A DNA stretch of 64,000 bases, taken from the NCBI RefSeq assembly GCF_030316845.1, contig NZ_JASZYS010000003.1, forward strand, positions 532,997 through 596,996, read 5' to 3'. Positions 1 to 64,000 of the stretch are shown one piece after another (within the stretch, counting starts at the first letter, position 1; every line of letters starts with the position of its first letter). The notes beneath the pieces are model-generated. The model did not search any database. It was given only the letters and a program-made list of their open reading frames with translations, and was not told where the DNA came from. Both the position numbers and the translations under genes were made by a program. This DNA comes from Variovorax davisae (lineage in GTDB: Bacteria; Pseudomonadota; Gammaproteobacteria; Burkholderiales; Burkholderiaceae_C).

Positions 1-1
1 A

Positions 2-145
2 TTCGAGCCGGCGATCGTCGCGGACTACTCCATCGTCATCTCGCAGCGAATGTCATCGACGCTCATCCTCAAGCCCTTCATCGACCATGCGCGAAGGGAA
101 ATCCGCAGGATGCTGCCCGGGCACCTGATTGTCCATGGCCAATAG
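2..145 (+). CDS. C-terminal end of a probable LysR-type regulator (partial)
   Basis: An open frame enters from the left edge and ends at TAG 143-145, giving 47 residues. The tail has a strand pattern (DYSIVISQRM) followed by an amphipathic helix (LKPFIDHARREIRRMLPG), which resembles the last strand and helix of the effector domain in LysR-type regulators. No DNA-binding part is visible, so the assignment rests on this short tail. It converges on the minus-strand operon that starts near 10.1 kb. It could equally be the end of another alpha/beta effector-binding protein. Confidence 0.45.
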   Translation, partial: FEPAIVADYSIVISQRMSSTLILKPFIDHARREIRRMLPGHLIVHGQ

Positions 146-211
146 TGCGCTCAGAAACTTCGTGCGTGTCGACTTCAAGCGCGGGAGGCTTCGGGCGCGC
201 TCGGGCCGTTG

Positions 212-469
212 TCATGAGGATCTCAAGCTGACCGTGACCAAGAGCGCAACGAGTATCGCGAGAGTCAACCAGTAGCCGATTGGCATGGCGTCGTCCATAT
301 CGATGTCATCCTCGGAAACTGTCGCGATGAGGCCAGGCAAGGGGCTGACCACAATTTCGCGCCTTCGAATTTTCGGCGCGCCATCTGAAGCGCCGAGCCC
401 CTTCGCATGGGTCTCGAGTTCAGGACGCGTGGCGGCCAGATTAGGCCTGCTTGGCGACGGTTCATTCAT
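212..469 (-). CDS. Small hypothetical single-pass membrane protein
   Basis: The 85-residue product has a polar, Pro/Arg-rich N-terminal half, an acidic patch (EDDIDMDD) and one C-terminal hydrophobic helix ([17 protein letters not shown]) ending in RSS, so it would be a tail-anchored inner-membrane protein. Its ATG overlaps the stop of the upstream prpB-like gene (ATGA), the same junction seen across this operon, which argues that it is translated. I do not recognise a family. It would be the last gene of the ten-gene operon. Confidence 0.5.
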
Positions 470-1356
470 TTCGCACTCCGATTGAAAAGCGCGTCGAGCC
501 TTTCTTCAAACGCGTGGTAGTTGATGCACTCGTAAAGTTCCGCGCGCGTCTGCATGCTGTCGAGGACCGCCTGTTGAGAGCCATCCCGACGGATCGTCGC
601 ATAGACCGCTTCTGCCGCCCGGTTCGCAGCGCGAAAAGCGCTCAGCGGATACAGCACCATGCCGACGCCGGCGCTCGCAAGCTCATCGACCGTGAAGAGC
701 GGCGTCTGGCCGAACTCCGTGATGTTGGCAAGCACCGGGACGCCAAGGGTGGACGTGAAGCGGCGGTAGGTGTCGAGGTCATAGGCCGCCTCCGCGAAGA
801 CCGCATCGGCGCCGGCCTCGACGAAGCGGGCGGCACGCTCCAGCGCGACATCGACGCCTTCGGAAGCGATCGCGTCGGTGCGCGCAATCAGGTAGAAGCC
901 GGCATCGGTGCGTGCGTCGACGGCGGCCTTGATGCGGTCGACCATCTCCTGGGTCGCGACGATCTCCTTGCCCGGCCTGTGGCCACAGCGCTTGGCGCCG
1001 GCCTGATCCTCGATGTGGCAGGCGGCCGCGCCGAACTTGACCAGGCTCTTGACGGTGCGCGCGATGTTGAAAGCGCTCGGTCCGAAGCCGGTGTCGATGT
1101 CGACCAGTAAGGGCGCATCGCACACGTCGGTGATGCGGCGAACGTCGGTGAGCACGTCGTCCAATGTGTTGATGCCCAGGTCGGGGAAGCCGAGCGAGCC
1201 GGCCGCGACACCGCCGCCAGACAGGTAGATGGCCTTGAAGCCCGCGCTTTGCGCAAGCAGCGCATGGTTGGCGGTGGTGGCGCCGACGATCTGCAGCGGC
1301 TGTTCCTGCTGCAGGGCCAGACGGAAGCGCTGGCCGGGGGAGAGGGGAGCGGTCAT
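466..1356 (-). CDS. prpB: 2-methylisocitrate lyase (PrpB family, ICL/PEP mutase superfamily)
   Basis: The 296-residue length is normal for PrpB. Visible signatures are the substrate loop [10 protein letters not shown] (about 44-53), the metal-binding [10 protein letters not shown] (84-93) and the catalytic loop KRCGH (122-126) with the nucleophilic Cys. PrpB cleaves 2-methylisocitrate to pyruvate and succinate in the cytoplasm. There is no prpC or prpD nearby. The gene sits at the end of a hydrolase/CoA-ligase operon, so it may act on another branched hydroxy-diacid such as dimethylmalate; that is inference. It lies 24 bp after the isochorismatase-like gene. Confidence 0.8.
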
Positions 1357-1380
1357 GGTGTGGGGGGGTCGGTGGACGAG

Positions 1381-2058
1381 TCAGGCGATGGCATGGAGCC
1401 TGGCGATCAGGTCGACGGTGGGCAGCACGTCGGCGTACTTCTGGCCGAGGTCGAACAGGTTGACCTTGTGCGAGGTGATGCTGCGGTCGTACACGCATTC
1501 CTGCGGAATCGCAACCTTGAAGTTCAGCGAGAAGGCATCGACCGCCGTGCCGCGCACACAGCCGCTGGTGCTGCAGCCGACGACGATCACGGTGTCGATC
1601 TGCTTGTCGATCAAATGGCTGCACATGGCGGTGCCAAAGAAGGCGCTGGGGTGCTTCTTCGGGATCAGCACGTCGCCCGGTTGCGGTGCGATCTCGGCGA
1701 CGAATTCATAGCCCTTGGCCGAGACGCCCATGATCGCGGGCACCTTCTCCGCCAGGCGGCCGCCGTCGTAGGCCTGCTTGGGCGCCACGTGGGGGTACAT
1801 GACGGGCCATCCGCGGTCGCGAAAGACTTGGATCAGCGGAACGAGTGCCGAGACCGCATCCCAGGCGACCTCGCCGCAGGAGGTGGGGAACTCCTTGATC
1901 GCTTCGTAGAACGGCTTGCGTTCGGTGCCGACGGTGCGGTATTGCACGTCGATGATGAGCAGCGCGGGCCGCTGGCCGAGGCCGCTCGGGCGACCGAAGC
2001 CGGCGGCGGCATAGGCCTTCTGCTCGTCCTCGCTGATCACGTCGTCCCAGATGTTCAT
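1381..2058 (-). CDS. Isochorismatase-like cysteine hydrolase (N-carbamoylsarcosine/maleamate amidohydrolase type)
   Basis: The 225-residue protein shows the family's Asp-Lys-Cys triad: Asp37 in LLIIDVQY, Lys134/135 in IPKKHPSAFFGT and Cys167 in GCSTSGCVRGTAVDA. The extended N-terminus (DEQKAYAAAGFGRPSGLG) is typical of the N-carbamoylsarcosine amidase and maleamate amidohydrolase (NicF) branch rather than true isochorismatases. Such enzymes hydrolyse a linear amide or carbamoyl group. It follows a hydantoinase-like ring opener by 40 bp, so a ring opening then amide cleavage sequence is a natural reading. The exact substrate cannot be told. Confidence 0.8.
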   Translation of the reverse strand: MNIWDDVISEDEQKAYAAAGFGRPSGLGQRPALLIIDVQYRTVGTERKPFYEAIKEFPTSCGEVAWDAVSALVPLIQVFRDRGWPVMYPHVAPKQAYDGGRLAEKVPAIMGVSAKGYEFVAEIAPQPGDVLIPKKHPSAFFGTAMCSHLIDKQIDTVIVVGCSTSGCVRGTAVDAFSLNFKVAIPQECVYDRSITSHKVNLFDLGQKYADVLPTVDLIARLHAIA

Positions 2059-2098
2059 GGTGTGCTCCGATGAGGTTGATTCGAATGGGAGAGAGTGT

Positions 2099-3487
2099 TC
2101 AGGCCGCCTGCAGTTCTACGCTGCCGTCGTTGTGCCTGAAGAGGTACTGGCCGTCGCCTGGGGCTCCAGTGAGCTTGCCGTCCTGCATCACGGTCTTGCC
2201 GCGCAGGATGGTCTCGACCGCCCAGCCCTTGAAGGTCCAGCCGTCGTAGATGCTGTAGTCCGAATAGGACAGAAGCTCTTCGTGGCGCACGGTGCGCTCC
2301 AGGTTCAGGTCGACCAGCGTGATGTCTGCGTCCATGCCCGGGCGCAGGGCACCCTTGCGGTCGTCGATGCCGAAGATGCGCGCCGGGTTGGCCGCCACCA
2401 GTTCGCAGATGCGACGCAGCGGCAGGCCACGCTTGTGATGCCCCTCGTGCAGCAGCACCGGCAGGATCGTGGCGGTGCCCGGGAAGCCCTGCGATGCGAG
2501 CCATAGCGATTTGTCCTTGGTCGCGCGCTTGCGTGGGCAATGGTCCGAGGCGACGACGTCGATGCTGCCGTCGAAAAGGCCTTCCCACAGCGCTTCGCGT
2601 TCGGTCGCGTTCCGAAACGGCGGGTTGGCCTTGCCCATCCCGCCCAGGTCCATGTCGCTGGTGTGGGTCAAGTAGTGCGGGCAGGTCTCGACGTAGACGC
2701 GCTCGTAGCGCGCGCGCCAGCGCCGGACCTCGTCCAGGCCCAGCTTGGAACTCATGTGCGGGATGTAGATGGTCGCGCCAGCCTGTTCGGCGAGGAACAT
2801 GGCGCGGATGCAAGCCTCGGCCTCGGTGATCGGGGGCTTGATCGCCTCCCACTGCAGCAGGTTGTCCAGCCCGCGGTCGAGCTGCGCGTTGCGCAGGCGG
2901 TTCACGATCTCGATGTTCTCGGTGTGGCACACCACGGTGACGCCGCCGATGCCGGCCGCCTGCTGCAGCAGAGCGTGGAAATAGCCGTCGTCGGTGCCGT
3001 CCAGGCCCAGGTAGCGGCCTTCTTCACCCTTGAAGTTCATGAAGTACTTGAAGGAGGTGACGCCGTAGTCCTTTACATAGGAAGGCAGCTCCTGCACATG
3101 CAGTTCGGAGGCAGTACTGAAGTGGAAGCCGTAGTCGGTGTGGGCGCGCGGGCGCGCATAGCCCTGCTCGCGCCGGTAGACATCGCCGTAGGCCTCGTTG
3201 TTGAGGAAGTAGGCCAGCACGGTGGTGAAGCCGCCGATCGCCGCATGCGCAGTCTCGGTCTCGTACTCGGTGACCTTCTCGCCGAAGCCGAAATGCATGT
3301 GGGCCTCGATCAGGCCGGGGAAGACGTGCAGGCCATCGATGCGCCGCTCTGCGACGCCTGCGGCAACCGGGGTGCCGGGAGCCAGCAGGGCAGCGATGCG
3401 GCCGTCCTCCACCAGCAGATCGAGAGGGGATGGATCTTGCTCGGCACTGACGACGATGCCGCCGCGGAGGATGAAGTTGTGGCTCAT
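2099..3487 (-). CDS. Dihydropyrimidinase/hydantoinase-like metal-dependent cyclic amidohydrolase
   Basis: From ATG 3487 the product is 462 residues, normal for the D-hydantoinase/dihydropyrimidinase group. All expected metal ligands are visible: His63 and His65 (EAHMHFG), the carboxylated Lys147 (TSFKYFM), His188 (VCHTE), His244 (IPHMSSKLG) and Asp315 (ASDHCP). It should hydrolyse a cyclic amide or ureide with a binuclear metal centre. The open frame continues upstream, but that part overlaps the CobW-like gene; the ATG overlapping the upstream stop (ATGA) is the better start. Dihydropyrimidine, hydantoin or a lactam are all possible substrates. Confidence 0.85.
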   Translation of the reverse strand: MSHNFILRGGIVVSAEQDPSPLDLLVEDGRIAALLAPGTPVAAGVAERRIDGLHVFPGLIEAHMHFGFGEKVTEYETETAHAAIGGFTTVLAYFLNNEAYGDVYRREQGYARPRAHTDYGFHFSTASELHVQELPSYVKDYGVTSFKYFMNFKGEEGRYLGLDGTDDGYFHALLQQAAGIGGVTVVCHTENIEIVNRLRNAQLDRGLDNLLQWEAIKPPITEAEACIRAMFLAEQAGATIYIPHMSSKLGLDEVRRWRARYERVYVETCPHYLTHTSDMDLGGMGKANPPFRNATEREALWEGLFDGSIDVVASDHCPRKRATKDKSLWLASQGFPGTATILPVLLHEGHHKRGLPLRRICELVAANPARIFGIDDRKGALRPGMDADITLVDLNLERTVRHEELLSYSDYSIYDGWTFKGWAVETILRGKTVMQDGKLTGAPGDGQYLFRHNDGSVELQAA

Positions 3488-4551
3488 GGCGATTTGCTTT
3501 CGAAAGTCGACGGGGAAGAAGGTGCGGGCTCGACGATGGCGTCGAGCTCGGCACGACCGATGGATTCGCCGATGCACACCAGGAAGCCGGCGCGCCCGCC
3601 GGGCGGCCACGCGGCCAGGCGCTCCGGTGGCGCGAAGTAGCCCTGCACGCCCTGCACCACCCACGGCGCGCTGCCGTCGCCCAGCGCCAGCAGGCCCTTG
3701 CAGCGGAGCAACCGCTGGCCCAGGCGTGCCGACAGCGCCTGCGTCCAGCGCGCATAGCGCTCCCAGTCAAGGGGTTCGTCGATCGGCAGCACGTGCGTGG
3801 TGATCTGGCTGAAGGCGCTGCCGTGGGTGTCGGGCTCGTCGCCGCCGTCGGCGTACTGGGGGCGAAGCGGGCCGCGCAGCCAGGCAGCCGGGCCCGCGCC
3901 GGCCCCGTGTGGCGTCGACTCAGGGGCGTAGAACAAGGGCGCCGGCGCTTCGCCCTGCCGCCAGAGCGAGACTGGCGCATGGGCGTTGATGCCAGCGAGC
4001 TGCGAAGCCAGTCGGTCGCGTTGCGTCGAGTCGGCGGTGTCGGTCTTGCTGATCACCAGGCGATCGGCGAATGCCACTTGGCGGCGGGCTTCGGCGTAGC
4101 GCTCCAATGTGTGCGGGCCGTTGCGTGCGTCCACCAGCGTCAGCACCTGCGACAGCGTGCAGCGCGGCACGAGCGCCGAGTCGCCGAGCAGCGATGCCAC
4201 CAGCGGGCCGGGGTGGGCCAGTCCGCTGGTCTCGACGATCACGCGATTGAACGGGGCTATGCGGCCGCTGCTGCGCCGGGCGAACAGGTCGATCAGCGTG
4301 TCGCGCAGCGTGCCCGACGCGGCGCAGCACAGGCAGCCCCAATCGAGCAGCACGACCTGGTCGTCGGCACTCGACACCAGCAGATGGTCGAGCCCGACTT
4401 CGCCGAATTCGTTGACGATGACCATCGCGCCGGCGAACGCCGGATCGCGCAGCACAGCGTTGATCAGCGTCGTCTTGCCGCTGCCCAGGAAGCCGGTGAC
4501 TAGGTCCACGGGCAGACGTCCAGGGGCAGAGGCGGCGAAGGCGGCAGCCAT
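3484..4551 (-). CDS. COG0523 (CobW/ZNG) family GTPase, putative metallochaperone
   Basis: The 355-residue P-loop GTPase has Walker A GFLGSGKT (20-27), a switch segment NEFGEVGLD (47-55), the family's Cys-rich CLCC metal motif (73-76) and SKTD (168-171) at the NKxD position. The C-terminal CobW domain ends in a short Ser/Pro-rich tail. COG0523 proteins deliver Zn, Co or Fe to client metalloenzymes. The gene overlaps the start of the metal-dependent hydantoinase-like gene by an ATGA junction, so that enzyme is the obvious client; this is inference from context. It may instead supply the neighbouring amidohydrolase. Confidence 0.88.
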   Translation of the reverse strand: MAAAFAASAPGRLPVDLVTGFLGSGKTTLINAVLRDPAFAGAMVIVNEFGEVGLDHLLVSSADDQVVLLDWGCLCCAASGTLRDTLIDLFARRSSGRIAPFNRVIVETSGLAHPGPLVASLLGDSALVPRCTLSQVLTLVDARNGPHTLERYAEARRQVAFADRLVISKTDTADSTQRDRLASQLAGINAHAPVSLWRQGEAPAPLFYAPESTPHGAGAGPAAWLRGPLRPQYADGGDEPDTHGSAFSQITTHVLPIDEPLDWERYARWTQALSARLGQRLLRCKGLLALGDGSAPWVVQGVQGYFAPPERLAAWPPGGRAGFLVCIGESIGRAELDAIVEPAPSSPSTFESKSP

Positions 4552-4566
4552 CAGGGTCGCAGATTC

Positions 4567-6048
4567 TCAGAGCGGCGAAAGGCGTTGAACCAAGGTGGCC
4601 TTGACCACCTTGCCCAACGAGTTGCGCGGCAATTCCTCGACGACAAACACCTGGCGCGGCGCCTTGTAGGGCGCAAGTTGCGACCTGCACAGCGCGATCA
4701 GGGCCTGTGGCTCGACCGGTGAGCGCACGGTGACGAAGGCGGCGACTTCCTCGTCGAACTCGCGCGACGGCCACCCGACCACGGCGGCGTCCGTCACTGC
4801 CGGGTGCGACATCAACATCGACTCCACCTCGAGCGGATAGATGTTCACGCCCCCGCGGATGATCATGTCCTTGGCGCGGCCCTTGAGGAAAAGATAGCCC
4901 TGGTCGTTGAAGCAGCCCAGATCGCCGGGGTAGAAAAATCCCTCCCTGAAGGCCTCACGGCTGGCCTCAGGATCCCGGTGGAAGCCGTCTGCCACGGCCG
5001 GGCCCCGGTAGCGGATGCGGCCGATCGTGCCTGGGGGTACGGGAACGTCGGCCTCGTCCACGATCTGCACCTCGACCCCGAAGACAGGCCGGCCCACGGA
5101 TTCTCCGAACAGCTTCTGGTCGCGCGGCGACAGCACCGAGATGCCGCCGCCTTCCGTCGAGCTGTAGTACTCGATGAAGTTCGGGCAGATGGTTTCGCGG
5201 ATCTGCACGCGCTCCGCCGCAGTCAACGCCGAACCCGAGGACACCAGCGTCTTGAGTTGCATCAGGGGCGCCAGCGTGGCGGTGTCGCAGGCGCGCAGGC
5301 GGCGCAACAGCGTCGGCACGAGGAACAGCACGGTCGAGCCTGTCCGAGCCACCTCCGCAGCCAATGCCTCTGGCTTGTAGGGCGGCGGGCACAGGACCAC
5401 CGTGCCTCCGGCGTAGAGGGTCGACATGCTGAATGCGCGGCCGCCGCCGAAATAGAGCGGGGTGGCGTTGATGTAGGTTTCCCTGCTGCCGAAGCCCAGG
5501 TCCACCCAGTGCGTCCAGAAGCGGTTGAGGAACTTCTGGTGCGACACCATCGGGCCCTTGGGCCGACCCGTCGTGCCCGACGACAGCGACATCGCGATGC
5601 CTCGCGCGCCGTCGGGAAAGTCACGCTCGGCATCCGTGGCCGCGACCGCGTCGCGCCAGGCTTCGTCGACGGAGATGCATGGCGCACCGTCGAATGCTGC
5701 GCCCGGCTCCACCATCACGGCGGCAGGTTCGAAATGCGCGGCCAGCCGCTGCTTCTCGTTGTCGCGCCAGCGGCAGTCCATCGGAAGAATCACGGCGCCG
5801 GCGCGGGCCACCGCATAGAGCATGAGCACATGCTCGATGGAGTCTTCCAGGGCAATGCCGACGATGCCTCCGGGCGTCACGCCGAGGTCGGCGAGCCTGG
5901 CCGCCCGCTGGCGCACGGCGAGGTTCAACTGGCGGTAGTCAAGCGTCTTCTCGCCGTGGATCAACGCTGGTTGGGTAGGGCGCTGTCGCGCATGGAGCGC
6001 GATCTGGTCGGCCAGGTTGTGAGCAGGCAGGGCGGCGATGTGGCTCAT
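4567..6048 (-). CDS. Class I adenylate-forming acyl-CoA synthetase
   Basis: The 493-residue protein carries the AMP-binding P-loop SLSSGTTGRPKG (154-165), the aromatic YYSSTEGGG motif, the YPGDLG and KGRAKDMIIRGG hinge motifs and the catalytic Lys region NSLGKVVK near the C-terminus. It should activate a carboxylic acid to its CoA thioester through an acyl-adenylate. It lies in the operon with an acyl-CoA dehydrogenase, so activation followed by alpha,beta-oxidation is likely. Part of the gene (about residues 44-161) recurs as a decayed copy at 24562-24915. Confidence 0.88.
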   Translation of the reverse strand: MSHIAALPAHNLADQIALHARQRPTQPALIHGEKTLDYRQLNLAVRQRAARLADLGVTPGGIVGIALEDSIEHVLMLYAVARAGAVILPMDCRWRDNEKQRLAAHFEPAAVMVEPGAAFDGAPCISVDEAWRDAVAATDAERDFPDGARGIAMSLSSGTTGRPKGPMVSHQKFLNRFWTHWVDLGFGSRETYINATPLYFGGGRAFSMSTLYAGGTVVLCPPPYKPEALAAEVARTGSTVLFLVPTLLRRLRACDTATLAPLMQLKTLVSSGSALTAAERVQIRETICPNFIEYYSSTEGGGISVLSPRDQKLFGESVGRPVFGVEVQIVDEADVPVPPGTIGRIRYRGPAVADGFHRDPEASREAFREGFFYPGDLGCFNDQGYLFLKGRAKDMIIRGGVNIYPLEVESMLMSHPAVTDAAVVGWPSREFDEEVAAFVTVRSPVEPQALIALCRSQLAPYKAPRQVFVVEELPRNSLGKVVKATLVQRLSPL

Positions 6049-6941
6049 GTCCGCGTCTCCAGCCGCTTGCCATCGGCATCCAATCCGTAGATACGCAAAG
6101 CGTTGTCGCGCAGCATCTTGCGCTTGGGGATCGGTCGAAGGTCGAGCGCCTCGATCTCGTCGCGCGTGCGCTCAAAATCCAGCACCGGGAAGTCGGTACC
6201 GAAGATCACCTTGTCCTGGCCGAAGGTGTTGATGTACTTGATGAAGGCTTCAGGCCAGTACTTCGGGCTGTGCGCATCGGTGCCGATGAAGACGTTGGGA
6301 TGCTTCCAGGCCATGGCGATCATCTCTTCCGTCCACGGGATGCCGACGTGGATGCCGATCAGCTTGAGTTCGGGGAAATCGCAGGCCACCGCGTCCAGCG
6401 CGATCGGCCGGCCCACGCTGCGCAGGCGGTGGTTCGGGTCGTAGAGCATCGATTGGCCCACCTGCAACTGCACAGGTACGTCGAGCTCGACGCACTTGGC
6501 ATAGAACGGATACCACTTGGCATGGTCGGGTGCGAGTTCGAACCAGTGGGGATAGAAGTGCGCGCCGATGAAGCCGTGCTCCTTTACGCCCTTCTCGAGT
6601 TGTCGGACACCGTCCATGCCCTCGGTCGGGTCAAGGCCGGCCAGGCCATAGAAGCGGTCGGGATGTCGGTTGACTGCTTCGGCCACCATCTCGTAGGGGA
6701 TGTGATAGCTGGCCTTGTGCAGAAGAGGGCCCACCTTGGAGGCGATGAGAAAGGAGCGCTCGATGCCCGCCGCGTCCATGCGCCGCAGCATTTCCGCCAG
6801 CGTCACGCCCTGCAGCGTCGTCTCCTTGACGTTCATCTTGCCGCCGAAGAAGGCGTCGCGGTTCGGCCGGATCGCGAGCGTCTCGGGCGTCCAGATGTTG
6901 ACCACCGTGTCGATGGCGAGGATGTCGTAAGCGTTCTTCAT
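6045..6941 (-). CDS. Amidohydrolase-related protein (COG2159, ACMSD-like) lacking the HxH motif
   Basis: From ATG 6941 the product is 298 residues. The COG2159 fold is indicated by GAHFYPHW, IGIHVGIPWTEEM and the metal Asp motif FGTDFPVLD. The first strand, where family members usually have a D-x-H-x-H metal motif, reads LAIDTVVNIWTP, so both His ligands are absent. The protein may bind metal differently or be metal-independent. An open frame runs far upstream but overlaps the alpha/beta hydrolase gene; the ATGA junctions at both ends support this start. Decarboxylase or hydrolase activity is plausible. Confidence 0.78.
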   Translation of the reverse strand: MKNAYDILAIDTVVNIWTPETLAIRPNRDAFFGGKMNVKETTLQGVTLAEMLRRMDAAGIERSFLIASKVGPLLHKASYHIPYEMVAEAVNRHPDRFYGLAGLDPTEGMDGVRQLEKGVKEHGFIGAHFYPHWFELAPDHAKWYPFYAKCVELDVPVQLQVGQSMLYDPNHRLRSVGRPIALDAVACDFPELKLIGIHVGIPWTEEMIAMAWKHPNVFIGTDAHSPKYWPEAFIKYINTFGQDKVIFGTDFPVLDFERTRDEIEALDLRPIPKRKMLRDNALRIYGLDADGKRLETRT

Positions 6942-7885
6942 TGCGTGTCTCGTGGAAGGTTCGTTTCGTCGAGGAAGGCCGCGAACTGCGCCGCAGTCAG
7001 CGCCAGTGCATCGGCACTGCCGGTGCCTGGAGTGATCAGGCCGAGGGCATCGGGCATCAAAGCCCGAACACGCTCGAAGTACGCCATGAACATGTCGCTT
7101 CGGGCGCAGGCCAACAGCGTCGGCACCTTGACCAACGGCAGCCTGGGCGCCTTGTCGTAGCCGATGGCGGCTCGGTAGGCGATCGGATAGGTGCGGGCCG
7201 CCTTGAGCACCTCGACCACCTTGTCGTGCAGTTCGTCCGCACTCGGCAAGCCGAGGTCGCGCCGATGGGCCGTGTCGCGCTTGTACCAAGGCCAGTAGAG
7301 GTAGACATCGCGCACGAAATGCCAGACCCATCCGAGCTGGCTGCCCATGAGGTCGATGGGTACGCCGGGCGCATAGTTCTGCAGCATGTCGGCGCGCTCC
7401 TCCTCGCTGTAGAGAGAGACACCGTCGAGCACCAGTCGCCGCACCCGATTCGGATGCGCGATGGCGATCTCGCAGGCGATGTTGGCACCGGTGTGGCTGC
7501 CGTAGAGATCGAAGCGATCGATGCCGAGCGCGTCGATGGCGCGCAAGTGGGCTTCGGCAAAGTAGGCGATCGGCGGTACCTCCTCGAGCGCGCAGTCCGG
7601 CGCCGAGGAGTCGCCATTGCCCAGGGTGTCCGTGGCGATCACCTGCCGCTCGTTCGAGAGTGCGCGAATGAGCGGTTCGAGCATCTTCGCGGACCCAGGT
7701 GACGCATGCAGCATCACAAGCGGTGCTCGACCTGACGTGCCGATGCCGGCGGTGCGGTAGTGAACTTGGCCCTCGGGCACATCCACGAATCCCCGTCGGA
7801 TCTGCGGTGCATCCGACTGCGCCCGGGCGCACCGAGCTTGGATCTGGATCGCCGGCGGCAATGCGAGCTTGGACGACACCGTCAT
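6938..7885 (-). CDS. Alpha/beta hydrolase with His at the nucleophile position
   Basis: The 315-residue protein has the oxyanion-hole region LHASPGS (59-65) and the strand-turn-helix of an alpha/beta hydrolase. The nucleophile elbow reads G-S-H-T-G (129-133), putting His131 where Ser, Cys or Asp is expected. A cap domain rich in Trp/Tyr (WVWHFVRDVYLYWPWYKR) follows. NicD-type deformylases and C-C hydrolases share the fold. It overlaps the genes on both sides by 4 bp, so it is translationally coupled to the amidohydrolase. The reaction is unknown. Confidence 0.75.
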   Translation of the reverse strand: MTVSSKLALPPAIQIQARCARAQSDAPQIRRGFVDVPEGQVHYRTAGIGTSGRAPLVMLHASPGSAKMLEPLIRALSNERQVIATDTLGNGDSSAPDCALEEVPPIAYFAEAHLRAIDALGIDRFDLYGSHTGANIACEIAIAHPNRVRRLVLDGVSLYSEEERADMLQNYAPGVPIDLMGSQLGWVWHFVRDVYLYWPWYKRDTAHRRDLGLPSADELHDKVVEVLKAARTYPIAYRAAIGYDKAPRLPLVKVPTLLACARSDMFMAYFERVRALMPDALGLITPGTGSADALALTAAQFAAFLDETNLPRDTQ

Positions 7886-8916
7886 TCCTTGATGTCGGCG
7901 GCCTTCACCGCGGCTGCCCAGCGCACCAGGTCGGACTTGATCTTCGCGCCGTAGGCATCAGGCGTCGTGCCTTCGGCATCCAGGCCGTTGTCCTTCAACC
8001 GTTGCTGGATGTCGGGCATCTTGAGGATCTCGACGATTTCCGCGTGGAGTCTCGCGATGATGGCCGGCGGAGTCTTCGCCGGGGCCATCAGGCCGTACCA
8101 GGAGTTCACTTCGAAACCGGGGTAACTCTCCGCGACTGTCGGGACATCGGGCAATGCCGATGTGCGCTTCGTCGTGCTGACCGCGATCGGTCGCAGCTTG
8201 CCGTCCTTGATGAGACCCACCACACCAGCCACATTGACAAATGCAGTCTGGATCTGGCCGCCAAGCAAGTCGGTGTTGATCATCGAAGAACCCCGATACG
8301 GCACGTGAATCATCTGGGTGCCGCTCATCTGGGCGAGCGTTGCGCCTGCCATGTGGGTGGAACTGCCGATCCCGACCGACCCATACGCGACCTGGCCCGG
8401 GTGCGCCTTGGCATAGGCGATCAGTTCCGCCAGGCTCCTAACCGGAAAGTCCGATCGCACGACCAGCACCGTGGGGCCCGAGACGATCTGCGTGATGGGC
8501 GCGAAGTCCTTGACCGAATCGTAGGACGGCTTGTTGGGCAAGGCGGGGCTGATCGCGATCGGGCCGACATGCGAGAACAGCAGCGTGTAACCGTCGGGCT
8601 GGGCGCGTGCCACGGCGGCTGCGCCGATCGTGCCGTTGGCCCCGCCGCGGCTGTCGACGACGAAGGGTTCTCCGAGCCGCTGGCCGAGCTTCTCCGCGAT
8701 GGGCCGGATGATCGCTTCGGCGGGCCCGCCGGCTGCCCAGGGATTGATGATCGTCACGGGCCGGCTCGGCCAGGCATCCGCGGCGACGGCAGGAAAAGCG
8801 AGAAGCGGGGCACTCAGCACGAGGGCCGAGATGCAACTCATGAGTCGGTGGGTGAGGGTGGTCATGGGGTCTTGGGTAGGGAAGGATGGGCTGATCGCGG
8901 TGCCGGGCTTTTTCAT
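7882..8916 (-). CDS. Bug-family TTT substrate-binding protein (TctC-like)
   Basis: The 344-residue protein has an N-terminal signal peptide (hydrophobic LMSCISALVLSAPLLAF, cleavage near VAADA) and Bug signatures: WPSRPVTIINPWAAGGPAE, GANGTIGAAAVARA, GYTLLF and VPYRGSSMINTDLLGGQ. It would bind a carboxylated or amide-bearing solute in the periplasm. No TctA/TctB membrane genes are nearby, as is usual for Burkholderiales. The first ATG overlaps the acyl-CoA dehydrogenase stop; an internal ATG at 8865 gives a more ordinary signal peptide and may be the true start. Confidence 0.88.
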   Translation of the reverse strand: MKKPGTAISPSFPTQDPMTTLTHRLMSCISALVLSAPLLAFPAVAADAWPSRPVTIINPWAAGGPAEAIIRPIAEKLGQRLGEPFVVDSRGGANGTIGAAAVARAQPDGYTLLFSHVGPIAISPALPNKPSYDSVKDFAPITQIVSGPTVLVVRSDFPVRSLAELIAYAKAHPGQVAYGSVGIGSSTHMAGATLAQMSGTQMIHVPYRGSSMINTDLLGGQIQTAFVNVAGVVGLIKDGKLRPIAVSTTKRTSALPDVPTVAESYPGFEVNSWYGLMAPAKTPPAIIARLHAEIVEILKMPDIQQRLKDNGLDAEGTTPDAYGAKIKSDLVRWAAAVKAADIKE

Positions 8917-10055
8917 CGGAGGATGTCGCGCGCGATCAGCATGCGTTGAATTTCGGAAGAACCTTCGCCGATGCGGTAGTGGCGCACGTCGCGATAGAAG
9001 CGCTCGACGTGCACACCGCGAATGAGGCCCGCGCCGCCGAGAATCTGGACGGCCCGATCGGCAATCCGGCCGACCATCTCCGAGCAGAAGAGCTTCACCA
9101 TGCTGGGTGCGCTGCCGGTGTCTTCACCGGCGTCGATCCGGCGCAGTGTTTCGTAGGCGAGCGAGCGGGCCAGCGCGAGTTCGGTGGCGGAGTCCGCCAG
9201 CATCCACTGAATGGCCTGGCGTTCGGACAACGGCTGTCCGAACGTGGTGCGGGTCTTGGCGTAGTCGATGGCAATCTCGAGCAAGCGGTCTGCCGTGCCG
9301 ATGCAGGCGGCCGAAACACCCATGCGCCCGCTGACGAGCGAACCCATGGCGATGGCGAAACCTTGCCCTACTGCGCCCAGGACGGCGGCATCGCCGACGA
9401 CGCAATCTTCGAAGCGGATCTCGGAGATCTGGATCGGGTCCGAGCCGATCGTCTTGTCGGTGCGAGTGATCTCCATGCCGGGCGTGCCACGGTCCACCAG
9501 GAACGCGGTGATGCCCCCGCGCGCCTTGAGGGCCGGATCGGTGACCGCGAGCACCATCACGACGTCGGCGCGATGGGCGCCGCTGATGTAGTGCTTCATG
9601 CCCGAGATCGACCAGCCACCTTCCACCTTCTTCGCTCGGGTGCGCAATGCCGCGGCATCGGAGCCGGCGTCGGGCTCGGTGAGGCCGAACGAGGCGCGCT
9701 GGCTGCCGTCCGCGAGCCCCGGCACGTAGCGCGCCTTCTGCTCCTCGGTGCCGAAGCGGGCGATCGCAATGGGGGTCAACCCGCTGGAGGCGTCCAGCAT
9801 CAGTGTGAAGACGCGGTGCGAGCGGCCCAGTTCCTCCATGACGAGGCAATAGGTCGAAAGGTCGGCCTCGGCGCCGCCCAGGTTCGCCGGCAGACGCATG
9901 CCGAGATATCCCTGAGCCTGCAATGCGCCCAAGACTTGGGCTGGTACCTCGCCGAGTGCGTCGATCTGCAACGCCATCGGTTCGAGTTGCTCGGTGACGA
10001 AGCGACGCACGGTGGGGCGCATCTCCGCAAGATCTGGATTGATGTCGAGTTGCAT
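8913..10055 (-). CDS. Acyl-CoA dehydrogenase
   Basis: The product is about 380 residues and shows the standard FAD and substrate motifs FGLTEPDAGSD, SGMKHYISGA, the arginine-rich TRTTFGQPL region, QILGGAGLIRG and the C-terminal catalytic Glu region YRIGEGSSEIQR. It would introduce an alpha,beta double bond into the CoA thioester made by the ligase of this operon. ATG 10055 is preferred over a GTG at 10070, because the GTG lies only 2 bp from the palindrome at 10072. It is the first gene of the operon, divergent from the IclR gene. Confidence 0.88.
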   Translation of the reverse strand: MQLDINPDLAEMRPTVRRFVTEQLEPMALQIDALGEVPAQVLGALQAQGYLGMRLPANLGGAEADLSTYCLVMEELGRSHRVFTLMLDASSGLTPIAIARFGTEEQKARYVPGLADGSQRASFGLTEPDAGSDAAALRTRAKKVEGGWSISGMKHYISGAHRADVVMVLAVTDPALKARGGITAFLVDRGTPGMEITRTDKTIGSDPIQISEIRFEDCVVGDAAVLGAVGQGFAIAMGSLVSGRMGVSAACIGTADRLLEIAIDYAKTRTTFGQPLSERQAIQWMLADSATELALARSLAYETLRRIDAGEDTGSAPSMVKLFCSEMVGRIADRAVQILGGAGLIRGVHVERFYRDVRHYRIGEGSSEIQRMLIARDILR

Positions 10056-10071
10056 GTCTAATCTATTCACT

Positions 10072-10092
10072 ATGCGAATAGTCTATTCGCAT
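10072..10092. promoter_or_regulatory. Perfect 21-bp palindrome, probable IclR operator
   Basis: Two perfect 10-bp arms (ATGCGAATAG and CTATTCGCAT) flank one central base. The site lies 16 bp upstream of the acyl-CoA dehydrogenase start and 95 bp upstream of the divergent IclR gene. Position and symmetry fit the operator of the adjacent regulator controlling both directions. Confidence 0.75.
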
Positions 10093-10187
10093 TTCGATTG
10101 ACGAAGTATCATGCAATCGGCATGCCAGGAGTCCAGGGTTTTCCCTTGGCCTTGCGCGCTAGACTGGTGCAAACAAGAAAGGCTGAA

Positions 10188-10961
10188 ATGTCCGAGACGC
10201 CGAGGGACTCGATGTATGTGACCGCGCTGGCACGCGGGATCGAGGTATTGCGATGCTTCACGCCCGAGAGGCCCGAACTCGGCACGAGCGAGATCGCGCG
10301 CCTGACCGGCTTGCCGCAGCCCACCGTCTACAGGCTTTGCTACACCCTGAGCGACCTCGGTTGCCTGATGCCGGGTCGTTCACCGGACAAACTGCGCGTG
10401 GCGCCCGGGGTCCTGTCGCTCGGTCACGCCGCAGTGACGCACGGCGGCATCGCAGATCTCGCGCATCCGATGATGAATACGTTGGCAAACGAGTTCGATG
10501 CGTCGGTGTCGCTCGGCGCCCGCGATCGCACCAGCATGGTGATCGTGCAGCGCAGCGAAGCGCCCGGCATCGTCAACGTCAATCTGCACATCGGGTCGGC
10601 GCTTGACCTCGCCAACTCGTCGCTGGGCTGGGCGTGGCTTGCGGCCATCAACGATGAGGCGCGTAAGGACGCGCTGGAGCCGATCAAACGGGTGGGAGGC
10701 GATCGATGGCGCAAGGCTCAGAACCACGTGAAAATCGCCCTGAGCGAGTACGAAAGGGGAGGATTCGTGCTCAACTTAGGAAAATCGCATCCGGACATCA
10801 ATGCGATCGGCGTGCCGGTGATCTCGCCGTCAAGAATTCGCGTGATGGCGCTGACCTGCGGCGGCGTTCGAACCAGCATGACGCGGGAGCGGCTCGAGAA
10901 TGACGTCGCACCTCGACTCGTCTCTCTGGCGCAGCAGCTATCGTTGGCCCTTGGTCCCTGA
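10188..10961 (+). CDS. IclR-family transcriptional regulator
   Basis: The 257-residue product has an N-terminal winged helix-turn-helix (LGTSEIARLTGLPQPTVYRL) and a C-terminal IclR effector domain (HPMMNTLANEFDASVSLGARD, GVPVISPSRIRVMALTCGG). The frame is open from 10098, but ATG 10188 is preceded by AGAAAGG at good spacing and starts where IclR homology normally begins. It is divergent from the ten-gene operon, with a perfect palindrome between them, so it probably controls that operon in response to a pathway metabolite. Confidence 0.9.
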   Translation: MSETPRDSMYVTALARGIEVLRCFTPERPELGTSEIARLTGLPQPTVYRLCYTLSDLGCLMPGRSPDKLRVAPGVLSLGHAAVTHGGIADLAHPMMNTLANEFDASVSLGARDRTSMVIVQRSEAPGIVNVNLHIGSALDLANSSLGWAWLAAINDEARKDALEPIKRVGGDRWRKAQNHVKIALSEYERGGFVLNLGKSHPDINAIGVPVISPSRIRVMALTCGGVRTSMTRERLENDVAPRLVSLAQQLSLALGP

Positions 10962-11141
10962 AGTGGACCGCGCCGGGTTTGCGCCAATCAAGGCCGAGTT
11001 GGTGCAGTCGCTTCAATAATCCGGCAACGGGTGCGTTTGCGCGGCGAGTTCCGCACCCCGCTGGACGGCTTCCTGTCGCTGACAAAGCGAAGTTCGCCGG
11101 GTCCTTTTCGGCTGACGCGAAGGCGGAAACCACTCTCCTGG

Positions 11142-11738
11142 TCAGAAAACGACCATCTCCCACGGATCGGTGCCCGGCTGGAGCAGCGGACGCGAGGTAA
11201 TGCGCTCCATCGCCTCGCCTGCTTCATATCGCGCGGTCAGGTCTTCCGGGTCGAATTTCACGCCGATAAAATTCTCACGATAGGCCCCGCCGGAAAAAAA
11301 GGCCTGCACCTCGTCGGCGGTTTCAAAAACGTCGTGCTGCAGCTCCAGGCGATTGCCGTCCGGGTCCTTGTAGTAGAGGGAAATCGTGGGGCCGTGATTG
11401 ATGGTCCAGTAGGGCGTGATGCCTTCTGCCTTCAGCCGCCGGTGGGTGGCCAGCAACTCGCCGAGGGACGCATAGGTGAAGGCCATGTGATCCATACCGG
11501 CCTGAGACTCCCCACGAACGGCAAGCGCCGGTTGGGCGATGAGCCCGATACGGTGATGCTCCTCGTCGTAGCTGAGAAAGCAAACCGACTCGTTCTCGAA
11601 GCTCGGGCGAGCCTGTAGCACCGTGAGGTACCAGGCTCTCGATCGCTGGAGATCGCTCGTCCGCAGCACCACGTGGGCCAGCTTGGCTGGGCGAATCGCC
11701 TCGCGGGTGGCGTCGGGGAGGGATCGAGTGGTCCTCAT
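11142..11738 (-). CDS. VOC-family (extradiol dioxygenase-like) protein
   Basis: From ATG 11738 the product is 198 residues. The vicinal-oxygen-chelate ligands are visible as His in KLAHVVLRT, His in GMDHMAF and Glu in NRLELQ, matching the two-His one-Glu metal site of type I extradiol dioxygenases. It is shorter than two-module ring-cleavage dioxygenases and has a C-terminal extension after the VOC fold. It overlaps the upstream fumarylacetoacetate-hydrolase-like gene (ATGA), so ring cleavage followed by hydrolysis is a fair reading. Glyoxalase-like activity is an alternative. Confidence 0.82.
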   Translation of the reverse strand: MRTTRSLPDATREAIRPAKLAHVVLRTSDLQRSRAWYLTVLQARPSFENESVCFLSYDEEHHRIGLIAQPALAVRGESQAGMDHMAFTYASLGELLATHRRLKAEGITPYWTINHGPTISLYYKDPDGNRLELQHDVFETADEVQAFFSGGAYRENFIGVKFDPEDLTARYEAGEAMERITSRPLLQPGTDPWEMVVF

Positions 11739-12625
11739 GCGTGGTCTCCTGTCTGAAAGCGCGACGCCGGTTCGGGCACGACGCGATTCTCGATGCTGCC
11801 GATGCCTTCGATCTCCACGCGCACTACGTCGCCGGTGCGCAGGTAGAGGGGTGGGTTCATCAGGGCACCCACGCCGGCGGGGCTGCCGGTCGTCAGGATG
11901 TCGCCCGGACACAGGGTTACGGCGGCCGAGAGTTCAGCGATCATGGCCTCGATGCGATGGATCATCTCGCCCGTATGCCCCTGTTGCCGCAGTTCGCCGT
12001 TGACCCAGGTGCGCAGATGCAGGTCGTGCGGATCGGGAATCTCGTCGCGCGTCACGAGCCATGGCCCGAAGGGACCATGCGTATCGAAGGACTTGCCCAG
12101 CGTGTGCGTCGGCGAGCGCAGCTGCCAGTCGCGCACGCTGATGTCGTTGACCACGACATAGCCCGCGATGACACGCATCGCATCGTCAGCGCGAACATAG
12201 CGGCATCGGGTTCCGATGACGACGCCGAGCTCGCCTTCATAGTCGAGCTGCCCGGATGCGCGCGGCAGGAACACGTCGTCGCGCGGCCCCGAAACGCAGG
12301 ACACCTGCTTGTTGAACCAGACCTGGCCGGGGCCCCTGACGAGACCATGCTTCGCAGCTTCCGCCAGATGCGACCCGTAGTTGCCGCCGAGCGCGAAGAA
12401 TTTCTGGGGGTCGGGAATCGGCGCACAGACCTGCACCTCGGCCAGGGGCAGGCGCGGCGCATGCGTCGCCGCCCACCGTGCCCACTTGAAGCCGTCGCTC
12501 CCGCGCTCCAGAAGCTCCCGGAGACTGAGAGGCGCCGCGGGCTGGCTGGAAAGATCCGCGATGACGTCGCCTTCGGCCGAGCCGATCTTTAGTTGCCCTC
12601 CGTGGGAGAAGGTTGCCAGTTTCAT
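11735..12625 (-). CDS. Fumarylacetoacetate hydrolase family protein
   Basis: The 296-residue protein begins MKLATFSHGG at ATG 12625 and has the FAH core: ALGGNYGSHLAEA, the metal ligands in LDYEGELGVVIG, VVNDISVRDWQ, GKSFDTHGPFGPW and ILTTGSPAGVG. Family members hydrolyse or decarboxylate beta-diketo acids and 2-oxo-hydratase products of aromatic ring cleavage, using Mg. Coupling to the VOC-dioxygenase-like gene supports such a role. The longer upstream frame overlaps the divergent LysR promoter and was not used. Confidence 0.88.
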   Translation of the reverse strand: MKLATFSHGGQLKIGSAEGDVIADLSSQPAAPLSLRELLERGSDGFKWARWAATHAPRLPLAEVQVCAPIPDPQKFFALGGNYGSHLAEAAKHGLVRGPGQVWFNKQVSCVSGPRDDVFLPRASGQLDYEGELGVVIGTRCRYVRADDAMRVIAGYVVVNDISVRDWQLRSPTHTLGKSFDTHGPFGPWLVTRDEIPDPHDLHLRTWVNGELRQQGHTGEMIHRIEAMIAELSAAVTLCPGDILTTGSPAGVGALMNPPLYLRTGDVVRVEIEGIGSIENRVVPEPASRFQTGDHA

Positions 12626-12641
12626 GGAATGTGAAGATGTT

Positions 12642-12720
12642 GAACGATCGCGATCATTCCCCCTGGTTGGAAACGCAACAATCGGGTCTGCTCGAACGCT
12701 GCGTTCTGCACGTAGAACGC
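12642..12720. promoter_or_regulatory. Divergent FAH/LysR control region with two dyads
   Basis: The 131-bp gap between the FAH-like gene and the LysR gene contains two dyads. One is an 18-bp near-palindrome centred on GATCGCGATC (12642-12659). The other is GCGTTCT-N6-AGAACGC (12701-12720), 37 bp before the LysR start. LysR regulators bind interrupted dyads in such gaps, so the second is the better autoregulatory site. Confidence 0.5.
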
Positions 12721-12756
12721 GCACACGCGAAAATTCCGACAAGGAGACACCCACCC

Positions 12757-13674
12757 ATGGAGGACCTGAATGATCTGGCACTGTTTGCAATGGTTGTGGA
12801 GCATCGCGGCTTCAGCGCAGCCAGCCGTGAACTGGGCATTCCGAAGTCGCGCTTGAGCCGGCGCGTCGCCCAGCTCGAAGCGCGGCTCGGTGTGCGCCTG
12901 CTGCAGCGCAACTCGCGGAACCTGACGCCGACTTCGGTTGGGCAGGCGTACTACGAGCGCTGCAGGGAAGTGGTCATGCTTGCCACGTCGGCCACCGACG
13001 TGATCGACAAGGCGCTTGCCGAGCCGCAAGGAACGCTTCGCGTGAGCTGCCCGATCTCGCTGGCTCAGTTTTGGTTGACGCCGCTCCTGTCGGTTTTCAT
13101 GCGGGCGCATCCGAAGGTTGTGATCTCGCTTGCAGTCACCAACCGGCCCATCGATCTACTTAACGAGTCGATGGACGTGGTGCTCCGCGTGCGTCGTCCG
13201 CCGCTCGGGGACTCGGGTATGGTCGTTCGTCCGCTGGCTCGGACAGCCGATATTCTGGTCGGCAGTCCCACCCTGTCAGCGCAGTTTGGCGCACCATCGA
13301 GCATCAAGGAACTGCAACACTGGCCGACACTGTCGATGCCCGTGCCCGGGGACCAGTATTGCTGGCGCCTTCGCAGCGTGGGCGGACTAGAACAGCTCGT
13401 GCATCGGCCGCGGCTGATCACCGATGACATGTTCGCCCTCAAGTCGGCCGCGCTGGACGGAACGGGCATTGCGCTTCTGCCGCCGATGATTTGCGCGGCA
13501 GAACTCGAAGCGGGCACCTTGCGCGCGATTCTGCCCGATTGGTCTGCCGAGCCCGGTGAGATCCAAGCGGTATTCCCGTCGCGACGCGGAATGCTTCCGG
13601 CGGTGCGAGCGTTCGTGGACTTCCTCATTGCGCATCCTCCAGACGAGCCTTTCCTACACACATCGCAGAAGTAG
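12757..13674 (+). CDS. LysR-family transcriptional regulator
   Basis: The 305-residue protein begins MEDLNDLALF after an AAGGAGA ribosome-binding site at 12741. The N-terminal helix-turn-helix (FSAASRELGIPKSRLSRRVAQLEARLG) and the CrgA-like effector domain (GTLRVSCPISLAQFWLTPLLSVFM) are clear. It belongs to the DsdC/CrgA-like short-linker group that controls divergent oxidoreductase or hydrolase genes. Its likely target is the adjacent FAH/VOC gene pair. Confidence 0.9.
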   Translation: MEDLNDLALFAMVVEHRGFSAASRELGIPKSRLSRRVAQLEARLGVRLLQRNSRNLTPTSVGQAYYERCREVVMLATSATDVIDKALAEPQGTLRVSCPISLAQFWLTPLLSVFMRAHPKVVISLAVTNRPIDLLNESMDVVLRVRRPPLGDSGMVVRPLARTADILVGSPTLSAQFGAPSSIKELQHWPTLSMPVPGDQYCWRLRSVGGLEQLVHRPRLITDDMFALKSAALDGTGIALLPPMICAAELEAGTLRAILPDWSAEPGEIQAVFPSRRGMLPAVRAFVDFLIAHPPDEPFLHTSQK

Positions 13675-14174
13675 GGTGCTCCGTGTTGTACTCCGAGGGA
13701 CGCCTCGAAGCGGCGCTCCTTGTAACAGCGTGCACGGGGAGGGCGCCGCATTCCTCTCATTTAGCCGTTGCAAGTGTGGCGGCAGCACCCTGGTCACGAG
13801 GCGATGACCCGGCTGCCGTCGTATGCGGTGGAGGGGCCCTAACCGCCGCGCAGCCATAGTGGTAGCGCAGGGGCTAGAGTTCAATGCAACGTAGTCAATC
13901 CGAACGGGGGCGCTATTGCCCTGGGCCTATCGGCTGTTCCCGCGCGTTCCGGCAAAGTAAAGCGCGGATGGCCCGCGTCCAGCAGCTTCACCGAGCAAGC
14001 TTGGCGGCGACAGTCACGCGCAGCTCTCCATCGGCCCACAGCAGCATGCAGAGCGCTGTCTTGGTTTGAAGAGGGCGGCGTCAAAATCCGGGACTATGAG
14101 CTAGGAATCCTGGTGCCCCAGGGTTGGCTTCGGACCTAGACGAGAAGAGACAGAGCCATGCCTGATTTCAAGGC
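13675..14174. other. 500-bp gap, no gene recognised
   Basis: Only short unsupported frames are present, none with a ribosome-binding site or a recognisable family. This stretch separates two convergent gene blocks and precedes a block of more AT-rich genes, so it may mark an insertion boundary. I see no inverted repeat or attachment site. Confidence 0.4.
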
Positions 14175-15146
14175 TTACCAGGGCCATGCCAGCAACGTGC
14201 CGAGACCCTTGGAAACGGCGTACTCGTACAGAGATCTCGCGACGGTGAGGTCTTGAAGCGCGATGCCTGTCATATCGAAAACCGTCACCTCGTCTCTGGT
14301 GCGCCTAAAGGGGACATTAGCAGTTAGCAAATCGCCCAGCTCGGTGCACGGCAGTTTCGATGCCCATTGGCATTCGCCTATCGATCGAGCTTGCTCCTGG
14401 TCGTCAACAAAGACGCGAGCTCGTTCCAGAACGCCTGCCGGTAGCTCCCGCTTGCCAGCCGTGTCACTACCCACGCAGTTGATGTGGGTGCCCGGTCTCA
14501 CCGCGTCGGCCTCGAAAAGCGGGCCGCCACCGGGCGTGGCCGTGATGACCACATCGCTGCCGGCGACCGCCTCGTTGCGGTCGGGAGCAGCTCGAACGTC
14601 AAAGGTTTTTTGGAAGACCGCTTCAAAGGCGGCGTCCTGCTTCCCATCAACGCTGATGTACTGAACACTGCGAAGTCGCGGAAGGACGCGAAGGGCATAG
14701 CGCACTTGGACCCGAGCTTGCACCCCAGTGCCGAAGACACACAGCCGCTCACTATTCTCGCGGGCAAGCACTTGCAAGCCAAGGCCACCCGCAGCACCGG
14801 TCCGCTCTGTAGTGATCGCATTGCCATCCATCATGCATAGTGGCCGTCCGGTCTCCGGGTCGATAAGCAACACCGTAGCTTGATGAGGCTCCGAGCCCAC
14901 CAAGCGGTTGTCGGGCCAGAATCCAGCGGCCTTGAAGCCAAGGAGATTCTGGCTGCTCACATCGCCTGCCTTGATGCCGAAGACACCGCCGGTGTGCAGC
15001 TTCTCTCGAATGAGCGGAAAGACTCGGCCTGCTCGTTGGCCGTGCAAAATGAATGCCTCACGAACCGCCGCGAGGACTTCCTGCGGATTTAGTGCATCGC
15101 AGACCTTGTTACGGTCGAGCAGGAGAAGTTTTGCGTCATGTGGCAT
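14175..15146 (-). CDS. Ornithine cyclodeaminase / mu-crystallin family protein
   Basis: The 323-residue protein has a substrate domain (GRVFPLIREKLHTGGVFGIKAG, GNAITTERTGAAGGL) and a Rossmann motif VFGTGVQARVQVRYALRV. Family members are NAD(P)-dependent imine reductases, dehydrogenases or ornithine cyclodeaminases; BhcD iminosuccinate reductase of the beta-hydroxyaspartate cycle also belongs here. The next gene in the same direction is D-threonine-aldolase-like, the family of BhcC, which makes an iminosuccinate-type role worth considering. BhcA and BhcB counterparts are absent. Confidence 0.85.
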   Translation of the reverse strand: MPHDAKLLLLDRNKVCDALNPQEVLAAVREAFILHGQRAGRVFPLIREKLHTGGVFGIKAGDVSSQNLLGFKAAGFWPDNRLVGSEPHQATVLLIDPETGRPLCMMDGNAITTERTGAAGGLGLQVLARENSERLCVFGTGVQARVQVRYALRVLPRLRSVQYISVDGKQDAAFEAVFQKTFDVRAAPDRNEAVAGSDVVITATPGGGPLFEADAVRPGTHINCVGSDTAGKRELPAGVLERARVFVDDQEQARSIGECQWASKLPCTELGDLLTANVPFRRTRDEVTVFDMTGIALQDLTVARSLYEYAVSKGLGTLLAWPW

Positions 15147-15419
15147 GGCAGACTAGAACAAAACACCATCGGGGGTGCCTGAAAAGGTAATGCGGCACGA
15201 CGAAGGTGTGCCCAAAAAATGTGGATCGAACATTGCAGCTTGAGAATGCCCGTTTGCTGAGTGGTCTGCGCCGCCAAGCCGACGGTAGCGCCGATGCGCA
15301 CAACCAGCTCCCAGACTGGCTTCGTATGCGGCGGCGCCACAGTTCTCCCTGCAAAGTCCAGGCACAGTGGAAAACCTCGCACCCTTTGGTGGGAAATGAC
15401 TCGTCCCGACTACGTGCCG

Positions 15420-16574
15420 TCACCATCCGCTGAATCGCTCCCAGATCGCAACGGAATCGCGATCGCTCGACACGACGTGATAGGCCGGGTGCTGTGCTCC
15501 GGTCGCGCAGGCATGGTTGGGGACTATGCGCAACTGGCTGCCAACCGGAAATCGGCCTTCCAAGTTTGCTGCCGCGTCTCCTGTCCAGCCGAGCACCCCG
15601 TGTTCCTGATTGGCCTCGTTGAAAACCAAGCCGTCGACAGGCCTTCCCTCGACGTCGCAGACCATGCCGTATCCGTAGTCGTGTGACTGTTTCTGGGTTC
15701 CGCGATCACGGCTCATGGCCATCCATCCTCCGTCGGTGATGATCCAGCCCGCATCAGGACGATGGCCGATGACCGTGCATAGAACGGAAAGTGCGATGTC
15801 TTCCTGCCTGCATACGCCCACTTCAGCCATTACAAGGTCGAAGAAGACATAAACTCCCGCACGCACTTCGGTAACTCCATCCAGCCGGCGAGCACTCAGT
15901 GCCGTGGGTGTTGAGCCGATGCTGACCACTTCGCATGAATGCCCGACGGCGCGGAGTCGTTCTGCAGCGTGAACACAACCAGCACGCTCCCTCTCGGCAA
16001 TCGCTGCAAGTGCGTCATCGGTGCGGAGAGAATACGAACTGCCTGCGTGCGTCAAGACGCCTTGTAGGTGGCCGCCACACGCATTCTCCAAGCGAAGCGC
16101 GTTGGCAATCTCCAACAGCACGGGTGAGTCCGCGTCAATGCCCGACCGATGGCCGTCCGTGTCCACCTCAATCATTACCTCGAACCGCTGCGCATGGTCG
16201 ATTCCAAACTGCGAGAGCTGTTTCGCCACCACCACCGACTCGATTAGCAGCGAGAGCTTCAGTCCTGCCCTGACAAGTCGCAGCGCGTGGTCGAACTTTG
16301 AAGGAACGATAGCGACAGCATAGAGAATGTCATCGACGCCTTCTGCATGGAGTCGTTCCGCTTCTTTCAGCGTCGAAACCGTGATTCCGCGTGCTCCGGC
16401 CGCGATCTGGCGCTTGATGACATCGGGGCATTTGCTTGTCTTCGCATGGGGCCTGAAACGAACACCAAGATCATTCATGCGAGTCTGCATACGATCGATG
16501 TTGCGATTCATGCGGTCTTCGTCCAACAGAAGAACGGGCGTTTCAATCTGAGAAAAAGTGGTTTTCGAACTCAT
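15420..16574 (-). CDS. D-threonine aldolase / D-3-hydroxyaspartate dehydratase-like PLP enzyme
   Basis: The 384-residue product has the alanine-racemase-type TIM barrel with the PLP lysine in RFRPHAKTSKCP (Lys45) and the C-terminal metal motif NHACAT (His and Cys ligands) characteristic of the DSD1/D-threonine aldolase family. The enzymes cleave or dehydrate D-beta-hydroxy amino acids using PLP and a divalent metal. A 273-bp gap separates it from the downstream cyclodeaminase-like gene, and an M20 hydrolase gene lies 51 bp upstream, suggesting an operon that frees and degrades an unusual amino acid. Confidence 0.85.
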   Translation of the reverse strand: MSSKTTFSQIETPVLLLDEDRMNRNIDRMQTRMNDLGVRFRPHAKTSKCPDVIKRQIAAGARGITVSTLKEAERLHAEGVDDILYAVAIVPSKFDHALRLVRAGLKLSLLIESVVVAKQLSQFGIDHAQRFEVMIEVDTDGHRSGIDADSPVLLEIANALRLENACGGHLQGVLTHAGSSYSLRTDDALAAIAERERAGCVHAAERLRAVGHSCEVVSIGSTPTALSARRLDGVTEVRAGVYVFFDLVMAEVGVCRQEDIALSVLCTVIGHRPDAGWIITDGGWMAMSRDRGTQKQSHDYGYGMVCDVEGRPVDGLVFNEANQEHGVLGWTGDAAANLEGRFPVGSQLRIVPNHACATGAQHPAYHVVSSDRDSVAIWERFSGW

Positions 16575-16625
16575 AGGTAAGGATTGATGGTGAGGGGGAT
16601 GCAGACCGTTCGGATCCTGGTCTCT

Positions 16626-17813
16626 CTACGCCTGATCGCCTTGCGCCAGAAAGTGCTCCGTGAGACGGACCCAATAGGCCGCGCCGATCGAAAGGCATTT
16701 GTCGTTGAAGTCGAAGGAAGGGCTATGAACCATGCACTCATGGGCTTCGTCGTTGTTGCCTATGAACAGGTACGAGCCAGGGCACTTCTCGAGCATGAAT
16801 GCAAAGTCCTCACCATTCATTTGCATGTCTGCGTTCTCGATCACTCCGTCTTCTCCGAGCCATTCGAGTGCAAGGTCGCGGGCAATTTTGGTCTCTCTCG
16901 GATGGTTAACCAAGACGGGATAGCGCCAGTGATACGTTACCTTGGCGGTCGCGCCGTAGGACGCCGCTTGGGCTTCTGCGACTTCTGCAATGCGTTCGCG
17001 TAGAAATGCACGAGTCGCGGGCCGTAAGGCTCGGACGGTGAGCTTGAGTTGCGCTGATTCGGGGATGACGTTGGGGGCCTCGCCTGCATGGAACGAACCG
17101 ACGGTCACCACCGCGGCGTCCATAGCCTCGATGTTGCGGGAGACGATCGACTGGAGCGCGATGACGATGTTTGATGCGGCGAGGATGGGATCTACGGCCT
17201 TGGCCGGTGTGGCGCCGTGTCCGCCTATGCCTGTCACGTCGATCACTACCGTATCCGATGACGCCATAAAGGGGCCTTCGCGGAAGCCAAGCTTGCCTGC
17301 GGGATAGCCAGGCATGTTATGCATGGCAAAAATGGCATCGCAAGGAAACTTTTCGAAGAGGCCGTCTTCAAGCATTTTGCGCGCGCCGGCGAGGCCTTCC
17401 TCCGCCGGCTGGAAAATCAGATGGATGGTGCCATCGAACTTACGCGTTTGAGCCAGCTCTTGCGCCGCCGCAAGAAGCATGGTCGTGTGACCATCATGCC
17501 CGCACGCATGCATCTTGCCCGGCGACGCGCTCGAATAGGCGATGTCCGAGGTTTCATGGATCGGCAACGCATCCATATCCGCGCGGAGCCCCATCGTTCT
17601 AGCCGATCTCCCCAGCTTCAGGGATCCGATGACCCCGGTTCCTCCGATGCCCCGATGGACGTCGTATCCCCACTCCGTGAGCTTGGATGCGATCAGGTCG
17701 CTGGTCCTGAACTCTTCGAAGCCAAGCTCAGGGTGAGAGTGGATGTCGCGGCGGATGCGGCAAAACTCGTCCTCTCGTTCCACTATACCTTGCGGTATGA
17801 AGCCGCCCTTCAT
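16626..17813 (-). CDS. M20 family metallo-amidohydrolase (N-acyl amino acid / hippurate hydrolase type)
   Basis: Taking ATG 17813, which follows a GAGGG ribosome-binding site, the product is 395 residues. Metal motifs are visible: RRDIHSHPELGFEE, HACGHDGHT and the QPAEEG Glu pair; NGEDFAFMLE lies in the C-terminal half. M20D enzymes release free amino acids from N-acyl conjugates in the cytoplasm. Its neighbours, a PLP hydroxy-amino-acid enzyme and a Bug receptor, suggest uptake and deacylation of an N-acylated amino acid. An earlier start at 17897 is possible. Confidence 0.88.
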   Translation of the reverse strand: MKGGFIPQGIVEREDEFCRIRRDIHSHPELGFEEFRTSDLIASKLTEWGYDVHRGIGGTGVIGSLKLGRSARTMGLRADMDALPIHETSDIAYSSASPGKMHACGHDGHTTMLLAAAQELAQTRKFDGTIHLIFQPAEEGLAGARKMLEDGLFEKFPCDAIFAMHNMPGYPAGKLGFREGPFMASSDTVVIDVTGIGGHGATPAKAVDPILAASNIVIALQSIVSRNIEAMDAAVVTVGSFHAGEAPNVIPESAQLKLTVRALRPATRAFLRERIAEVAEAQAASYGATAKVTYHWRYPVLVNHPRETKIARDLALEWLGEDGVIENADMQMNGEDFAFMLEKCPGSYLFIGNNDEAHECMVHSPSFDFNDKCLSIGAAYWVRLTEHFLAQGDQA

Positions 17814-17945
17814 CGCGCCGCCCTCACCAAGTGTCCCATCTGTTGGATTGAGGATCTCCACGCTATCGCGAAAAACGGCTGCACTAAGCTCGCACACGTT
17901 GCATGAGTAATGAGATTCAGATAACTGGTTGTCATAACTGAGCGC

Positions 17946-18941
17946 CTACTTGTCGAGCTTGGCGAAAGCGACGACCTTCTGTAGCTTCCTTGTGTCATCG
18001 GAGATCATCTGCGCCAGGTCTTCGTCTCCCTTTGCAACGGTAACGCTCGCTTGCTCGAACGCCCGCGCGACGGTCGCATCCCGCAGTGCTGCTCGCAGCG
18101 CTGCGCGGAGTTTGGCAATGACGGAAGCTGGTGTCCCGCGCGGAGCCATCATTGCGTACCAGCCGACCAACTCATAGCCCTTGAAGGCAGGGTGCTCGGC
18201 GAAGGCCGGCACTTGAGGCAACTCGGGAAAGCGTTGAGCCCCCGTCACGGCGATGGGCACAACACGACCGGATTCGATGAACGGCTTCGCTGAACTGGGC
18301 GCCATGAAGCCGAACTCGAGATTTCCACCTGCTAAGTCGTTTCCTATCGCAGCGATGCCACGATAGGGTACGTGAGTCATAGCAAGATCTGCGCGCTCCT
18401 TCGCCATTTCGCCGGCTAGATGCAATATGGATCCAATCCCGGAACTCCCGTAACTGAACTTGCCGGGGTTTTTCTTGACCGCCGAAACGAATCCATCCAG
18501 TGTGGTGACGCCTGATTGCTTGGAAGCGACGAGAACCAGCGCTTGTGAGCCAATCAGGCCGACAGGCACCAAGTCCTTCATCCCGTCATATCTCTGCGTT
18601 GGATTGATCAGCTTCGTCGCAACGATCTCGTTGCTTGAGCCGACTAGCAATGTGTGCCCGTTGGCTGGAGAACCTACGACTTTCTGGGCACCGATCGCGC
18701 CCGCGGCACCGCCGACGTTGTCGATCACGATCGTCGCTGAGAGGCTTTTCGCAAGTGCTTCAGAGAGGTTCCGCGCTGCGAAGTCGACGCTGCCGCCCGC
18801 CGGGTAGCCGACGACGATGGTCACGGGCCTCATCCCGGGGTAGTCCTCCTGCGCAGTCGCCTCACCCATGAACACTGTGCCAAGCGCGGCCATCGCAAAT
18901 AGCCCTGCCAGGCACTTTCCGGAAACCAGCATGTTGAACAT
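17946..18941 (-). CDS. Bug-family TTT substrate-binding protein
   Basis: The 331-residue protein has a signal peptide (LAGLFAMAALGTVFMGEATAQ) and the Bug motifs RPVTIVVGYPAGGSVDFAAR, GAAGAIGAQKV, GHTLLVGSS and VPYRGIAAIGNDLAGG. It is the first gene of the M20/aldolase/cyclodeaminase block and presumably binds that block's substrate in the periplasm. A LysR gene is divergent from it, starting 94 bp away. Confidence 0.88.
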   Translation of the reverse strand: MFNMLVSGKCLAGLFAMAALGTVFMGEATAQEDYPGMRPVTIVVGYPAGGSVDFAARNLSEALAKSLSATIVIDNVGGAAGAIGAQKVVGSPANGHTLLVGSSNEIVATKLINPTQRYDGMKDLVPVGLIGSQALVLVASKQSGVTTLDGFVSAVKKNPGKFSYGSSGIGSILHLAGEMAKERADLAMTHVPYRGIAAIGNDLAGGNLEFGFMAPSSAKPFIESGRVVPIAVTGAQRFPELPQVPAFAEHPAFKGYELVGWYAMMAPRGTPASVIAKLRAALRAALRDATVARAFEQASVTVAKGDEDLAQMISDDTRKLQKVVAFAKLDK

Positions 18942-19034
18942 AGACCGTCACTAAGAATGTTGAGGCAATGACTATAGGAATGAAGGCTCCAGTTGCGTTT
19001 AACATGTTGTTGATTGACGATTAAGCAGGATTTA

Positions 19035-19955
19035 ATGATCGATCTCGATGACCTTCGCCTCTTCCGTGCGCTACGCTTGACCGGTTCACTCGCTGGTGCA
19101 GGGCGCATGCTTGACCTGACGACCGCAGCCATGTCCATCCGCCTCAAGAAGCTCGAGGAGCGCATCGGAACGATTCTTGTCTTGCGCGGCGCGCGCGGCG
19201 TCAGCTTTACCGACGAGGGGGAACGACTGCTTCGTGAAGCCGGTGAGCTGCTGGAAAGAATCGAGGCACTACCCGCCCTTGTTTCAGGGTCTGCGCATTC
19301 GATGGCGGGAACTTTGAAGATCCAAGCACCGTTTGGGTTTGGGCGTCAGCACGTCGCACCAATCGTGAGCGACTTTCATCGGATGTATCCGCGCATACAG
19401 GTGCTCCTCCACCTTTCGGACCGCCCGCTTGTCGATACGACCGGCATGGACCTTGTCATCCACATTGGCGACGTGAAGGAGTCCTCGTGGATTGCGCACG
19501 TCCTTGCTCCAAACAGGCGAATCCTTTGCGCCAGCCCGACTTACCTTCAGCGTTCTAAACCCGTATCACATCCGTCCGACCTCTCGGCACACGAGTGCCT
19601 CTGCATACGCGAGAACGACGAGGACTCCACCCGTTGGCATTTCACGGCTGTTCGTGACGCCAAACTGCCGGACTCGCGTCGTTCGATCAGGGTACAGGTG
19701 CGGGGATCCCTGGCTTCGAACGATGGCGAAGTGGTAACCCGATGGGCTCAATCCGGTATGGGAATCATGGCCCGCTCTGAATGGGCTGCCGCGCCGCTCA
19801 TCGCGAACTCGGAACTAGTCCACGTCCTGCCCTTGTGGGAACTGGTGCCGGCTCCAGTGCTAGGGCTCGCGCCCGTACGTACGGCGGCATCGGGACGTTT
19901 GCGCGCGTTCCTTGAATTCAGCAAGCGAGCGCTTCATCCCGTTCCGTGGAGGTGA
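19035..19955 (+). CDS. LysR-family transcriptional regulator
   Basis: The 306-residue product starts at ATG 19035 after AGCAGGA; an upstream TTG at 19014 is less likely. The helix-turn-helix GSLAGAGRMLDLTTAAMSIRLKKLEERIG and the GTLKIQAPFGFGRQHVAP effector start are typical of the DsdC/CrgA branch. It is divergent from the Bug/M20 operon and is its probable regulator. Confidence 0.9.
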   Translation: MIDLDDLRLFRALRLTGSLAGAGRMLDLTTAAMSIRLKKLEERIGTILVLRGARGVSFTDEGERLLREAGELLERIEALPALVSGSAHSMAGTLKIQAPFGFGRQHVAPIVSDFHRMYPRIQVLLHLSDRPLVDTTGMDLVIHIGDVKESSWIAHVLAPNRRILCASPTYLQRSKPVSHPSDLSAHECLCIRENDEDSTRWHFTAVRDAKLPDSRRSIRVQVRGSLASNDGEVVTRWAQSGMGIMARSEWAAAPLIANSELVHVLPLWELVPAPVLGLAPVRTAASGRLRAFLEFSKRALHPVPWR

Positions 19956-20134
19956 AGCCGGCGGGTTAGGCTTGCTTCTCAAGCCCATTCTTCAACATCT
20001 TCACCACTCAATCTCTTCAGAGTGTTGAGCGTCCGCGATCTCCAGGCGATTCAGGGGACACTGCCACTCAACGCGATGCAAAGTGTCCCGATGAGCTGGG
20101 TGAAGCCAGTTGGGGCGGGAAAAAGGCTGTCGCC

Positions 20135-20722
20135 TCAGCCTTGCTTGATGAAGTTCTGAAGGATGAGCGGCCCTCCCATGCCAATCAGAGCGCCGCCTTC
20201 GTTGACTCTCCCGAGCGACACAGGGGAGAACCCGAGCTCGCCGACCAGCTTGGCAATCGACGCCTCGGCGGCCTGGTCGTTGCTCGACACGAACATGACG
20301 CGCCGCCCGCCGCTTTCGGCGGGGTCCTTCGCCAGCAGCTTCGCCGGCAACTGGTTGAGAGTCTTGACCAACTTCGCACCGGGGAACGCTGACGCCACCA
20401 CGTCGGTGGAGGCTCGCCCCTCTAGTTCCTCCGGCGAGACGCCGTAGGTGTTCATTGCGTCCACCACGACCTTGCCGGACCAATTCGTGAGGGCATGGGC
20501 GACTGCGGTGTGCGCACGGAACGGGACCGCCAGGATGACCACGTCGGCCTTGAGTGCGTCATGCAGCGTTGCGGGAACGATCTCGCTGCCGAGCTCCTCG
20601 GCCATCGCCGCGATGGATTCGGGGCCGCGCGTGTTGGCGATCTTCACGGTGATACCACTGCGGGCGAACTGCGTGGCCAGGGAGGCGCCGACATTGCCGG
20701 AACCGATGATGGAATAGGTCAT
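20135..20722 (-). CDS. NADP oxidoreductase, coenzyme F420-dependent family (NpdG-like)
   Basis: The 195-residue protein begins with a Rossmann motif SIIGSGNVGASLATQF and continues ANTRGPES, ILAVPF and VVDAMNTYG, typical of the F420H2:NADP oxidoreductase fold. In proteobacteria without F420 these proteins act as NAD(P)-dependent reductases of unknown substrate. The ATG at 20722 was chosen because the upstream part of the frame lacks the Rossmann fold and runs into azoR. It lies 47 bp after azoR and is probably co-transcribed with it. Confidence 0.82.
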   Translation of the reverse strand: MTYSIIGSGNVGASLATQFARSGITVKIANTRGPESIAAMAEELGSEIVPATLHDALKADVVILAVPFRAHTAVAHALTNWSGKVVVDAMNTYGVSPEELEGRASTDVVASAFPGAKLVKTLNQLPAKLLAKDPAESGGRRVMFVSSNDQAAEASIAKLVGELGFSPVSLGRVNEGGALIGMGGPLILQNFIKQG

Positions 20723-20769
20723 GAGAAATCCTTGAATGAGATGGGTTTTTCGGATGTGGGGGCGATGAC

Positions 20770-21378
20770 TCAGGTCGTGATGCCGGCGATGTCTTCGAGG
20801 GCTCTTGCCACGGCGGCCTGTCTGGCGTCCGGACTGCACGCGAGGCCTTCCGCGCGCACCACCGTCACGTCGGTCACCCCCAGGAACTTCAACAGGCCAA
20901 GTAGGTAGCTCTCCTGGTGCTCAAAAGCGGCACCCGGGCTCCCAGCCGAATAAACACCGCCACGCGACGATGCAATGAAGGCCTTCTTGTTCATCAGCAG
21001 GCCTTCGGGGCCAGTGGCTGTGTAGCGGAAGGTCTTGCCTGCCACGGCAATGCGGTCAATCCAGGCCTTGAGCGGCGTGGGAATCGACAGGTTGTACATC
21101 GGCGCACCGATGACCAGGATGTCCGATGCGAAAAGCTCGTCCATGTACGCGTTGCCCTTGAGCAAGTCGGCGGTCATGGTTGCGTCATCCGTCGCTGCGC
21201 CCTGGAAGGCGGCCATGTGCGCGCCCGACAGATGCAAGGCCGGGTCGGCGGACAGGTCGCGAGATACGACGCGGATGCCTGGGTGCAAGGCCCTTTGGCG
21301 CGCGACGAGTTCGGCGGAGAGTTGGCGACTGACGGATGCCGTGCCGAGGACGCTGGAATCGAGATGAAGGAGTTGCAT
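20770..21378 (-). CDS. azoR: FMN-dependent NADH:quinone/azoreductase
   Basis: The 202-residue flavodoxin-like protein has the AzoR signatures LLHLDSSVLGTASVSRQL, ILVIGAPMYNLSIPTPLKAWIDRI and ASSRGGVYS. It reduces azo dyes and quinones with NADH as a cytoplasmic homodimer. Divergent transcription from a LysR gene 182 bp away is the usual arrangement for azoR-like quinone-response genes, so induction by electrophiles is likely. Confidence 0.92.
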   Translation of the reverse strand: MQLLHLDSSVLGTASVSRQLSAELVARQRALHPGIRVVSRDLSADPALHLSGAHMAAFQGAATDDATMTADLLKGNAYMDELFASDILVIGAPMYNLSIPTPLKAWIDRIAVAGKTFRYTATGPEGLLMNKKAFIASSRGGVYSAGSPGAAFEHQESYLLGLLKFLGVTDVTVVRAEGLACSPDARQAAVARALEDIAGITT

Positions 21379-21530
21379 GGGGTGCCTCTAGGGGGAAGGG
21401 TTGAACTGCTTGGCTACTTTCGAACTCACCCTCACGCGTCGGAAACCGGCTGGACGGCGTCGATGAATCGATGGACTAGACTGTGCCGGGCCGCTGCCAT
21501 CCTGAATAGACGGTATATTGAGATGCAAAC

Positions 21531-21545
21531 CATCTGTTTTTGGGA
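21531..21545. promoter_or_regulatory. Dyad in the azoR/LysR divergent gap
   Basis: AGATG-N5-CATCT sits 15 bp upstream of the LysR start, overlapping the start of its transcript region and just after a TATATT that could be a -10. The size and symmetry suit a LysR autoregulatory site. Confidence 0.4.
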
Positions 21546-21560
21546 TGGAAGGAGCGCTCG

Positions 21561-22499
21561 ATGCTTGATGGTGTTTCCCTGGACCAGCTCAGGACCTTCA
21601 TCGCGGCCGCGGACGAAGGCAGTTTTTCCGCGGCGGCGAAGAAGCTCAACCGCGTTCAATCCGCTGTGAGCGGGTGGGTTGGTGGGCTGGAAGAGCAAAT
21701 CGGCGTCGTGCTCTTTGACCGTTCGGGTCGATTTCCGAAGCTCACCGCGGAGGGCGTGCTGCTGCTGGCAGACGCTCGCAATGTCATCTCGGGGGTGGAC
21801 ACCCTCAAGGCCCGTGCCAAGCTCATGACGTCAGGGCTCGAAGCGGAACTTTCGGTGGTGGTCGATGTTTTCTTCCCGACCGATATCGTCTCCGCAGCAG
21901 CAAAAGCATTCGCAAGCCAGTTTCCGTTGACACCGCTACGGCTCTTCGTGGAGGGACTGGGCGCAGGGTATGAACCGGTGCTCGATGAGCGTTGCAGTCT
22001 TGGAATTCTGGCGACGCTGCCTGTCGCATTTCCATCGCTCGTGAGCGAGCGCATCGGTGAACTGGTGCTGGTCACAGTGGCCGCGGCGAGCCATCCTCTG
22101 GCGAATGTGGGACATCGAATTCCCAAGCGGACTTTGGCCAGACACGTGCAACTCGTGCTGACGGACCGGTCGAGCTTGATGGAGGGCCAAGATTATGGAG
22201 TCATGTCCCCCTCGACCTGGCGTCTCGCAGACCTCTCGACCAAACACGCATTCCTCAAGGACGGTGTCGGGTGGGGAAGCATGCCCCTTCACATGGTCGA
22301 GAGTGACATCGCTACCGGCAGGTTGGTTGTTCTGGATGTCGAGGGCATGCCTCCAAGCGGCTTCATGTTGACAATATCGGCAGTCCACCAAGCGTCAACG
22401 TCCCCTGGGCCCGCAGGCAGATGGTTCATCGACCACTTGAAGCCCAGCACAGCCAGTGGTCCGCATAACGACCTCGTGCATCGCATGCGCCGGCAATGA
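21561..22499 (+). CDS. LysR-family transcriptional regulator
   Basis: The 312-residue protein starts at ATG 21561, six bases after GGAAGGAG. The N-terminus MLDGVSLDQLRTFIAAADEGSFSAA is a standard LysR helix-turn-helix lead-in. The turn QSAVSGWVGGLEEQIGVVLFDRSGR is recognisable, although WVGG departs from the usual WIRRLE/NLE. It probably controls the divergent azoR and NpdG-like pair. Confidence 0.9.
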   Translation: MLDGVSLDQLRTFIAAADEGSFSAAAKKLNRVQSAVSGWVGGLEEQIGVVLFDRSGRFPKLTAEGVLLLADARNVISGVDTLKARAKLMTSGLEAELSVVVDVFFPTDIVSAAAKAFASQFPLTPLRLFVEGLGAGYEPVLDERCSLGILATLPVAFPSLVSERIGELVLVTVAAASHPLANVGHRIPKRTLARHVQLVLTDRSSLMEGQDYGVMSPSTWRLADLSTKHAFLKDGVGWGSMPLHMVESDIATGRLVVLDVEGMPPSGFMLTISAVHQASTSPGPAGRWFIDHLKPSTASGPHNDLVHRMRRQ

Positions 22500-22605
22500 G
22501 ATTGAGTTCACGGCGGATTGGCGTCGCGGGGGCGGCCCGCGCCCGCGGCGCCCGAAATCGAGTCACTTCTCCAGGCCGCGCAGTCACCCGGCTATGGGTT
22601 GAACT

Positions 22606-23410
22606 CCACGATCGCAAACGCCAGATTCCCGTTGCCGGTCGCGAAGGGACTGTCGTGTCGTCGACCGCGAACTCATAGACTTGTCCGTTGAGCGCGCGCG
22701 CGTAGAGGAAGCGCCCGATCGCGTCCACTCCCAGTCGCCGACTGTCGGCACAGACGGAAGCCGTCCCTAGGAGTGCCATTGAACTCGTGGCCGGATCCAT
22801 ACGATGAATCGCGATTCTGTTGCTGGCATTGCCGAGCACATAGGCGAAGTTTCCGTAGGGGTTAAGGACGAGGTTCAAGGGACTCGCTACGGTTGCAAAA
22901 ATGAACACCTTGTGCGAGCGAGCTGGATGCCGGATCGATGCTGGACACGCTGACGCTATTGCTTCGTTCGTTGGTTGGGTATGCAAGGGCCTGTGCCTCG
23001 TCGAAGTCGCCCCACAGCATGGGGACGAAGTCCATCCCGAAGCGCGTGGCATGGTCTGAAGGGGCGCCAGTGTTCGGGCGCAGGCTCCAGTCATACCACC
23101 AAATGACCCCAGGTGTGAGTGGAACCATGTTTCGCTCGGTCGCCAGGTCGTAGGCAACCCCGCGCTTTGTGCTTTTGCGGCGGCCGGGGCTGACGCCCGG
23201 TAACGGCGTTGCCGCTGGTTCACCAGCCACTGGCGAAGATGCGGGGGCAACACCACCGGCACCATTACCAGCAGTGTCACTTCCCTTGATCACGGCGGCA
23301 CCGCCACCACCGCCACCACCGCCGCCACAGGCCGCGAGGCTCGCTGCGGCGAGACTCGCGAACGCTGCGCCCAGCAAGCGCCGGCGCTCCTCGAATGCAT
23401 GCAGATTCAT
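22606..23410 (-). pseudogene. Chimeric remnant: lipoprotein GH128-like N-terminus joined to a beta-propeller piece
   Basis: From ATG 23410 the frame encodes a lipoprotein-type leader with the lipobox AAC followed by a run of nine Gly. Next comes a segment like the start of an Asl1/GH128 glycosidase (KRGVAYDLATERNMVPL, GVIWWYDWSL, FGMDFVPMLWG). It then passes abruptly into lactonase-type propeller repeat sequence (NSVSVSSIDPASSSL). A frameshift near 22900 moves the propeller to another frame (NPYGNFAYVLGNASNRIAIHR, VDAIGRFLYARALNGQVYEF). Two genes appear to have been joined by deletion and then decayed. Confidence 0.65.
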
Positions 23411-23449
23411 GTTCGTCACAGGGAGTTCAGAAACTCGAGCACGGCGGGG

Positions 23450-23955
23450 CGGCCGCACGGACTCAGATCTACAAGATCCCGGTCAGCATCGACACCCTGG
23501 CCGGGCCGGCCGCCAGCCAAGCAGGTCGCCTGCAACTTGTCGACAACCAAATCGATGCGAAAAGCGGAACAATTCGGCTGCGCGCAGTGCTGGACAACAA
23601 GGATGGTGTGTTGACCCCAGGGCAGCTTGCCCGCATTCGCATGGGACGACCCGAATCGACGTCAGCCTTGCTGGTCAGCGAACGCAGCATCGGTACCGAC
23701 CAGAACAAGCGATTTGTTCTGGTGGTCGGGCCCGGCACAAACTCATCTATCGGGAGGTTGAGCTCGGCGCCCAGCAACGGGATGCGCGTCATCACTGCGG
23801 GCCTCAAGGATGGCGAGACCGTAGTCGTCAACGGGCTGCAACGCGTTCGACCGGGTGCGGTAGTGCAACTGGAAGTTTTTCCGATGAGCGCAATCGCCCC
23901 CACCAAGAAAAGAGCTGACCCTGTCGTGCCTCTTGCTACCGCGTCCAAGTCCTGA
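23450..23955 (+). pseudogene. C-terminal remnant of an RND efflux periplasmic adaptor (HlyD/AcrA-like)
   Basis: The frame encodes the beta-barrel and membrane-proximal end of an RND adaptor (NQIDAKSGTIRLRAVLDN, LTPGQLARIRMG, GLKDGETVVVNGLQRVRPG). The N-terminal half is absent. A local frame slip around 23730-23780 hides LIYREVELGAQQ in another frame and then restores the original one. The missing front half seems to lie on the opposite strand at 24150-24402. Confidence 0.7.
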
Positions 23956-24149
23956 TGCGCCCCTTGCCATTGACGCGCAGCCATCCGGGAACACGGCAGA
24001 CACGTCGTCACCTGGAACGACTTCCTCCGGCAGGATCTGGCACAGCTCACCGGAGTTCAGCAAGTCCACGTTGAAAAGAAGTGAACTGGCCTGTGCCACC
24101 CCCAAACCACTAAGTACAGCGGCTCACAAGGCTTCCGGCGTTGCTCCGC

Positions 24150-24402
24150 TCGTCTAGTTCCCGCTGCGCGATCGCCTGGTCAGCCCAGAGGCGATTGGAG
24201 CGTGTCAGTTCACTCTTGGTGTACGCAAGCAGGGCTTGGGCCGCCAGCACTTGCGCTTCGGCACGCTCGACTTCGGCCTTGAATAGTGTAGGGTGTCAAT
24301 CGTGAAAAGCAGTTCGCCAGCGCGCACCAGGCCGTCCCCACGAAAGTGCACGGCTTGCACGACTCCCTCTTCTGATGGACGCGCTGCGATCAAGGCCCGC
24401 AT
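24150..24402 (-). pseudogene. N-terminal remnant of an RND efflux periplasmic adaptor
   Basis: On the minus strand one frame reads EEGVVQAVHFRGDGLVRAGELLFTID, the lipoyl-like half motif of RND adaptors. After a frameshift it continues as the hairpin coiled coil KAEVERAEAQVLAAQALLAY and RSNRLWADQAIAQREL. This is the part missing from the plus-strand remnant at 23450-23955, so an inversion may have split one gene. It is not functional. Confidence 0.65.
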
Positions 24403-24561
24403 CCGAGTGGCAGGATCGCCTGGCCACCAGCGGCATACCCAAGGGCACTGTCCGCAGTTGCCCCGCCACGACTGCGTTTGCTGTCGTCCAGATCGGTTCG
24501 CTCGCTCATGATGTCCACCAGAAAGTTAAGGAAAATGGGGGTTAGCGGGTTCTGGTAGCGG

Positions 24562-24915
24562 GCAGTCGTGCCTGACGACAGCGACATGGCGATGCCTCCC
24601 GATCCGTCGGGAAAGTCACGCTCGGGATCCGTGGCCGCGGCCGCGTCGCGCCAGGCCTTGTTCGGCTGCGATGCATGGCGCACCGGCGAATGCCGCGTCG
24701 GGCTCCACCATGACCGCCGCGGGCTCGAAATGCGAGGCCAATCGCTGCTTCTCGTTGTCGCGCCAGCGGCAGTCCATCGGAAGGATCACGGCGCCGGCGC
24801 GTGCCACCGCATAGAGCATGACCACATGCTCGATGGAGTCTTCCAGGACAATGCCGACGATGCTTCCAGGCCCCACGCCGAGATCGGCGAGGCTTGCCGC
24901 CCGCTGGCGCACAGC
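24562..24915 (-). pseudogene. Fragment of an acyl-CoA synthetase, near-copy of the gene at 4567-6048
   Basis: Two frames together match residues about 44-161 of the intact acyl-CoA synthetase: AVRQRAASLADLGV, then VILPMDCRWRDNEKQRLA and FEPAAVMVEPDAAF in one frame, and ERDFPDGSGGIAMSLSSGTT in another after a frameshift near 24670. The match ends abruptly inside the P-loop (SSGTTA) at about 24562 and begins abruptly at about 24915, next to IS66 TnpA sequence. It is a transposed or recombined fragment of a close paralogue, not an active gene. Confidence 0.85.
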
Positions 24916-24929
24916 GCGGCATGTCGACA

Positions 24930-25141
24930 GTCGTATCGACAGGGTTGACGCCCGGCAACCGTTGACCGCCTTGCTCGATCCAGCGGCGCAACAGGTTCGC
25001 ATTGATGCCATTGGCCAACGCCACTGAGGCGATCGACACACCAGGTCGAGAGCAGGCGGCGACCAGGTTCGCCTTGAGCTCGCCACTGCGACGGCGCCTG
25101 CGGCGCCGCTCTCCCTTCACCGTCGTCTCGATAGTGTTCAA
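24930..25141 (-). mobile_element. IS66-family accessory gene (TnpA/Orf1) remnant
   Basis: The frame begins MNTIETTVKGERRRRRRR and continues SGELKANLVAACSRPGVSI, ASVALANGINANLLRRWIEQG, the helix-turn-helix region of IS66 TnpA (IS3/IS911-type transposase N-domain). After about 70 residues it runs into the acyl-CoA synthetase fragment, so the gene is truncated at its 3' side. No TnpB follows. Confidence 0.75.
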
Positions 25142-25497
25142 GTGTCCGCCAAGAAATAAGTGGGGTAGTGAATACTATGATCCTAGGCCCGATGGCGAGA
25201 ATCAAGATGAGTTGGCCCGACGCTTACCCTTTTTCGATGTTGGCGTCATGACCTATCGCCTGCAACAATCGCTCAGGGGCGACGATGAGTGCGGGCGGAG
25301 CTTAGGGCGAACAAAAGCCTTGGCCGCCAGCGAGCACTGATGTCGCAGCATTTCGTCAATGCATCGAACCGCCGTGACCAAGGCGGCTCGTGGAAACCGG
25401 AAGGGTGCTCGCCCTTCCGCAAGTACCGCCTGGTCAACGCACCACCAAGTCGATCTTGCGCGAAGAGCCACCCGGATCTCGCGCTTGGCCTAGCCAA
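25142..25497. other. 356-bp gap, no gene recognised
   Basis: It follows the upstream edge of the IS66 remnant. Several overlapping short frames exist on both strands but none resembles a known family or has a clear ribosome-binding site. It is probably debris of the same insertion events. Confidence 0.35.
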
Positions 25498-25818
25498 TCA
25501 GGCGTGCGTATCGACCCGGCTTCCGACCATCCCATTATTCATTTCTGGCCGATTTGCGGATAGGGCCTGCTTCACGCCGTCTCGCTCTGGAGGCATTGCC
25601 GTGCGCTTCATTTGTTCCTGAATCATCTCGACCTGCTGCTGCAACGCTTGAATCTGCTGCTGTAGCAGCCGTTTCGCGTCTCTATCAGTGGTATTGGAAA
25701 GTTGCTTCGTCAACGCGCTTAACTGCTTCTGAATGGAAACCAGTTGCTTTTGGAGAGCAGCAGTGGTTGTCGCTGGTCCTGATTCGCGGGAGGGCCCGGC
25801 CTTTACTTCAACGCGCAT
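25498..25818 (-). CDS. FlxA-like coiled-coil protein
   Basis: The 106-residue product is dominated by a Gln-rich coiled coil (LQKQLVSIQKQLSALTKQL, RLLQQQIQALQQQVEMIQEQ) and resembles the FlxA-like family of small soluble proteins. Its function is unknown in this family apart from association with motility regulons in enterobacteria. No convincing ribosome-binding site precedes the ATG, and the gene lies among mobile-element debris, so expression is uncertain. Confidence 0.55.
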   Translation of the reverse strand: MRVEVKAGPSRESGPATTTAALQKQLVSIQKQLSALTKQLSNTTDRDAKRLLQQQIQALQQQVEMIQEQMKRTAMPPERDGVKQALSANRPEMNNGMVGSRVDTHA

Positions 25819-26214
25819 GTAGGGAGGTCCTGAAAGTTTTCGTGCTTATCGGCACGGAGGCGGAAAAGTTTAGGCCCGCGCGGCGGTACTTTCACACAGG
25901 TGCTACCTGTCGGGCTCGCCGGTGACCGGCTTCTAACCCGATGTCGTCATGACAACCTCAATCCCACATCAGCCGATGGCTCCTGAGCAACGTTCTCGAT
26001 GTCAACGTTGGCAATACGCATGGCTGACGGGCCCTTTAGTCGTCGAAGATTCCCAAGACCATATGCATCTAACGGCAGGTAGACGCCGCGTTCGTGCGTT
26101 TGCTGATGCAGTGAATTGCCACTAGAGGAACGCTTGGGCACAAGAGGCTGCTCACTTGATGCTGACGGGTCGCCGTTGGCTGCACCCACTGCATCTCGGC
26201 CGTCGCCACGACGG
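25819..26214. other. 396-bp gap with one short unassigned frame
   Basis: A minus-strand frame (25947-26189, 80 residues, ending NVAQEPSADVGLRLS) is open but matches nothing I recognise. Nothing else is visible between the FlxA-like gene and the recombinase remnant. Confidence 0.3.
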
Positions 26215-27285
26215 TCACCTGCGCCGCGCCAGCCCGAAGTAGCTCGTCACGACGTCCATGCTGCGGCGGCCAGTCATGGCCATGGTTTCCGGCAGCGGCA
26301 TGTTCTGGCGACCGGCCTAGGTGACGAAGCCCGATCGCAGCGAATGCGCCGAGAAGTCATCGCCGACGTCGGCGAGCGAGCAGCGCGCCTTCACGATGCT
26401 CCGGTTGGCCGTTCCGGTGAGGGCGTCTTCACCCAGTCGCCCGGCCTTGTTAATCCTGCGGAAGTGGGGGCCTGACGTGATCCGCTGATCTTCAGCCAGG
26501 CTTCCATCGCCTGGGCGGCGGTGCCGACCACGGGTTTCACATCCTCGGGAGTCACCTTGCCGGAATGGTCGTCTTCGAGTTGGCCAATGTGCAGAGGTAG
26601 CCGACTTCATCGGATTGGCGAAGGTTCTCGAACACCGCCTCCGAGACCTCAGATCGCCAGCGGCCCCCCGACGACCAGGCGAAGAGGAGGAGGGCGCGGT
26701 CACGCTTTCCTTTGAGCGAGCCGTCGCAGGTCTCCAGTACCGCCTCGAGCGGCTCTTTGGTCAGCGCCCGTTGCTTGTGGGGCGTGGCGTTGCGCGTGGC
26801 GTAGGCCTTGCGGGTCTTGATCAGGAGCGCCTTCACCGCTGAGTCGGTGCACGGGTTGGGCTGCTTGACCAGGTGGTGGGCCATCGACAGGTTCGAGACC
26901 CGGTATATCAGCGTGTTCAGCGCCGGCGCGCCTGCCTTGCCCTTGAAGCCGGCCTCGACCAGGGCGGCATCTCCGGCGGCAGTTGGTGCACCAGCCCAGC
27001 CTTGGTCGAGCGCTGGGCGTGGTCGACGATGAACTGGACGACCACCGGTACCGGCACAGCAAGCTCCAGTTGGCTGCCGTAGCGCGCAGTGTACCAGGCA
27101 GCCCGGTACCGCACGGCCGTGCGGTACGACACCCGCATGTTGCTGGACTCGCCCTCGGCCATCAGGTCGTGGGCGGCTTCCTCGTCCATGTCGGACAGCT
27201 GGGCCGGGTCGGGGAGCGGGTGATCGCGCCTGAGCGGAGTCAGATTGGCCTGCGGTGAGCCCTCGGCAGCCGTACGGTCAAGTTG
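26215..27285 (-). pseudogene. Degenerate tyrosine recombinase (phage-type integrase)
   Basis: A good ribosome-binding site (GAGGAGA) and ATG begin MANLT near 27285, but the frame breaks at once. The rest is spread over several frames: DMDEEAAHDLMAEG and YRAAWYTARYGSQLE (N-terminal core-binding domain), RDRALLLFAWSSGGRWRSEV (first catalytic Arg), then FSAHSLRSGFVT (HxLR). An in-frame TAG follows FVT where CAG is expected, and the last segment VVTSYFGLARR holds the nucleophilic Tyr. Frameshifts and the amber codon make it inactive. It probably once mobilised the neighbouring accessory block. Confidence 0.8.
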
Positions 27286-27339
27286 GCCATCTGTTCTCCT
27301 CTGTCAACTGAACTCATTCAGCTCCTCGCAGCGCACGTC

Positions 27340-27478
27340 CCAGTAATGAGTCGACGTCTCGCGCAAGGAAGTGCTCGTATGCGGCGCATTGAAATCGTGG
27401 CCCTTGCCAGACGCTTGGCCATCGCCTTGTGGCGTTTCGGCAAGACGGCGAGATTCCGACCGGACCTCCAAACTTGAC
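27340..27478 (+). mobile_element. IS110-family transposase C-terminal remnant
   Basis: The frame reads RRIEIVALARRLAIALWRF, the conserved C-terminal helix of IS110 transposases, then shifts to another frame as QDGEIPTGPPN. Only about 45 codons survive. It abuts an IS66 TnpC remnant on the other strand. Confidence 0.65.
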
Positions 27479-27479
27479 C

Positions 27480-27765
27480 TGGCTGTGGCCGACCCATCCG
27501 GCACCCTTTGCCGTTGCCCGGAAAGCCATTGCTGCAAGGCATCCGCTACCTTGCCCGACCTCTCTTTCGTATTTCCCTCCGATCCCCAGACATCAATTCC
27601 GCGACGCGCGTTCGACGGCGTAGAACTTGCCGAAGTACTTCAGCGCCTGCTCGCCGACCGGACTGCCGTGATTGGCCCAGAGTTCGTGGCACTTGCGCCT
27701 CGCGTGCGCCGAGCAACCGGCCTCGTGACGCCGGGTTCGAAGCACACCTTGTAGGCACTGAAGCG
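27480..27765 (-). mobile_element. IS66-family transposase (TnpC) remnant
   Basis: Minus-strand frames contain EAGCSAHARRKCHELWANHG and VGEQALKYFGKFYAVER, the diagnostic GC-HARR-F-L motif region of IS66 TnpC. After a frameshift KVADALQQWLSGQRQRVPDG and SATA follow. The N-terminus and the end of the gene are missing. Its position relative to the TnpA remnant at 24930-25141 is not that of an intact IS66 element, so rearrangement or two separate copies are implied. Confidence 0.75.
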
Positions 27766-27945
27766 CCCGAGTCTTCTCGCGCAGGCCCTCGCGTTACTTT
27801 GCACCCGCCGCCTGGCCTGAACAGGCGCAACCTAGTCCAGCTGATGGTTGCAACCTGCACCTGAACCTGTTCCTCATGCCGACGTCGCGCACGCCGCGCA
27901 TGCGCGCAGGCGAGATGAACGCAAGGGCCACTCGCGCCGCGCGAG

Positions 27946-28407
27946 TCAGGCCGTTTGCGCCCTGGTAGGTCGGTGCAGGACGACCGGGCGCCCGCCGAAC
28001 TGCCGTTTGCACATCCAGGCTGCAAGCGCAGAGTCCAGATAGGCCGCATGTCCGGGAAACCAGTCGGCGAGGCCCTCAAGAAACGAAGGGGCCGCGCCGA
28101 AATCGCCGGTACTTGCTAGCTGCAATACCTGCGCTGAGGACTTCAGCACTTCCACGTGTTCTTCGATGTGGCAGTCGCGCGGCGGGAAGTCAGTGTCGAT
28201 CATCCAACGGTCCTCGGTTTCGAAGTGGCTGCGCAGATGCGCGTCCAGTTCCACGAGGAGAGGTAGCCAATCTCTCGCCGTGGCGGTTCTTCCACGTCGC
28301 AGTAGCTCTTCGAATTCGGCATGGATGCTGTCCATCGGGGCATAGCCCAATTGCGCAGCGAAGTCGGCTGCGGGCGGTGCATCAGAGGCATGTCGGCGAT
28401 CACTCAT
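27946..28407 (-). CDS. Bacteriohemerythrin-type protein
   Basis: From ATG 28407 the product is 153 residues. The four-helix hemerythrin iron ligands are visible: IHAEFEELL, HLRSHFETEDRWM, CHIEEH and FPGHAAYLDSAL, giving the His and carboxylate set for a di-iron O2-binding centre. Hemerythrins store, sense or supply O2; the nearby Rieske oxygenase is a possible beneficiary, by inference. An upstream extension of the frame is not supported. The C-terminal tail GGRPVVLHRPTRAQTA is atypical and may come from insertion debris. Confidence 0.8.
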   Translation of the reverse strand: MSDRRHASDAPPAADFAAQLGYAPMDSIHAEFEELLRRGRTATARDWLPLLVELDAHLRSHFETEDRWMIDTDFPPRDCHIEEHVEVLKSSAQVLQLASTGDFGAAPSFLEGLADWFPGHAAYLDSALAAWMCKRQFGGRPVVLHRPTRAQTA

Positions 28408-28952
28408 GTGTTGGTTCCAGTCAAGGCGATGGCAAGCACTACTCTCCCTCAAGCAATGGCCGCGGGGCAGCAGCTCTCGGGCTCCTTCACGCGCACTAGT
28501 GAAGACCCTTGATGTTGGGGGTCGTGTGAGCAGCTTCATCCCGATGTGTCCCAATTCAAAAAGGGGACACGTCAAGACGTCTTAACCGGATCTTACAGCT
28601 ACGCGCCATGAATCATCGCGCTGGCGCATAGATGTCCCGCTGCGCGGCGGCAGGCCGCTTGATCGAACAGAGTATTGGACTTTCTGCCTCATCTTTTTGC
28701 CAGATGAACGCAACCTCAGCAAATTGATTGAGCCGGCAACGCGACTCATCTAACCTGCATGTGCAGCGCCAAAGGCGTCCGAGATGCCGATCGGGCCGAA
28801 CCAACTCCATGGGGGCTGAGCCGAGAAGGAATGGCTTCTGTCGGTGCTCCACAGGAGCGCGTCAGGAAGGCGCGCGCGTCAATTTTGTGCTCTGCAGCCT
28901 CTTAGGCGATGGAGCTGTGTAGTTGTGACCCACATATCAAAGGAAAAGCCAC
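28408..28952. other. 545-bp intergenic region between hemerythrin and Rieske oxygenase genes
   Basis: No gene is recognised. The region contains a long inverted repeat at 28546-28570 (GTGTCCC, 11 bp, GGGACAC) and right after it the short palindrome AAGACGTCTT. The inverted repeat could be an operator of the divergent hemerythrin gene or an element end. An AAGGAAAAG ribosome-binding site precedes the oxygenase start at 28953. Confidence 0.4.
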
Positions 28953-30311
28953 ATGCTCAGTAATTCGGACAATGTAACTCTCACGAGAGTTGGTCGAGGA
29001 ACCCCCATGGGCAGCTTGATGCGCCAGTTCTGGATGCCCGCGTGCTTGTCCACGGAGTTGGAGCGCGGCGGCCCGCCCATGCGGCTTCTTCTACTCGGAG
29101 AGCGGTTGGTTGCCTTCCGAGATGGCGACGGACGCGTCGGCATCATGGACCACAGATGTCCTCATCGGGGAGCATCGCTGTTCTTCGGGCGCGTCGAGCA
29201 GTCGGGCATCCGTTGTGTCTACCACGGCTGGAAGTTCAAGCCCGAAGGCAACTGTGAGGAAATCCCGAACGCGGAAGTCGACCCGGCCCTAGTCAACACC
29301 ATTTCGGCGGATGCTTTTCCCACGCAGGAGCGCAATGGGGTGGTTTGGATCTACATGGGGGAGCAGCGCGACCAGTTGCCCGAACTGCCGCGGATGGAGG
29401 CCTTGCTGCTCGATCCCGAGCAAGTCTCTGTGCAGTGCCTGCAGCGCAAGTACAACTGGCTTCAGGGTATCGAAGGCGACATTGACACGTCACACTTCGG
29501 CTTCCTGCATGTGGGGGGCGTCGACAAGGCCGACGTTGACCAGAAGAACATGCATCGGTACTCCGTCCTCGACCGAGCGCCGAAGTACCATGTGTCCAAC
29601 ACGCCTTGGGGCACCATGTACTGCGCGCATCGGCCGGCGGAAAAGGACGAGGTGTACTATCGCATTGCGCACTTCGTGTACCCCTTCTGGTCGCTCTTTC
29701 CGGATGGTGACTTTAACGACCTGATCGTCGCCAACTGCTACGTTCCCATGGACGACGAACACACCATGCTATTCACGTTCTACTACAACCAGAGCGCGAT
29801 GGCCATGCGCCACACCAAGGATGGTGCACCCATTCCCGGGCTGGAGCCCGACGCCAATCACATGCCCATGCCGCCAACCTTGCCACCAACGAGCGACTGG
29901 TACGGACGGTGGCGCTCTGAGGCCAACGAAGAGAACGACTATCTGATCGACCGGGAGACGCAGCGTACTAAGTCCTACACGGGTCTGTCGGGGGTGCTGC
30001 TCCAGGATACGGCCATCGTGGAAAGCATGGGTAAGATCGTGGATCGCAGCAGGGAGCACCTAGTGGGAAGCGACGCCATGATCGTGCGCACGCGGCGTGC
30101 GCTCCTTTCCGCGGTTCGCGAGCTGGCCGAGGGCAAGCGTCCCCCGCTGGTGGACGATCCTCATGTCGTCGAAGCCGCGCGCAGCGGTTCGTTCATCGCG
30201 CCGGCCACCGTTCCTTGGAGCGACGCCTATCTTCAGCACGCCAAGGCAGCTACGTCTCCGAAGGGAACGCTGCAGCTCGGCGTGGAGAAGCACCAGCAAG
30301 TCTTCGGCTGA
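28953..30311 (+). CDS. Rieske ring-hydroxylating oxygenase alpha subunit (phthalate 4,5-dioxygenase type)
   Basis: The 452-residue protein has the N-terminal TRVGRGTPMGSLMRQFWMPA typical of the phthalate 4,5-dioxygenase/phenoxybenzoate dioxygenase group, a Rieske 2Fe-2S site (CPHRGASLFFG and CVYHGWK) and the mononuclear iron site GDIDTSHFGFLH. Members of this group have alpha subunits only and take electrons from a PDR-type reductase. Such a reductase lies at 31567-32616 beyond a LysR gene. The substrate is probably a substituted aromatic acid. The start follows AAGGA at good spacing. Confidence 0.92.
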   Translation: MLSNSDNVTLTRVGRGTPMGSLMRQFWMPACLSTELERGGPPMRLLLLGERLVAFRDGDGRVGIMDHRCPHRGASLFFGRVEQSGIRCVYHGWKFKPEGNCEEIPNAEVDPALVNTISADAFPTQERNGVVWIYMGEQRDQLPELPRMEALLLDPEQVSVQCLQRKYNWLQGIEGDIDTSHFGFLHVGGVDKADVDQKNMHRYSVLDRAPKYHVSNTPWGTMYCAHRPAEKDEVYYRIAHFVYPFWSLFPDGDFNDLIVANCYVPMDDEHTMLFTFYYNQSAMAMRHTKDGAPIPGLEPDANHMPMPPTLPPTSDWYGRWRSEANEENDYLIDRETQRTKSYTGLSGVLLQDTAIVESMGKIVDRSREHLVGSDAMIVRTRRALLSAVRELAEGKRPPLVDDPHVVEAARSGSFIAPATVPWSDAYLQHAKAATSPKGTLQLGVEKHQQVFG

Positions 30312-30351
30312 GCCTTGCTAGGCTGCACTGGCGTGGGTCCATTTCAAAGCA

Positions 30352-31293
30352 ATGAAGAGAACTGGTCTCGCAAGAAGTGATCTCGATTTGAACCTGCTCC
30401 AGGTGATTTTGGCGATCCATGATGCTGGCAGCGTCATGGAAGCAGCCAAGCAACTGGGCATGAGTCAGCCTGGGCTGAGCACGGCGCTGCAGCGCGCACG
30501 GACAGCTTTGGGCGACCCGCTGTTCGTGCGTGTCGCCAAGGGATTTGAACCCACTGCACGCACAAGAAAGATCGTCGGTCCCATCCGGTCCATCCTGGAC
30601 AGCGTCAACAAAGAGGTCATCAAGTCGGATGACTTCGATCCAAAGGCCTATACGGGCGAACTGGCTCTTGTGTTAACCGACGTGGGTGAGGCGACGCTCC
30701 TTCCGCACGTCGTCAATTACCTGGGAGCACACTTTCCCACCGCCATCCGAACTCAGATGCCGGCGCTCAGCGAACTGCACAAGGCGATGGCCGAGGGAAC
30801 TCTTGATTTTGCGCTGGGCTACTTTCCCGATCTGCACAACGCGAGCTACCGGCGAGCAGAAATCACAACCACAAGTTATCTCTGTATCTTGTCAAGCAGC
30901 CACCCAATCCGAGAAGGCGGCATTTCGCTCGCACAGTTCGAGCGCTTTGGGCATGTAGATGTAGATCTCAAGACGCACAGCAGGCTGCTTCTTGACGACT
31001 ATCTGGCAAGTCGGGGAATCCACCGGCGCGTACAGCTTCGCACGCGTCACTTCATGAGCATACCGGCCATTGTCGCGGCCACCGACTTGATCGCCACTGT
31101 CCCCGCGAGCGTGGTCTCTGGCCTGGGGCTCGGCGCGAGCCTCAGGATTGCACGCACGGACTTTCCAGTCCCTTCCTTCGAATCCAGCCTCTACTGGCAC
31201 GCCTCGATGCATCTCGATCCACGCAATCGCTGGCTTCGCCAAATGCTGGCACCTCAGTTGCGCACGGCGATCAAGAAGACGCCGCTTCTCTGA
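30352..31293 (+). CDS. LysR-family regulator (NodD/NahR/DntR-like branch)
   Basis: The 313-residue protein has the branch hallmark DLNLLQVILAIHDAGSVMEAA and MSQPGLSTALQRARTALGDPLF. The effector domain ends with the HASMHLDPRNRWLRQML pattern seen in NahR/DntR-type activators of aromatic catabolism. It sits 40 bp after the oxygenase gene and before the reductase gene, the likely targets. It is a close paralogue of the LysR at 35661-36566. Confidence 0.9.
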   Translation: MKRTGLARSDLDLNLLQVILAIHDAGSVMEAAKQLGMSQPGLSTALQRARTALGDPLFVRVAKGFEPTARTRKIVGPIRSILDSVNKEVIKSDDFDPKAYTGELALVLTDVGEATLLPHVVNYLGAHFPTAIRTQMPALSELHKAMAEGTLDFALGYFPDLHNASYRRAEITTTSYLCILSSSHPIREGGISLAQFERFGHVDVDLKTHSRLLLDDYLASRGIHRRVQLRTRHFMSIPAIVAATDLIATVPASVVSGLGLGASLRIARTDFPVPSFESSLYWHASMHLDPRNRWLRQMLAPQLRTAIKKTPLL

Positions 31294-31452
31294 AGCGCCG
31301 ATGTTCGCGGCACGGCGTGGCGTCCTCGCGCGAGCAAACCTGCGCGCTGTCGGCCTCCCGATCGAGAGTCAGGGTACGGCGGCCTCACTCGATATTTCCC
31401 ATAGATAGGTGCGTCCCATGGGCGCATGCGGCACTGTCGAGAGCGAACGTTT

Positions 31453-31496
31453 CCGCATGCATGCGGTGAGAAACCGGTTCATCTGAAATTCAGATG
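31453..31496. promoter_or_regulatory. Two perfect palindromes upstream of the PDR-type reductase
   Basis: CCGCATGCATGCGG (31453-31466) and CATCTGAAATTCAGATG (31480-31496) lie 13 bp apart, 70-114 bp before the reductase start. Two phased palindromes in an activator-proximal position suit a LysR-type binding region for the adjacent NahR-like regulator. Confidence 0.5.
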
Positions 31497-31566
31497 TTCA
31501 AGACAAGCTGCGTGTGATTGGACCCCAAAAGTGCCGCTGCTAGAGTGACCTGGAGGTTGAAAATAC

Positions 31567-32616
31567 ATGATTGACACAGTACCTGCCGCCATCGTCGGAA
31601 GCAACAAAACGATCAACGCGGTTTCCTCGGGAAGCACAGCATCGAGCGATCCGCCGGGCCATCAAGGCTACGTCCCCGCAAGCCTGAACTTGATAGTGCG
31701 CGAGCGGCGATTGGTCGCGACCGACATGCTGCTGCTGCACCTGGAGTTCGCCGACGGCACCGAGCTGCCAGGATACGAGGCAGGTGCACATCTCACACTG
31801 CATCTCCAGGACGGGTTGGAGAAGCGCTACTCGCTGCTTTTTCCACATGAGCGTTCCAGGACGCGGTACGTCATTTGCGTGAAGCTCGAAGCGGCCGGGC
31901 GGGGCGGCTCACGTCATATCCATTCGAACCTATTCCAAGGTTCATCCGTGCGTGTATCGCCCCCGGAGAACTACTTCCCTCTGGAGGAGGATGCCGCCCA
32001 TTCCATCTTCATCGCGGGAGGGATCGGCATCACGCCGGTTCTCTGCATGGCCTTGCATCTGCAAGCGTTGGGGCGCCCTTGGGAGCTGCACTATGCAGCC
32101 CGATCGCATGAGCACGCGCTTCCCTTACACGGCTACGACCTTGCTATGGAGCGGGTCCATCACTACTTCGATGATCGCTCTGAGAAGGTAAGCGTCGACG
32201 ACATCTTGGAAAACGCGCCCCCGAGCTCTCACTTTTATTGTTGCGGCCCGCAAGGAATGCTCGACGCCTACAGGCGCGCCGCCCAACAGCTGCCGACGTC
32301 GGTGGTGCATTTCGAGAGTTTCGGCGTTCCGGAGATTGCGCCGGCTTCTGGATCGATGACCGTGAGGCTTGCACGTGATGGGCGCGTGTTCCAAGTTCCC
32401 GCGAGCCAGTCGATTCTGGACTGCCTTCGTGCCGGTGGCGTGGAATTGCCGTTCTCGTGTCGGCAGGGTGTTTGTGGTGCCTGCGAGACCAGGGTCGTCG
32501 CAGGCACTCCAGAACATCGCGACATGGTGCTTTCGGAGGCAGAACGCAAGGCGAACAAAACCATGATGATCTGCTGCTCTCGCAGCCAAGGGGGCGAACT
32601 GGTCCTCGATCTATGA
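31567..32616 (+). CDS. Phthalate dioxygenase reductase-type oxidoreductase (FMN/NADH, C-terminal 2Fe-2S)
   Basis: The 349-residue protein has an unusual Ser/Thr-rich N-terminal 35 residues. These are followed by an FMN domain (EKRYSLLFPHE), an NADH domain (IFIAGGIGITPVLCMA, FYCCGPQGMLDAYRR) and a plant-type ferredoxin domain (SCRQGVCGACETRVVAG and the fourth Cys in MMICCSRS). It passes electrons from NADH to alpha-only Rieske oxygenases, here most likely the oxygenase at 28953-30311. VanB- and PobB-like proteins have the same layout. Confidence 0.92.
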   Translation: MIDTVPAAIVGSNKTINAVSSGSTASSDPPGHQGYVPASLNLIVRERRLVATDMLLLHLEFADGTELPGYEAGAHLTLHLQDGLEKRYSLLFPHERSRTRYVICVKLEAAGRGGSRHIHSNLFQGSSVRVSPPENYFPLEEDAAHSIFIAGGIGITPVLCMALHLQALGRPWELHYAARSHEHALPLHGYDLAMERVHHYFDDRSEKVSVDDILENAPPSSHFYCCGPQGMLDAYRRAAQQLPTSVVHFESFGVPEIAPASGSMTVRLARDGRVFQVPASQSILDCLRAGGVELPFSCRQGVCGACETRVVAGTPEHRDMVLSEAERKANKTMMICCSRSQGGELVLDL

Positions 32617-33046
32617 GCCGCAGCAAGACGGGACCACAAGGAAGACGAGAGCGCGTCTCTTTCTCGCTGATTTTCGATCACCCTTGGCTCGAGTGGCGCA
32701 GCGGAGTCAGCAACGTGGATGTACTAGGTTGCGTGCTTCCGGAAGCTCTTCGAAAGCTGCACGCGCAGTGCTCGAACGAGCATCGCGCCGCCCAAGAACA
32801 GCCTAGCCCTAGGGCACATCGGTTTGCGAGATGTGAGAGCCATGAGATTGTTGGTTGTGGCGGTCGAAAGATCCGGGCATTCTGCCGTGCACCGGATGTA
32901 GCAGTGTCGCGAGGAACGGGACTCTGCCAACCGCCCAGCGGTGCCCCGCAGTTCGAGCCTGCCGCTATGCGGGGACGCGGTCTCCGGTAGATCGACAACC
33001 CCCGTTCTTGAACGTTTCCTAACTCAGCCACGAAGGTCAAAATTTC
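32617..33046. other. 430-bp gap; one weak open frame
   Basis: An ATG at 32613 overlaps the reductase stop and opens a frame of about 125 residues (MSRSKTGPQGRRERVSF) running to 32990. The product is Arg-rich with no recognisable fold, so I do not call it a gene. Nothing else is visible before the DUF1097 gene. Confidence 0.3.
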
Positions 33047-33550
33047 ATGCAAGACAAGGAGGCAGCCACCGTCAGTATTGGCGCATTGGCCGCCATCGCC
33101 ACCTACCTCACCGAAACAGCGGTCCTCGTACCTACCTGGGTGACTTTCATCGGCTGGACGTCGTTCTACGCGGTCGGGGCCGGCCCTGCCGGCTTCGTGC
33201 GCAGCGTCTTCGCGAACCTCGGTGGAGTAGTCATCGGCTCGATCACCCTCTTGGCCATGCACCTGGGCGCCAACAACGCGGTGCTGATCGCCCTGGCTGT
33301 CGGGGTCGGAAGTGCAATGGCCGTACAGGCCTCGAAGATGTCCGTGGTCGGTTCACTGCCGGCCATCTTCTTCGGCTTTTCCTGCACCGTTGGCACGGTC
33401 GCTGTGACGGGCAAGTCCATCGCCACGATTGGGATCGATAGTCCTGTGTTGGTGGCAGGCACCGCGCTTCTGCTTGGCAACGCCTTTGGCATCGTGTCCC
33501 AATGGCTTGCCGAGGCGCTGGGCGCCTCCAAAAACATCCGCGGTGGCTAA
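33047..33550 (+). CDS. DUF1097 family small membrane protein
   Basis: The 167-residue protein is made of about five hydrophobic helices (IGALAAIATYLTETAVLV, VVIGSITLLAMHLGANNAVL, LPAIFFGFSCTVGTVAV, LVAGTALLLGNAFGIVSQWL) with a WTSFYAVGAGPAGF loop, as in the DUF1097/YcdZ inner-membrane family. Function is unknown; its position between a reductase and a nitroreductase suggests a transport or tolerance role, which is only inference. Confidence 0.75.
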   Translation: MQDKEAATVSIGALAAIATYLTETAVLVPTWVTFIGWTSFYAVGAGPAGFVRSVFANLGGVVIGSITLLAMHLGANNAVLIALAVGVGSAMAVQASKMSVVGSLPAIFFGFSCTVGTVAVTGKSIATIGIDSPVLVAGTALLLGNAFGIVSQWLAEALGASKNIRGG

Positions 33551-33600
33551 ATGACGGCCAACTGCAACCTGATGCACGTAGTCTGAAGAGGCTCGCGAGA

Positions 33601-34311
33601 ATGATCCATAGCTCTACAGGATACGCAGCGCACGCTCCTGCCAAAGACGTCTCCGACGTCATGCGCTCACGTCGGACGGTACGCGCCTTCCGGGATCAGC
33701 CCGTCGCCAGGGAACTCATAGAGGAGGTCCTGAGGGATGCAGCGGCCGCTCCCAGCGGGGCCAACATGCAACCGTGGCGAGTGTATGTCGTTGCCGGGAC
33801 AGTGAAAGACATGCTGTGTGCGGCCGTGCTCGCGGCCGCGCGGGGCGGCAAGGGGCTTCCGCCCGCTCACCTCCCTGAACCGTTACCGGAAGTTTTCCGC
33901 AGCAGAATGGCTGACTTCGGAGCGCGGTACTACCGGTCACTTGGCATCGAACGCAGCGATGTCCAGGCACGCGCAGGGCAGACGGAGAGAAACTATTTTT
34001 TCTTCGGCGCCCCCGTGGGGCTCATCTTCAGCATCGACCGCAGGCTGAAACCGCACAGCTGGATCGATCTTGGCCTATTCGCCCAGGGCTTGATGCTCTC
34101 AGCCAAGGCCCGTGGGCTGGACACGTGTCCGCAAGTGTCGTTCGCCCCCTTTCACGAGGCGATCTCCTCGGTTCTGGGCATGCCTTCCGAAGAGGTGACG
34201 GTCTTCGGCATGTCCCTTGGGTACGGCGACCTGAATGCAGCAGTCAACCGCACCGAGATGCCCCGGCAGCCGCCCGAAAGCTTCGCCCGCCTGCTCGGCT
34301 TCCCCACATAG
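33601..34311 (+). CDS. Nitroreductase family protein (paralogue 1)
   Basis: From ATG 33601 the product is 236 residues. FMN-binding and dimer motifs are visible: RSRRTVRAFRDQPV, APSGANMQPWRVYVV, FFGAPVGLIFSIDRRL and GLDTCPQVSFAPFH. It closely resembles the PnbA-like protein at 42948-43658 and less closely that at 39417-40202. The family reduces nitro groups to hydroxylamines with NAD(P)H. It is followed at 100 bp by a Bug receptor gene, so uptake and reduction of one compound are probably linked. Confidence 0.9.
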   Translation: MIHSSTGYAAHAPAKDVSDVMRSRRTVRAFRDQPVARELIEEVLRDAAAAPSGANMQPWRVYVVAGTVKDMLCAAVLAAARGGKGLPPAHLPEPLPEVFRSRMADFGARYYRSLGIERSDVQARAGQTERNYFFFGAPVGLIFSIDRRLKPHSWIDLGLFAQGLMLSAKARGLDTCPQVSFAPFHEAISSVLGMPSEEVTVFGMSLGYGDLNAAVNRTEMPRQPPESFARLLGFPT

Positions 34312-34411
34312 CGATCTCTCTCCACTGCTATTCCCGTGTAGTCGCTGGTCGTCCGCAGTGGCGTACACAAGACCCCCAAATGTCCGGACTCGACCAAAAA
34401 TAGAGGATCAC

Positions 34412-35398
34412 ATGAATGATGTCTCCCGCCGCGATTTTGTGTCCATTTCCCTCGGAACCGCACTTGCTGGTTGGCTGGGATCTAGCCAGGCCCAGACGGG
34501 GCAGACGGGCAAGCTGCTGGTGGGCTACCCGGCGGGTGGCTCGTTGGACGTGACTGCGCGACAACTCGCAGAGGCGTGGCGCAAAGGTGGGCGCATCTAC
34601 ATCGTGGAGAACCGCGTGGGTGCCGGCGGAAGAATCGCGAACAGCCACCTCAAACGTGAGCGCGCGGATGGCAACACCCTTCTGGTCACGCACAGTTCTG
34701 CCCTGACCATCTATCCTCATGTCTACAGGCAGCTGATGTATGACGTGGTCGCTGATTTCGCGCCGATCTCGCCCCTCGCGTCCGCAACTCTCGCCTTTGC
34801 GGTGAGCAGCGCCATACCAGCCGACCGTGTGAAAACGCTGGACGACTACATCCGCTGGGTGCGGGCGAATCCCGAAGCAGCTAGCTACGCATCCCCGGCT
34901 GCAGGATCGTCTGCCCACCTACTTGGCTTTCAGCTGTCACAAGCGCACTCTTTGAATCTCCAGCACGTCGCCTATCGTGGTTCCGCACCGGCCATGCAGG
35001 ACTTGCTAGGCGGGCAGGTCCCCGCGTACTTCGGTCAGGTTCCCGATTTCATTCCGTACTTGCAAAAAGGCGGCATCCGGATATTGGGTGTGGCCGGCGA
35101 AAGACGATCCCGTTTCATGCCCGGAGTTCCAACCTTTGCTGAGCAGGGGTTGCCCTCTATGCGCCATATAGAGACTTACGGTGTCTTTGCTCCGCCGAGC
35201 ACACCTGATTCGACGATCAAAAAGTTGCAGGACGCTGTGCTCGAAGCGAGCGCGGACGCGCAGCTCAGGTCGGCCTTTGACCAACTGGGGCTGGAGGTGG
35301 TAACGTCAACTCCGAGCCAGTATGCAGTCGCGCTACGGCAGGAGCGCGACTCCTGGGCTCCGGTAGTGCGCGCCTCGGGATACCATCTCGAGGATTGA
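34412..35398 (+). CDS. Bug-family TTT substrate-binding protein (Tat-type leader)
   Basis: The 328-residue product starts at ATG 34412 after TAGAGGA. The leader SRRDFVSISLGTALAGWLG has a twin-arginine motif. Bug motifs GKLLVGYPAGGSLDVTARQL, GAGGRIANSHLKRERADG and VAYRGSAPAMQDLLGGQVPA follow. It is a paralogue of the Bug protein at 40204-41184; each stands next to a nitroreductase gene, suggesting duplicated receptor/reductase pairs. Confidence 0.88.
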   Translation: MNDVSRRDFVSISLGTALAGWLGSSQAQTGQTGKLLVGYPAGGSLDVTARQLAEAWRKGGRIYIVENRVGAGGRIANSHLKRERADGNTLLVTHSSALTIYPHVYRQLMYDVVADFAPISPLASATLAFAVSSAIPADRVKTLDDYIRWVRANPEAASYASPAAGSSAHLLGFQLSQAHSLNLQHVAYRGSAPAMQDLLGGQVPAYFGQVPDFIPYLQKGGIRILGVAGERRSRFMPGVPTFAEQGLPSMRHIETYGVFAPPSTPDSTIKKLQDAVLEASADAQLRSAFDQLGLEVVTSTPSQYAVALRQERDSWAPVVRASGYHLED

Positions 35399-35660
35399 AA
35401 AGCTGAACTCGGTGACCGCGCGACGGTGGGCGAAGCGCTGTTCCGCCCGGCTTTTGGCAGGTTAAGGGCAGGCCGCACCGGTGGCAGCGGCCGCCCCATC
35501 GCTAGGGGTGCGAGTCGCGTGGCTCGCGTTGCGCGTTGACGCCCTGTGCATCGCACGCAGACCCCGCCCCGCGCGCAGCCGCTAAGGAGTTCCACTCACG
35601 AGAATCCTCGGCGACCCGGACCTACTTTTGCTTGCGTCTTCTTGGTGTTCACAACGCGGA

Positions 35661-36566
35661 ATGTCACTCGATCTCAATCTGCTACGAGTAATTCTGGCGG
35701 TCTACGACCATGGCGGCATCGCAGCCGCGGCGCACGCACTTGATATGAGTCAACCCGGCTTGAGTGCGGCGCTGCAGCGAGCACGCACTGCGTTGAATGA
35801 TCCACTTTTCATCCGAGGATCCAAGAGGATGGAGGCCACCGAGCGAACTAGGCGGATGTTGCCATCGCTCAGGCTCATCATGGACATGGTGGACCGCGAT
35901 GTGGAGAGTGCCGCCGAATTCGATCCGGGCTCTTATCGCGGCGAGTTTAAGCTCGCTTTGACGGACGCGGGGGAGGCGATCCTACTCCCCTCGGTGTTGG
36001 TGGCGCTTGCCAAACACTGCCCCAATGCGGACATCCGATCGATGTCTTACACGCTCCCAGAACTCCAGAGCGCGATGGAAGAGGGTGCCGTTGACTTGGC
36101 TCTCGGCTTCTTCCCGGACCTGAGCTCCGTCAACTACTACAAGCAAGTCATCTCTACCCAGTCGTTCTGCTGCCTCATTTCTGCGGACCATCCCATTCGC
36201 GGCTCAACCATCTCCCGGGAAGAGTATTTCGCGGGTGATCATGTGCTGGTGGAGGGCCAGTCACCCAGCGAAGAGTTGCTCGAGACTTTTCTGGCGCGAC
36301 AACGTGCCCGCAGGAAGATCGTACTGCGCACCCCGCACTTCATGAGCGCTCCTGCGATCGTCGCGCGAACCCAGCTCATCGCCACCGTGCCCGACGGCGT
36401 TGCAAACATCGTCGCGATGATGAGCAATCCACGAATCGTCCGCACCGAATTCCACATGCCGCGGTTCGACACCTGCGTGTACTGGCACCCCAGCATGCAG
36501 GAGGATGCAAAGAACCGCTGGCTGCGGCGCACCTTGGTGGCCGAGTTACGTAGCAAGCTGTCCTAA
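35661..36566 (+). CDS. LysR-family regulator (NahR/DntR-like branch)
   Basis: The 301-residue protein starts MSLDLNLLRVILAVYDHGG at ATG 35661; the frame is open from a TTG at 35628 but the family begins at the ATG. It matches the LysR at 30352-31293 over its whole length, including MSQPGLSAALQRARTAL and the C-terminal HPSMQEDAKNRWLRRTL. It follows the nitroreductase/Bug pair and may regulate it. Confidence 0.9.
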   Translation: MSLDLNLLRVILAVYDHGGIAAAAHALDMSQPGLSAALQRARTALNDPLFIRGSKRMEATERTRRMLPSLRLIMDMVDRDVESAAEFDPGSYRGEFKLALTDAGEAILLPSVLVALAKHCPNADIRSMSYTLPELQSAMEEGAVDLALGFFPDLSSVNYYKQVISTQSFCCLISADHPIRGSTISREEYFAGDHVLVEGQSPSEELLETFLARQRARRKIVLRTPHFMSAPAIVARTQLIATVPDGVANIVAMMSNPRIVRTEFHMPRFDTCVYWHPSMQEDAKNRWLRRTLVAELRSKLS

Positions 36567-36875
36567 CCAGGATGTAGTGAGCGTTCCACTTCGCCTCGCC
36601 TGGGGCGGCGAGCCACGTGATCGTTTGGCAAGTGCCACCGGGCTGCGCGTCGTGGCGGCTTGCTCAAGGTCGTGGTCAGGAGCGCTGAGGTCAGCAGGGG
36701 GCTGCGGGTCTGTCGCATCACCTCCCACTTAGGCGCGTGCCGCATTGGGCTCGCGAGTAGGCGCGCCTCGCATACGACCGGCACTGTCCGCCCATTGCGA
36801 AGCCAGGGGATCGATGGCAAAGCGCGGTCAGACCGCGACAGAAGCGTCGCAGGCCGGGAAGCGCATTGAACGAAA
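36567..36875. other. 309-bp gap, nothing recognised
   Basis: Short frames on both strands have no family resemblance. The stretch ends where the first copy of the repeated promoter module begins. Confidence 0.35.
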
Positions 36876-36931
36876 TGCATCTACCGCGTGCAGAGACATC
36901 AGTTCCATCCACGTGCGCCGCGGGTCATCAT
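36876..36931 (+). promoter_or_regulatory. TGCA-N9-TGCA promoter module, copy 1
   Basis: TGCA at 36876 and again at 36889, then AGAnnTCAG, a -35-like TTCCAT (36903-36908), exactly 17 bp, and a -10-like CATCAT (36926-36931). The same 56-bp layout recurs at four more sites between 38.2 and 46.5 kb. It precedes the exported HD-domain gene by 40 bp. Confidence 0.75.
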
Positions 36932-36971
36932 TCGCGGCATGGAAAACGTGTCCGTCATACAAGGAACCGCC

Positions 36972-37745
36972 ATGAGGATAGGTGAAACTCTTCGCTGCAT
37001 CTCTATCTCTATCTCGCTCACGCTGGCCGCATGCATCGCGGCACCGAACGCTCATGCCCAGGCGGTCGCGCCACAACGGGACAGGGCCGTCCTGAACGAA
37101 CGCGATCCACTCTCCGACACGAGGATTCCCGACACCGCGTTGGCGCGCGACGCGGCGCAGGCCATCCGACAGGCGGAGGGTGAGCTCTTGTACGAGCACT
37201 CGATGCGGGTCTATTACTGGGCCGCCTTGGTCGCAAAGCGCAAGGGGCTGGCCATCGACCCCGAACTTCTCTACGTCGCTGCCATGTTCCACGATTACGG
37301 GCTGACGGCCGGCTATGGGGAGAGCCATCTCCGCTTCGAGGTGGATGGCGCCAACGCTGCACGGGAGTTCCTGCGCAGCCACGGCAGGCCTGAGGCGGAA
37401 GCCCAGAGAGTCTGGCTTTCGATCGCACTGCATACGACGAATGGCATCTCTCGCCATCTCGATCCCATCGCACAGATTCTGGCTGAGGGTGCCAACATGG
37501 ACCTCGTCGGGGCAGGCTTTGGCGACTTCACGAGCGCGCAGCGGCGCGCGGTCGAGGCTGCCCACCCGCGTCCGCCATCGTTCGCGGACGACTTCCTGCG
37601 CGACGTATACGAAAGCCTGAAGCACCGCCCGGAGACCACGCAGGGCACCGGCCTGGCGGACGTCATTGCGTCCCGGGATCCTGCTTTCCGGCGCAGGGAC
37701 TTCAGCAGCCTGGTGCGCCAGTCGCCCTGGGCCAGCGGGAAATAG
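36972..37745 (+). CDS. HD-domain protein with signal peptide or lipobox
   Basis: The 257-residue protein starts at ATG 36972 after AAGGAA. The leader (ISISLTLAACIAAPNAHAQ) offers a lipobox LAAC (18-21) and a signal peptidase I site at AHA-Q. The HD domain shows HSMRVYYWA and AAMFHDYGLT and continues FEVDGANAAREFLRSHG and ALHTTNGI, resembling cyanamide-hydratase-like HD proteins. A cytoplasmic paralogue without leader lies at 38370-39014. Export of an HD hydrolase is unusual; its substrate is unknown. It is driven by module copy 1. Confidence 0.82.
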   Translation: MRIGETLRCISISISLTLAACIAAPNAHAQAVAPQRDRAVLNERDPLSDTRIPDTALARDAAQAIRQAEGELLYEHSMRVYYWAALVAKRKGLAIDPELLYVAAMFHDYGLTAGYGESHLRFEVDGANAAREFLRSHGRPEAEAQRVWLSIALHTTNGISRHLDPIAQILAEGANMDLVGAGFGDFTSAQRRAVEAAHPRPPSFADDFLRDVYESLKHRPETTQGTGLADVIASRDPAFRRRDFSSLVRQSPWASGK

Positions 37746-37879
37746 CGGGAGCAGGCGGGAAGGCGGAAGCCTCCCGTCTCACGATCGCGCGCCAGGGCGC
37801 GTAGCAGCCGATGCGGGTTGCATTGGGCGCGATCGTGTGCGTCTCCTCGGCCTGACGCGGATCGCGATCCCGGGGTATG

Positions 37880-38213
37880 GCCGATATGCGGCGATGAAAT
37901 CGACCGTGGAACGCTCGTGCGCGACTGGGCCAGGGAGCTCGGCCCGCGCTGAATCCGCGTGAACGCGATCGCACCCGGCCCCATCGCCACCGACTTCAGC
38001 CGCGAGGTGTACGAAGCCAACCCGCAGTTGCTGATCAAGATCGCCCAGAACACCGCACTCGGAAGGCTGGGGCAGGCGGAGGACATCGGCCCGGTCATCG
38101 CATTTCTCTGCTCGGAGGCGGCTGCATGGGTCAACGTACGGCGGCTGGGTGCCAGCGGCGGGCAGATGATCCGACGCACGCGCGTCTGGAGTGACTTTCC
38201 GTCGTGCCGGTGA
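37880..38213 (+). pseudogene. Short-chain dehydrogenase remnant
   Basis: The catalytic YAAMKSTVE segment (YxxxK) is visible near 37885 but the frame then shifts, and a TGA interrupts LGPR-IRVNAIAPGPI. The downstream frame (37959-38213) encodes the SDR C-terminal region, NAIAPGPIATDFSREVYEAN and GRLGQAEDIGPVIAFLCSEA. The N-terminal Rossmann half is missing. It lies between the two HD paralogues. Confidence 0.7.
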
Positions 38214-38224
38214 CTTGAGCCGCA

Positions 38225-38280
38225 TGCAAGTTGTCCTTGCACAGAGTTCAGTTCCATTCCGTCCCCCGGCAGCTGATGAT
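38225..38280 (+). promoter_or_regulatory. TGCA-N9-TGCA promoter module, copy 2
   Basis: TGCA at 38225 and 38238, AGAGTTCAG, -35-like TTCCAT (38252-38257), 17 bp, -10-like GATGAT (38275-38280). It lies 89 bp before the second HD-domain gene. Confidence 0.75.
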
Positions 38281-38369
38281 GACGCCATCGCGGTGCCGCG
38301 CAATCCGCATTGGCGAGCTGCAACGGCAAGACGTCCCACTGCCACCATTACCACCCGTCGAGGAAAGTT

Positions 38370-39014
38370 ATGACGCCCAAAGAAGTTTCCGGAGTACGCA
38401 TCCCCGATAGCCAGCTCGCCCGCGAGCTGACAGAGTTCGTTCGCGACACCGAGAGCGACCTGCTCTACAACCACTCCCTGCGCTGCTACTGCTGGGGCTG
38501 CCTCGCAGGGCGTCGCAAAGGGCTGAAGTACGACGCCGAACTGCTCTACGCCGCCTCGATGTTCCACGACATCGGCCTGACGGCTAGGTACGAGAACAGT
38601 CAGCTTCGCTTTGAAGTGGACGGCGCGAACGCGGCGGGTGATTTCCTCCGGAGCCATGGCATTTCTGAAACGGACATCGAGGCGGTCTGGAACGCCGTGG
38701 CCCTCCACACTACCCCCGGCATCCCGCAGTTCATGCGGGCGGAGATCGCCCTCGTCCAGGCGGCCGCGGGCATGGACGTTGCCGGTCGGGGCTACGACGA
38801 GTTCACGGACGCGGAACGCCAGGCGGTCCTTGCCGCTTTTCCACGCGAAGTCGACTTCAAGACCGGAATCATCGATGCCTTCTACGAAGGCATGAAGCAC
38901 CGCCCCGCCAGCACCGTCGGCACCTTCAATGACGACTTCCTCGCGCACAAGGACCCGCACTTCCAGCGGGTCGATATGTGCACAGTCATCCACGCGTCGA
39001 AGTGGCAGGGATGA
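38370..39014 (+). CDS. HD-domain protein, cytoplasmic paralogue
   Basis: The 214-residue protein starts at ATG 38370 after CGAGGAAAG and lacks a signal peptide. Its HD domain (LYNHSLRCYCWGCLAGRRKG, AASMFHDIGLTARYE, FEVDGANAAGDFLRSHG, ALHTTPGI) aligns throughout with the exported paralogue upstream. The family includes cyanamide hydratase-like enzymes that act on small nitrogen compounds, which would suit a nitroaromatic island, but the substrate is unproven. It is preceded by module copy 2. Confidence 0.82.
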   Translation: MTPKEVSGVRIPDSQLARELTEFVRDTESDLLYNHSLRCYCWGCLAGRRKGLKYDAELLYAASMFHDIGLTARYENSQLRFEVDGANAAGDFLRSHGISETDIEAVWNAVALHTTPGIPQFMRAEIALVQAAAGMDVAGRGYDEFTDAERQAVLAAFPREVDFKTGIIDAFYEGMKHRPASTVGTFNDDFLAHKDPHFQRVDMCTVIHASKWQG

Positions 39015-39063
39015 TGCGGTTGCAGCTTCAGGAGCGCCTGCTGGCGTTCTCTTGAGGTGAGGA

Positions 39064-39471
39064 ATGGACCGACTGCAGTCCTTGCCCGTGGCGAGAGAAC
39101 TGGTCATGGTTCCTGAAGCGCCAAGGCGGGCAGAGCCAGTTCAGCGTGCACCTCGCGGCACAGCCGCGGAGAAGTCGGACATCCGCAATGTGCAGGATCA
39201 TGTCGTGTCCCAACTGAAGGCCGCCCTGTCAGTGCCCCGGCTCGCCGCGCGCGTGCGCATGAGCCAACGCAATTTCGCGCGCGTGTTCCGCGACGGGACG
39301 GGATGACGCCGGAGCGGTTCGTCGAGAAGGCGCGCCGGCTCAAGGACTAGGATGCCCATCGATGCGGCTGGCGACGAAGGTCGGCTACGCGAACGTGGAG
39401 GCCTTCCGCCGCACGTTCATTTGGCGGCCCGGGGTGAGTCCACGTGAGGATCGGAAACAGTTTGTGGACTG
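39064..39471 (+). pseudogene. Remnant of a GlxA-type AraC-family regulator
   Basis: The segment encodes the linker and C-terminal AraC helix-turn-helix of a GlxA-like protein in shifted frames: VARELVMVPEAP, VQDHVVSQLKAALSVPRLA, MSQRNFARVFRDGTG, then GMTPERFVEKARRLKD with a stop, then TKVGYANVEAFRRTF. The order and wording match the intact regulator at 47288-48241. The amidotransferase-like half is absent. Its 3' end overlaps the C-terminal codons of the minus-strand nitroreductase. Confidence 0.75.
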
Positions 39472-40202
39472 AGCACAGTCGCCGCGCGCGCAGGTGGGGC
39501 AGGCTCGAAGCCGACGAACTGCGCGAACTCGCGCGCACCCTGTCGCGGCATGCGGACCTGGTTCACCGCCGCGGCCGTTTCGGCGAAGCCCATGGACATG
39601 CCGCAGGCGGTCAGGTGGTCTGGGGACATGCCCAGGCGGGAAGCGATCACAGGATGGAAGCGTGCGAACGACACCTGCGGGCACGTGGCGATGCCGCGTG
39701 CCCCGGCGGCGATCATCACGTTCTGCACGAACAGCCCCACGTCGAGCCAGCTGTGTGCCGTCAGGCGCCGGTCAATGCTGAAGAGCAGGCCGACCGGCGC
39801 GCCGAAGAAGTGGAAGTTCTTCTCGGTCTGTCCGGAGCGCGCGTCGGCGTCGTGCCGGTCGATTCCGAGACAGCCATAGTACCGCGTCGCGAAGTCCGCC
39901 TGTCGTTCGCCGAATTCCGGGGGCAGCGGATCCGGGAAATGGGGTGACGGGGGCAGGCTTCCTTCCCGGAAGCTCGCTACCAGCGCGTCGCCCAACTCGC
40001 GCAGGGCGGCGCCCGCAAGCACGTGCACGCGCCAAGGCTGCGTGTTCGAATTGCTGGGCGCCGTCGCGGCGGCGTCGAGGATCTCGAGCACCGTCTCTGC
40101 TGGGAGCGGGTCCGGTCGGTACGCGCGCGTGGACCGGCGTGACTGCAGCACCCGGTCGACACAGCGCGCAATTTCCGCCTGAGTGCAGTTAGCCGTGTCC
40201 AT
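39417..40202 (-). CDS. Nitroreductase family protein (paralogue 2)
   Basis: The 261-residue protein starts at ATG 40202, whose T lies just one base from the stop of the upstream Bug gene. Motifs are RSTRAYRPDPLP, APSNSNTQPWRVHVL, FFGAPVGLLFSIDRRL and GIATCPQVSFARFHP. The usual C-terminus is followed by about 25 extra residues (PAPPARAATVLSPQTVSDPH) that overlap the AraC remnant, probably a read-through into decayed DNA. It forms an operon with the Bug receptor under module copy 3. Confidence 0.88.
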   Translation of the reverse strand: MDTANCTQAEIARCVDRVLQSRRSTRAYRPDPLPAETVLEILDAAATAPSNSNTQPWRVHVLAGAALRELGDALVASFREGSLPPSPHFPDPLPPEFGERQADFATRYYGCLGIDRHDADARSGQTEKNFHFFGAPVGLLFSIDRRLTAHSWLDVGLFVQNVMIAAGARGIATCPQVSFARFHPVIASRLGMSPDHLTACGMSMGFAETAAAVNQVRMPRQGAREFAQFVGFEPAPPARAATVLSPQTVSDPHVDSPRAAK

Positions 40203-40203
40203 G

Positions 40204-41184
40204 TCAGTCCTCGGAGCGGAACCCGGAAGCCTGCACGATGGGACGCCAGAATTCCCGCTGGGCCTGCAGCTGCTTCGCATACTCGCCGGGCGGAAGGGTC
40301 AGCGTCTCCAGGCCGACCTTCTCGAAGGCCGAGCGCAGCGCTGGATCCTTGGCTGCGGCAACGATGGATGCATGCACCGCCTGCACGGTCGACTCGGGGG
40401 TCCCGGGTGGCGCGAAGACCCCATAGTTCTCCACCCCGAGAACCTTAGAGTATCCCTGCTCGATGAAGGTGGGTACCGTGGGCAGAAAGGCGGAGCGCTT
40501 CTCGCCGGAGACACCCAGGATCCTGAGCTTGCCTTGTTGCAGGTAAGGCAGGAAGTCGGCGACGAACCCGAAGTACGCCGGGATCTGCCCACCGATCAGG
40601 TCCTGAATCGCCGGTGCGGATCCGCGATAGCCCACGTGTTGCAGCTTCAGTCCCGCGGTGTCGGAGAGCTGGTATCCGAGGAAATGCGCAAAGGAGCCGG
40701 CCGCGGGCGACGCATAGGTGGCGGAGCTCGGCGTGCGACGCACCCATTCGACATACGTCTGCAGGTCATGTACGCTGGCCGGCGTAGCGCTGCTCACGGC
40801 AAACGCACAGGTCGCGGCGACCACTGGCGACACCGGCACCAAGTCTGCCGCTGGATCGTACGCGAGCCGTGCATAGACGTGCGGGTAGATCGTGAGCGCG
40901 GATGCGTGCGTGCACAGGAGCACACTGCCGTCCGCTCGCTCACGTTTCAACTGGCTGTTGGCGATGCGGCCGGCGGCCCCCGCACGGTTGTCCACGATGT
41001 ACTGGCGCCCCTGCTTGCGCCAGGCCTCCGTCAGGTGGCGTGCCGTCGTGTCGAGAGTTCCCCCCGGGGGATAGCCGACGACCAGCTTGCCCACGCCCGT
41101 CTGGGACAACGCCGGCGGTAGCCAGCCCGCGGCCGGCACGGCCAGGGCGATGCGCGCAAAAGCGCGCCGATTGATTGCGTCCAT
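40204..41184 (-). CDS. Bug-family TTT substrate-binding protein
   Basis: The 326-residue product starts at ATG 41184. The leader has RRAFARIALAVPAAGWLPPALSQ, a Tat-like RR followed by a hydrophobic stretch. Motifs KLVVGYPPGGTLDTTARHL, GAAGRIANSQLKRERADG and VGYRGSAPAIQDLIGGQIPA match the paralogue at 34412-35398. Close coupling to a nitroreductase gene suggests that the receptor captures a nitroaromatic acid. Transcription is expected from module copy 3. Confidence 0.88.
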   Translation of the reverse strand: MDAINRRAFARIALAVPAAGWLPPALSQTGVGKLVVGYPPGGTLDTTARHLTEAWRKQGRQYIVDNRAGAAGRIANSQLKRERADGSVLLCTHASALTIYPHVYARLAYDPAADLVPVSPVVAATCAFAVSSATPASVHDLQTYVEWVRRTPSSATYASPAAGSFAHFLGYQLSDTAGLKLQHVGYRGSAPAIQDLIGGQIPAYFGFVADFLPYLQQGKLRILGVSGEKRSAFLPTVPTFIEQGYSKVLGVENYGVFAPPGTPESTVQAVHASIVAAAKDPALRSAFEKVGLETLTLPPGEYAKQLQAQREFWRPIVQASGFRSED

Positions 41185-41221
41185 TCCGCACCTCGCTTCG
41201 CTAAATGATTGGTATGACCGA

Positions 41222-41277
41222 ATCATGGTCGGCTGGCGCGCGAGTTGGAACTGAAGTCTTTGCATGGGCAAAGTGCA
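41222..41277 (-). promoter_or_regulatory. TGCA-N9-TGCA promoter module, copy 3
   Basis: Read on the minus strand: TGCA twice spaced by 9 bp, AGACTTCAG, -35-like TTCCAA (41245-41250), 17 bp, -10-like CATGAT (41222-41227). It is 38 bp before the Bug/nitroreductase operon. Confidence 0.75.
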
Positions 41278-41304
41278 TGCCATTCAACTTGCCCGTTTGC
41301 GCCG

Positions 41305-42285
41305 CTAACCGAGCGCGTCCTCGGCGACACGTGCCATTGCGGCCACCGCTTCGCGCAGCCAGACATGGCCCTCGTCGTGTTCGTCGCGGCGGTGCCAGAC
41401 CGCCCGAATTGTGGACGTTCCTGCCTGATAAGGGGGTTGCCGTCGCAGCAGGTCGCTGTTCTTCGCCAGTGCCATGGCAAGCGAGGCGGGCACGATGGAC
41501 AACATCTCGGTCTCGCGCAGCAGGGCGGGGATGGCCAGCGAGTGTGGAACTGTCACGCGCGCGCGCGGGACTTTCTGTGCCGTAAGCAGCGCCTCCTCCA
41601 GCGCGTGGCGGTCGAACATCTCGGACTGCCGCGCAAGGCCACGCTCCAGAATGAAGCCGCCCACCGCGCCTTCTTCCTCGCCCCCAACCGAAAGCGTGAC
41701 CAGCGGGAACTTCGCCATGTCCTGGAGCGTGAGCTTGCGGCGCGAAGCAGGATGCCCATTTCGCATCAGGATCGCTTCGCCCTGCGACATGAGCGTGCGG
41801 GAGTTCAGCCGGCCAGGCACCTGCGAGAAGATGCCGATGGCCAGATCGATGCGGCGCAGGTCAATCTGCTCCGCGAGGTCGAGCCGGGTGAAAGGACGGA
41901 TGACGAGGTCCACGCCCGGTGCCGAGCGCTGCAACTCGCGCGAGAGCGGTGCGACGATGACTGTCGTCAGGTGGTCATTCGCGGCGATGACGAAACGCCG
42001 CGTCGACTGTTGCGGAGAGAACGGCTCGACGCCCAGTGTGGCCTCGATCCGCCGCAGCGAGTCGCGCAAGGCAGGGGCCATCGCCGCGGCACGGCCGGTA
42101 GGGACCATGCCTTTCCCCGTGCGCATGAAGAGCTCGTCCCCCACCAGTTCACGAAGCCTGGCGAGGGCATGGCTTACCGCTGACTGCGATATGTGCAGCC
42201 GCTTGCCTGCGAGGACCAGGTTGCGTTCCTCGTACACGGCATCGAAGACCTTGAGCAGGTTGAGGTCTGTCCGGCCGATGCCCAT
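41305..42285 (-). CDS. LysR-family regulator, PnbR-like
   Basis: The 326-residue protein starts MGIGRTDLNLLKVFDAVYEE at ATG 42285 after GGAGTACGAAG. The helix-turn-helix HISQSAVSHALARLRELVGDELF and the C-terminal VWHRRDEHDEGHVWLRE are clear. It is divergent from the PnbB/PnbA-like genes, as pnbR accompanies the 4-nitrobenzoate genes in Pseudomonas putida TW3, and it lies between promoter module copies 3 and 4. It is therefore the best candidate for the activator that recognises TGCA-N9-TGCA. Confidence 0.85.
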   Translation of the reverse strand: MGIGRTDLNLLKVFDAVYEERNLVLAGKRLHISQSAVSHALARLRELVGDELFMRTGKGMVPTGRAAAMAPALRDSLRRIEATLGVEPFSPQQSTRRFVIAANDHLTTVIVAPLSRELQRSAPGVDLVIRPFTRLDLAEQIDLRRIDLAIGIFSQVPGRLNSRTLMSQGEAILMRNGHPASRRKLTLQDMAKFPLVTLSVGGEEEGAVGGFILERGLARQSEMFDRHALEEALLTAQKVPRARVTVPHSLAIPALLRETEMLSIVPASLAMALAKNSDLLRRQPPYQAGTSTIRAVWHRRDEHDEGHVWLREAVAAMARVAEDALG

Positions 42286-42311
42286 CTTCGTACTCCAGCT
42301 AATGAACGGCA

Positions 42312-42367
42312 TGCATTATGGACTTGCAGAGAGATCAGTTCCATCTCCGGGGAGTCTCGCCCATCAT
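42312..42367 (+). promoter_or_regulatory. TGCA-N9-TGCA promoter module, copy 4
   Basis: TGCA at 42312 and 42325, AGAGATCAG, -35-like TTCCAT (42339-42344), 17 bp, -10-like CATCAT (42362-42367). It starts 27 bp from the divergent LysR start and ends 29 bp before the PnbB-like gene. Confidence 0.8.
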
Positions 42368-42395
42368 CGCAACCAGCCAACCAGGAGCTCGCACG

Positions 42396-42944
42396 ATGAT
42401 TACCGAAACACTCATACAAGACCGAGAGGCCTTGATCGACCACTGCATCCCCTTCCTCGAGGAAGTGAAGGACATGACGGCGAGCACCGAGGTCGAACGC
42501 TGGCTGAACCGGAAGTACGGGCCGGACAGCGAGCTGTACCAGACGCTCGCGAGCCTCGTGAAGAAGGGTGTGGAAGACGGCTGGGCGGCGAATGTGGAGA
42601 TCGACGGCCCGCACTACCGTCGCAGCCGCATCGCCGAACCTTCGGACAATACCGTCCACTTCAGCATCACTGCGGTGTACATGGATAGCACGGGGAACGA
42701 GCAGGGCCATCCCGACCACCGGTTCCGCGGCCAATACCATGGCCACCCTTACGGCGAATTCAACATGGTTGTGCCCGTCACGCCCGGTGCAGCCTTGAAC
42801 GGTCCGAACGGCTGGTGCTTCGGCGGGTGGACCGCGCCCTCGCCCGGCAGCCAGCACTATCCCGAAGCGAAGGGAGGCGCCGTCATCGCGCTCTTCTTCC
42901 TGCCTTCGGGCCGGATTTCGTATCACGCCGCGCCGCAGGAGTGA
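42396..42944 (+). CDS. pnbB: PnbB-like 4-hydroxylaminobenzoate lyase (DUF4863 family)
   Basis: The 182-residue protein has a helical N-terminus (WLNRKYGPDSELYQTLASLV) and a cupin-like C-terminal half with FRGQYHGHPYGEFNMVVPV, NGWCFGGWTAPSPGSQHYPE and GGAVIALFFLPSGRISYH. I recognise it as the PnbB/DUF4863 family, whose known member converts 4-hydroxylaminobenzoate to protocatechuate and ammonia. The nitroreductase gene 3 bp downstream and the divergent PnbR-like LysR support this. The identification is from pattern memory and context only. Confidence 0.68.
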   Translation: MITETLIQDREALIDHCIPFLEEVKDMTASTEVERWLNRKYGPDSELYQTLASLVKKGVEDGWAANVEIDGPHYRRSRIAEPSDNTVHFSITAVYMDSTGNEQGHPDHRFRGQYHGHPYGEFNMVVPVTPGAALNGPNGWCFGGWTAPSPGSQHYPEAKGGAVIALFFLPSGRISYHAAPQE

Positions 42945-42947
42945 GCC

Positions 42948-43658
42948 ATGACCACGAACCCTCGTGAATGGGCCCAGGAGGCCGTCGCGCAATGTGTGGC
43001 GAGCGTCGTGCGCTCCCGCCGGGCGGTGCGCGCCTTCAAACAGAAACCGCTCGAACGCAAGCTGTTGGAGGAGATTTTGTCGGACGCGGCCACCGCGCCG
43101 AGCGGCGCCAACATCCAACCCTGGCGGGTGTATGTCGTGACCGGAGCGGCCAAGGAGGAATTGGCTGCGGCGCTGGTCGCGGCGTCGCGGTCCGGGACGA
43201 CTCCCGCGCCCGCACACTTCCCCGAGCCGCTGCCCGAGGTGTTCCGCGCCAGGTTGCAGGACTTCGGCGCTCGGTACTACGCATCCCTGGGTATCGAACG
43301 CAGCGACGCGGCGGCACGCACCCGCCAGTCCGAACGGAATTTCTCTTTCTTCGGCGCGCCAGTCGGCCTCCTTTTCAGTGTCGACCGCCGCCTGAAGCCG
43401 CACAGCTGGATCGATCTCGGTCTCTTCGCGCAGAACCTGATGATCTCTGCCAAGGCGCGGGGCATCGACACTTGTCCGCAGGTCTCTTTCGCCCCATTCC
43501 ACGACGTGATCGCCTCGCATGTCGGGATGGCACCTGAGGAAGTGACGGCTTTCGGCATGTCCATGGGCTACGGCGACCCCGATGCACCCGTTAACCAAAC
43601 GGCGATGTCGCGCGAGCGCGTGCAGGATTTCGCTCGCATGGTCGGCTTTCCCGAATGA
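42948..43658 (+). CDS. pnbA: Nitroreductase, PnbA-like (paralogue 3)
   Basis: The 236-residue protein begins 3 bp after the PnbB-like stop. Motifs are RSRRAVRAFKQKPL, APSGANIQPWRVYVV, FFGAPVGLLFSVDRRLKPHS and GIDTCPQVSFAPFHD. With PnbB it would form the two-step route nitrobenzoate to hydroxylaminobenzoate to a catechol plus ammonia. It is almost the same length and wording as paralogue 1 at 33601-34311. The ring position of the nitro group cannot be read from sequence. Confidence 0.85.
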   Translation: MTTNPREWAQEAVAQCVASVVRSRRAVRAFKQKPLERKLLEEILSDAATAPSGANIQPWRVYVVTGAAKEELAAALVAASRSGTTPAPAHFPEPLPEVFRARLQDFGARYYASLGIERSDAAARTRQSERNFSFFGAPVGLLFSVDRRLKPHSWIDLGLFAQNLMISAKARGIDTCPQVSFAPFHDVIASHVGMAPEEVTAFGMSMGYGDPDAPVNQTAMSRERVQDFARMVGFPE

Positions 43659-43674
43659 ACCTAGGAGAACTCAC

Positions 43675-44118
43675 TTGAAGAACACACTGCTCGCCTGCGT
43701 CGTGGCGGTCACGATGGGCGCACTTGGCCCCGCTTCCGTCTCGGCCCATGAGACGACCGAGAAGGTCACCCCCGCATTCCGGCAAGCCATCCCCAACATT
43801 CCCGGAAAGTCGCTCATCTCAGTCGTCGTGGACTACGCGCCCGGCGCTGCATCGCGTCCGCACGTGCATGCGAAGTCCGCGTTCATCTACGCGTACGTGC
43901 TTTCTGGCGCAATCGAATCTCGGATCGACGACGGCCCTGTGCAGGTCCTGCATGCGGGGGAAAGCTTTTATGAGCCCCCGGGCGCAAGACACGTCGTAAG
44001 CCGCAACGCGAGCAAGACCGAGCCTGCCAGGTTGCTCGCCGTCTTCGTGCTGGACACCGGGGACACCCCTCTCACTACTCCCACTACCTCAACCGAATCT
44101 TCGAGGAACAAGCCATGA
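43675..44118 (+). CDS. Secreted single-domain cupin
   Basis: The start is TTG 43675, five bases after TAGGAGAA; no ATG fits. The 147-residue product has a signal peptide (LACVVAVTMGALGPASVSA, cut before HET). The cupin strand motifs PHVHAKSAFIYAYVLSGAIE and AGESFYEPPGARHVVSRN carry the metal-binding His/Glu set. The Thr/Ser-rich tail is disordered. It lies between pnbA-like and CMD genes with a 4-bp overlap to the latter. A second cupin with a membrane anchor ends the Rieske operon at 62537-63106. Confidence 0.82.
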   Translation: MKNTLLACVVAVTMGALGPASVSAHETTEKVTPAFRQAIPNIPGKSLISVVVDYAPGAASRPHVHAKSAFIYAYVLSGAIESRIDDGPVQVLHAGESFYEPPGARHVVSRNASKTEPARLLAVFVLDTGDTPLTTPTTSTESSRNKP

Positions 44119-44570
44119 CCATGCGTCTCGACTACAACCAACTCGCTCCCGCTGGCGCTAAGGCTCTCGGCACCCTCTATGGCTACGTCGCGCAGAGCGG
44201 TCTCTCGCCCGCCGTCGTGGACCTCGTCTACTTGCGCGTGTCCCAGATCAACAACTGCGCGTTCTGCCTGGACATGCACACGCGCGACTTGTTGAAGAAG
44301 GACTTGCCGATCGAGAAACTCGCGCTACTGCAGGCATGGCGGGAGGCCGGCGATCTCTTTGACCCGCGGGAGCGGGCCGCACTCGCCTGGGCAGAGTCGG
44401 TGACTCGCGTCGCCGACACCGCCGTGCCGGATGAAGACTACGAAGCCGCGCGCGACGTCTTCGCCGAGAAGGAATTGGTGGACCTCACCCTGGCAATCGG
44501 GCTGATGAACACCTACAACCGTATGGCGATCAGCTTCCGCAACACGCCGCAGGCCGTCCTGAAGAAGTAG
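44115..44570 (+). CDS. Carboxymuconolactone decarboxylase / AhpD-like protein
   Basis: The 151-residue protein has the AhpD-type CxxC motif NNCAFCLDMHTRD (Cys-x-x-Cys with downstream His) and the helical VDLTLAIGLMNTYNRMAISF tail. Members are peroxidase-like antioxidant proteins or, without CxxC, decarboxylases; the CxxC favours the redox type. It overlaps the cupin gene by 4 bp and is part of the PnbB/PnbA-like operon. A role in coping with reactive hydroxylamine or nitroso intermediates is inference. Confidence 0.88.
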   Translation: MTMRLDYNQLAPAGAKALGTLYGYVAQSGLSPAVVDLVYLRVSQINNCAFCLDMHTRDLLKKDLPIEKLALLQAWREAGDLFDPRERAALAWAESVTRVADTAVPDEDYEAARDVFAEKELVDLTLAIGLMNTYNRMAISFRNTPQAVLKK

Positions 44571-44614
44571 ACCTTCGGGCTCGATCCGAGCCAATTCACC
44601 CGCATTTCTTCGTC

Positions 44615-44641
44615 GCACCGTTGCCGATCCGGCAATGGTGC
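44615..44641 (+). terminator. Strong hairpin between CMD and wrbA genes
   Basis: GCACCGTTGCCG, loop ATC, CGGCAATGGTGC form a 12-bp stem with one G-U pair in RNA. No T-run follows, so it may be an attenuator, RNA-stabilising element or factor-assisted terminator rather than a simple intrinsic terminator. It would lower read-through into wrbA. Confidence 0.45.
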
Positions 44642-44705
44642 CGCCGTGTGGCGGCCAATACTTTGGTGGCCTTTCCCAACGAATCACCGAATACCTGAAA
44701 TCAAA

Positions 44706-45308
44706 ATGGCAAAAGTCCTCGTCCTGTACCACAGCTTCTACGGCCATATCGAGACCATGGCGGCAGCCGTTGCGCGCGGCGCGCGCAGCGTTCCCGAGAC
44801 CGTAGTGGACTTGAAGCGGGTGCCCGAAACGGTGCCCCCGGACGTGTTCCGCGGAGCGGGTGGCAAGGCCGACCAGGCCGCCGCGCTCGCGAAGCCCGAA
44901 GAACTCGCGAACTACGACGCGATCGTCTTCGGCGCTCCCACCCGCTTCGGCAACGTCAGCGCTCAGATGCGCACCTTCATCGACCAGACTGGACCGCTAT
45001 GGATGAGTGGTGCACTCGTTGGAAAGGTAGGGTCCGTGTTCACCTCCTCGGCAACCCAGCACGGCGGCCAGGAGAGCACCATCCTCACGTTCCTTCCGAC
45101 CCTGCTGCACCATGGCATGGTCGTGGTAGGCCTGCCTTATGCGGAGAGGCGCCAGATGGGCATCGACGAGATCAAAGGCGGCAGCCCGTACGGGGCGGCA
45201 ACTATCGCCGGTGGCCAGGGCGAGCGCATGCCCAGCGAGCAGGAGCTGGGCATGGCGGAGTTCCAGGGCCGTCACGTCGCCACGATCGCGACTAAGCTCC
45301 ACGGCTGA
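44706..45308 (+). CDS. wrbA: NAD(P)H:quinone oxidoreductase, WrbA type
   Basis: The 200-residue flavodoxin-like protein has the FMN loop [48 protein letters not shown] and [13 protein letters not shown], all diagnostic of WrbA. It reduces quinones by two electrons. Quinones arise from catechol autoxidation, so its place after the nitroaromatic genes is sensible. The frame is open upstream but ATG 44706 starts the family. Confidence 0.93.
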
Positions 45309-45794
45309 AGCACGCGCCGATCCTGTCGGAAGGTGCGGGCGGCGATCGGGGAAAAAGACGGTGCGCCGGCGGCATTGCATCCTGGATGCAGTCTCGAAGA
45401 CTCGAGGCTTGGCTACCGTTCGGTGGGATGCGGAGGGCGCCCCGCAGGCACTGCGCTCCGCGCCATTTGACATCGTGCTGGTCCGCATGCGCACAGCATC
45501 GTCGAGGTTGCGAAGCTGCTGCAAAGGCTTCTCTGCAAGGACCGGGAGGACTCCCATCCCGACCCTCAGCCACAAGCTTCACAACGAGAACGCCGCATGA
45601 AGGACACGAAGCCCTATACCGAACTCCGCACTCGCTCGCTCACCTCGATCCACTATCGCAACGAGAGCTTGGTCGAGGACAACCTATTGCAACTCAACAC
45701 CTAGACTAGGGGATTCCCCGTCAATTTGATCAGTAGGCCGAGTCTGCATCGTTGCATGGTGGCGGACGTGCAGCCCATTGAAGGACGTTCGCGG
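45309..45794. other. 486-bp gap with decayed frames
   Basis: A plus-strand frame around 45360-45600 (RSAPFDIVLVRM) faintly recalls a response-regulator receiver strand, and a 35-codon frame starts at ATG 45597 (MKDTKPYTELRTRS). Neither is complete or convincing. I see no repeat or RNA gene. Confidence 0.3.
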
Positions 45795-46034
45795 CTAGAG
45801 CCCAAGTTCTTCCATCAGAGACGGCCGGTGATGCTCCCAAGGACGTGCGCGCTCGAAAGCACGTGACGCCTTCAGAACAAGCCTGTCATCGAGATGGCGG
45901 CCAACAATCTGAAGTCCCACTGGGAGGCCATCGCGGGTAAAGCCCGCAGGTACCGACGCGGCGGGAGGATCAATCCGCATTCGCGCAACGGACACTAGGC
46001 CAGGCAAATTCGCGTCCGAGCATGGCCCGCGCAT
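45795..46034 (-). pseudogene. C-terminal remnant of an amidase-signature enzyme
   Basis: The frame reads SVPAGFTRDGLPVGLQIVG and RHLDDRLVLKASRAFERARP, the conserved C-terminal region of amidase-signature hydrolases. The catalytic Ser-Ser-Lys region is missing and the upstream minus-strand frames (NGLVNLDAMPTRTRNNYLY near 46050) are shifted. An intact amidase with different sequence lies at 50486-51925. Promoter module copy 5 lies upstream on the same strand. Confidence 0.72.
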
Positions 46035-46408
46035 ATAGATAATTGTTTCGGGTACGCGTGGGCATGGCGTCCAGATTCACCAAACCGTTTTCGTCGGAGG
46101 GAAACGCGAGCGCCCTCCCAGAATGGGACAGGGCTTCGAAGTGCAAGAAAAAGAACGCTCTTGGTGCGGCTTCCGCCGCTGGAGAACGGGATTGGTCCGC
46201 CCGAACGGATCGCGGTGATTCATGAAGCGAGGCATGCATCATGCAGCTCCTGCTTTAGCCGTGCAGCGCCGTCCGCACGAATGTCAAAGAAGAGGGATCG
46301 TCCGGCGCGTACGATCCAAACGGAGACCAGGGTCTGAGGGGAGTTCCTTGACGAGACGATGAGAGGTGCGATGCAACGGGCTCACCACGCGCGGCGGCCA
46401 TCTCGCCG

Positions 46409-46464
46409 ATGATCCGCAAAGATCAAGTTGAATGGAACTGAACTCTGTGCTCCATTTAGATTGA
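46409..46464 (-). promoter_or_regulatory. TGCA-type promoter module, copy 5 (degenerate)
   Basis: On the minus strand AGAGTTCAG and -35-like TTCCAT (46432-46437), 17 bp and -10-like GATCAT (46409-46414) match the other copies exactly in layout. The two TGCA boxes have decayed to TCAA and AGCA. It points toward the amidase remnant, which fits loss of function of both. Confidence 0.6.
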
Positions 46465-46471
46465 ACATCAT

Positions 46472-47161
46472 TCATTGCTCATAGAAGCGGTCGTCCAGGA
46501 GCAGGTCCTCGAAGAACGCGCCGAATCGACGCTCCGCCGGATCGCGCAAATGGATCTCAAGCACCCACCGCGAGGGTGACGGCGAGAACGCGGCCTGCGC
46601 CAGCGAACCTGTGTGAATCGCCGCATGAGGGAAGTCGGACAGACGGTGGCCAGGCAGATCGAAATTCAACTCCCAGCCCATTTGCCTCGCGCGCTGGTCG
46701 GCGTATTCGTAGAGACGGGTGCCAGTCCAGTCGTGTCGACGCCACGCTTCGCGGACCTCGTGGAACAGCTCCTCCGCGTTGCGTGCGCAGCGCTCCAGTT
46801 GCTCGTCGTGTCCGACCACAAAGGTCGCGCCGCCGTCTCCTTCCCACGCTTCATAGCGAGGAGCGATGTCCACAAAGAAGATGTCGTTCTCTTTCAGGAC
46901 CACACCGGGCACGGAAGGCTGTTTCATCGCCTTGATGGTGTTAATGCCGAATCGCACGCGCACCGGGTGCCATGTCGCACGCAGACCCAACTTTGCGAGC
47001 ACGCTCTTCGCGAGTTCCACCGCGTCTTCCTCGAGCATCCCCGGGCGCACTGCTTCAGCAATTTGCTGGATTGCTGTACGGGTGAACTGGCGTGCAGCGA
47101 GCATCCCGTCTTCGGAAAATGCGCTTCCAACGCGCTCTGCCTCAAGTATTGATGCGTTCAT
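46472..47161 (-). CDS. M24-family metallopeptidase-like protein (Xaa-Pro aminopeptidase fold)
   Basis: The 229-residue pita-bread-fold protein has metal ligands in FVDIAPRYEAWEGDGGATF (two Asp), HRLSDFPHAAIHTG (His) and WVLEIHLRD (Glu), with a final Glu in the tail FFEDLLLDD. It lacks the N-terminal creatinase-like domain, so it is a short M24 hydrolase. It is divergent from the GlxA-type regulator across tandem 17-bp repeats and is probably its target. The true substrate may be a dipeptide or another small amide. Confidence 0.82.
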   Translation of the reverse strand: MNASILEAERVGSAFSEDGMLAARQFTRTAIQQIAEAVRPGMLEEDAVELAKSVLAKLGLRATWHPVRVRFGINTIKAMKQPSVPGVVLKENDIFFVDIAPRYEAWEGDGGATFVVGHDEQLERCARNAEELFHEVREAWRRHDWTGTRLYEYADQRARQMGWELNFDLPGHRLSDFPHAAIHTGSLAQAAFSPSPSRWVLEIHLRDPAERRFGAFFEDLLLDDRFYEQ

Positions 47162-47171
47162 GGTTTCGTGC

Positions 47172-47205
47172 CGTGGGTTGAGTTGCCGCGTGGCGTGAGT
47201 TGCCG
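47172..47205. repeat. Two abutting 17-bp direct repeats, probable AraC/GlxA operator
   Basis: 47172-47188 and 47189-47205 are identical at 15 of 17 positions and share GTGAGTTGCCG-like wording (GAGTTGCCG in both). They lie immediately upstream of the M24 gene and 83 bp before the divergent GlxA-type gene. AraC-family proteins bind direct repeats, so this is a probable operator. Confidence 0.6.
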
Positions 47206-47287
47206 TTGCGGGAATTTTCCGCCACAATCGCCGCGGCCGGTTGGCCCGATCCCGGTGTTTTCCGCCAAACTTGCAGCGACTTCCGCC

Positions 47288-48241
47288 ATGCGCATAGGAC
47301 TCCTTGCTTTTCCTGGCTTCCAACTGCTGGATGTCTCGGGTCCCGCGGACGTGTTCGCTGAAGCGGCACGGCAGCTGGGTGATCCCGGGGCTTATTCCGT
47401 GGAGGTGATCGGCACTGAGCCGGGCATGCTTCGCAGTAGCTGCGGATTACGACTGGCCGTGGATGCCACCGTCTCGACCGTTCGCGGAAAGCTCCACACC
47501 CTGCTCGTTGCGGGCAGCCCTGAAGTTGAGGCGCTGCGCTCCGGCCAGGAATTGCATCGTTGGCTGCAAATGCAGTCGCGCTCCGTGCGGCGCCTGGGGT
47601 CTGTGTGCACGGGAGCATTTGTTCTCGGGGCCGCCGGACTTCTGGATGGAAGACGAGCGACGACGCACTGGAACGACGTTGCGCAGTTAAGAGCCCAGAA
47701 CCCTCAAGTGCTTCTGGAGCCTGACGCGATTTACGTGAAAGACGGCAAGCTTTACACGTCCGCGGGCGTGACCGCCGGGTTGGACCTGGCCCTTGCGATG
47801 GTCGAGGAAGACCACGGACGCGATCTCGCGCTGCGCGTCGCGCGGGAATTGGTCATGTTTCTCAAGCGCCCAGGCGGGCAAAGCCAGTTCAGCGCCAACC
47901 TTGCCGCGCAGACCGCGGAGAAGTCGCAGATTCGAAAAGTACAGGAGCACGTGCTATTGCACCTCAAGGCCGATCTGTCGGTGCCGCGGCTCGCCATGCT
48001 TGCCGGGATGAGTGAGCGAAACTTCACCCGCGTGTTCCACGAGGAGACGGGCATGACGCCGGCGCAGTTCGTCGAAAAGGCCAGGATCGATGAGGCGCGG
48101 CGCCAGCTGGAGGACTCCGGCGATGCCCTGAAGAGGCTTGCGGCGAACGTCGGGTACGCGAATCTGGATGCGTTCAGTCGTGCCTTCAATCGCCGCATCG
48201 GCGTTAGCCCGAGCGAGTACCGAAGGCAGTTCGCCGGGTAG
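47288..48241 (+). CDS. GlxA-family regulator (DJ-1/PfpI-like domain plus AraC HTH)
   Basis: The 317-residue protein starts at ATG 47288 (MRIGLLAFPGFQLLDVSGPA). The first 190 residues are a DJ-1/PfpI-like domain with the elbow GSVCTGAFVLGAAGLLDGR, and the last 100 are an AraC double helix-turn-helix (LSVPRLAMLAGMSERNFTRVF, RLAANVGYANLDAFSRAF). A decayed relative lies at 39064-39471. It probably controls the divergent M24 gene. Confidence 0.92.
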   Translation: MRIGLLAFPGFQLLDVSGPADVFAEAARQLGDPGAYSVEVIGTEPGMLRSSCGLRLAVDATVSTVRGKLHTLLVAGSPEVEALRSGQELHRWLQMQSRSVRRLGSVCTGAFVLGAAGLLDGRRATTHWNDVAQLRAQNPQVLLEPDAIYVKDGKLYTSAGVTAGLDLALAMVEEDHGRDLALRVARELVMFLKRPGGQSQFSANLAAQTAEKSQIRKVQEHVLLHLKADLSVPRLAMLAGMSERNFTRVFHEETGMTPAQFVEKARIDEARRQLEDSGDALKRLAANVGYANLDAFSRAFNRRIGVSPSEYRRQFAG

Positions 48242-48413
48242 CCAGAAACATCGATTGATGCGCTCTTCGCTCTGCCAGTGCGGCAACGCACGCGTACGCC
48301 CCGAGCTCGAGGTCTAGCGAAGGAGGGCGGGTAGGATACAAGTGGAACGTGCGCGATTTCTGAACTCGCGCGCCGCCCACGGACGCGCTGCCGCGCCGGG
48401 TCGTCTGATGGAC

Positions 48414-49353
48414 CTACTTGCCGGTTTGCCTGTTTGTTAGCGGCTCCCGTCGCACGGTGGAAGGCATGAGTTTGGCCACGGTCTGGCGAAGCCAGATGTT
48501 TGCGGGGTCCCGATGAAATCGCGAATGCCAGTGCTGCTTGATGACATATCGCGGCGAGGGAAACGGGAGGCGGTACACCTTGATGGATTCCCGCCGCTGG
48601 GTTAAGAGCGCGTAATGCGTCGGAACCATCGCAAGCAGATCGGTTTCGCTCACGATCTGGGCGACCGCCAGGAAGCTCGGTACCTGGAGCGCGACCTGAC
48701 GCACGATGCCCTCCGCACGGATCGCGTTCTGTATGACCCCGGTATGCCCCGTACCCTCTGTCAGGACCTCGATATGACGTTCGGCGCTGTACATCTGATC
48801 CGTCAAACGCCGTCGTAGCCGCGGATGGGATGCAGCCGCGATGCATCGGAAATCCTGCTCGACCAGGGACTGTTGATAGAAGCCAGCATCAAGCTGAGGC
48901 ATGTAGCCGACTGCAAGGTCGACGAGCCCTTCCTCCAGCCTGCGCCTGCTTTCACTCCCAATGCGTTCCGCGTCGATCCGCACGCCTGGGGGCGGATGAC
49001 TGCAGGGTGTTCAGAAGAGCAGGGAGGAGAGAGGTCTCTCCAAGATCAGTCATGCAGATCCGAAAGGCCCGTCGCGAAGTGGAAGGGTCGAAGCCGTTGT
49101 TCCCGGTTAGCGTGCCCTCCAGGCTCTCCCTGATTTGACGAAGCACGGGTTGAAGCTCATCCGCCCGAGGCGTTGCCAGCATTCCGCGGGACGTTCGGGT
49201 GAACAGAGGGTCGCCGTAGAAACCCCGAAGTCGATTCAGCGCCGTGCTGGCAGCGCCCTGTGTCAAACCTAGTCGTTCGGCGGCCTTCGTCACGCTCGAT
49301 GCTTTGTACACCTCATCGAAAACGGCGATCCATTCGAGGTCAAGTGCGGCCAT
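48414..49353 (-). pseudogene. LysR-family regulator with a single-base frameshift
   Basis: The N-terminal part from ATG 49353 (LDLEWIAVFDEVYKASSVTKA, LTQGAASTALNRLRGFYGD) runs to about 48990 and the C-terminal part (RIDAERIGSESRRRLEEGLV to the stop at 48414) is in another frame. Removing the T at 48987 on the plus strand restores SAPGVRIDAERI. Either a recent mutation or a sequencing error explains it. The protein would be about 310 residues and of the NahR/DntR-like branch. It is divergent from the Bug gene that follows. Confidence 0.82.
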
Positions 49354-49476
49354 TTCAGAGCTCCGAGGTATCAAGAATTTCGATAGATGGTATCCGGGCC
49401 GCGTGTTGCCGAAGCCGTTTGCTGCGGACAAGAATCTCTCCGAGACATTCACCTAATCACAACCAGGAGTCACTCC

Positions 49477-50476
49477 ATGCCGCTGCTTGCACATCGATAC
49501 TTGGCCGCTTCTGTTCTCACTGCTGCGCTTGCCCTGGCCTTCGTAGGGGGTGCAGAAGCTGACACTGGAGGACCATCGTTTCCCTCGAAGCCGGTGACGA
49601 TCCTCACGACCTTCTCGGCCGGGAGCGGTCCCGACACCATGATGAGGGCGGTCGGTGAACTATTGAGCGCAAAGTGGAAGCAGCCTGTCTTGATAGACAA
49701 CCGGCCGGGGGGCGCTGGGTTCATTGCGATCAACGCAGCGAAGGCCGCGGCGCCTGATGGCCACACCATCCTGATGCACGATGGAGACGCCATCAGCGCC
49801 TTGCCTACGCTGTTCAAGAGCAGAAACTTCCGGATCTTCGACAGTTTTGAGCCAGCAGGGGCCCTCTACAGCACCCCGTTCTTCATCGTGGTGGCGGCAG
49901 GTTCCCCTTGGAAGAACGTCGGTGACCTTCTTGCAGCGGCCAAGGCGAAGCCCGATGCGGTGACGTACGGAACCTGGGGCGTTGGTACAACGGCGCATCT
50001 CCAGTCAGCGATGCTCGAGACTGCTGCCGGCGTTCACATGCTCCATGTTCCCTATAAGGAGATGGGACAGCTTTACACGGCGGTGAGCACAGGAGAGACG
50101 GACTGGGCGCTCGGCGCAATGGCTTCGACTCAATCGGTGTATGAAGGTGGGCGTGTGAAATATCTAGCGATCGCAAGGTCGCGCCGCTTGGCGTCGCTCC
50201 CGAATGTCCCAACCTTTGCCGAGGCGGGAGGACCGGCGAATGTCGAGGCCAGCGGATTTGTTGTCTTGCTCACGCCCAAACACGCCAGCCGCAATCAACG
50301 AGCGAATCAACCGCGACCTCAGAGCTGCAGTTGACAGTCCGGAGGTGCAAGCGCGCTTCAGTACTTTCAACTTCGAAGCCGTGTCTTGGAGCCCTCAGGA
50401 ACTGCGTCGCCAGCTAGACGCCAAAGCTGCCGGGTACCAGGGTGTCGTTGCCCGATACAACATCAAGATGGACTGA
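49477..50476 (+). pseudogene. Bug-family substrate-binding protein with a late frameshift
   Basis: From ATG 49477 the frame encodes a signal peptide (LAASVLTAALALAFVGGAEA) and Bug motifs (SKPVTILTTFSAGSGPDTMM, GGAGFIAINAAKAA, VPYKEMGQLYTAVSTGE). Near 50282 it shifts out of frame; the expected ending (TPAAINERINRDLRAAVDSP and ELRRQLDAKAAGYQGVV) continues in another frame to the stop at 50476. Without the last 65 residues the protein would be misfolded. The amidase follows after 9 bp. Confidence 0.82.
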
Positions 50477-50485
50477 GAGCGCTGC

Positions 50486-51925
50486 ATGGAAAAGGGAATT
50501 ACGTCTATTCGCCCCGCGGCCTTTCTGCCGGCCGAACTCTGGAAATGGGACGCGACCGATCTGGCGGCGCACATCAAGAGGCGCACCATTTCTTCGTTGG
50601 AGGTCATGGTCGCTTTTCACACGCGCATTGATGAGGTTAACCCAAAGCTGAATGCGATTGTCCAGTCCGACCGCGACGCGGAGATCTCGGCGGCGCTACG
50701 GGCCGACGCGGAAATCACTTCTGGTGCCGCGGCGGTCGGATCTCTGCACGGCGTGCCAATTACAATCAAGCTGAACGCTGATGTTGAAGGACAGGCAACC
50801 ACTAACGGCGTGCCTGCTTACAAGGTGCGCGTGGCACAGCACGACAGTCTGGTCGTCGCCAACTTGAGGCGTGCGGGCGCGATCATTGCAGGGCGAACCA
50901 ACGTGCCACCATTCTCGCATCGGTGGTTCACGGAGAACCCGATACATGGGCGGACGTTTAATCCTTGGAGTGACGAGGTCACCTCCGGCGGATCCAGTGG
51001 GGGTGCGGCGGTGGCTGTGGCCTCAGGTATGGGAGCAGTGGCTCACGGCACGGATATCGCTGGATCGATCCGATATCCTGCTTACGTGAACGGTGTTCTA
51101 GGGCTTCGCCCTACGCCAGGGCGCGTGCCCGCGTTGAGCGGCACTGTGCCCACGCGCTTTGCAGGGTTGCAATTGTTTTCGGCCCAAGGGCCGCTCGCGC
51201 GAACGTCGCGCGATCTTGAACTTACATTGCGAGCAATGGCCGTGGACGGTCAGGCCGACCCAATCTGGGTCAATACACCCCTGGACTACCCAGACGACGA
51301 CGCAGCATGTGCCGTGGGGTTGGTCGATGAGATTGAAGGCGTAGCTCTCCCGTCGAAGATCCAGTACGCTTTGAATACCGCCGCTCGTGCCCTGGAAGCC
51401 GCAGGGTACAAGGTAGAGCCCGTCAAAGTACCGTCGATGCAGGACGCGTTGGACCTCTGGCTTTCGATCGTGATCACGGAGGAACGGTTTGGAATGTTTG
51501 CCGACGTTGATGCAATGGACGACGCCGTTAGTTTGACGTCGATACACGCGATGGCCTCGTGCGCGCCGGATCCGGACCTCCGCACCTACGTGACGGCCCT
51601 GGCAAGGCGTGATGCGTTACGTCGTAAGTGGCAAGCCCTCTTCGTTCGGTATCCTCTTCTGCTTATGCCCACATCGTGCCGGCTGCCCATGAAATGGGAT
51701 GACGATCTTGGAGGAGGGGAGGTGATGAAGAAGTTGCTGGACGAGCAGTCGCCACTGATTTCGGTGGCGGCGCTAAGTCTAGGCGGACTGAATGTGCCTG
51801 TGGGACACGGTGACGGCTTGCCGTTAGGCGTTCAAATAGTAGGTGCGCCCTTCCGGGAAATCCTCATGCTGCGTGCGGCAGCTGCGATCGAGCAATCGGT
51901 GCCCACGCGAAGGGCCTACGACTAG
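50486..51925 (+). CDS. Amidase-signature family amidase
   Basis: The 479-residue protein shows the Lys-cisSer-Ser triad: Lys95 (PITIKLNADVEG), Ser170 (TSGGSSGGAAVA) and Ser194 (GTDIAGSIRYPA). The C-terminal LNVPVGHGDGLPLGVQIVGA is also typical. It hydrolyses an amide to acid and ammonia in the cytoplasm. It probably formed an operon with the frameshifted Bug gene upstream, whose ligand would be the amide. Aryl or aliphatic amide specificity cannot be told. Confidence 0.92.
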   Translation: MEKGITSIRPAAFLPAELWKWDATDLAAHIKRRTISSLEVMVAFHTRIDEVNPKLNAIVQSDRDAEISAALRADAEITSGAAAVGSLHGVPITIKLNADVEGQATTNGVPAYKVRVAQHDSLVVANLRRAGAIIAGRTNVPPFSHRWFTENPIHGRTFNPWSDEVTSGGSSGGAAVAVASGMGAVAHGTDIAGSIRYPAYVNGVLGLRPTPGRVPALSGTVPTRFAGLQLFSAQGPLARTSRDLELTLRAMAVDGQADPIWVNTPLDYPDDDAACAVGLVDEIEGVALPSKIQYALNTAARALEAAGYKVEPVKVPSMQDALDLWLSIVITEERFGMFADVDAMDDAVSLTSIHAMASCAPDPDLRTYVTALARRDALRRKWQALFVRYPLLLMPTSCRLPMKWDDDLGGGEVMKKLLDEQSPLISVAALSLGGLNVPVGHGDGLPLGVQIVGAPFREILMLRAAAAIEQSVPTRRAYD

Positions 51926-52334
51926 GTGAAAAGCGCCGGAGATCGAAGTAGAGTGGACGGGATGGCGACGGTCACCCCTGAGAAGAATGACCCCACGCTC
52001 GAAAGCGGTCACGAACGCAACCTGGCTTATCACGGGTGCGGATTGAGCCGGGGCCCGAGGGCCTGAGCGGGCTCGAAGTTCAAACACGCACGCCGCCGTC
52101 GAAGTCGACGTCCCAGGCATCGGGCGCGTACGGACTACGTTCGAGCTGCACTCCAGCCGCGGAAGTCGTTCCCGCCGCTGGTTTTGGATGGCTACCCGCG
52201 CAGAGGTTGTCTAGTAGCGCTCGGTTCCTTTTCGGGACGACGAGACTTGCAATTCGCGTGTGGAACTTCCTTGGTGCCCCAGCTTCTGCTGCTGATAATG
52301 GGCCGATTGACAATACGACGATCACCGGAATGAC
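51926..52334. other. 409-bp gap, nothing recognised
   Basis: Only short frames without family resemblance occur. The region precedes a small hypothetical gene and an IS30 scrap and is probably insertion debris. Confidence 0.35.
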
Positions 52335-52604
52335 ATGAGCAAACGCGATCTGGCCCTTACTGTGCTGGAACTCGAGGAAGGGCAGTTCTATTGGGTTGTG
52401 ATGGAGGCTGTCGACGCCGATTCTGAAGAGTGTCTTGCCTATGCGCCGGTCGATTCAGCTACCACGGCCGCGCTCGATTACTCGCAGTCACTGATCGAAG
52501 GGGCGGCTGCAGTTCGAATTCTGCAAGGCCTGTCCCCCTTCGGAAAGCCGCTTGTTGGCGCGGGCACCTCTGTCGTCTCCGCCAGACGCCCCCTCGGTGT
52601 ATGA
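52335..52604 (+). CDS. Small hypothetical protein
   Basis: The 89-residue product (MSKRDLALTVLELEEGQFYW and MEAVDADSEECLAYAPVDSA) reads like a real mixed alpha/beta protein in its first 65 residues, with no Cys cluster or membrane helix. The end (TSVVSARRPLGV) may run into foreign sequence. There is no strong ribosome-binding site. I do not recognise the family. Confidence 0.4.
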   Translation: MSKRDLALTVLELEEGQFYWVVMEAVDADSEECLAYAPVDSATTAALDYSQSLIEGAAAVRILQGLSPFGKPLVGAGTSVVSARRPLGV

Positions 52605-52699
52605 AGGGTTCTACCAAAGGTCGCGCTGTCAATTTAACCGCGCTGCCGCGCGGCGAGGTCCAAAAGAGCAAACGGTCCACACCTCGGAAGGGTCGATCC

Positions 52700-52790
52700 A
52701 GGCCGATGGCACCAAGGTAGAGCTCCTGTGGCAGCTTGCGAGCGCTCTTGATGAGCGCGTTGACGACCGTCCGAGAGTCCATGCCATCCA
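52700..52790 (-). mobile_element. IS30-family transposase scrap
   Basis: A minus-strand frame reads LDGMDSRTVVNALIKSARKL and PQELY, matching the catalytic-core stretch of IS30 transposases. After about 30 codons the resemblance ends on both sides. It marks a former IS30 insertion between the amidase block and the transporter block. Confidence 0.6.
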
Positions 52791-52946
52791 GCCGGCACGC
52801 CAGCGGTGGCGCTTCGCACCCATCATCCTTGCCATATCCGAGGCCGACTAGTGGCTAACGTTTCTGCCTAGTTCACTCATCTTCCTGGAAGGGAGTGACA
52901 CACACCTCCGCACCTTCCCCGACGGGCTGAATCGCACCAGACCTAG

Positions 52947-53792
52947 TCATGCGCGTGCCGGCTTTGCCGGCATGCGCCCATCCACATCCGTGAAGCCGTA
53001 TTCCTCCGCCAGCTCGGCGACGAGGTGGAGTTGCCCGGTCTTCTCCATGATCTGGGGATCGGCGGCGAGACCCGCCACGGCACGTCCCGCGAACTCGGAC
53101 GACTCCCCACTTTCCATGATCCGCCTGGCCAGCGGCGCGGGCACCCGATCGGGTTGCGCCAGGAACTTCTCGCTCTTGATGAAACCCGGCCAGATCACCA
53201 CCGATGCGACGTTGAAAGGCTTGAGGTCATGGGCCATGTCCTTGGCCATCTTGTCGACGCCCGCCTTCTGCACGCCGAAGGGCACGTTGAAGGTGTAGCG
53301 CACCGCGCCGCCCGACGAGGTGTTGACGATCAGCCCCTGGCGCCGCTCGACCATCCTCGGCGCGGCGCAGCGGCTGGCGATGTAGTGGGAACGCAGACCG
53401 ACACGCAGCAGTGTCTCCCAGATCTCGTCGTCCAGTTCCCAGAACGGCACGTTGACCGGCATCTGCGCGGGTGCGGCAAACACGTTGTTCACCAGGACGT
53501 CGATTCGCCCGCTCTGCTCGTCGTGGACCCGCTCGAAGACGCGCTTGACGCTGTCGTCGTCGGCGTGGTCGCAGGCGATGGGGATGCAGGTCCCGCCGCG
53601 CCGTGCGATCTCGCCGACCGTTTCCTGCAGCGAACCGGGCCAGTTCGAGGCGCCCGGTGCAAGGGTGCGGCCGGTCGCGTAGACCAGCGCGCCCGCTTCC
53701 CCGAGGGCCAGCGCGACCCCCTTGCCCACGCCCCGGGTTGCGCCTGTGACGACGGCGACTTTTCCTGCGAGCGGCTTGTTCTGACTTTGCAT
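52947..53792 (-). CDS. Short-chain dehydrogenase (DHRS1-like) with Tyr-to-Phe at the active site
   Basis: The 281-residue protein has the NAD(P) motif VTGATRGVGKG (15-25), the strand IDVLVNNVF, the catalytic Ser in IVNTSSGG (about 159) and the Lys of FGVQK (176). The position of the catalytic Tyr is Phe172 (NVPFGVQKAGVDK), encoded by TTC. DHRS1-like relatives normally read NVPYGVGK. The enzyme may therefore be impaired, isomerase-like or use another acid. It is the last gene of the LIV transporter operon, 4 bp after livM. Confidence 0.82.
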   Translation of the reverse strand: MQSQNKPLAGKVAVVTGATRGVGKGVALALGEAGALVYATGRTLAPGASNWPGSLQETVGEIARRGGTCIPIACDHADDDSVKRVFERVHDEQSGRIDVLVNNVFAAPAQMPVNVPFWELDDEIWETLLRVGLRSHYIASRCAAPRMVERRQGLIVNTSSGGAVRYTFNVPFGVQKAGVDKMAKDMAHDLKPFNVASVVIWPGFIKSEKFLAQPDRVPAPLARRIMESGESSEFAGRAVAGLAADPQIMEKTGQLHLVAELAEEYGFTDVDGRMPAKPARA

Positions 53793-53796
53793 GCTT

Positions 53797-54867
53797 TCAA
53801 ACTTCCTTGGCTAAGCGATCTGATTCATTGCTGTCGCGCGCGACGACGAGTCCGGCGCCCATCGATGCCGCTGCGGCTACTGCGGCGCGCCGGCGCCACT
53901 TGCCGAACAGCGGCACCACGAAGACTGCGGCGAGCATCACGCATCCGTACAGCACACCGGTGAGTTCCTGCGACACCTTCTCGGCGATGTCGGGCACGAG
54001 CGAGAGGAACACCGCAGCCACGAGCGTCCCCGGCCCGGAGTTCGACCCCGCCAGGGCGACGCCGACGAGCAGGCTCAGCGACAGGAACACCGTGAAGCTG
54101 TCGGGCGAGACGAAGTTCGTCAGGTTGGTGTTCAGCGCGCCGGCGGCGCCCACGGCGGCCGAGCTGACCGCGAATGCGGCGACCCGCCACTTCCGCACGT
54201 CGACACCCACGGCAGTGGCCGCGGTGGGATGGTCCCTGAGCGTAAGCCAGGCCAGCCCCGCGGGCCCGGCCAGCAGCCGGCGCAGCACGCCGTAGATTAG
54301 GAAGGTCCAGACCGCCGTCTGCAACAGGTTCCACTGGTCCGCCTGCAGGCCGAGGAAGCCGAACGGCACGACCACCGGATCGAGGCTGAGCCCGCTGACG
54401 CCGCCGGTCAGCGGTTCGAGCAGCGGATGCTTCAGCAGTTGAGGTAGCGCCACCGCCAGCGCGAAGGTGGCCAGCGCCAGGTAGGGACCCGACAGGCGCG
54501 TTGCGGGCAGCCCGAAGAGAAGCCCGAGCAGTCCGCAGACCACCATGGCGGCCGGCACCGTCGCGTACGCGGGCAGCCATTGGGGCGAGAGCAGCATGCC
54601 GGCCGTGTAGGCGCCGACCGCGAAGAAGGCGCCGTGGCCGAGCGATATCTGGCCGCTCGTGCCGATCAGCAACTGAAGGCTGCGCACGGCCAGCGCCAGG
54701 ATGAGGATGCTCGACAGCTTGAACGCCCAGTACCCCTGGAGCAGCAGCACGGCGGCGATCGCAAGCAGCATCGCCAGCACCAGCGCCGGCGTGCCGTGGA
54801 AGAAGCGCGAGAACTCCGTCGCGCCCACGGTGCGGTTATTCGTGTGGTTCTTCGCGAGCTCAGACAC
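53797..54867 (-). CDS. livM: Branched-chain-type ABC transporter permease (LivM)
   Basis: The 356-residue protein has about nine hydrophobic helices and the LivM signatures GQISLGHGAFFAVGAYTAG and TLRDHPTAATAVGVDVRKW, followed by LVGVALAGSNSGPGTLVAAV. In the HAAT family such permeases also carry aromatic acids and amides. It overlaps livH by 8 bp and precedes the SDR gene. Confidence 0.92.
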   Translation of the reverse strand: MSELAKNHTNNRTVGATEFSRFFHGTPALVLAMLLAIAAVLLLQGYWAFKLSSILILALAVRSLQLLIGTSGQISLGHGAFFAVGAYTAGMLLSPQWLPAYATVPAAMVVCGLLGLLFGLPATRLSGPYLALATFALAVALPQLLKHPLLEPLTGGVSGLSLDPVVVPFGFLGLQADQWNLLQTAVWTFLIYGVLRRLLAGPAGLAWLTLRDHPTAATAVGVDVRKWRVAAFAVSSAAVGAAGALNTNLTNFVSPDSFTVFLSLSLLVGVALAGSNSGPGTLVAAVFLSLVPDIAEKVSQELTGVLYGCVMLAAVFVVPLFGKWRRRAAVAAAASMGAGLVVARDSNESDRLAKEV

Positions 54868-55732
54868 GTTGAACCGCCTTTCCGCCCAACAGGCCCTGCG
54901 GCCGCACCACGAGCACGGCGAACATCAGCCCGAGCGCGATCGTGAGCTTGAGTTCGTTGCCCGTCACGTAGGCGCCCAGCAGGTTCTCGCCGATGCCGAG
55001 CACCAGCCCGCCCAGGATGGCGCCTGGCGGGCTGTCCACACCGCCGACCACCGCTGCGGCAAAGCCGTAGATCATGATGCCGCTCATCATGTGCGGCCCG
55101 AGAAAAACGACCGGTGCCGCGAGCATGCCGGCGACGGCCCCGATCGCGCCGGCCACACCCCAGCCGATCATCAGGACCCGGCTGACGTTCACGCCGGACA
55201 GCGAGCTAGACAGCGGATTCAACGCCGCTGCCCGCATCGCCAGCCCGAGCCGTGTGAAACGGAAGAACGCGCTCATGGACAGCAGCACCGCCAGCGTGAC
55301 CACCACGGTCCCGATCGCATGGCCGGACAGCAGCCCACCACCGAACTGCCCCCAGCTGTCGAACGGGCTCTGGAGGCTGTGGCTTTCGTGGCCGAAGATC
55401 AGCCCCGCCGCACTCTGGATGATGATCATCAGTGCAACGAACACGGTGACGATCGCGAGCAACGGCGCATCGTGAAGAGGGCGCAGCGCGACACGCTCCA
55501 CCAGTGCGCCGGTGACGAATCCGAACGCCACGGCCGCAACCGCGGCCACCCAGTACGGCAGCCCCGCGGCGATCAGCATCCATGCGATGTAGGTCGAGAA
55601 CATCGCCATCTCGCCCTGGGCGAAATTCACATGGTTGGTCGCGCGATAGATCATGACCAGCGCCAGGGCGATCATTGCGTAGATGCACCCGTTCACGAAG
55701 CCGGCAGCGACCTGTTGGGTAAATTCAGTCAT
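54860..55732 (-). CDS. livH: Branched-chain-type ABC transporter permease (LivH)
   Basis: From ATG 55732 the product is 290 residues with eight or so membrane helices and the LivH motifs ALALVMIYRATNHVNFAQGE and YGFAAAVVGGVDSPPGAILG. The long upstream open frame overlaps livF in another frame and is not coding. It lies 11 bp after livF. Confidence 0.92.
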   Translation of the reverse strand: MTEFTQQVAAGFVNGCIYAMIALALVMIYRATNHVNFAQGEMAMFSTYIAWMLIAAGLPYWVAAVAAVAFGFVTGALVERVALRPLHDAPLLAIVTVFVALMIIIQSAAGLIFGHESHSLQSPFDSWGQFGGGLLSGHAIGTVVVTLAVLLSMSAFFRFTRLGLAMRAAALNPLSSSLSGVNVSRVLMIGWGVAGAIGAVAGMLAAPVVFLGPHMMSGIMIYGFAAAVVGGVDSPPGAILGGLVLGIGENLLGAYVTGNELKLTIALGLMFAVLVVRPQGLLGGKAVQRV

Positions 55733-55743
55733 TCGATCTCTCT

Positions 55744-56463
55744 TCAGATTCCGAGATAGGCGGTTTTCACGCGCGGGTCGCTGCGAAGCGAATCGGCCGT
55801 GCCGCTGATGGCGATACGGCCCGTTTCGATGACGTAGGCGTTGTGCGCCAGCTCGAGCGCCAGGCGCGCGTTCTGCTCGACCACCAGGATGCTCAAGCCA
55901 CTGTCGCGATTGATCTGCGCGAGCACGTCGAAGATCTGCCGCACCACCATCGGCGCGAGGCCGAACGACGGTTCGTCGAGCATGAGCAGGCGTGGCCGCA
56001 GCATTAGGGCGCGGGCGATCGCGACCATCTGCTGCTCGCCACCGCTGAGGAGCCCGGCGGGCTTCCGGCGGTATTCGGCGAGGCGAGGAAAGAGCGCGTA
56101 CATGCGCTCCACGTCGGCCAGGGTGTCGGCGCCTCGCGGCCGCGTGACGGCGCCGACCAGCAGGTTTTCCTCGACCGTCAGCTGCGTGAAGGTGCCGCGC
56201 CCGTCGGGCACGTGCGCAACGCCAAGGCGCGCAATCGCGTCGCTCGTCAGCGCCTCGATGCGCTCTCCGTCGAGTGCGATGCTTCCGTGGGTTTTCACCA
56301 TCGCGTGGCTGATGGCCCGCAGGACCGTGGTCTTGCCCGCGCCGTTCGCACCCAGCAGCGCGGTGATGCCGCCCCGGGGCACGTCGAGGTCGACCGACTT
56401 CAGGACGGCAGTGGCGTGGTAGGTTGCGAACAGTCCCCTCACTTCGAGGATGTTGGCCGTCAT
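55744..56463 (-). CDS. livF: ABC transporter ATPase (LivF)
   Basis: The 239-residue ATPase has Walker A LLGANGAGKTT, the Q-loop-region GVAHVPDGRGTFTQLTVEEN, signature LLSGGEQQMVAIARAL and Walker B LLMLDEPSFGLAP, all standard for LivF. It overlaps livG by 4 bp. It energises the LivHM permease. Confidence 0.93.
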   Translation of the reverse strand: MTANILEVRGLFATYHATAVLKSVDLDVPRGGITALLGANGAGKTTVLRAISHAMVKTHGSIALDGERIEALTSDAIARLGVAHVPDGRGTFTQLTVEENLLVGAVTRPRGADTLADVERMYALFPRLAEYRRKPAGLLSGGEQQMVAIARALMLRPRLLMLDEPSFGLAPMVVRQIFDVLAQINRDSGLSILVVEQNARLALELAHNAYVIETGRIAISGTADSLRSDPRVKTAYLGI

Positions 56464-57230
56464 GACTCGGCTCCGAGGTAAGCCCGGACCACGTCCGGAT
56501 TGGCAGCCACGTCCCGCGGCGTGCCATCGGCGATCTTGCGGCCGAACTCCAGCACGACCACCTGGTCGGACACCCGCATCACCAGGTTCATGTGATGCTC
56601 GATGAGCAGCACCGAGATGCCCAGGCGGTCGCGAATCTCGAGGATCCAGCCGAGCAGTTCCTCGACGTCCTGGTGATTGAGGCCGGCGGCCGGCTCGTCG
56701 AGCAAGAGGATCCGGGGCCGCATGGCCAGCGCGCGCGCCAGCTCGACGCGCTTCCGGGTGCCGAACGAGAGCTGCGACACCGGCGTGTCAGCCACCTCGC
56801 GCAGCCGCGCGAAGCCCAGCAGTTCTTCGACGCAATCGTCTACTTGGCGGCGGTCCTGCCTGCCCCTCGCGTTGCGAAAGAGCGCCGAGAAGTGGCGCCC
56901 GCCGAACTGCAGGAAGCAGCCGGTCTCGACGTTGCGCCTGACCGACTGCCGATCGAACAGTGCCACGTTCTGGAAGGTGCGCGCGATGCCCAGGCCGGCG
57001 ACCTGGTGAGAGCGAAGCTTTTGAAGATTCGTCTCGTCGAAGGTGATCGAGCCTTCGTTCGGCTCATAGATGCGGCTCAGGCAATTGAACAGCGTCGTCT
57101 TGCCCGCGCCGTTCGGGCCGATGATGCCGCAAATCGCGCCGCGCCCGACCGAGAACGACACGTTCTGCAGCGCCTGGATGCCACCGAAGCGGATGCCCAG
57201 GTTGTCCACGCGCAGGAGAGGCGCGCTCAT
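56460..57230 (-). CDS. livG: ABC transporter ATPase (LivG)
   Basis: The 256-residue ATPase starts at ATG 57230, overlapping the upstream receptor stop as TGATG. Motifs are GIIGPNGAGKTTLFN, the LivG-type GIARTFQNVALFD, the signature QLSFGTRKRVELARAL (FGTRK in place of SGGQ-type, common in LivG) and LLLDEPAAGLNHQD. It pairs with LivF. Confidence 0.93.
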   Translation of the reverse strand: MSAPLLRVDNLGIRFGGIQALQNVSFSVGRGAICGIIGPNGAGKTTLFNCLSRIYEPNEGSITFDETNLQKLRSHQVAGLGIARTFQNVALFDRQSVRRNVETGCFLQFGGRHFSALFRNARGRQDRRQVDDCVEELLGFARLREVADTPVSQLSFGTRKRVELARALAMRPRILLLDEPAAGLNHQDVEELLGWILEIRDRLGISVLLIEHHMNLVMRVSDQVVVLEFGRKIADGTPRDVAANPDVVRAYLGAES

Positions 57231-58435
57231 CAGGCCACCGGAACCCACCGGACGCCGTCGAATCGCTGCAGCCGCAACTTCTGCACGATACGGTAGTCCT
57301 TCGGCGTCGTGCTGACGGTGATGCCGGGGATCAGCGCCGGCAACGACACGTCCTTGAGCGAGGTCGCCTCCTTGAGGATCCGCTCAGGCGCAAGGTCGTC
57401 GCCGCAGCGGCGCAGCACCTCGGTCAGCAGGAAGCCCATGCTGTAGCCGATGAGGTTCAGCTGCTCGGTCGTGTCGCCCTCCGGGTAGTACTTGCGCATG
57501 AAGCCGAGCCAGTCGCGGTAGGCCGCGTCGTTTGCCCACTCCGGATCGCCGGCCGACTTGCTCGGCGTCGCCGAGATCAGGCCCACCGACTTGTCCAGCC
57601 CCGCCACGCGCAGCACCGTGGCGACGAAGTTGCTGGTGATAGGGATGATGTGGATCGGCTTCCAGGGCAGTTCGCTCACCTTGCGAATGGCCTGGATCGT
57701 GAACTTCGGGCTGGTGATGTTCATGAACACATCGGCGTTGGTCGCGGCCAGGCTGATGAGCTGCGAGTCGATGGTCGGCGAGGTCACCTCGTAGCCGGCG
57801 GCGGACACCACCTGCGCCTTGCCGCCGAGCTCGACCAGGCGGCGCTTGAACGCGGCCAGGTACTCCTTGCCGAAATCGTCGTTCTGATAGAGCACCGCGA
57901 CCTTCGCGCCGGGCTTCGTCTCGTGGACGTAGTCGGCATAGGCGGTGGCTTCGGTCGAGAAGGTCAGCATGCCCGGCAGCGTCCACGGGTAGTTCTGCGG
58001 ATCGGCGAAGCGGTCGCTGCCCGCGTAGACGAAGAGCTGCGGGACCTTGCGGCCGTTCAGGTACTTCTGCACCGCGGCGTTCTGCGCCGTGCCCATGCTC
58101 GCGAACATGAGCTTGACGCCTTCGCGCTCCACGAGGTTGCGCGTCTGCTCCACGGCCTTGGCGGGGTTGTAGCCATCGTCGAGCGTGAGCAGCGTGACGC
58201 TGCGGCCATTGATGCCGCCGCTGTCGTTGACCATCTTGAAGTAGCGCGCCTGCACCTTGCCGATGGCGCTCAGCGCCGACAGCGGGCCGCTGTAGGGCAT
58301 TGTCTGCCCGATCTTGATGTCGCCGCGAAAGTCTGCCGCGGACTGCGACCACGCCGCATCGACACAAAGGGCCAGGGGCGCCAGCGCGGCCTTCAGCAAG
58401 GTTCGGCGGGGAAGGAGAGGGTGGGGGACATTCAT
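57230..58435 (-). CDS. ABC transporter periplasmic receptor (LivK/HAAT type)
   Basis: The product from ATG 58435 is 401 residues, with a leader RRTLLKAALAPLALCVDAAWS having a Tat-like RR. The peripla_BP_6 fold is shown by IKIGQTMPYSGPLSALSAIG, LTLDDGYNPAKAVEQTRNLV, VAVLYQNDDFGKEYLAAFKR and NLIGYSMGFLLTEVLRRCG. Proteins of this type bind aromatic carboxylates and amides as well as amino acids. It is the first gene of the operon, and its promoter overlaps a MarR-type operator at 58519-58536. Confidence 0.9.
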   Translation of the reverse strand: MNVPHPLLPRRTLLKAALAPLALCVDAAWSQSAADFRGDIKIGQTMPYSGPLSALSAIGKVQARYFKMVNDSGGINGRSVTLLTLDDGYNPAKAVEQTRNLVEREGVKLMFASMGTAQNAAVQKYLNGRKVPQLFVYAGSDRFADPQNYPWTLPGMLTFSTEATAYADYVHETKPGAKVAVLYQNDDFGKEYLAAFKRRLVELGGKAQVVSAAGYEVTSPTIDSQLISLAATNADVFMNITSPKFTIQAIRKVSELPWKPIHIIPITSNFVATVLRVAGLDKSVGLISATPSKSAGDPEWANDAAYRDWLGFMRKYYPEGDTTEQLNLIGYSMGFLLTEVLRRCGDDLAPERILKEATSLKDVSLPALIPGITVSTTPKDYRIVQKLRLQRFDGVRWVPVA

Positions 58436-58518
58436 CGTGGATCCGATCACTGGGACAGAGGTGCGCTTGCTGCGGCGCGAGTCGGGCTCCGATCACCCAA
58501 CCCTTGCTGCCCAATGAT

Positions 58519-58536
58519 TATCTTCCTAGAAAGATA
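58519..58536 (-). promoter_or_regulatory. MarR-type operator over the transporter promoter
   Basis: On the minus strand the palindrome reads TATCTTTCTAGGAAGATA. It overlaps the -10 GATAAT, which lies 16 bp from a -35 ATGACA. The same palindrome core occurs at 59620-59637 in the oxygenase promoter, at the same place relative to -35 and -10. A repressor bound here would block transcription of the LIV operon. Confidence 0.75.
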
Positions 58537-58566
58537 AATGTCATTAGCAATAACCCTGTCTCGGCG

Positions 58567-59424
58567 CTACATGGCGGCGATCAGGCGCCGGAAGCAGTCG
58601 TCCATCTCGCGGAGCTCGTCGCGGCGGACCCCGCTCGCTTTCACGATGCCTTCGAGCGACTGCGCGATCCGCGTCATGGCGGTGTCGGCGATCGCGAGCC
58701 CTCGCCTGGTGAGCTTCACGAGCTCCGACCTGCGGTCACCTTCCGCGGCTGCGCGCTCGATGAATTTCTGCTCGCGCAGGCTGTCCAGGCGCTTGGTGAT
58801 GGCGCCGGAGGTCACGAGCAATTCCCGATAGAGATCGGTCGGCCGCATGGCGCTGTCGGTGCCATTGCGGCGCAGCGCGAGCAGCACGTGCAAGTCGCCG
58901 ACCGTGACGCCGGCCTTCTTGGCGACCTCCTGCACGCGCCGGTCGTGCAGATAGTGGGCGTATTCGATCCGCAGGAAGAAGCCGGGCAGCCAGAAATCGA
59001 CGTCGGGGCGCTCCTGGGCCCAGGCCTGCGAGATGGCATCCAGGCGGGTGGGCTGCAGCTGGCTGGCCGAGCGGACCGACCGGCCCGCGCCTGCGGCCGA
59101 GCGGTCCGGAGCCGGTGCGCCGGGCGCTTCGCCGCTCTGCTCGCTCTCTGCCCACCGCAGCAAGGATTCGATCGCAAGTTCGAACGTCAGCCCGCGCGCG
59201 TCGGCGCCTCCTTCTTCCTTGCAAGGCCCGAGCTTCGCCTGCTTGTACTTGCCGTCGCCAATGAACATGCGCCCGTACCAGGCGGCGCCTCGGCTGCCCT
59301 TGTAGTAGCCCAAATGCGTACGGGGCGAGTGGATGTGCCAGTAGGGCTTGGCGCGGGCCGGCAGGGTATCGCGCGTCTCGAACGATGAGAGATCGACGGA
59401 GGAGGGGGTGTTGATGTTGGGCAT
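58567..59424 (-). CDS. MarR-family regulator fused to an integrase-like N-terminal domain
   Basis: From ATG 59424 the product is 285 residues, twice a normal MarR. Residues about 10-92 (ARAKPYWHIHSPRTHLGYYK, GSRGAAWYGRMFIGDGKYKQ, GLTFELAIESLLRWA) resemble the arm-type N-terminal domain of phage tyrosine recombinases. A Pro/Ala/Ser-rich linker (93-125) follows. Residues 126-285 are a MarR winged helix: VGDLHVLLALRRNG, PTDLYRELLVTSGAITKRLD, EGDRRSELVKLTRRG. No recombinase catalytic domain is present. It lies between the transporter and oxygenase operons, both with a shared palindrome, so it is their likely repressor. Confidence 0.82.
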   Translation of the reverse strand: MPNINTPSSVDLSSFETRDTLPARAKPYWHIHSPRTHLGYYKGSRGAAWYGRMFIGDGKYKQAKLGPCKEEGGADARGLTFELAIESLLRWAESEQSGEAPGAPAPDRSAAGAGRSVRSASQLQPTRLDAISQAWAQERPDVDFWLPGFFLRIEYAHYLHDRRVQEVAKKAGVTVGDLHVLLALRRNGTDSAMRPTDLYRELLVTSGAITKRLDSLREQKFIERAAAEGDRRSELVKLTRRGLAIADTAMTRIAQSLEGIVKASGVRRDELREMDDCFRRLIAAM

Positions 59425-59435
59425 GTGCGGCTTTT

Positions 59436-59569
59436 TTATCCAACTTATTTTATCCAATTCACCCAATTTTGACGTCAAAGATATAGGTGCCGTGGGGTGA
59501 GCGAGTTCCGAAGCCGACCTGTGACGGTCGAATCAGCGGAAATTACCCAGCTTATCCAATTCAACCCAA
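59436..59569. repeat. TTATCCAA repeats in the MarR-fusion/oxygenase divergent gap
   Basis: TTATCCAATTCACCCAA at 59450-59466 recurs with one extra base at 59552-59569, and a third half-copy TTATCCAA is at 59436-59443. They lie immediately upstream of the MarR-fusion gene and may be a second operator type, perhaps recognised by its integrase-like domain; that is inference. Confidence 0.55.
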
Positions 59570-59610
59570 GGCAGAAACGCCAAATCGTTGAAGGGAAATC
59601 CTTCTGTAAC

Positions 59611-59639
59611 TTGACAATGTATCTTTGCAGGAAGATAGT
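59611..59639 (+). promoter_or_regulatory. Oxygenase promoter with overlapping MarR-type operator
   Basis: A perfect -35 TTGACA (59611-59616), 17 bp and a -10-like GATAGT (59634-59639) precede the Rieske gene. The palindrome TATCTTTGCAGGAAGATA (59620-59637) covers the spacer and -10. It matches the site in the transporter promoter at 16 of 18 positions. Confidence 0.78.
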
Positions 59640-59682
59640 TGTGCATCTCTCACCCAACTCGTCAATCAAGCAGAGGCAACCC

Positions 59683-60906
59683 ATGACATCCAAGGAAGAC
59701 AACGAGCTCCTCACCCGCGTCGAAGGCGACGCCCCCATGGGGCAGATGCTCCGGCAGCACTACTGGGTGCCGGCAGTACTCTCCGCCCGGCTCGAAGCCG
59801 GCGGCGCGCCGGTGCGGGTGAAGCTGTTCGGCAACCGCTACGTGGCCTATCGCACGCACGACGGCCGCGTCGGCTTCCTGAACGAGGCCTGTCCGCATCG
59901 CGGGGTGTCGCTGGCGCTCGCGCGCAACGAGGACAACGCGCTGCGCTGCATCTTCCACGGCTGGAAGATCTGCGTCTCCGGCGAAGTGCTGGAGGTGCCG
60001 AACGAAGCCTCCAATCCCGAATGCTTCCGCAAGACGGTCAACGTCAAGCACTACCCTGCGGTCGAGGGCGCGGGCCTCGTGTGGGTGTGGCTGGGGCAGG
60101 GCGAGGCGCCTGCGGCACCGAACTTCGAATGGATGACGCTGGGCCCCGACCAGGCGTACGCGTGCGGCTTGGAGCTCGACTCCAACTGGCTCCAGGGCGT
60201 GGAGGCCACCATCGACTCGTCGCATATCGCGCTGCTGCATCAGAGCCACCTGTCGCACTCGAAGATGGACATGGCCGCCACCACCGTGAGCAATGCGGTG
60301 CGCTACAAGTTCGACGATACCGACTACGGCTATCGCGCGGCCGCCTTGCGCGAAGCGCCCGACGGCCAGTGCGTGGCGCGCGTGACCGAATTCGTCATGC
60401 CCTACTACGGCCTGATCCCGCCAATCAACACCGGCGACGACCAGGACCGCACGGTCATCATCGCCGTGCCGGTCGACGACACGCACTTGATCCAGTGGTA
60501 CATCTACTACAACACGAAGCGGCCCACCGACTCCATGAAGCGCGCCCAGCGCGCCAACACCTGGCCGATGGCCGGCGGCATCGAGCCGGACGCTGACAAG
60601 GCCTGGGGACAGAACCGCCTGCTGATGGCGCACGGCAACCACACGGGCTTCACCGAGATCGTCGTCGAAGATTTCGTGACCCAGGTCAGCATGGGCCCCA
60701 TCGTCGACCGGTCGGATGAATACCTCTGCTCTGCGGACCAGGCCATCATCCGCCTGCGCCGCCACTTGCTGAAGTCGGTCAAGCAGTTCATGGCCAACGA
60801 GGTGCCCGCAAGCGCCCGGCCCGAAGCCCGCGACTACTCGGGCATCACCGCCACCGGCGGCCGCCTCAAGTCTGTCGATGACGACTGGCGGAACCTCCCT
60901 CGCTGA
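59683..60906 (+). CDS. Rieske ring-hydroxylating oxygenase alpha subunit
   Basis: The 407-residue protein starts at ATG 59683. It has the alpha-only oxygenase start (NELLTRVEGDAPMGQMLRQH), a Rieske site (CPHRGVSLALA and CIFHGWK) and the mononuclear iron pair in VEATIDSSHIALLHQSH. It is about 45 residues shorter than the phthalate-type oxygenase at 28953-30311. Electrons probably come from the ferredoxin and reductase encoded next. The linked LIV transporter suggests an aromatic acid or amide as substrate. Confidence 0.92.
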   Translation: MTSKEDNELLTRVEGDAPMGQMLRQHYWVPAVLSARLEAGGAPVRVKLFGNRYVAYRTHDGRVGFLNEACPHRGVSLALARNEDNALRCIFHGWKICVSGEVLEVPNEASNPECFRKTVNVKHYPAVEGAGLVWVWLGQGEAPAAPNFEWMTLGPDQAYACGLELDSNWLQGVEATIDSSHIALLHQSHLSHSKMDMAATTVSNAVRYKFDDTDYGYRAAALREAPDGQCVARVTEFVMPYYGLIPPINTGDDQDRTVIIAVPVDDTHLIQWYIYYNTKRPTDSMKRAQRANTWPMAGGIEPDADKAWGQNRLLMAHGNHTGFTEIVVEDFVTQVSMGPIVDRSDEYLCSADQAIIRLRRHLLKSVKQFMANEVPASARPEARDYSGITATGGRLKSVDDDWRNLPR

Positions 60907-60915
60907 GCACGCGCC

Positions 60916-61269
60916 ATGACTACCCCCTTCGAAGAATCGACGAAGCAATGGGTGCGCGCCTGCGCCGCGTCCGACATCCGGCAGGGACAACCGAAGGGCG
61001 TGAAGCTTGCCGGCATTCCCGTTGCCCTGTACCGGCTGGACGATGGCGTGTACGCCACGCACGACATCTGCACGCACGCGTACGCCTTGCTGTCCGAGGG
61101 CTACGTCGAAGGCGAGACGATCGAGTGTCCGTTGCACGGCGCGATGTTCGACATCCGCAGTGGCAAGTGCCTCGCCGTGGCGAGCGCCGACCTGGCCACC
61201 TACGCGGTGCGCGTCGAGGACGGCGCGCTCATGGTGGAAATCCCGGCCGACAGCGCGGCGCAGTCATGA
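60916..61269 (+). CDS. Rieske-type 2Fe-2S ferredoxin
   Basis: The 117-residue protein has a Rieske cluster site CTHAYALLSEG and CPLHGAMFD and the single-domain length of dioxygenase ferredoxins. It shuttles electrons from the FAD reductase encoded downstream (4-bp overlap) to the oxygenase encoded 9 bp upstream. This makes a three-component, class III-like chain with an alpha-only oxygenase. Confidence 0.92.
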   Translation: MTTPFEESTKQWVRACAASDIRQGQPKGVKLAGIPVALYRLDDGVYATHDICTHAYALLSEGYVEGETIECPLHGAMFDIRSGKCLAVASADLATYAVRVEDGALMVEIPADSAAQS

Positions 61270-62513
61270 ACACCGATGACGACAGCGGCGGGCGCATGGT
61301 CATCGTGGGCGGCGGCCAGGCCGCCGGGGCCGCGCTGAAGCGGCTGCGGCAACTCGGCTACCCGGGGCAGGTCACCCTCGTCAGCGATGAGACCAACGCG
61401 CCTTACGAGCGGCCGCCGCTCTCCAAGGAATACCTCTGGGGAGCCGAGCAGGAACTCCGCTGGGTGGCGCCGGGGAACGACCGGCCCAACGAGCGCCTTG
61501 CGATCGACCGCACCGCCGTCGCCGGCGATGCGCGCGCGAAGACCATCACCTGCAGCGACGGCGCCGTCCTGCCCTACGACTTCTTGCTGCTCGCGACCGG
61601 CGGGCTGCCGCGGCGCCTGGCGATGCCCGGCGCCGCGCTGGAGAACGTGCATTGCCTGCGACGCGCGGGCGACGCGCTCGCGCTCAGGCAGTCCATCGAG
61701 CGATGCGTGCGTGCGCGTCTGCCGCTGCTGGTCGTCGGCGGCAGCTGGATCGGGCTTGAAGTGGCGGCCGGCGCGCGCGAAACCGGCGTCGAGGTCGTGC
61801 TGGTGGAACAAGGAGCGCGACTGTGCGGCCGCACCTTGCCGCCATTGGCGGCGCGCTGGCTGCAATCGCTTCATGCGTCGCGCGGCGTGGACTTGCGGCT
61901 CGAGACGTCGGTCGCCAGCCTCGACGGCGATGTGGCGGTCCGCAGCGCGCGCTTGTCCGATGGCACGGTGCTGCCGGTAGGCGCGGTCCTCGTGGGCATC
62001 GGCATCGCGCCGAACATTTCTCTCGCAAGCCAGCTTGGCCTTCTTGTGCGTTCGGGCATCGTGGTCGATCGCCACTGCCGGACCTCGGCGCCGGCGATCT
62101 ATGCGGCCGGCGACGTGGCCGAGCAAGCGTGCCCGTGGCACGAAGGCGCCATCCGCATCGAGACGTGGGACAACGCGAACCGCCAGGGCGAGGCTGCCGC
62201 CACGCACATTGCGCACATGGCCAGCACGACGGCGGAGCCCGATGGCGCCGAGGACAGCGCGCCGCCCTGGTTCTGGTCCGATCAATACGGGACGAACCTG
62301 CAAGTGCTGGGCGCACCGACACACGGCGACACGGTGTTGGCCAGCCCGCCGAACGAGAGCGAACAACTCTTCATCCACCTGCGCGGCGACCGCGTCGTCG
62401 GCGCCATCGGCATGAACAGGCGGCACGACATGCGCCGCCTGCGCAAGCGGATGGCCGAGCACTCCTTGCTGCCGAGGGCCGAGCTTCTGCAAGCCATCCC
62501 CGGACTCTCCTGA
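61266..62513 (+). CDS. FAD-dependent ferredoxin reductase (RHO reductase)
   Basis: The 415-residue product starts at ATG 61266 in an ATGA overlap; the longer frame upstream overlaps the ferredoxin gene in another frame. FAD and NAD motifs are IVGGGQAAGAALKRLR, YERPPLSKEYL, LVVGGSWIGLEVAAGARE and AIYAAGDVAEQACP. The C-terminal domain (WFWSDQYGTNLQVLGAP) is typical of reductases of the rubredoxin/ferredoxin reductase family. It uses NADH to reduce the Rieske ferredoxin. Confidence 0.92.
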   Translation: MNTDDDSGGRMVIVGGGQAAGAALKRLRQLGYPGQVTLVSDETNAPYERPPLSKEYLWGAEQELRWVAPGNDRPNERLAIDRTAVAGDARAKTITCSDGAVLPYDFLLLATGGLPRRLAMPGAALENVHCLRRAGDALALRQSIERCVRARLPLLVVGGSWIGLEVAAGARETGVEVVLVEQGARLCGRTLPPLAARWLQSLHASRGVDLRLETSVASLDGDVAVRSARLSDGTVLPVGAVLVGIGIAPNISLASQLGLLVRSGIVVDRHCRTSAPAIYAAGDVAEQACPWHEGAIRIETWDNANRQGEAAATHIAHMASTTAEPDGAEDSAPPWFWSDQYGTNLQVLGAPTHGDTVLASPPNESEQLFIHLRGDRVVGAIGMNRRHDMRRLRKRMAEHSLLPRAELLQAIPGLS

Positions 62514-62536
62514 TTCGACGAAAGGAAATTGACAAC

Positions 62537-63106
62537 ATGAACGACATGAATTCTTCGGGGCGCTCCACCGTGATCCGCAGCCTTTTGCCCACCGGGCGCC
62601 AACCGGTTGCCGCTGGCGTGGCCGCGGCCTTGCTCGCGTTCGCCGCAGGGTGGGCGCTTCTGCCGCAGGGCAACAAGCAGAACACGGTGGACTGGTTTGC
62701 CGACCTGTGCAGCACCGTGAGCCGGCCAATGTTCTCCTCCGCCCCGGCGCCTGCGGGCTCAGGGATCGCGGCCAGACCTGCGACTTTGTCGAAAGTGATC
62801 TCGTGCGAGCCGCTGCCGAACGTGCCGGGAAAATCCGTGACGACACTGCTCGTCGACTTTCCGCCGCTGGCCTACTCGCCAGCACACCGGCATCCGGGAT
62901 CGGTGACCGCCGTCATCCTCGCCGGCACGATCCGCTCGCAGATCGCCGGCTCGCCGCCGGGGGACTACCGCTTCGGCGAGACCTTCTTTGAGCCGCCCGG
63001 TGCGCTGCACATGTTTGCCGAGAATCCCGACCCGGTGCACGCGGCGAAGCTGGTGGCGGTGTTTGTGACTGAGGAGAACTGTGGGCCGTTGGTTTTGCCG
63101 CCATGA
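62537..63106 (+). CDS. Membrane-anchored cupin-domain protein
   Basis: The 189-residue protein starts at ATG 62537 after AAAGGAAA. A hydrophobic segment (VAAGVAAALLAFAAGWALL, about 24-42) anchors or exports it. The cupin motifs are AYSPAHRHPGSVTAVILAG and GETFFEPPGALHMFAENP. It ends the oxygenase operon. A secreted cupin of similar wording (FYEPPGARH) occurs in the nitrobenzoate-like operon at 43675-44118, so periplasmic cupins seem to accompany both aromatic pathways. The function is unknown. Confidence 0.8.
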   Translation: MNDMNSSGRSTVIRSLLPTGRQPVAAGVAAALLAFAAGWALLPQGNKQNTVDWFADLCSTVSRPMFSSAPAPAGSGIAARPATLSKVISCEPLPNVPGKSVTTLLVDFPPLAYSPAHRHPGSVTAVILAGTIRSQIAGSPPGDYRFGETFFEPPGALHMFAENPDPVHAAKLVAVFVTEENCGPLVLPP

Positions 63107-63195
63107 ACAGCACTGACCCGTCTCTTCGTCAGAATCATAAAGATGCTTTAGGCGATTGAATGACAAGACCGTCTGAAAGGGAAGACCTACGACCG

Positions 63196-63900
63196 CTATC
63201 GAAAATCCCGACTGCCCTCTCGCAACTGTCCTAGTAACTCGGTGTGGTCGACCAGCTTCAAGGCCACCAGCGACTGGACGCCTTTCTCGCTCTGCCAAGT
63301 CCCCTCGACGCTGAGCAGCTTCGCGCCCAGCAACACCGTCCGCTGCTCCTCGGCGACCTGGGGCCAGACGATGATGTTCACGGTACCGGTCCCGTCCTCG
63401 AGCGTGGCGATGATCACCCCCTTGGCCGTGCGCGGCCTTTGCCGATGCGTGACGATCCCGCTCGCGCACCTTCTGACTGTCCTTCGCACGCGTCCTGAGC
63501 TTCTCGGAGGTCCGAATGCCCCAGCTCGCCAGCTGCGGCCGAATGGGGGCCAACGGGTGCCGACGCAGGCTGAGACCAAGCGAGCCGTAGTCGTCGGCGA
63601 TCTCGTCGCCTTCTTCCGGCACCGGGAACGATGTCCTCCTCGATGGTTCGAGCCTCGCGCAGCATCTTCGTCGGCCACGTGTCGATGCCCTTAGCGGCCC
63701 ACACCGCGTCTGGCCGATGACCGGCGAGGGAGAGGAGGGCGTCTGCCCCCGAGAGGCACTTTAGATCGTACGCATCGCCAGATCTTCCACGCTGGCGAAG
63801 GCCGCCACCTCGCGCGCCGCCACGATCCGCGCACGGATTCGTGTCCCGCAACAGCTGAACGCTAGCATTCAAGGCCTGTGGCAGGATGCGGCCGAGGCTG
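63196..63900 (-). pseudogene. C-terminal remnant of error-prone DNA polymerase DnaE2/ImuC
   Basis: Minus-strand frames carry DnaE2 signatures in broken order of frames: SGADALLSLAGHRPDAVWAA, SLGLSLRRHPLAPIRPQLAS, VTHRQRPRTAKGVIIATLED and GTVNIIVWPQVAEEQRTVLL, ending HTELLGQLREGSRDFR. The polymerase PHP and palm domains are absent and at least three frameshifts are needed. It is a dead fragment next to an IS element. Confidence 0.78.
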
Positions 63901-63962
63901 TGTGGAAACTCCCTTGATGGTCGCCTATATTGAGCCAACCCGTCTGAACGAGGTGGTGGTCC

Positions 63963-64000
63963 ATGAAGAGATTCATCGAAGGCGAAGACCGACAGCAGGT
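63963..64000 (+). mobile_element. Start of an IS1182-type transposase (partial)
   Basis: ATG 63963 opens a frame reading MKRFIEGEDRQQ to the window edge, which is the characteristic N-terminus of IS1182-family transposases. Only 12 codons are visible. It abuts the DnaE2 remnant. Confidence 0.6.

Follow-up and report, generated by a model that had tools for sequence, protein, structure and literature searches.

Genes and repeated modules at the locus

The window analyzed here is a 64-kb stretch of DNA (64,000 nucleotides) from the soil bacterium Variovorax davisae. A module occurs five times within 10 kb of it, on both strands, in a neighborhood that places a PnbB-family lyase and a nitroreductase beside a LysR gene (PF16155, PF00881 and LysR domains). 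The genes of the locus are as follows.

35628-36566: LysR0, a second LysR gene nearby, just upstream of module 1
36972-37745, plus strand: HD1, HD-domain protein (PF01966) with a signal-peptide-like start
38370-39014, plus strand: HD2, HD-domain protein (PF01966)
39417-40280, minus strand: NTR1, nitroreductase-family ORF (PF00881; bounds are those of the ORF)
40204-41184, minus strand: Bug1, periplasmic receptor of the TctC family (PF03401)
41305-42285, minus strand: LysR1, PnbR-like LysR-type regulator (PF00126 and PF03466), which tracks the module and is the proposed activator
42396-42944, plus strand: PnbB-like protein, 4-hydroxylaminobenzoate lyase family (PF16155, E 8e-61)
42948-43658, plus strand: PnbA-like nitroreductase (PF00881)
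43582-44118, plus strand: cupin (PF07883), in a run (43582-45308) that continues after the PnbA-like gene
44115-44570, plus strand: CMD-family gene (PF02627), in the cupin run
44706-45308, plus strand: flavodoxin-like gene (PF03358), end of the cupin run
45798-46076, minus strand: amidase remnant
45973-46242, minus strand: small ORF of 89 aa downstream of module 5, conserved, no Pfam family

HD2 shows a weak likeness to the cyanamide hydratase family (a TIGR03401 match below the cut-off). No RNA families or tRNAs were found in the 64-kb window. The coordinates and strands of the five repeated stretches all read as the sequence-only reading had given them, except that each intact module begins 9 bp earlier. 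The modules are listed below with their elements.

36867-36931, plus strand: module 1, before HD1; operator 36867-36901, -35-like element 36903-36908, -10-like element 36926-36931; 0 mismatches to the 65-bp layout
38216-38280, plus strand: module 2, before HD2; operator 38216-38250, -35-like element 38252-38257, -10-like element 38275-38280; 0 mismatches
41222-41286, minus strand: module 3, before Bug1 and the nitroreductase; operator 41252-41286, -35-like element 41245-41250 (TTCCAA), -10-like element 41222-41227; 0 mismatches
42303-42367, plus strand: module 4, before the PnbB-like gene and those that follow it; operator 42303-42337, -35-like element 42339-42344, -10-like element 42362-42367; 0 mismatches
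46409-46474, minus strand: module 5, altered; box 1 46462-46474 (TGAATGATGTTCA), box 2 46439-46451 (AGCACAGAGTTCA), -35-like element 46432-46437, -10-like element 46409-46414

Module 4 has the top matrix score in the window and lies 17 bp from the start codon of LysR1 on the opposite strand. The core, AGANNTCAGTTCCA, is present in five exact copies where 0.01 are expected, and none of 100 shuffled sequences reaches five. With three mismatches allowed there are 28 matches in the window against 31.5 expected, which is not above chance, so the signal is carried by the exact copies only. The full layout with its upstream TGA finds four sites with 0 mismatches in the window and none in the shuffles, and the two-TGCA pattern likewise matches the four intact sites, with the fifth copy at 3 mismatches. 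A doubtful extra two-TGCA site (25333-25363, minus strand, 3 mismatches) has an operator-matrix score of -3.0. The whole genome (7.18 Mb) contains one additional exact core match, which lies within an ORF and has neither the TGCA pair nor a -10 element.

The fifth copy had been described as having lost its TGCA boxes and as standing before a dead gene, and neither statement is supported. A sequence related to the first box (TGAATGATGTTCA) is kept, shifted by 1 bp and starting inside the M24 stop codon, and the full-matrix score of the module is 23.6 compared with -18.7 or less across three shuffled windows. The first gene downstream is the conserved small ORF, with the amidase remnant farther from the module. 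The 89-aa protein has 18 homologues with 51-76% identity, and the Ramlibacter homologue also stands after a module.

Anatomy of the module

We aligned 52 non-redundant copies, obtained from 61 distinct cores by removing two that came only from four off-lineage loci and then applying a 90% identity filter. The consensus operator is TGAA-N5-TGCA-N9-TGCA-N5-(A/T)TCA, which amounts to two T-N11-A boxes 22 bp apart, and it is followed on its 3' side by TTCCAT (-35-like), 17 bp, and sATsAT (-10-like). The T-N11-A pattern is present in box 1 in 51 of 52 copies and in box 2 in 48 of 52, and the inner half-sites are TGCA in 49 and 44 copies, respectively. Because the copies were gathered by a pattern, conservation of the pattern letters is partly by construction; the half-site at -8 to -5 (TGAA, TGCA or TGAG in 51 of 52 copies) lies outside the collecting pattern and is exempt. 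Dyad symmetry scores are highest for the whole operator (0.46) and for box 1 (0.42), while that of box 2 is unremarkable (0.34 at its own centre compared with 0.34 and 0.37 at unrelated centres). By its sequence, the module has the anatomy of a tandem LysR-type operator.

The sequence-only reading had recognized the TGCA pair with its 9-bp gap and the promoter, and this part of the layout is borne out. It missed the TGAA or TGAG that forms the first half-site of the four intact window copies, and the TGCA pair, in reality the inner halves of two boxes, was therefore misread as one box. In place of its -35-like TTCCAT, module 3 has TTCCAA.

A recognized gene on the same strand starts 22-166 bp downstream (median 38) in 44 of the 52 copies, a tally in which the AraC row (L082, 2335) is unsafe; an AraC ORF is visible in the annotation of that locus. 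The copy at L138 has no fitting gene downstream. The families that recur after modules are PnbB, nitroreductase, Bug receptor, HD, cupin and MFS, and the genes around the module change order between loci.

Co-occurrence with LysR1

The proposal that a single regulator serves all copies, with the LysR at 41305-42285 as the best candidate, is supported by the scan of related genomes that had been suggested. Modules (at most 2 mismatches) are present in 23 of 101 genomes of the genus, all 23 of which are among the 33 that contain LysR1, and in none of the 68 genomes without it. These genomes are not mutually independent, and Fisher values for the co-occurrence therefore overstate its significance. 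Additionally, PnbB and LysR1 occur together in 33 of the 34 PnbB genomes in this set, so that presence and absence alone cannot distinguish tracking of LysR1 from tracking of PnbB.

Further evidence comes from LysR relatives whose sites lie outside the 52-copy training set of the operator matrix. In a second clade the best operator site of the locus is upstream of the LysR gene in 16 of 16 genomes, at a distance of 40-44 bp in 15 of them and of 92 bp in the other; nine of these 16 contain no module besides the LysR operator. From the best 11 of 1266 plasmid records, the top two were assigned to training and the other nine to testing; the operator adjoins LysR or PnbB in eight of the nine test loci. 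The matrix identified no operator at plasmid locus L024, where LysR is damaged, and the score at L221 is just 9.8 compared with a shuffle maximum of 6.7. The success of the matrix extends to LysR relatives down to 37% identity. HD paralogues, scored for the 30 matches that had loci, show the operator at 0 of 15 loci.

The scan of genome contigs produced 22 module loci, of which L063, L066, L074 and L076 were taken as chance (off-lineage, operator scores of 7.2 or less). A match occurs in six of 299 genomes in the family scan, four of them outside the genus; there L027 carries a module before PnbB, and L025, L026 and L028 were taken as chance (scores of 7.6 or less). A single 3-mismatch match with a low operator score in G314 was also set aside. 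The viral contigs scanned contain no module. The recurrence of the module next to a single kind of LysR gene across many related bacteria makes it likely that this protein docks there, and the sequences lend good support to a common LysR regulon.

Proposed mechanism and alternatives

The module probably combines a LysR-type operator with a weak promoter through which LysR1 would activate five transcription units, a predicted nitroaromatic catabolic set. No consensus sigma-70 promoter was detected in 36500-46700, as expected if the promoter is activator-dependent. Transcription is predicted to start about 7 bp after sATsAT, which would put the boxes near -65 and -43; the 22-bp spacing is read directly, and this placement rests on the predicted start. 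For a LysR tetramer the -65 box would be the recognition site, and the activation site would be the -43 box beside the poor -35 element. The TTCA at positions 33-36, one helical turn below box 2 in 29 of 52 copies, may be held when inducer is lacking, covering the -35, and an aromatic ligand would then make the second dimer slide upward onto the -43 box. Module 4, so close to the LysR1 start codon, would in addition hold down expression of the LysR gene.

It is unlikely, although the best of the alternatives, that the operator is genuine and LysR1 chiefly represses, the ligand merely releasing it. The sign of control cannot be read from sequence, and a dimer at the TTCA would sit over the -35; however, the predicted boxes agree with reported LysR-type activator positions, and the lack of a detectable consensus promoter also argues against repression. 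That LysR0 is the regulator instead of LysR1 is very improbable. It adjoins module 1 in this genome, in G313 and in Ramlibacter, but near-identical copies occur in this genome and G313 only, modules are present in just three of seven genomes with a LysR0 match, 20 of the 23 module genomes have no such match, and the gene is missing from the remaining annotated module loci. We consider it equally improbable that the sites are used by a BoxR/BzdR-type protein, which would bind TGCA repeats and whose regulon includes a PF16155 gene, or by MetR, which has similar half-sites (TGAA-N5-TTCA) and spacing. The BoxR/BzdR repeats are separated by 1, 6 or 15 nt in the excerpts of PMC6449761 consulted, compared with 5 and 9 nt here, the inner halves are predominantly TGCA and not those of MetR, and the sites follow the LysR1 lineage. 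Least probable of all is a spreading repeat or recent duplication that has no regulatory role, as the clustering of five copies and the changing gene order might suggest, since the aligned copies are barely conserved, if at all, upstream of -14 and downstream of about +68, the module columns are constant across genera, and recognized genes follow most copies on the right strand.

Returning to activation by LysR1, a wider reading is possible but tentative. It may be that this is an undescribed LysR regulon, its operator conserved from Burkholderiales to Alphaproteobacteria, in which one transferable 65-bp operator-promoter set stands before interchangeable catabolic genes and a sliding dimer parks at the extra TTCA. 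The members of the regulon, among them the HD enzymes and the small orphan protein, might then form a route for a nitro- or hydroxylamino-aromatic compound, wider in scope than the one known for 4-nitrobenzoate.

We found no published site for this LysR subfamily, and the module provides a predicted operator for it that is exact and portable (TGAA-N5-TGCA-N9-TGCA-N5-ATCA, with a promoter at fixed spacing). The operator would show which genes belong to the pathway, since shared control would link a PnbB-type lyase and nitroreductases with HD-domain enzymes, a Bug receptor, MFS carriers and a small orphan protein. It would predict which genomes run the pathway. It would also serve as a biosensor part once the inducer is identified.

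Comparison with known systems

The solved LysR-type proteins closest to LysR1 by sequence are PDB 1utb, 1uth and 2uyf (E ~7e-33), which we take to be DntR; the similarity of LysR1 to this type is distant only.

The genes pnbA, pnbB and pnbR are named together for 4-nitrobenzoate in the part of PMC9302171 consulted. The locus resembles that system in having PnbB, nitroreductase and LysR neighbors, a likeness that rests on gene neighborhood and Pfam domains, and differs in that several further units carry the common operator. We found no published PnbR binding site. Like the module, the BoxR and BzdR operators contain TGCA repeats, and their regulon too includes a PF16155 gene (PMC6449761, in excerpt); however, those are HTH-XRE family regulators, and the candidate here is a LysR.

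As in the NodD/nod box system, one LysR-type protein would control several operons through a long conserved box ahead of each, and there is a 9-bp gap. The nod box, as excerpted from PMC5596368, is 47 bp with palindromic halves ATC-N9-GAT. Its letters differ, and its gap lies within one box whereas that of the module separates two.

A tandem geometry of this kind is reported for MetR. At metE/metR of enterobacteria its operator consists of two inverted repeats in tandem, each with halves TGAA-N5-TTCA, and their centres are reported at -63 and -41, thus 22 bp apart (excerpts of PMC5002191 and PMC13393422), and OxyR boxes are reported at -66, -44 and -35 (PMC5002191, in excerpt). The module shares with MetR the tandem boxes at 22 bp and the divergent regulator gene; it differs in its TGCA inner halves, in its PnbR-like regulator and in an operator that serves several catabolic units. 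The system is likely a further LysR-type tandem-operator regulon, a putative switch for predicted nitro-compound-processing genes.

Module copies in the window

The sequence-only reading had proposed five stretches sharing one promoter layout, and a reading of the sequence confirms all five as stated. The modules and the features around them are as follows.

Modules and associated genes in the window
36867–36931 (+), module 1
36972–37745 (+), HD1 (PF01966), after module 1
38216–38280 (+), module 2
38370–39014 (+), HD2 (PF01966), after module 2
40204–41184 (-), Bug1 (PF03401), after module 3 with a nitroreductase (PF00881)
41222–41286 (-), module 3
41305–42285 (-), LysR1, PnbR-like LysR-type regulator gene between modules 3 and 4
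42303–42367 (+), module 4
42396–42944 (+), PnbB-like gene (PF16155, Pfam name 4-hydroxylaminobenzoate lyase), after module 4 with a second nitroreductase and cupin, CMD-family and flavodoxin-like proteins
42948–43658 (+), PnbA-like gene
45798–46076, amidase remnant, only the end of PF01425
45973–46242 (-), 89-aa ORF to which module 5 points
46409–46474 (-), module 5, altered

Exactly five copies of the core AGANNTCAGTTCCA are present in the 64 kb (0.01 expected), and the extended 65-bp layout has four perfect matches in the window and none in shuffles. The 7.18-Mb genome holds one further exact core (L001), which lies inside an ORF and lacks both the paired TGCA and the -10. A paired-TGCA pattern recovers the four intact copies and, with three mismatches, the fifth. 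It also matches one doubtful three-mismatch site (25333–25363), to which the operator matrix gives -3.0, compared with 35 to 52 for the intact copies. The shifted first box of module 5 makes this matrix miss it. The earlier idea that this copy merely lost its boxes is not supported. The full 65-bp matrix gives it 23.6, whereas three shuffled windows reach no more than -18.7. The presence, layout and conservation of the module are established at the level of sequence.

Structure of the operator

Pooling the modules of the window with those of the genus and of named genomes gave 61 distinct cores, which were reduced to 52. T at profile position -8 and G at -7 are found in 51 of the 52 copies, and positions -8 to -5 read TGAA (36), TGCA (10) or TGAG (5). 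This half-site lies upstream of, and outside, the collecting pattern. The original layout was incomplete, having overlooked the upstream half-site. The whole operator is TGAA-N5-TGCA-N9-TGCA-N5-(A/T)TCA, which forms two T-N11-A boxes 22 bp apart (box 1 in 51/52 copies, box 2 in 48/52). The dyad score peaks at the centre of the whole operator (0.46) and of box 1 (0.42); that of box 2 (0.34) is no better than some unrelated centres (0.34, 0.37). TTCCA(T) follows the operator, with sATsAT at 17 bp. If transcripts start about 7 bp past sATsAT, the box centres are predicted to fall at -65 and -43. In 29 of the 52 copies there is also a TTCA, placed 10 bp below the box 2 (A/T)TCA and overlapping the end of the -35.

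Genes downstream of the module

HD-protein similarity to the cyanamide hydratase family (TIGR03401) falls under the cut-off of that model. The start of module 5 falls within the stop codon of an M24 peptidase ORF, and this copy had been thought to front a dead gene. However, the 89-aa ORF comes first, with the amidase remnant beyond it. This ORF matched no family in a Pfam scan and has 18 homologues (51–76% identity), one of which directly follows a module in Ramlibacter alkalitolerans (L072). At the amidase position the close relative G313 has a 501-aa open frame and approximately 3.7 kb of extra sequence missing from the window, where the break lies near 45954–45965 and only the end of the amidase gene remains. 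The loss of the amidase is therefore a distinct event farther along.

Next to the regulon (33502–36566, +) lies another set of nitroreductase, Bug and LysR genes, before which the matrix scan finds no operator. A LysR gene at 48414–49452 (-) is split over two overlapping ORFs, one encoding the HTH and the other the ligand domain, possibly through a frameshift. Two Rieske oxygenases with LigXa-like C-terminal domains (28953–30311 and 59497–60906, +) flank the region.

A recognised same-strand gene starts 22–166 bp downstream (median 38) in 44 of the 52 copies: Bug (13), PnbB (12), HD2 (6), PnbA (5), MFS (4), HD1 (2), the small ORF (1) and a flavodoxin-like gene (1). The sequence of the carrier after the modules at L115:6453, L131:6173, L132:11965 and L136:5876 suggests an MFS transporter. 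Six of the remaining eight copies precede a recognised same-strand gene whose start was misplaced in the mapping (three cupin and one each of PnbA, small ORF and AraC). The module at 3880 in L082 is followed by a short ORF whose start resembles a signal peptide, and no fitting downstream gene was found for that in L138. Gene order varies among genomes and the module stays with its gene. HD2 orthologues have an operator scoring at least 32 in 12 of 15 loci, sometimes that of the operon's first gene, while in a negative control with HD paralogues of 52–57% identity none of 15 loci has one (best 7.0). Two of the remaining three HD2 loci (L203, L205) are in operons with a module further upstream, and the third (L198) comes from a genome that is 58% complete and has no LysR match. 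These comparisons link the module to recurrent gene families.

Association with the LysR lineage

LysR1 matches (E <= 1e-60) occur in 33 of 101 genomes of the genus, which is taken to be Variovorax on the basis of named loci, and form two clades, one of 17 genomes (identity of at least 71%) and one of 16 (58–61%). The proposed scan of related genomes (up to two mismatches) finds modules only where this LysR is present: in 23 of the 33 genomes (16/17 in the first clade, 7/16 in the second) versus 0/68 others. Fisher tests give 3e-15 for all genomes and 2.5e-6 when the second clade is set against the 68, with the genomes related and hence non-independent. PnbB occurs in 34 genus genomes, 33 of them with LysR, and counts alone therefore cannot separate the two.

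No LysR region of any second-clade genome contributed to the 52 training copies, and in 15 of these 16 genomes the best matrix site of the locus lies 40–44 bp before the LysR start; in the sixteenth it is 92 bp before an uncertain start. Nine plasmid loci were picked by LysR similarity (H3 to H11 among the best 11 of 1266 records). In eight of them the top site outscores every one of 30 shuffles and lies next to LysR or PnbB; in the exception, L024, the LysR reading frame looks damaged. Two of the eight, L223 and L224 (LysR identity 39% and 37%), carry a four-half-site operator just past the LysR gene, with no PnbB in the 10.9-kb stretch. These operators (L223:5982–6016, L224:6041–6075) belong to Ensifer and Azospirillum LysR relatives, and DUF3141 is next to that of Azospirillum. 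The second-clade sites, the plasmid sites and the PnbB-less loci point to LysR rather than PnbB, and tie the module to the LysR lineage. Given operators without a nearby PnbB, the subfamily probably has further regulons besides the PnbB-linked one. The recognition-helix stretch QSA(V/I)SHAL is common to nearly all aligned LysR proteins.

Proposed regulation and comparison with known systems

We infer binding and activation by LysR1, as well as the transcript starts, ligand and pathway. A LysR1 tetramer would have one of its dimers at the -65 box and the other at the -43 box beside the poor -35. A promoter search found no consensus sigma-70 promoter in the region, and polymerase would therefore need an activator. 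The TTCA below box 2, reaching over the -35 end, may be where the protein sits when inducer is absent. Judging by the PnbB and nitroreductase families, an aromatic nitro- or hydroxylamino-acid is the likely inducer.

We found no published account of this operator in the open-licence literature, which is weak evidence of absence. PMC9302171 names pnbA, pnbB and pnbR together. BoxR and BzdR also bind TGCA repeats and have a PF16155 gene in their regulon; however, their TGCA spacings are 1, 6 or 15 nt (PMC6449761). The module has the architecture of known LysR-type operators, for which recognition boxes around -65 and a sliding-dimer model are described (PMC8407307). In letters and spacing MetR is the nearest among the operators compared, with boxes reported at -63 and -41 and TGAA-N5-TTCA halves; OxyR boxes are reported at -66, -44 and -35 (both from PMC5002191). 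NodD and the nod box share the arrangement of a single LysR protein and a long, conserved box ahead of several operons (PMC5596368).
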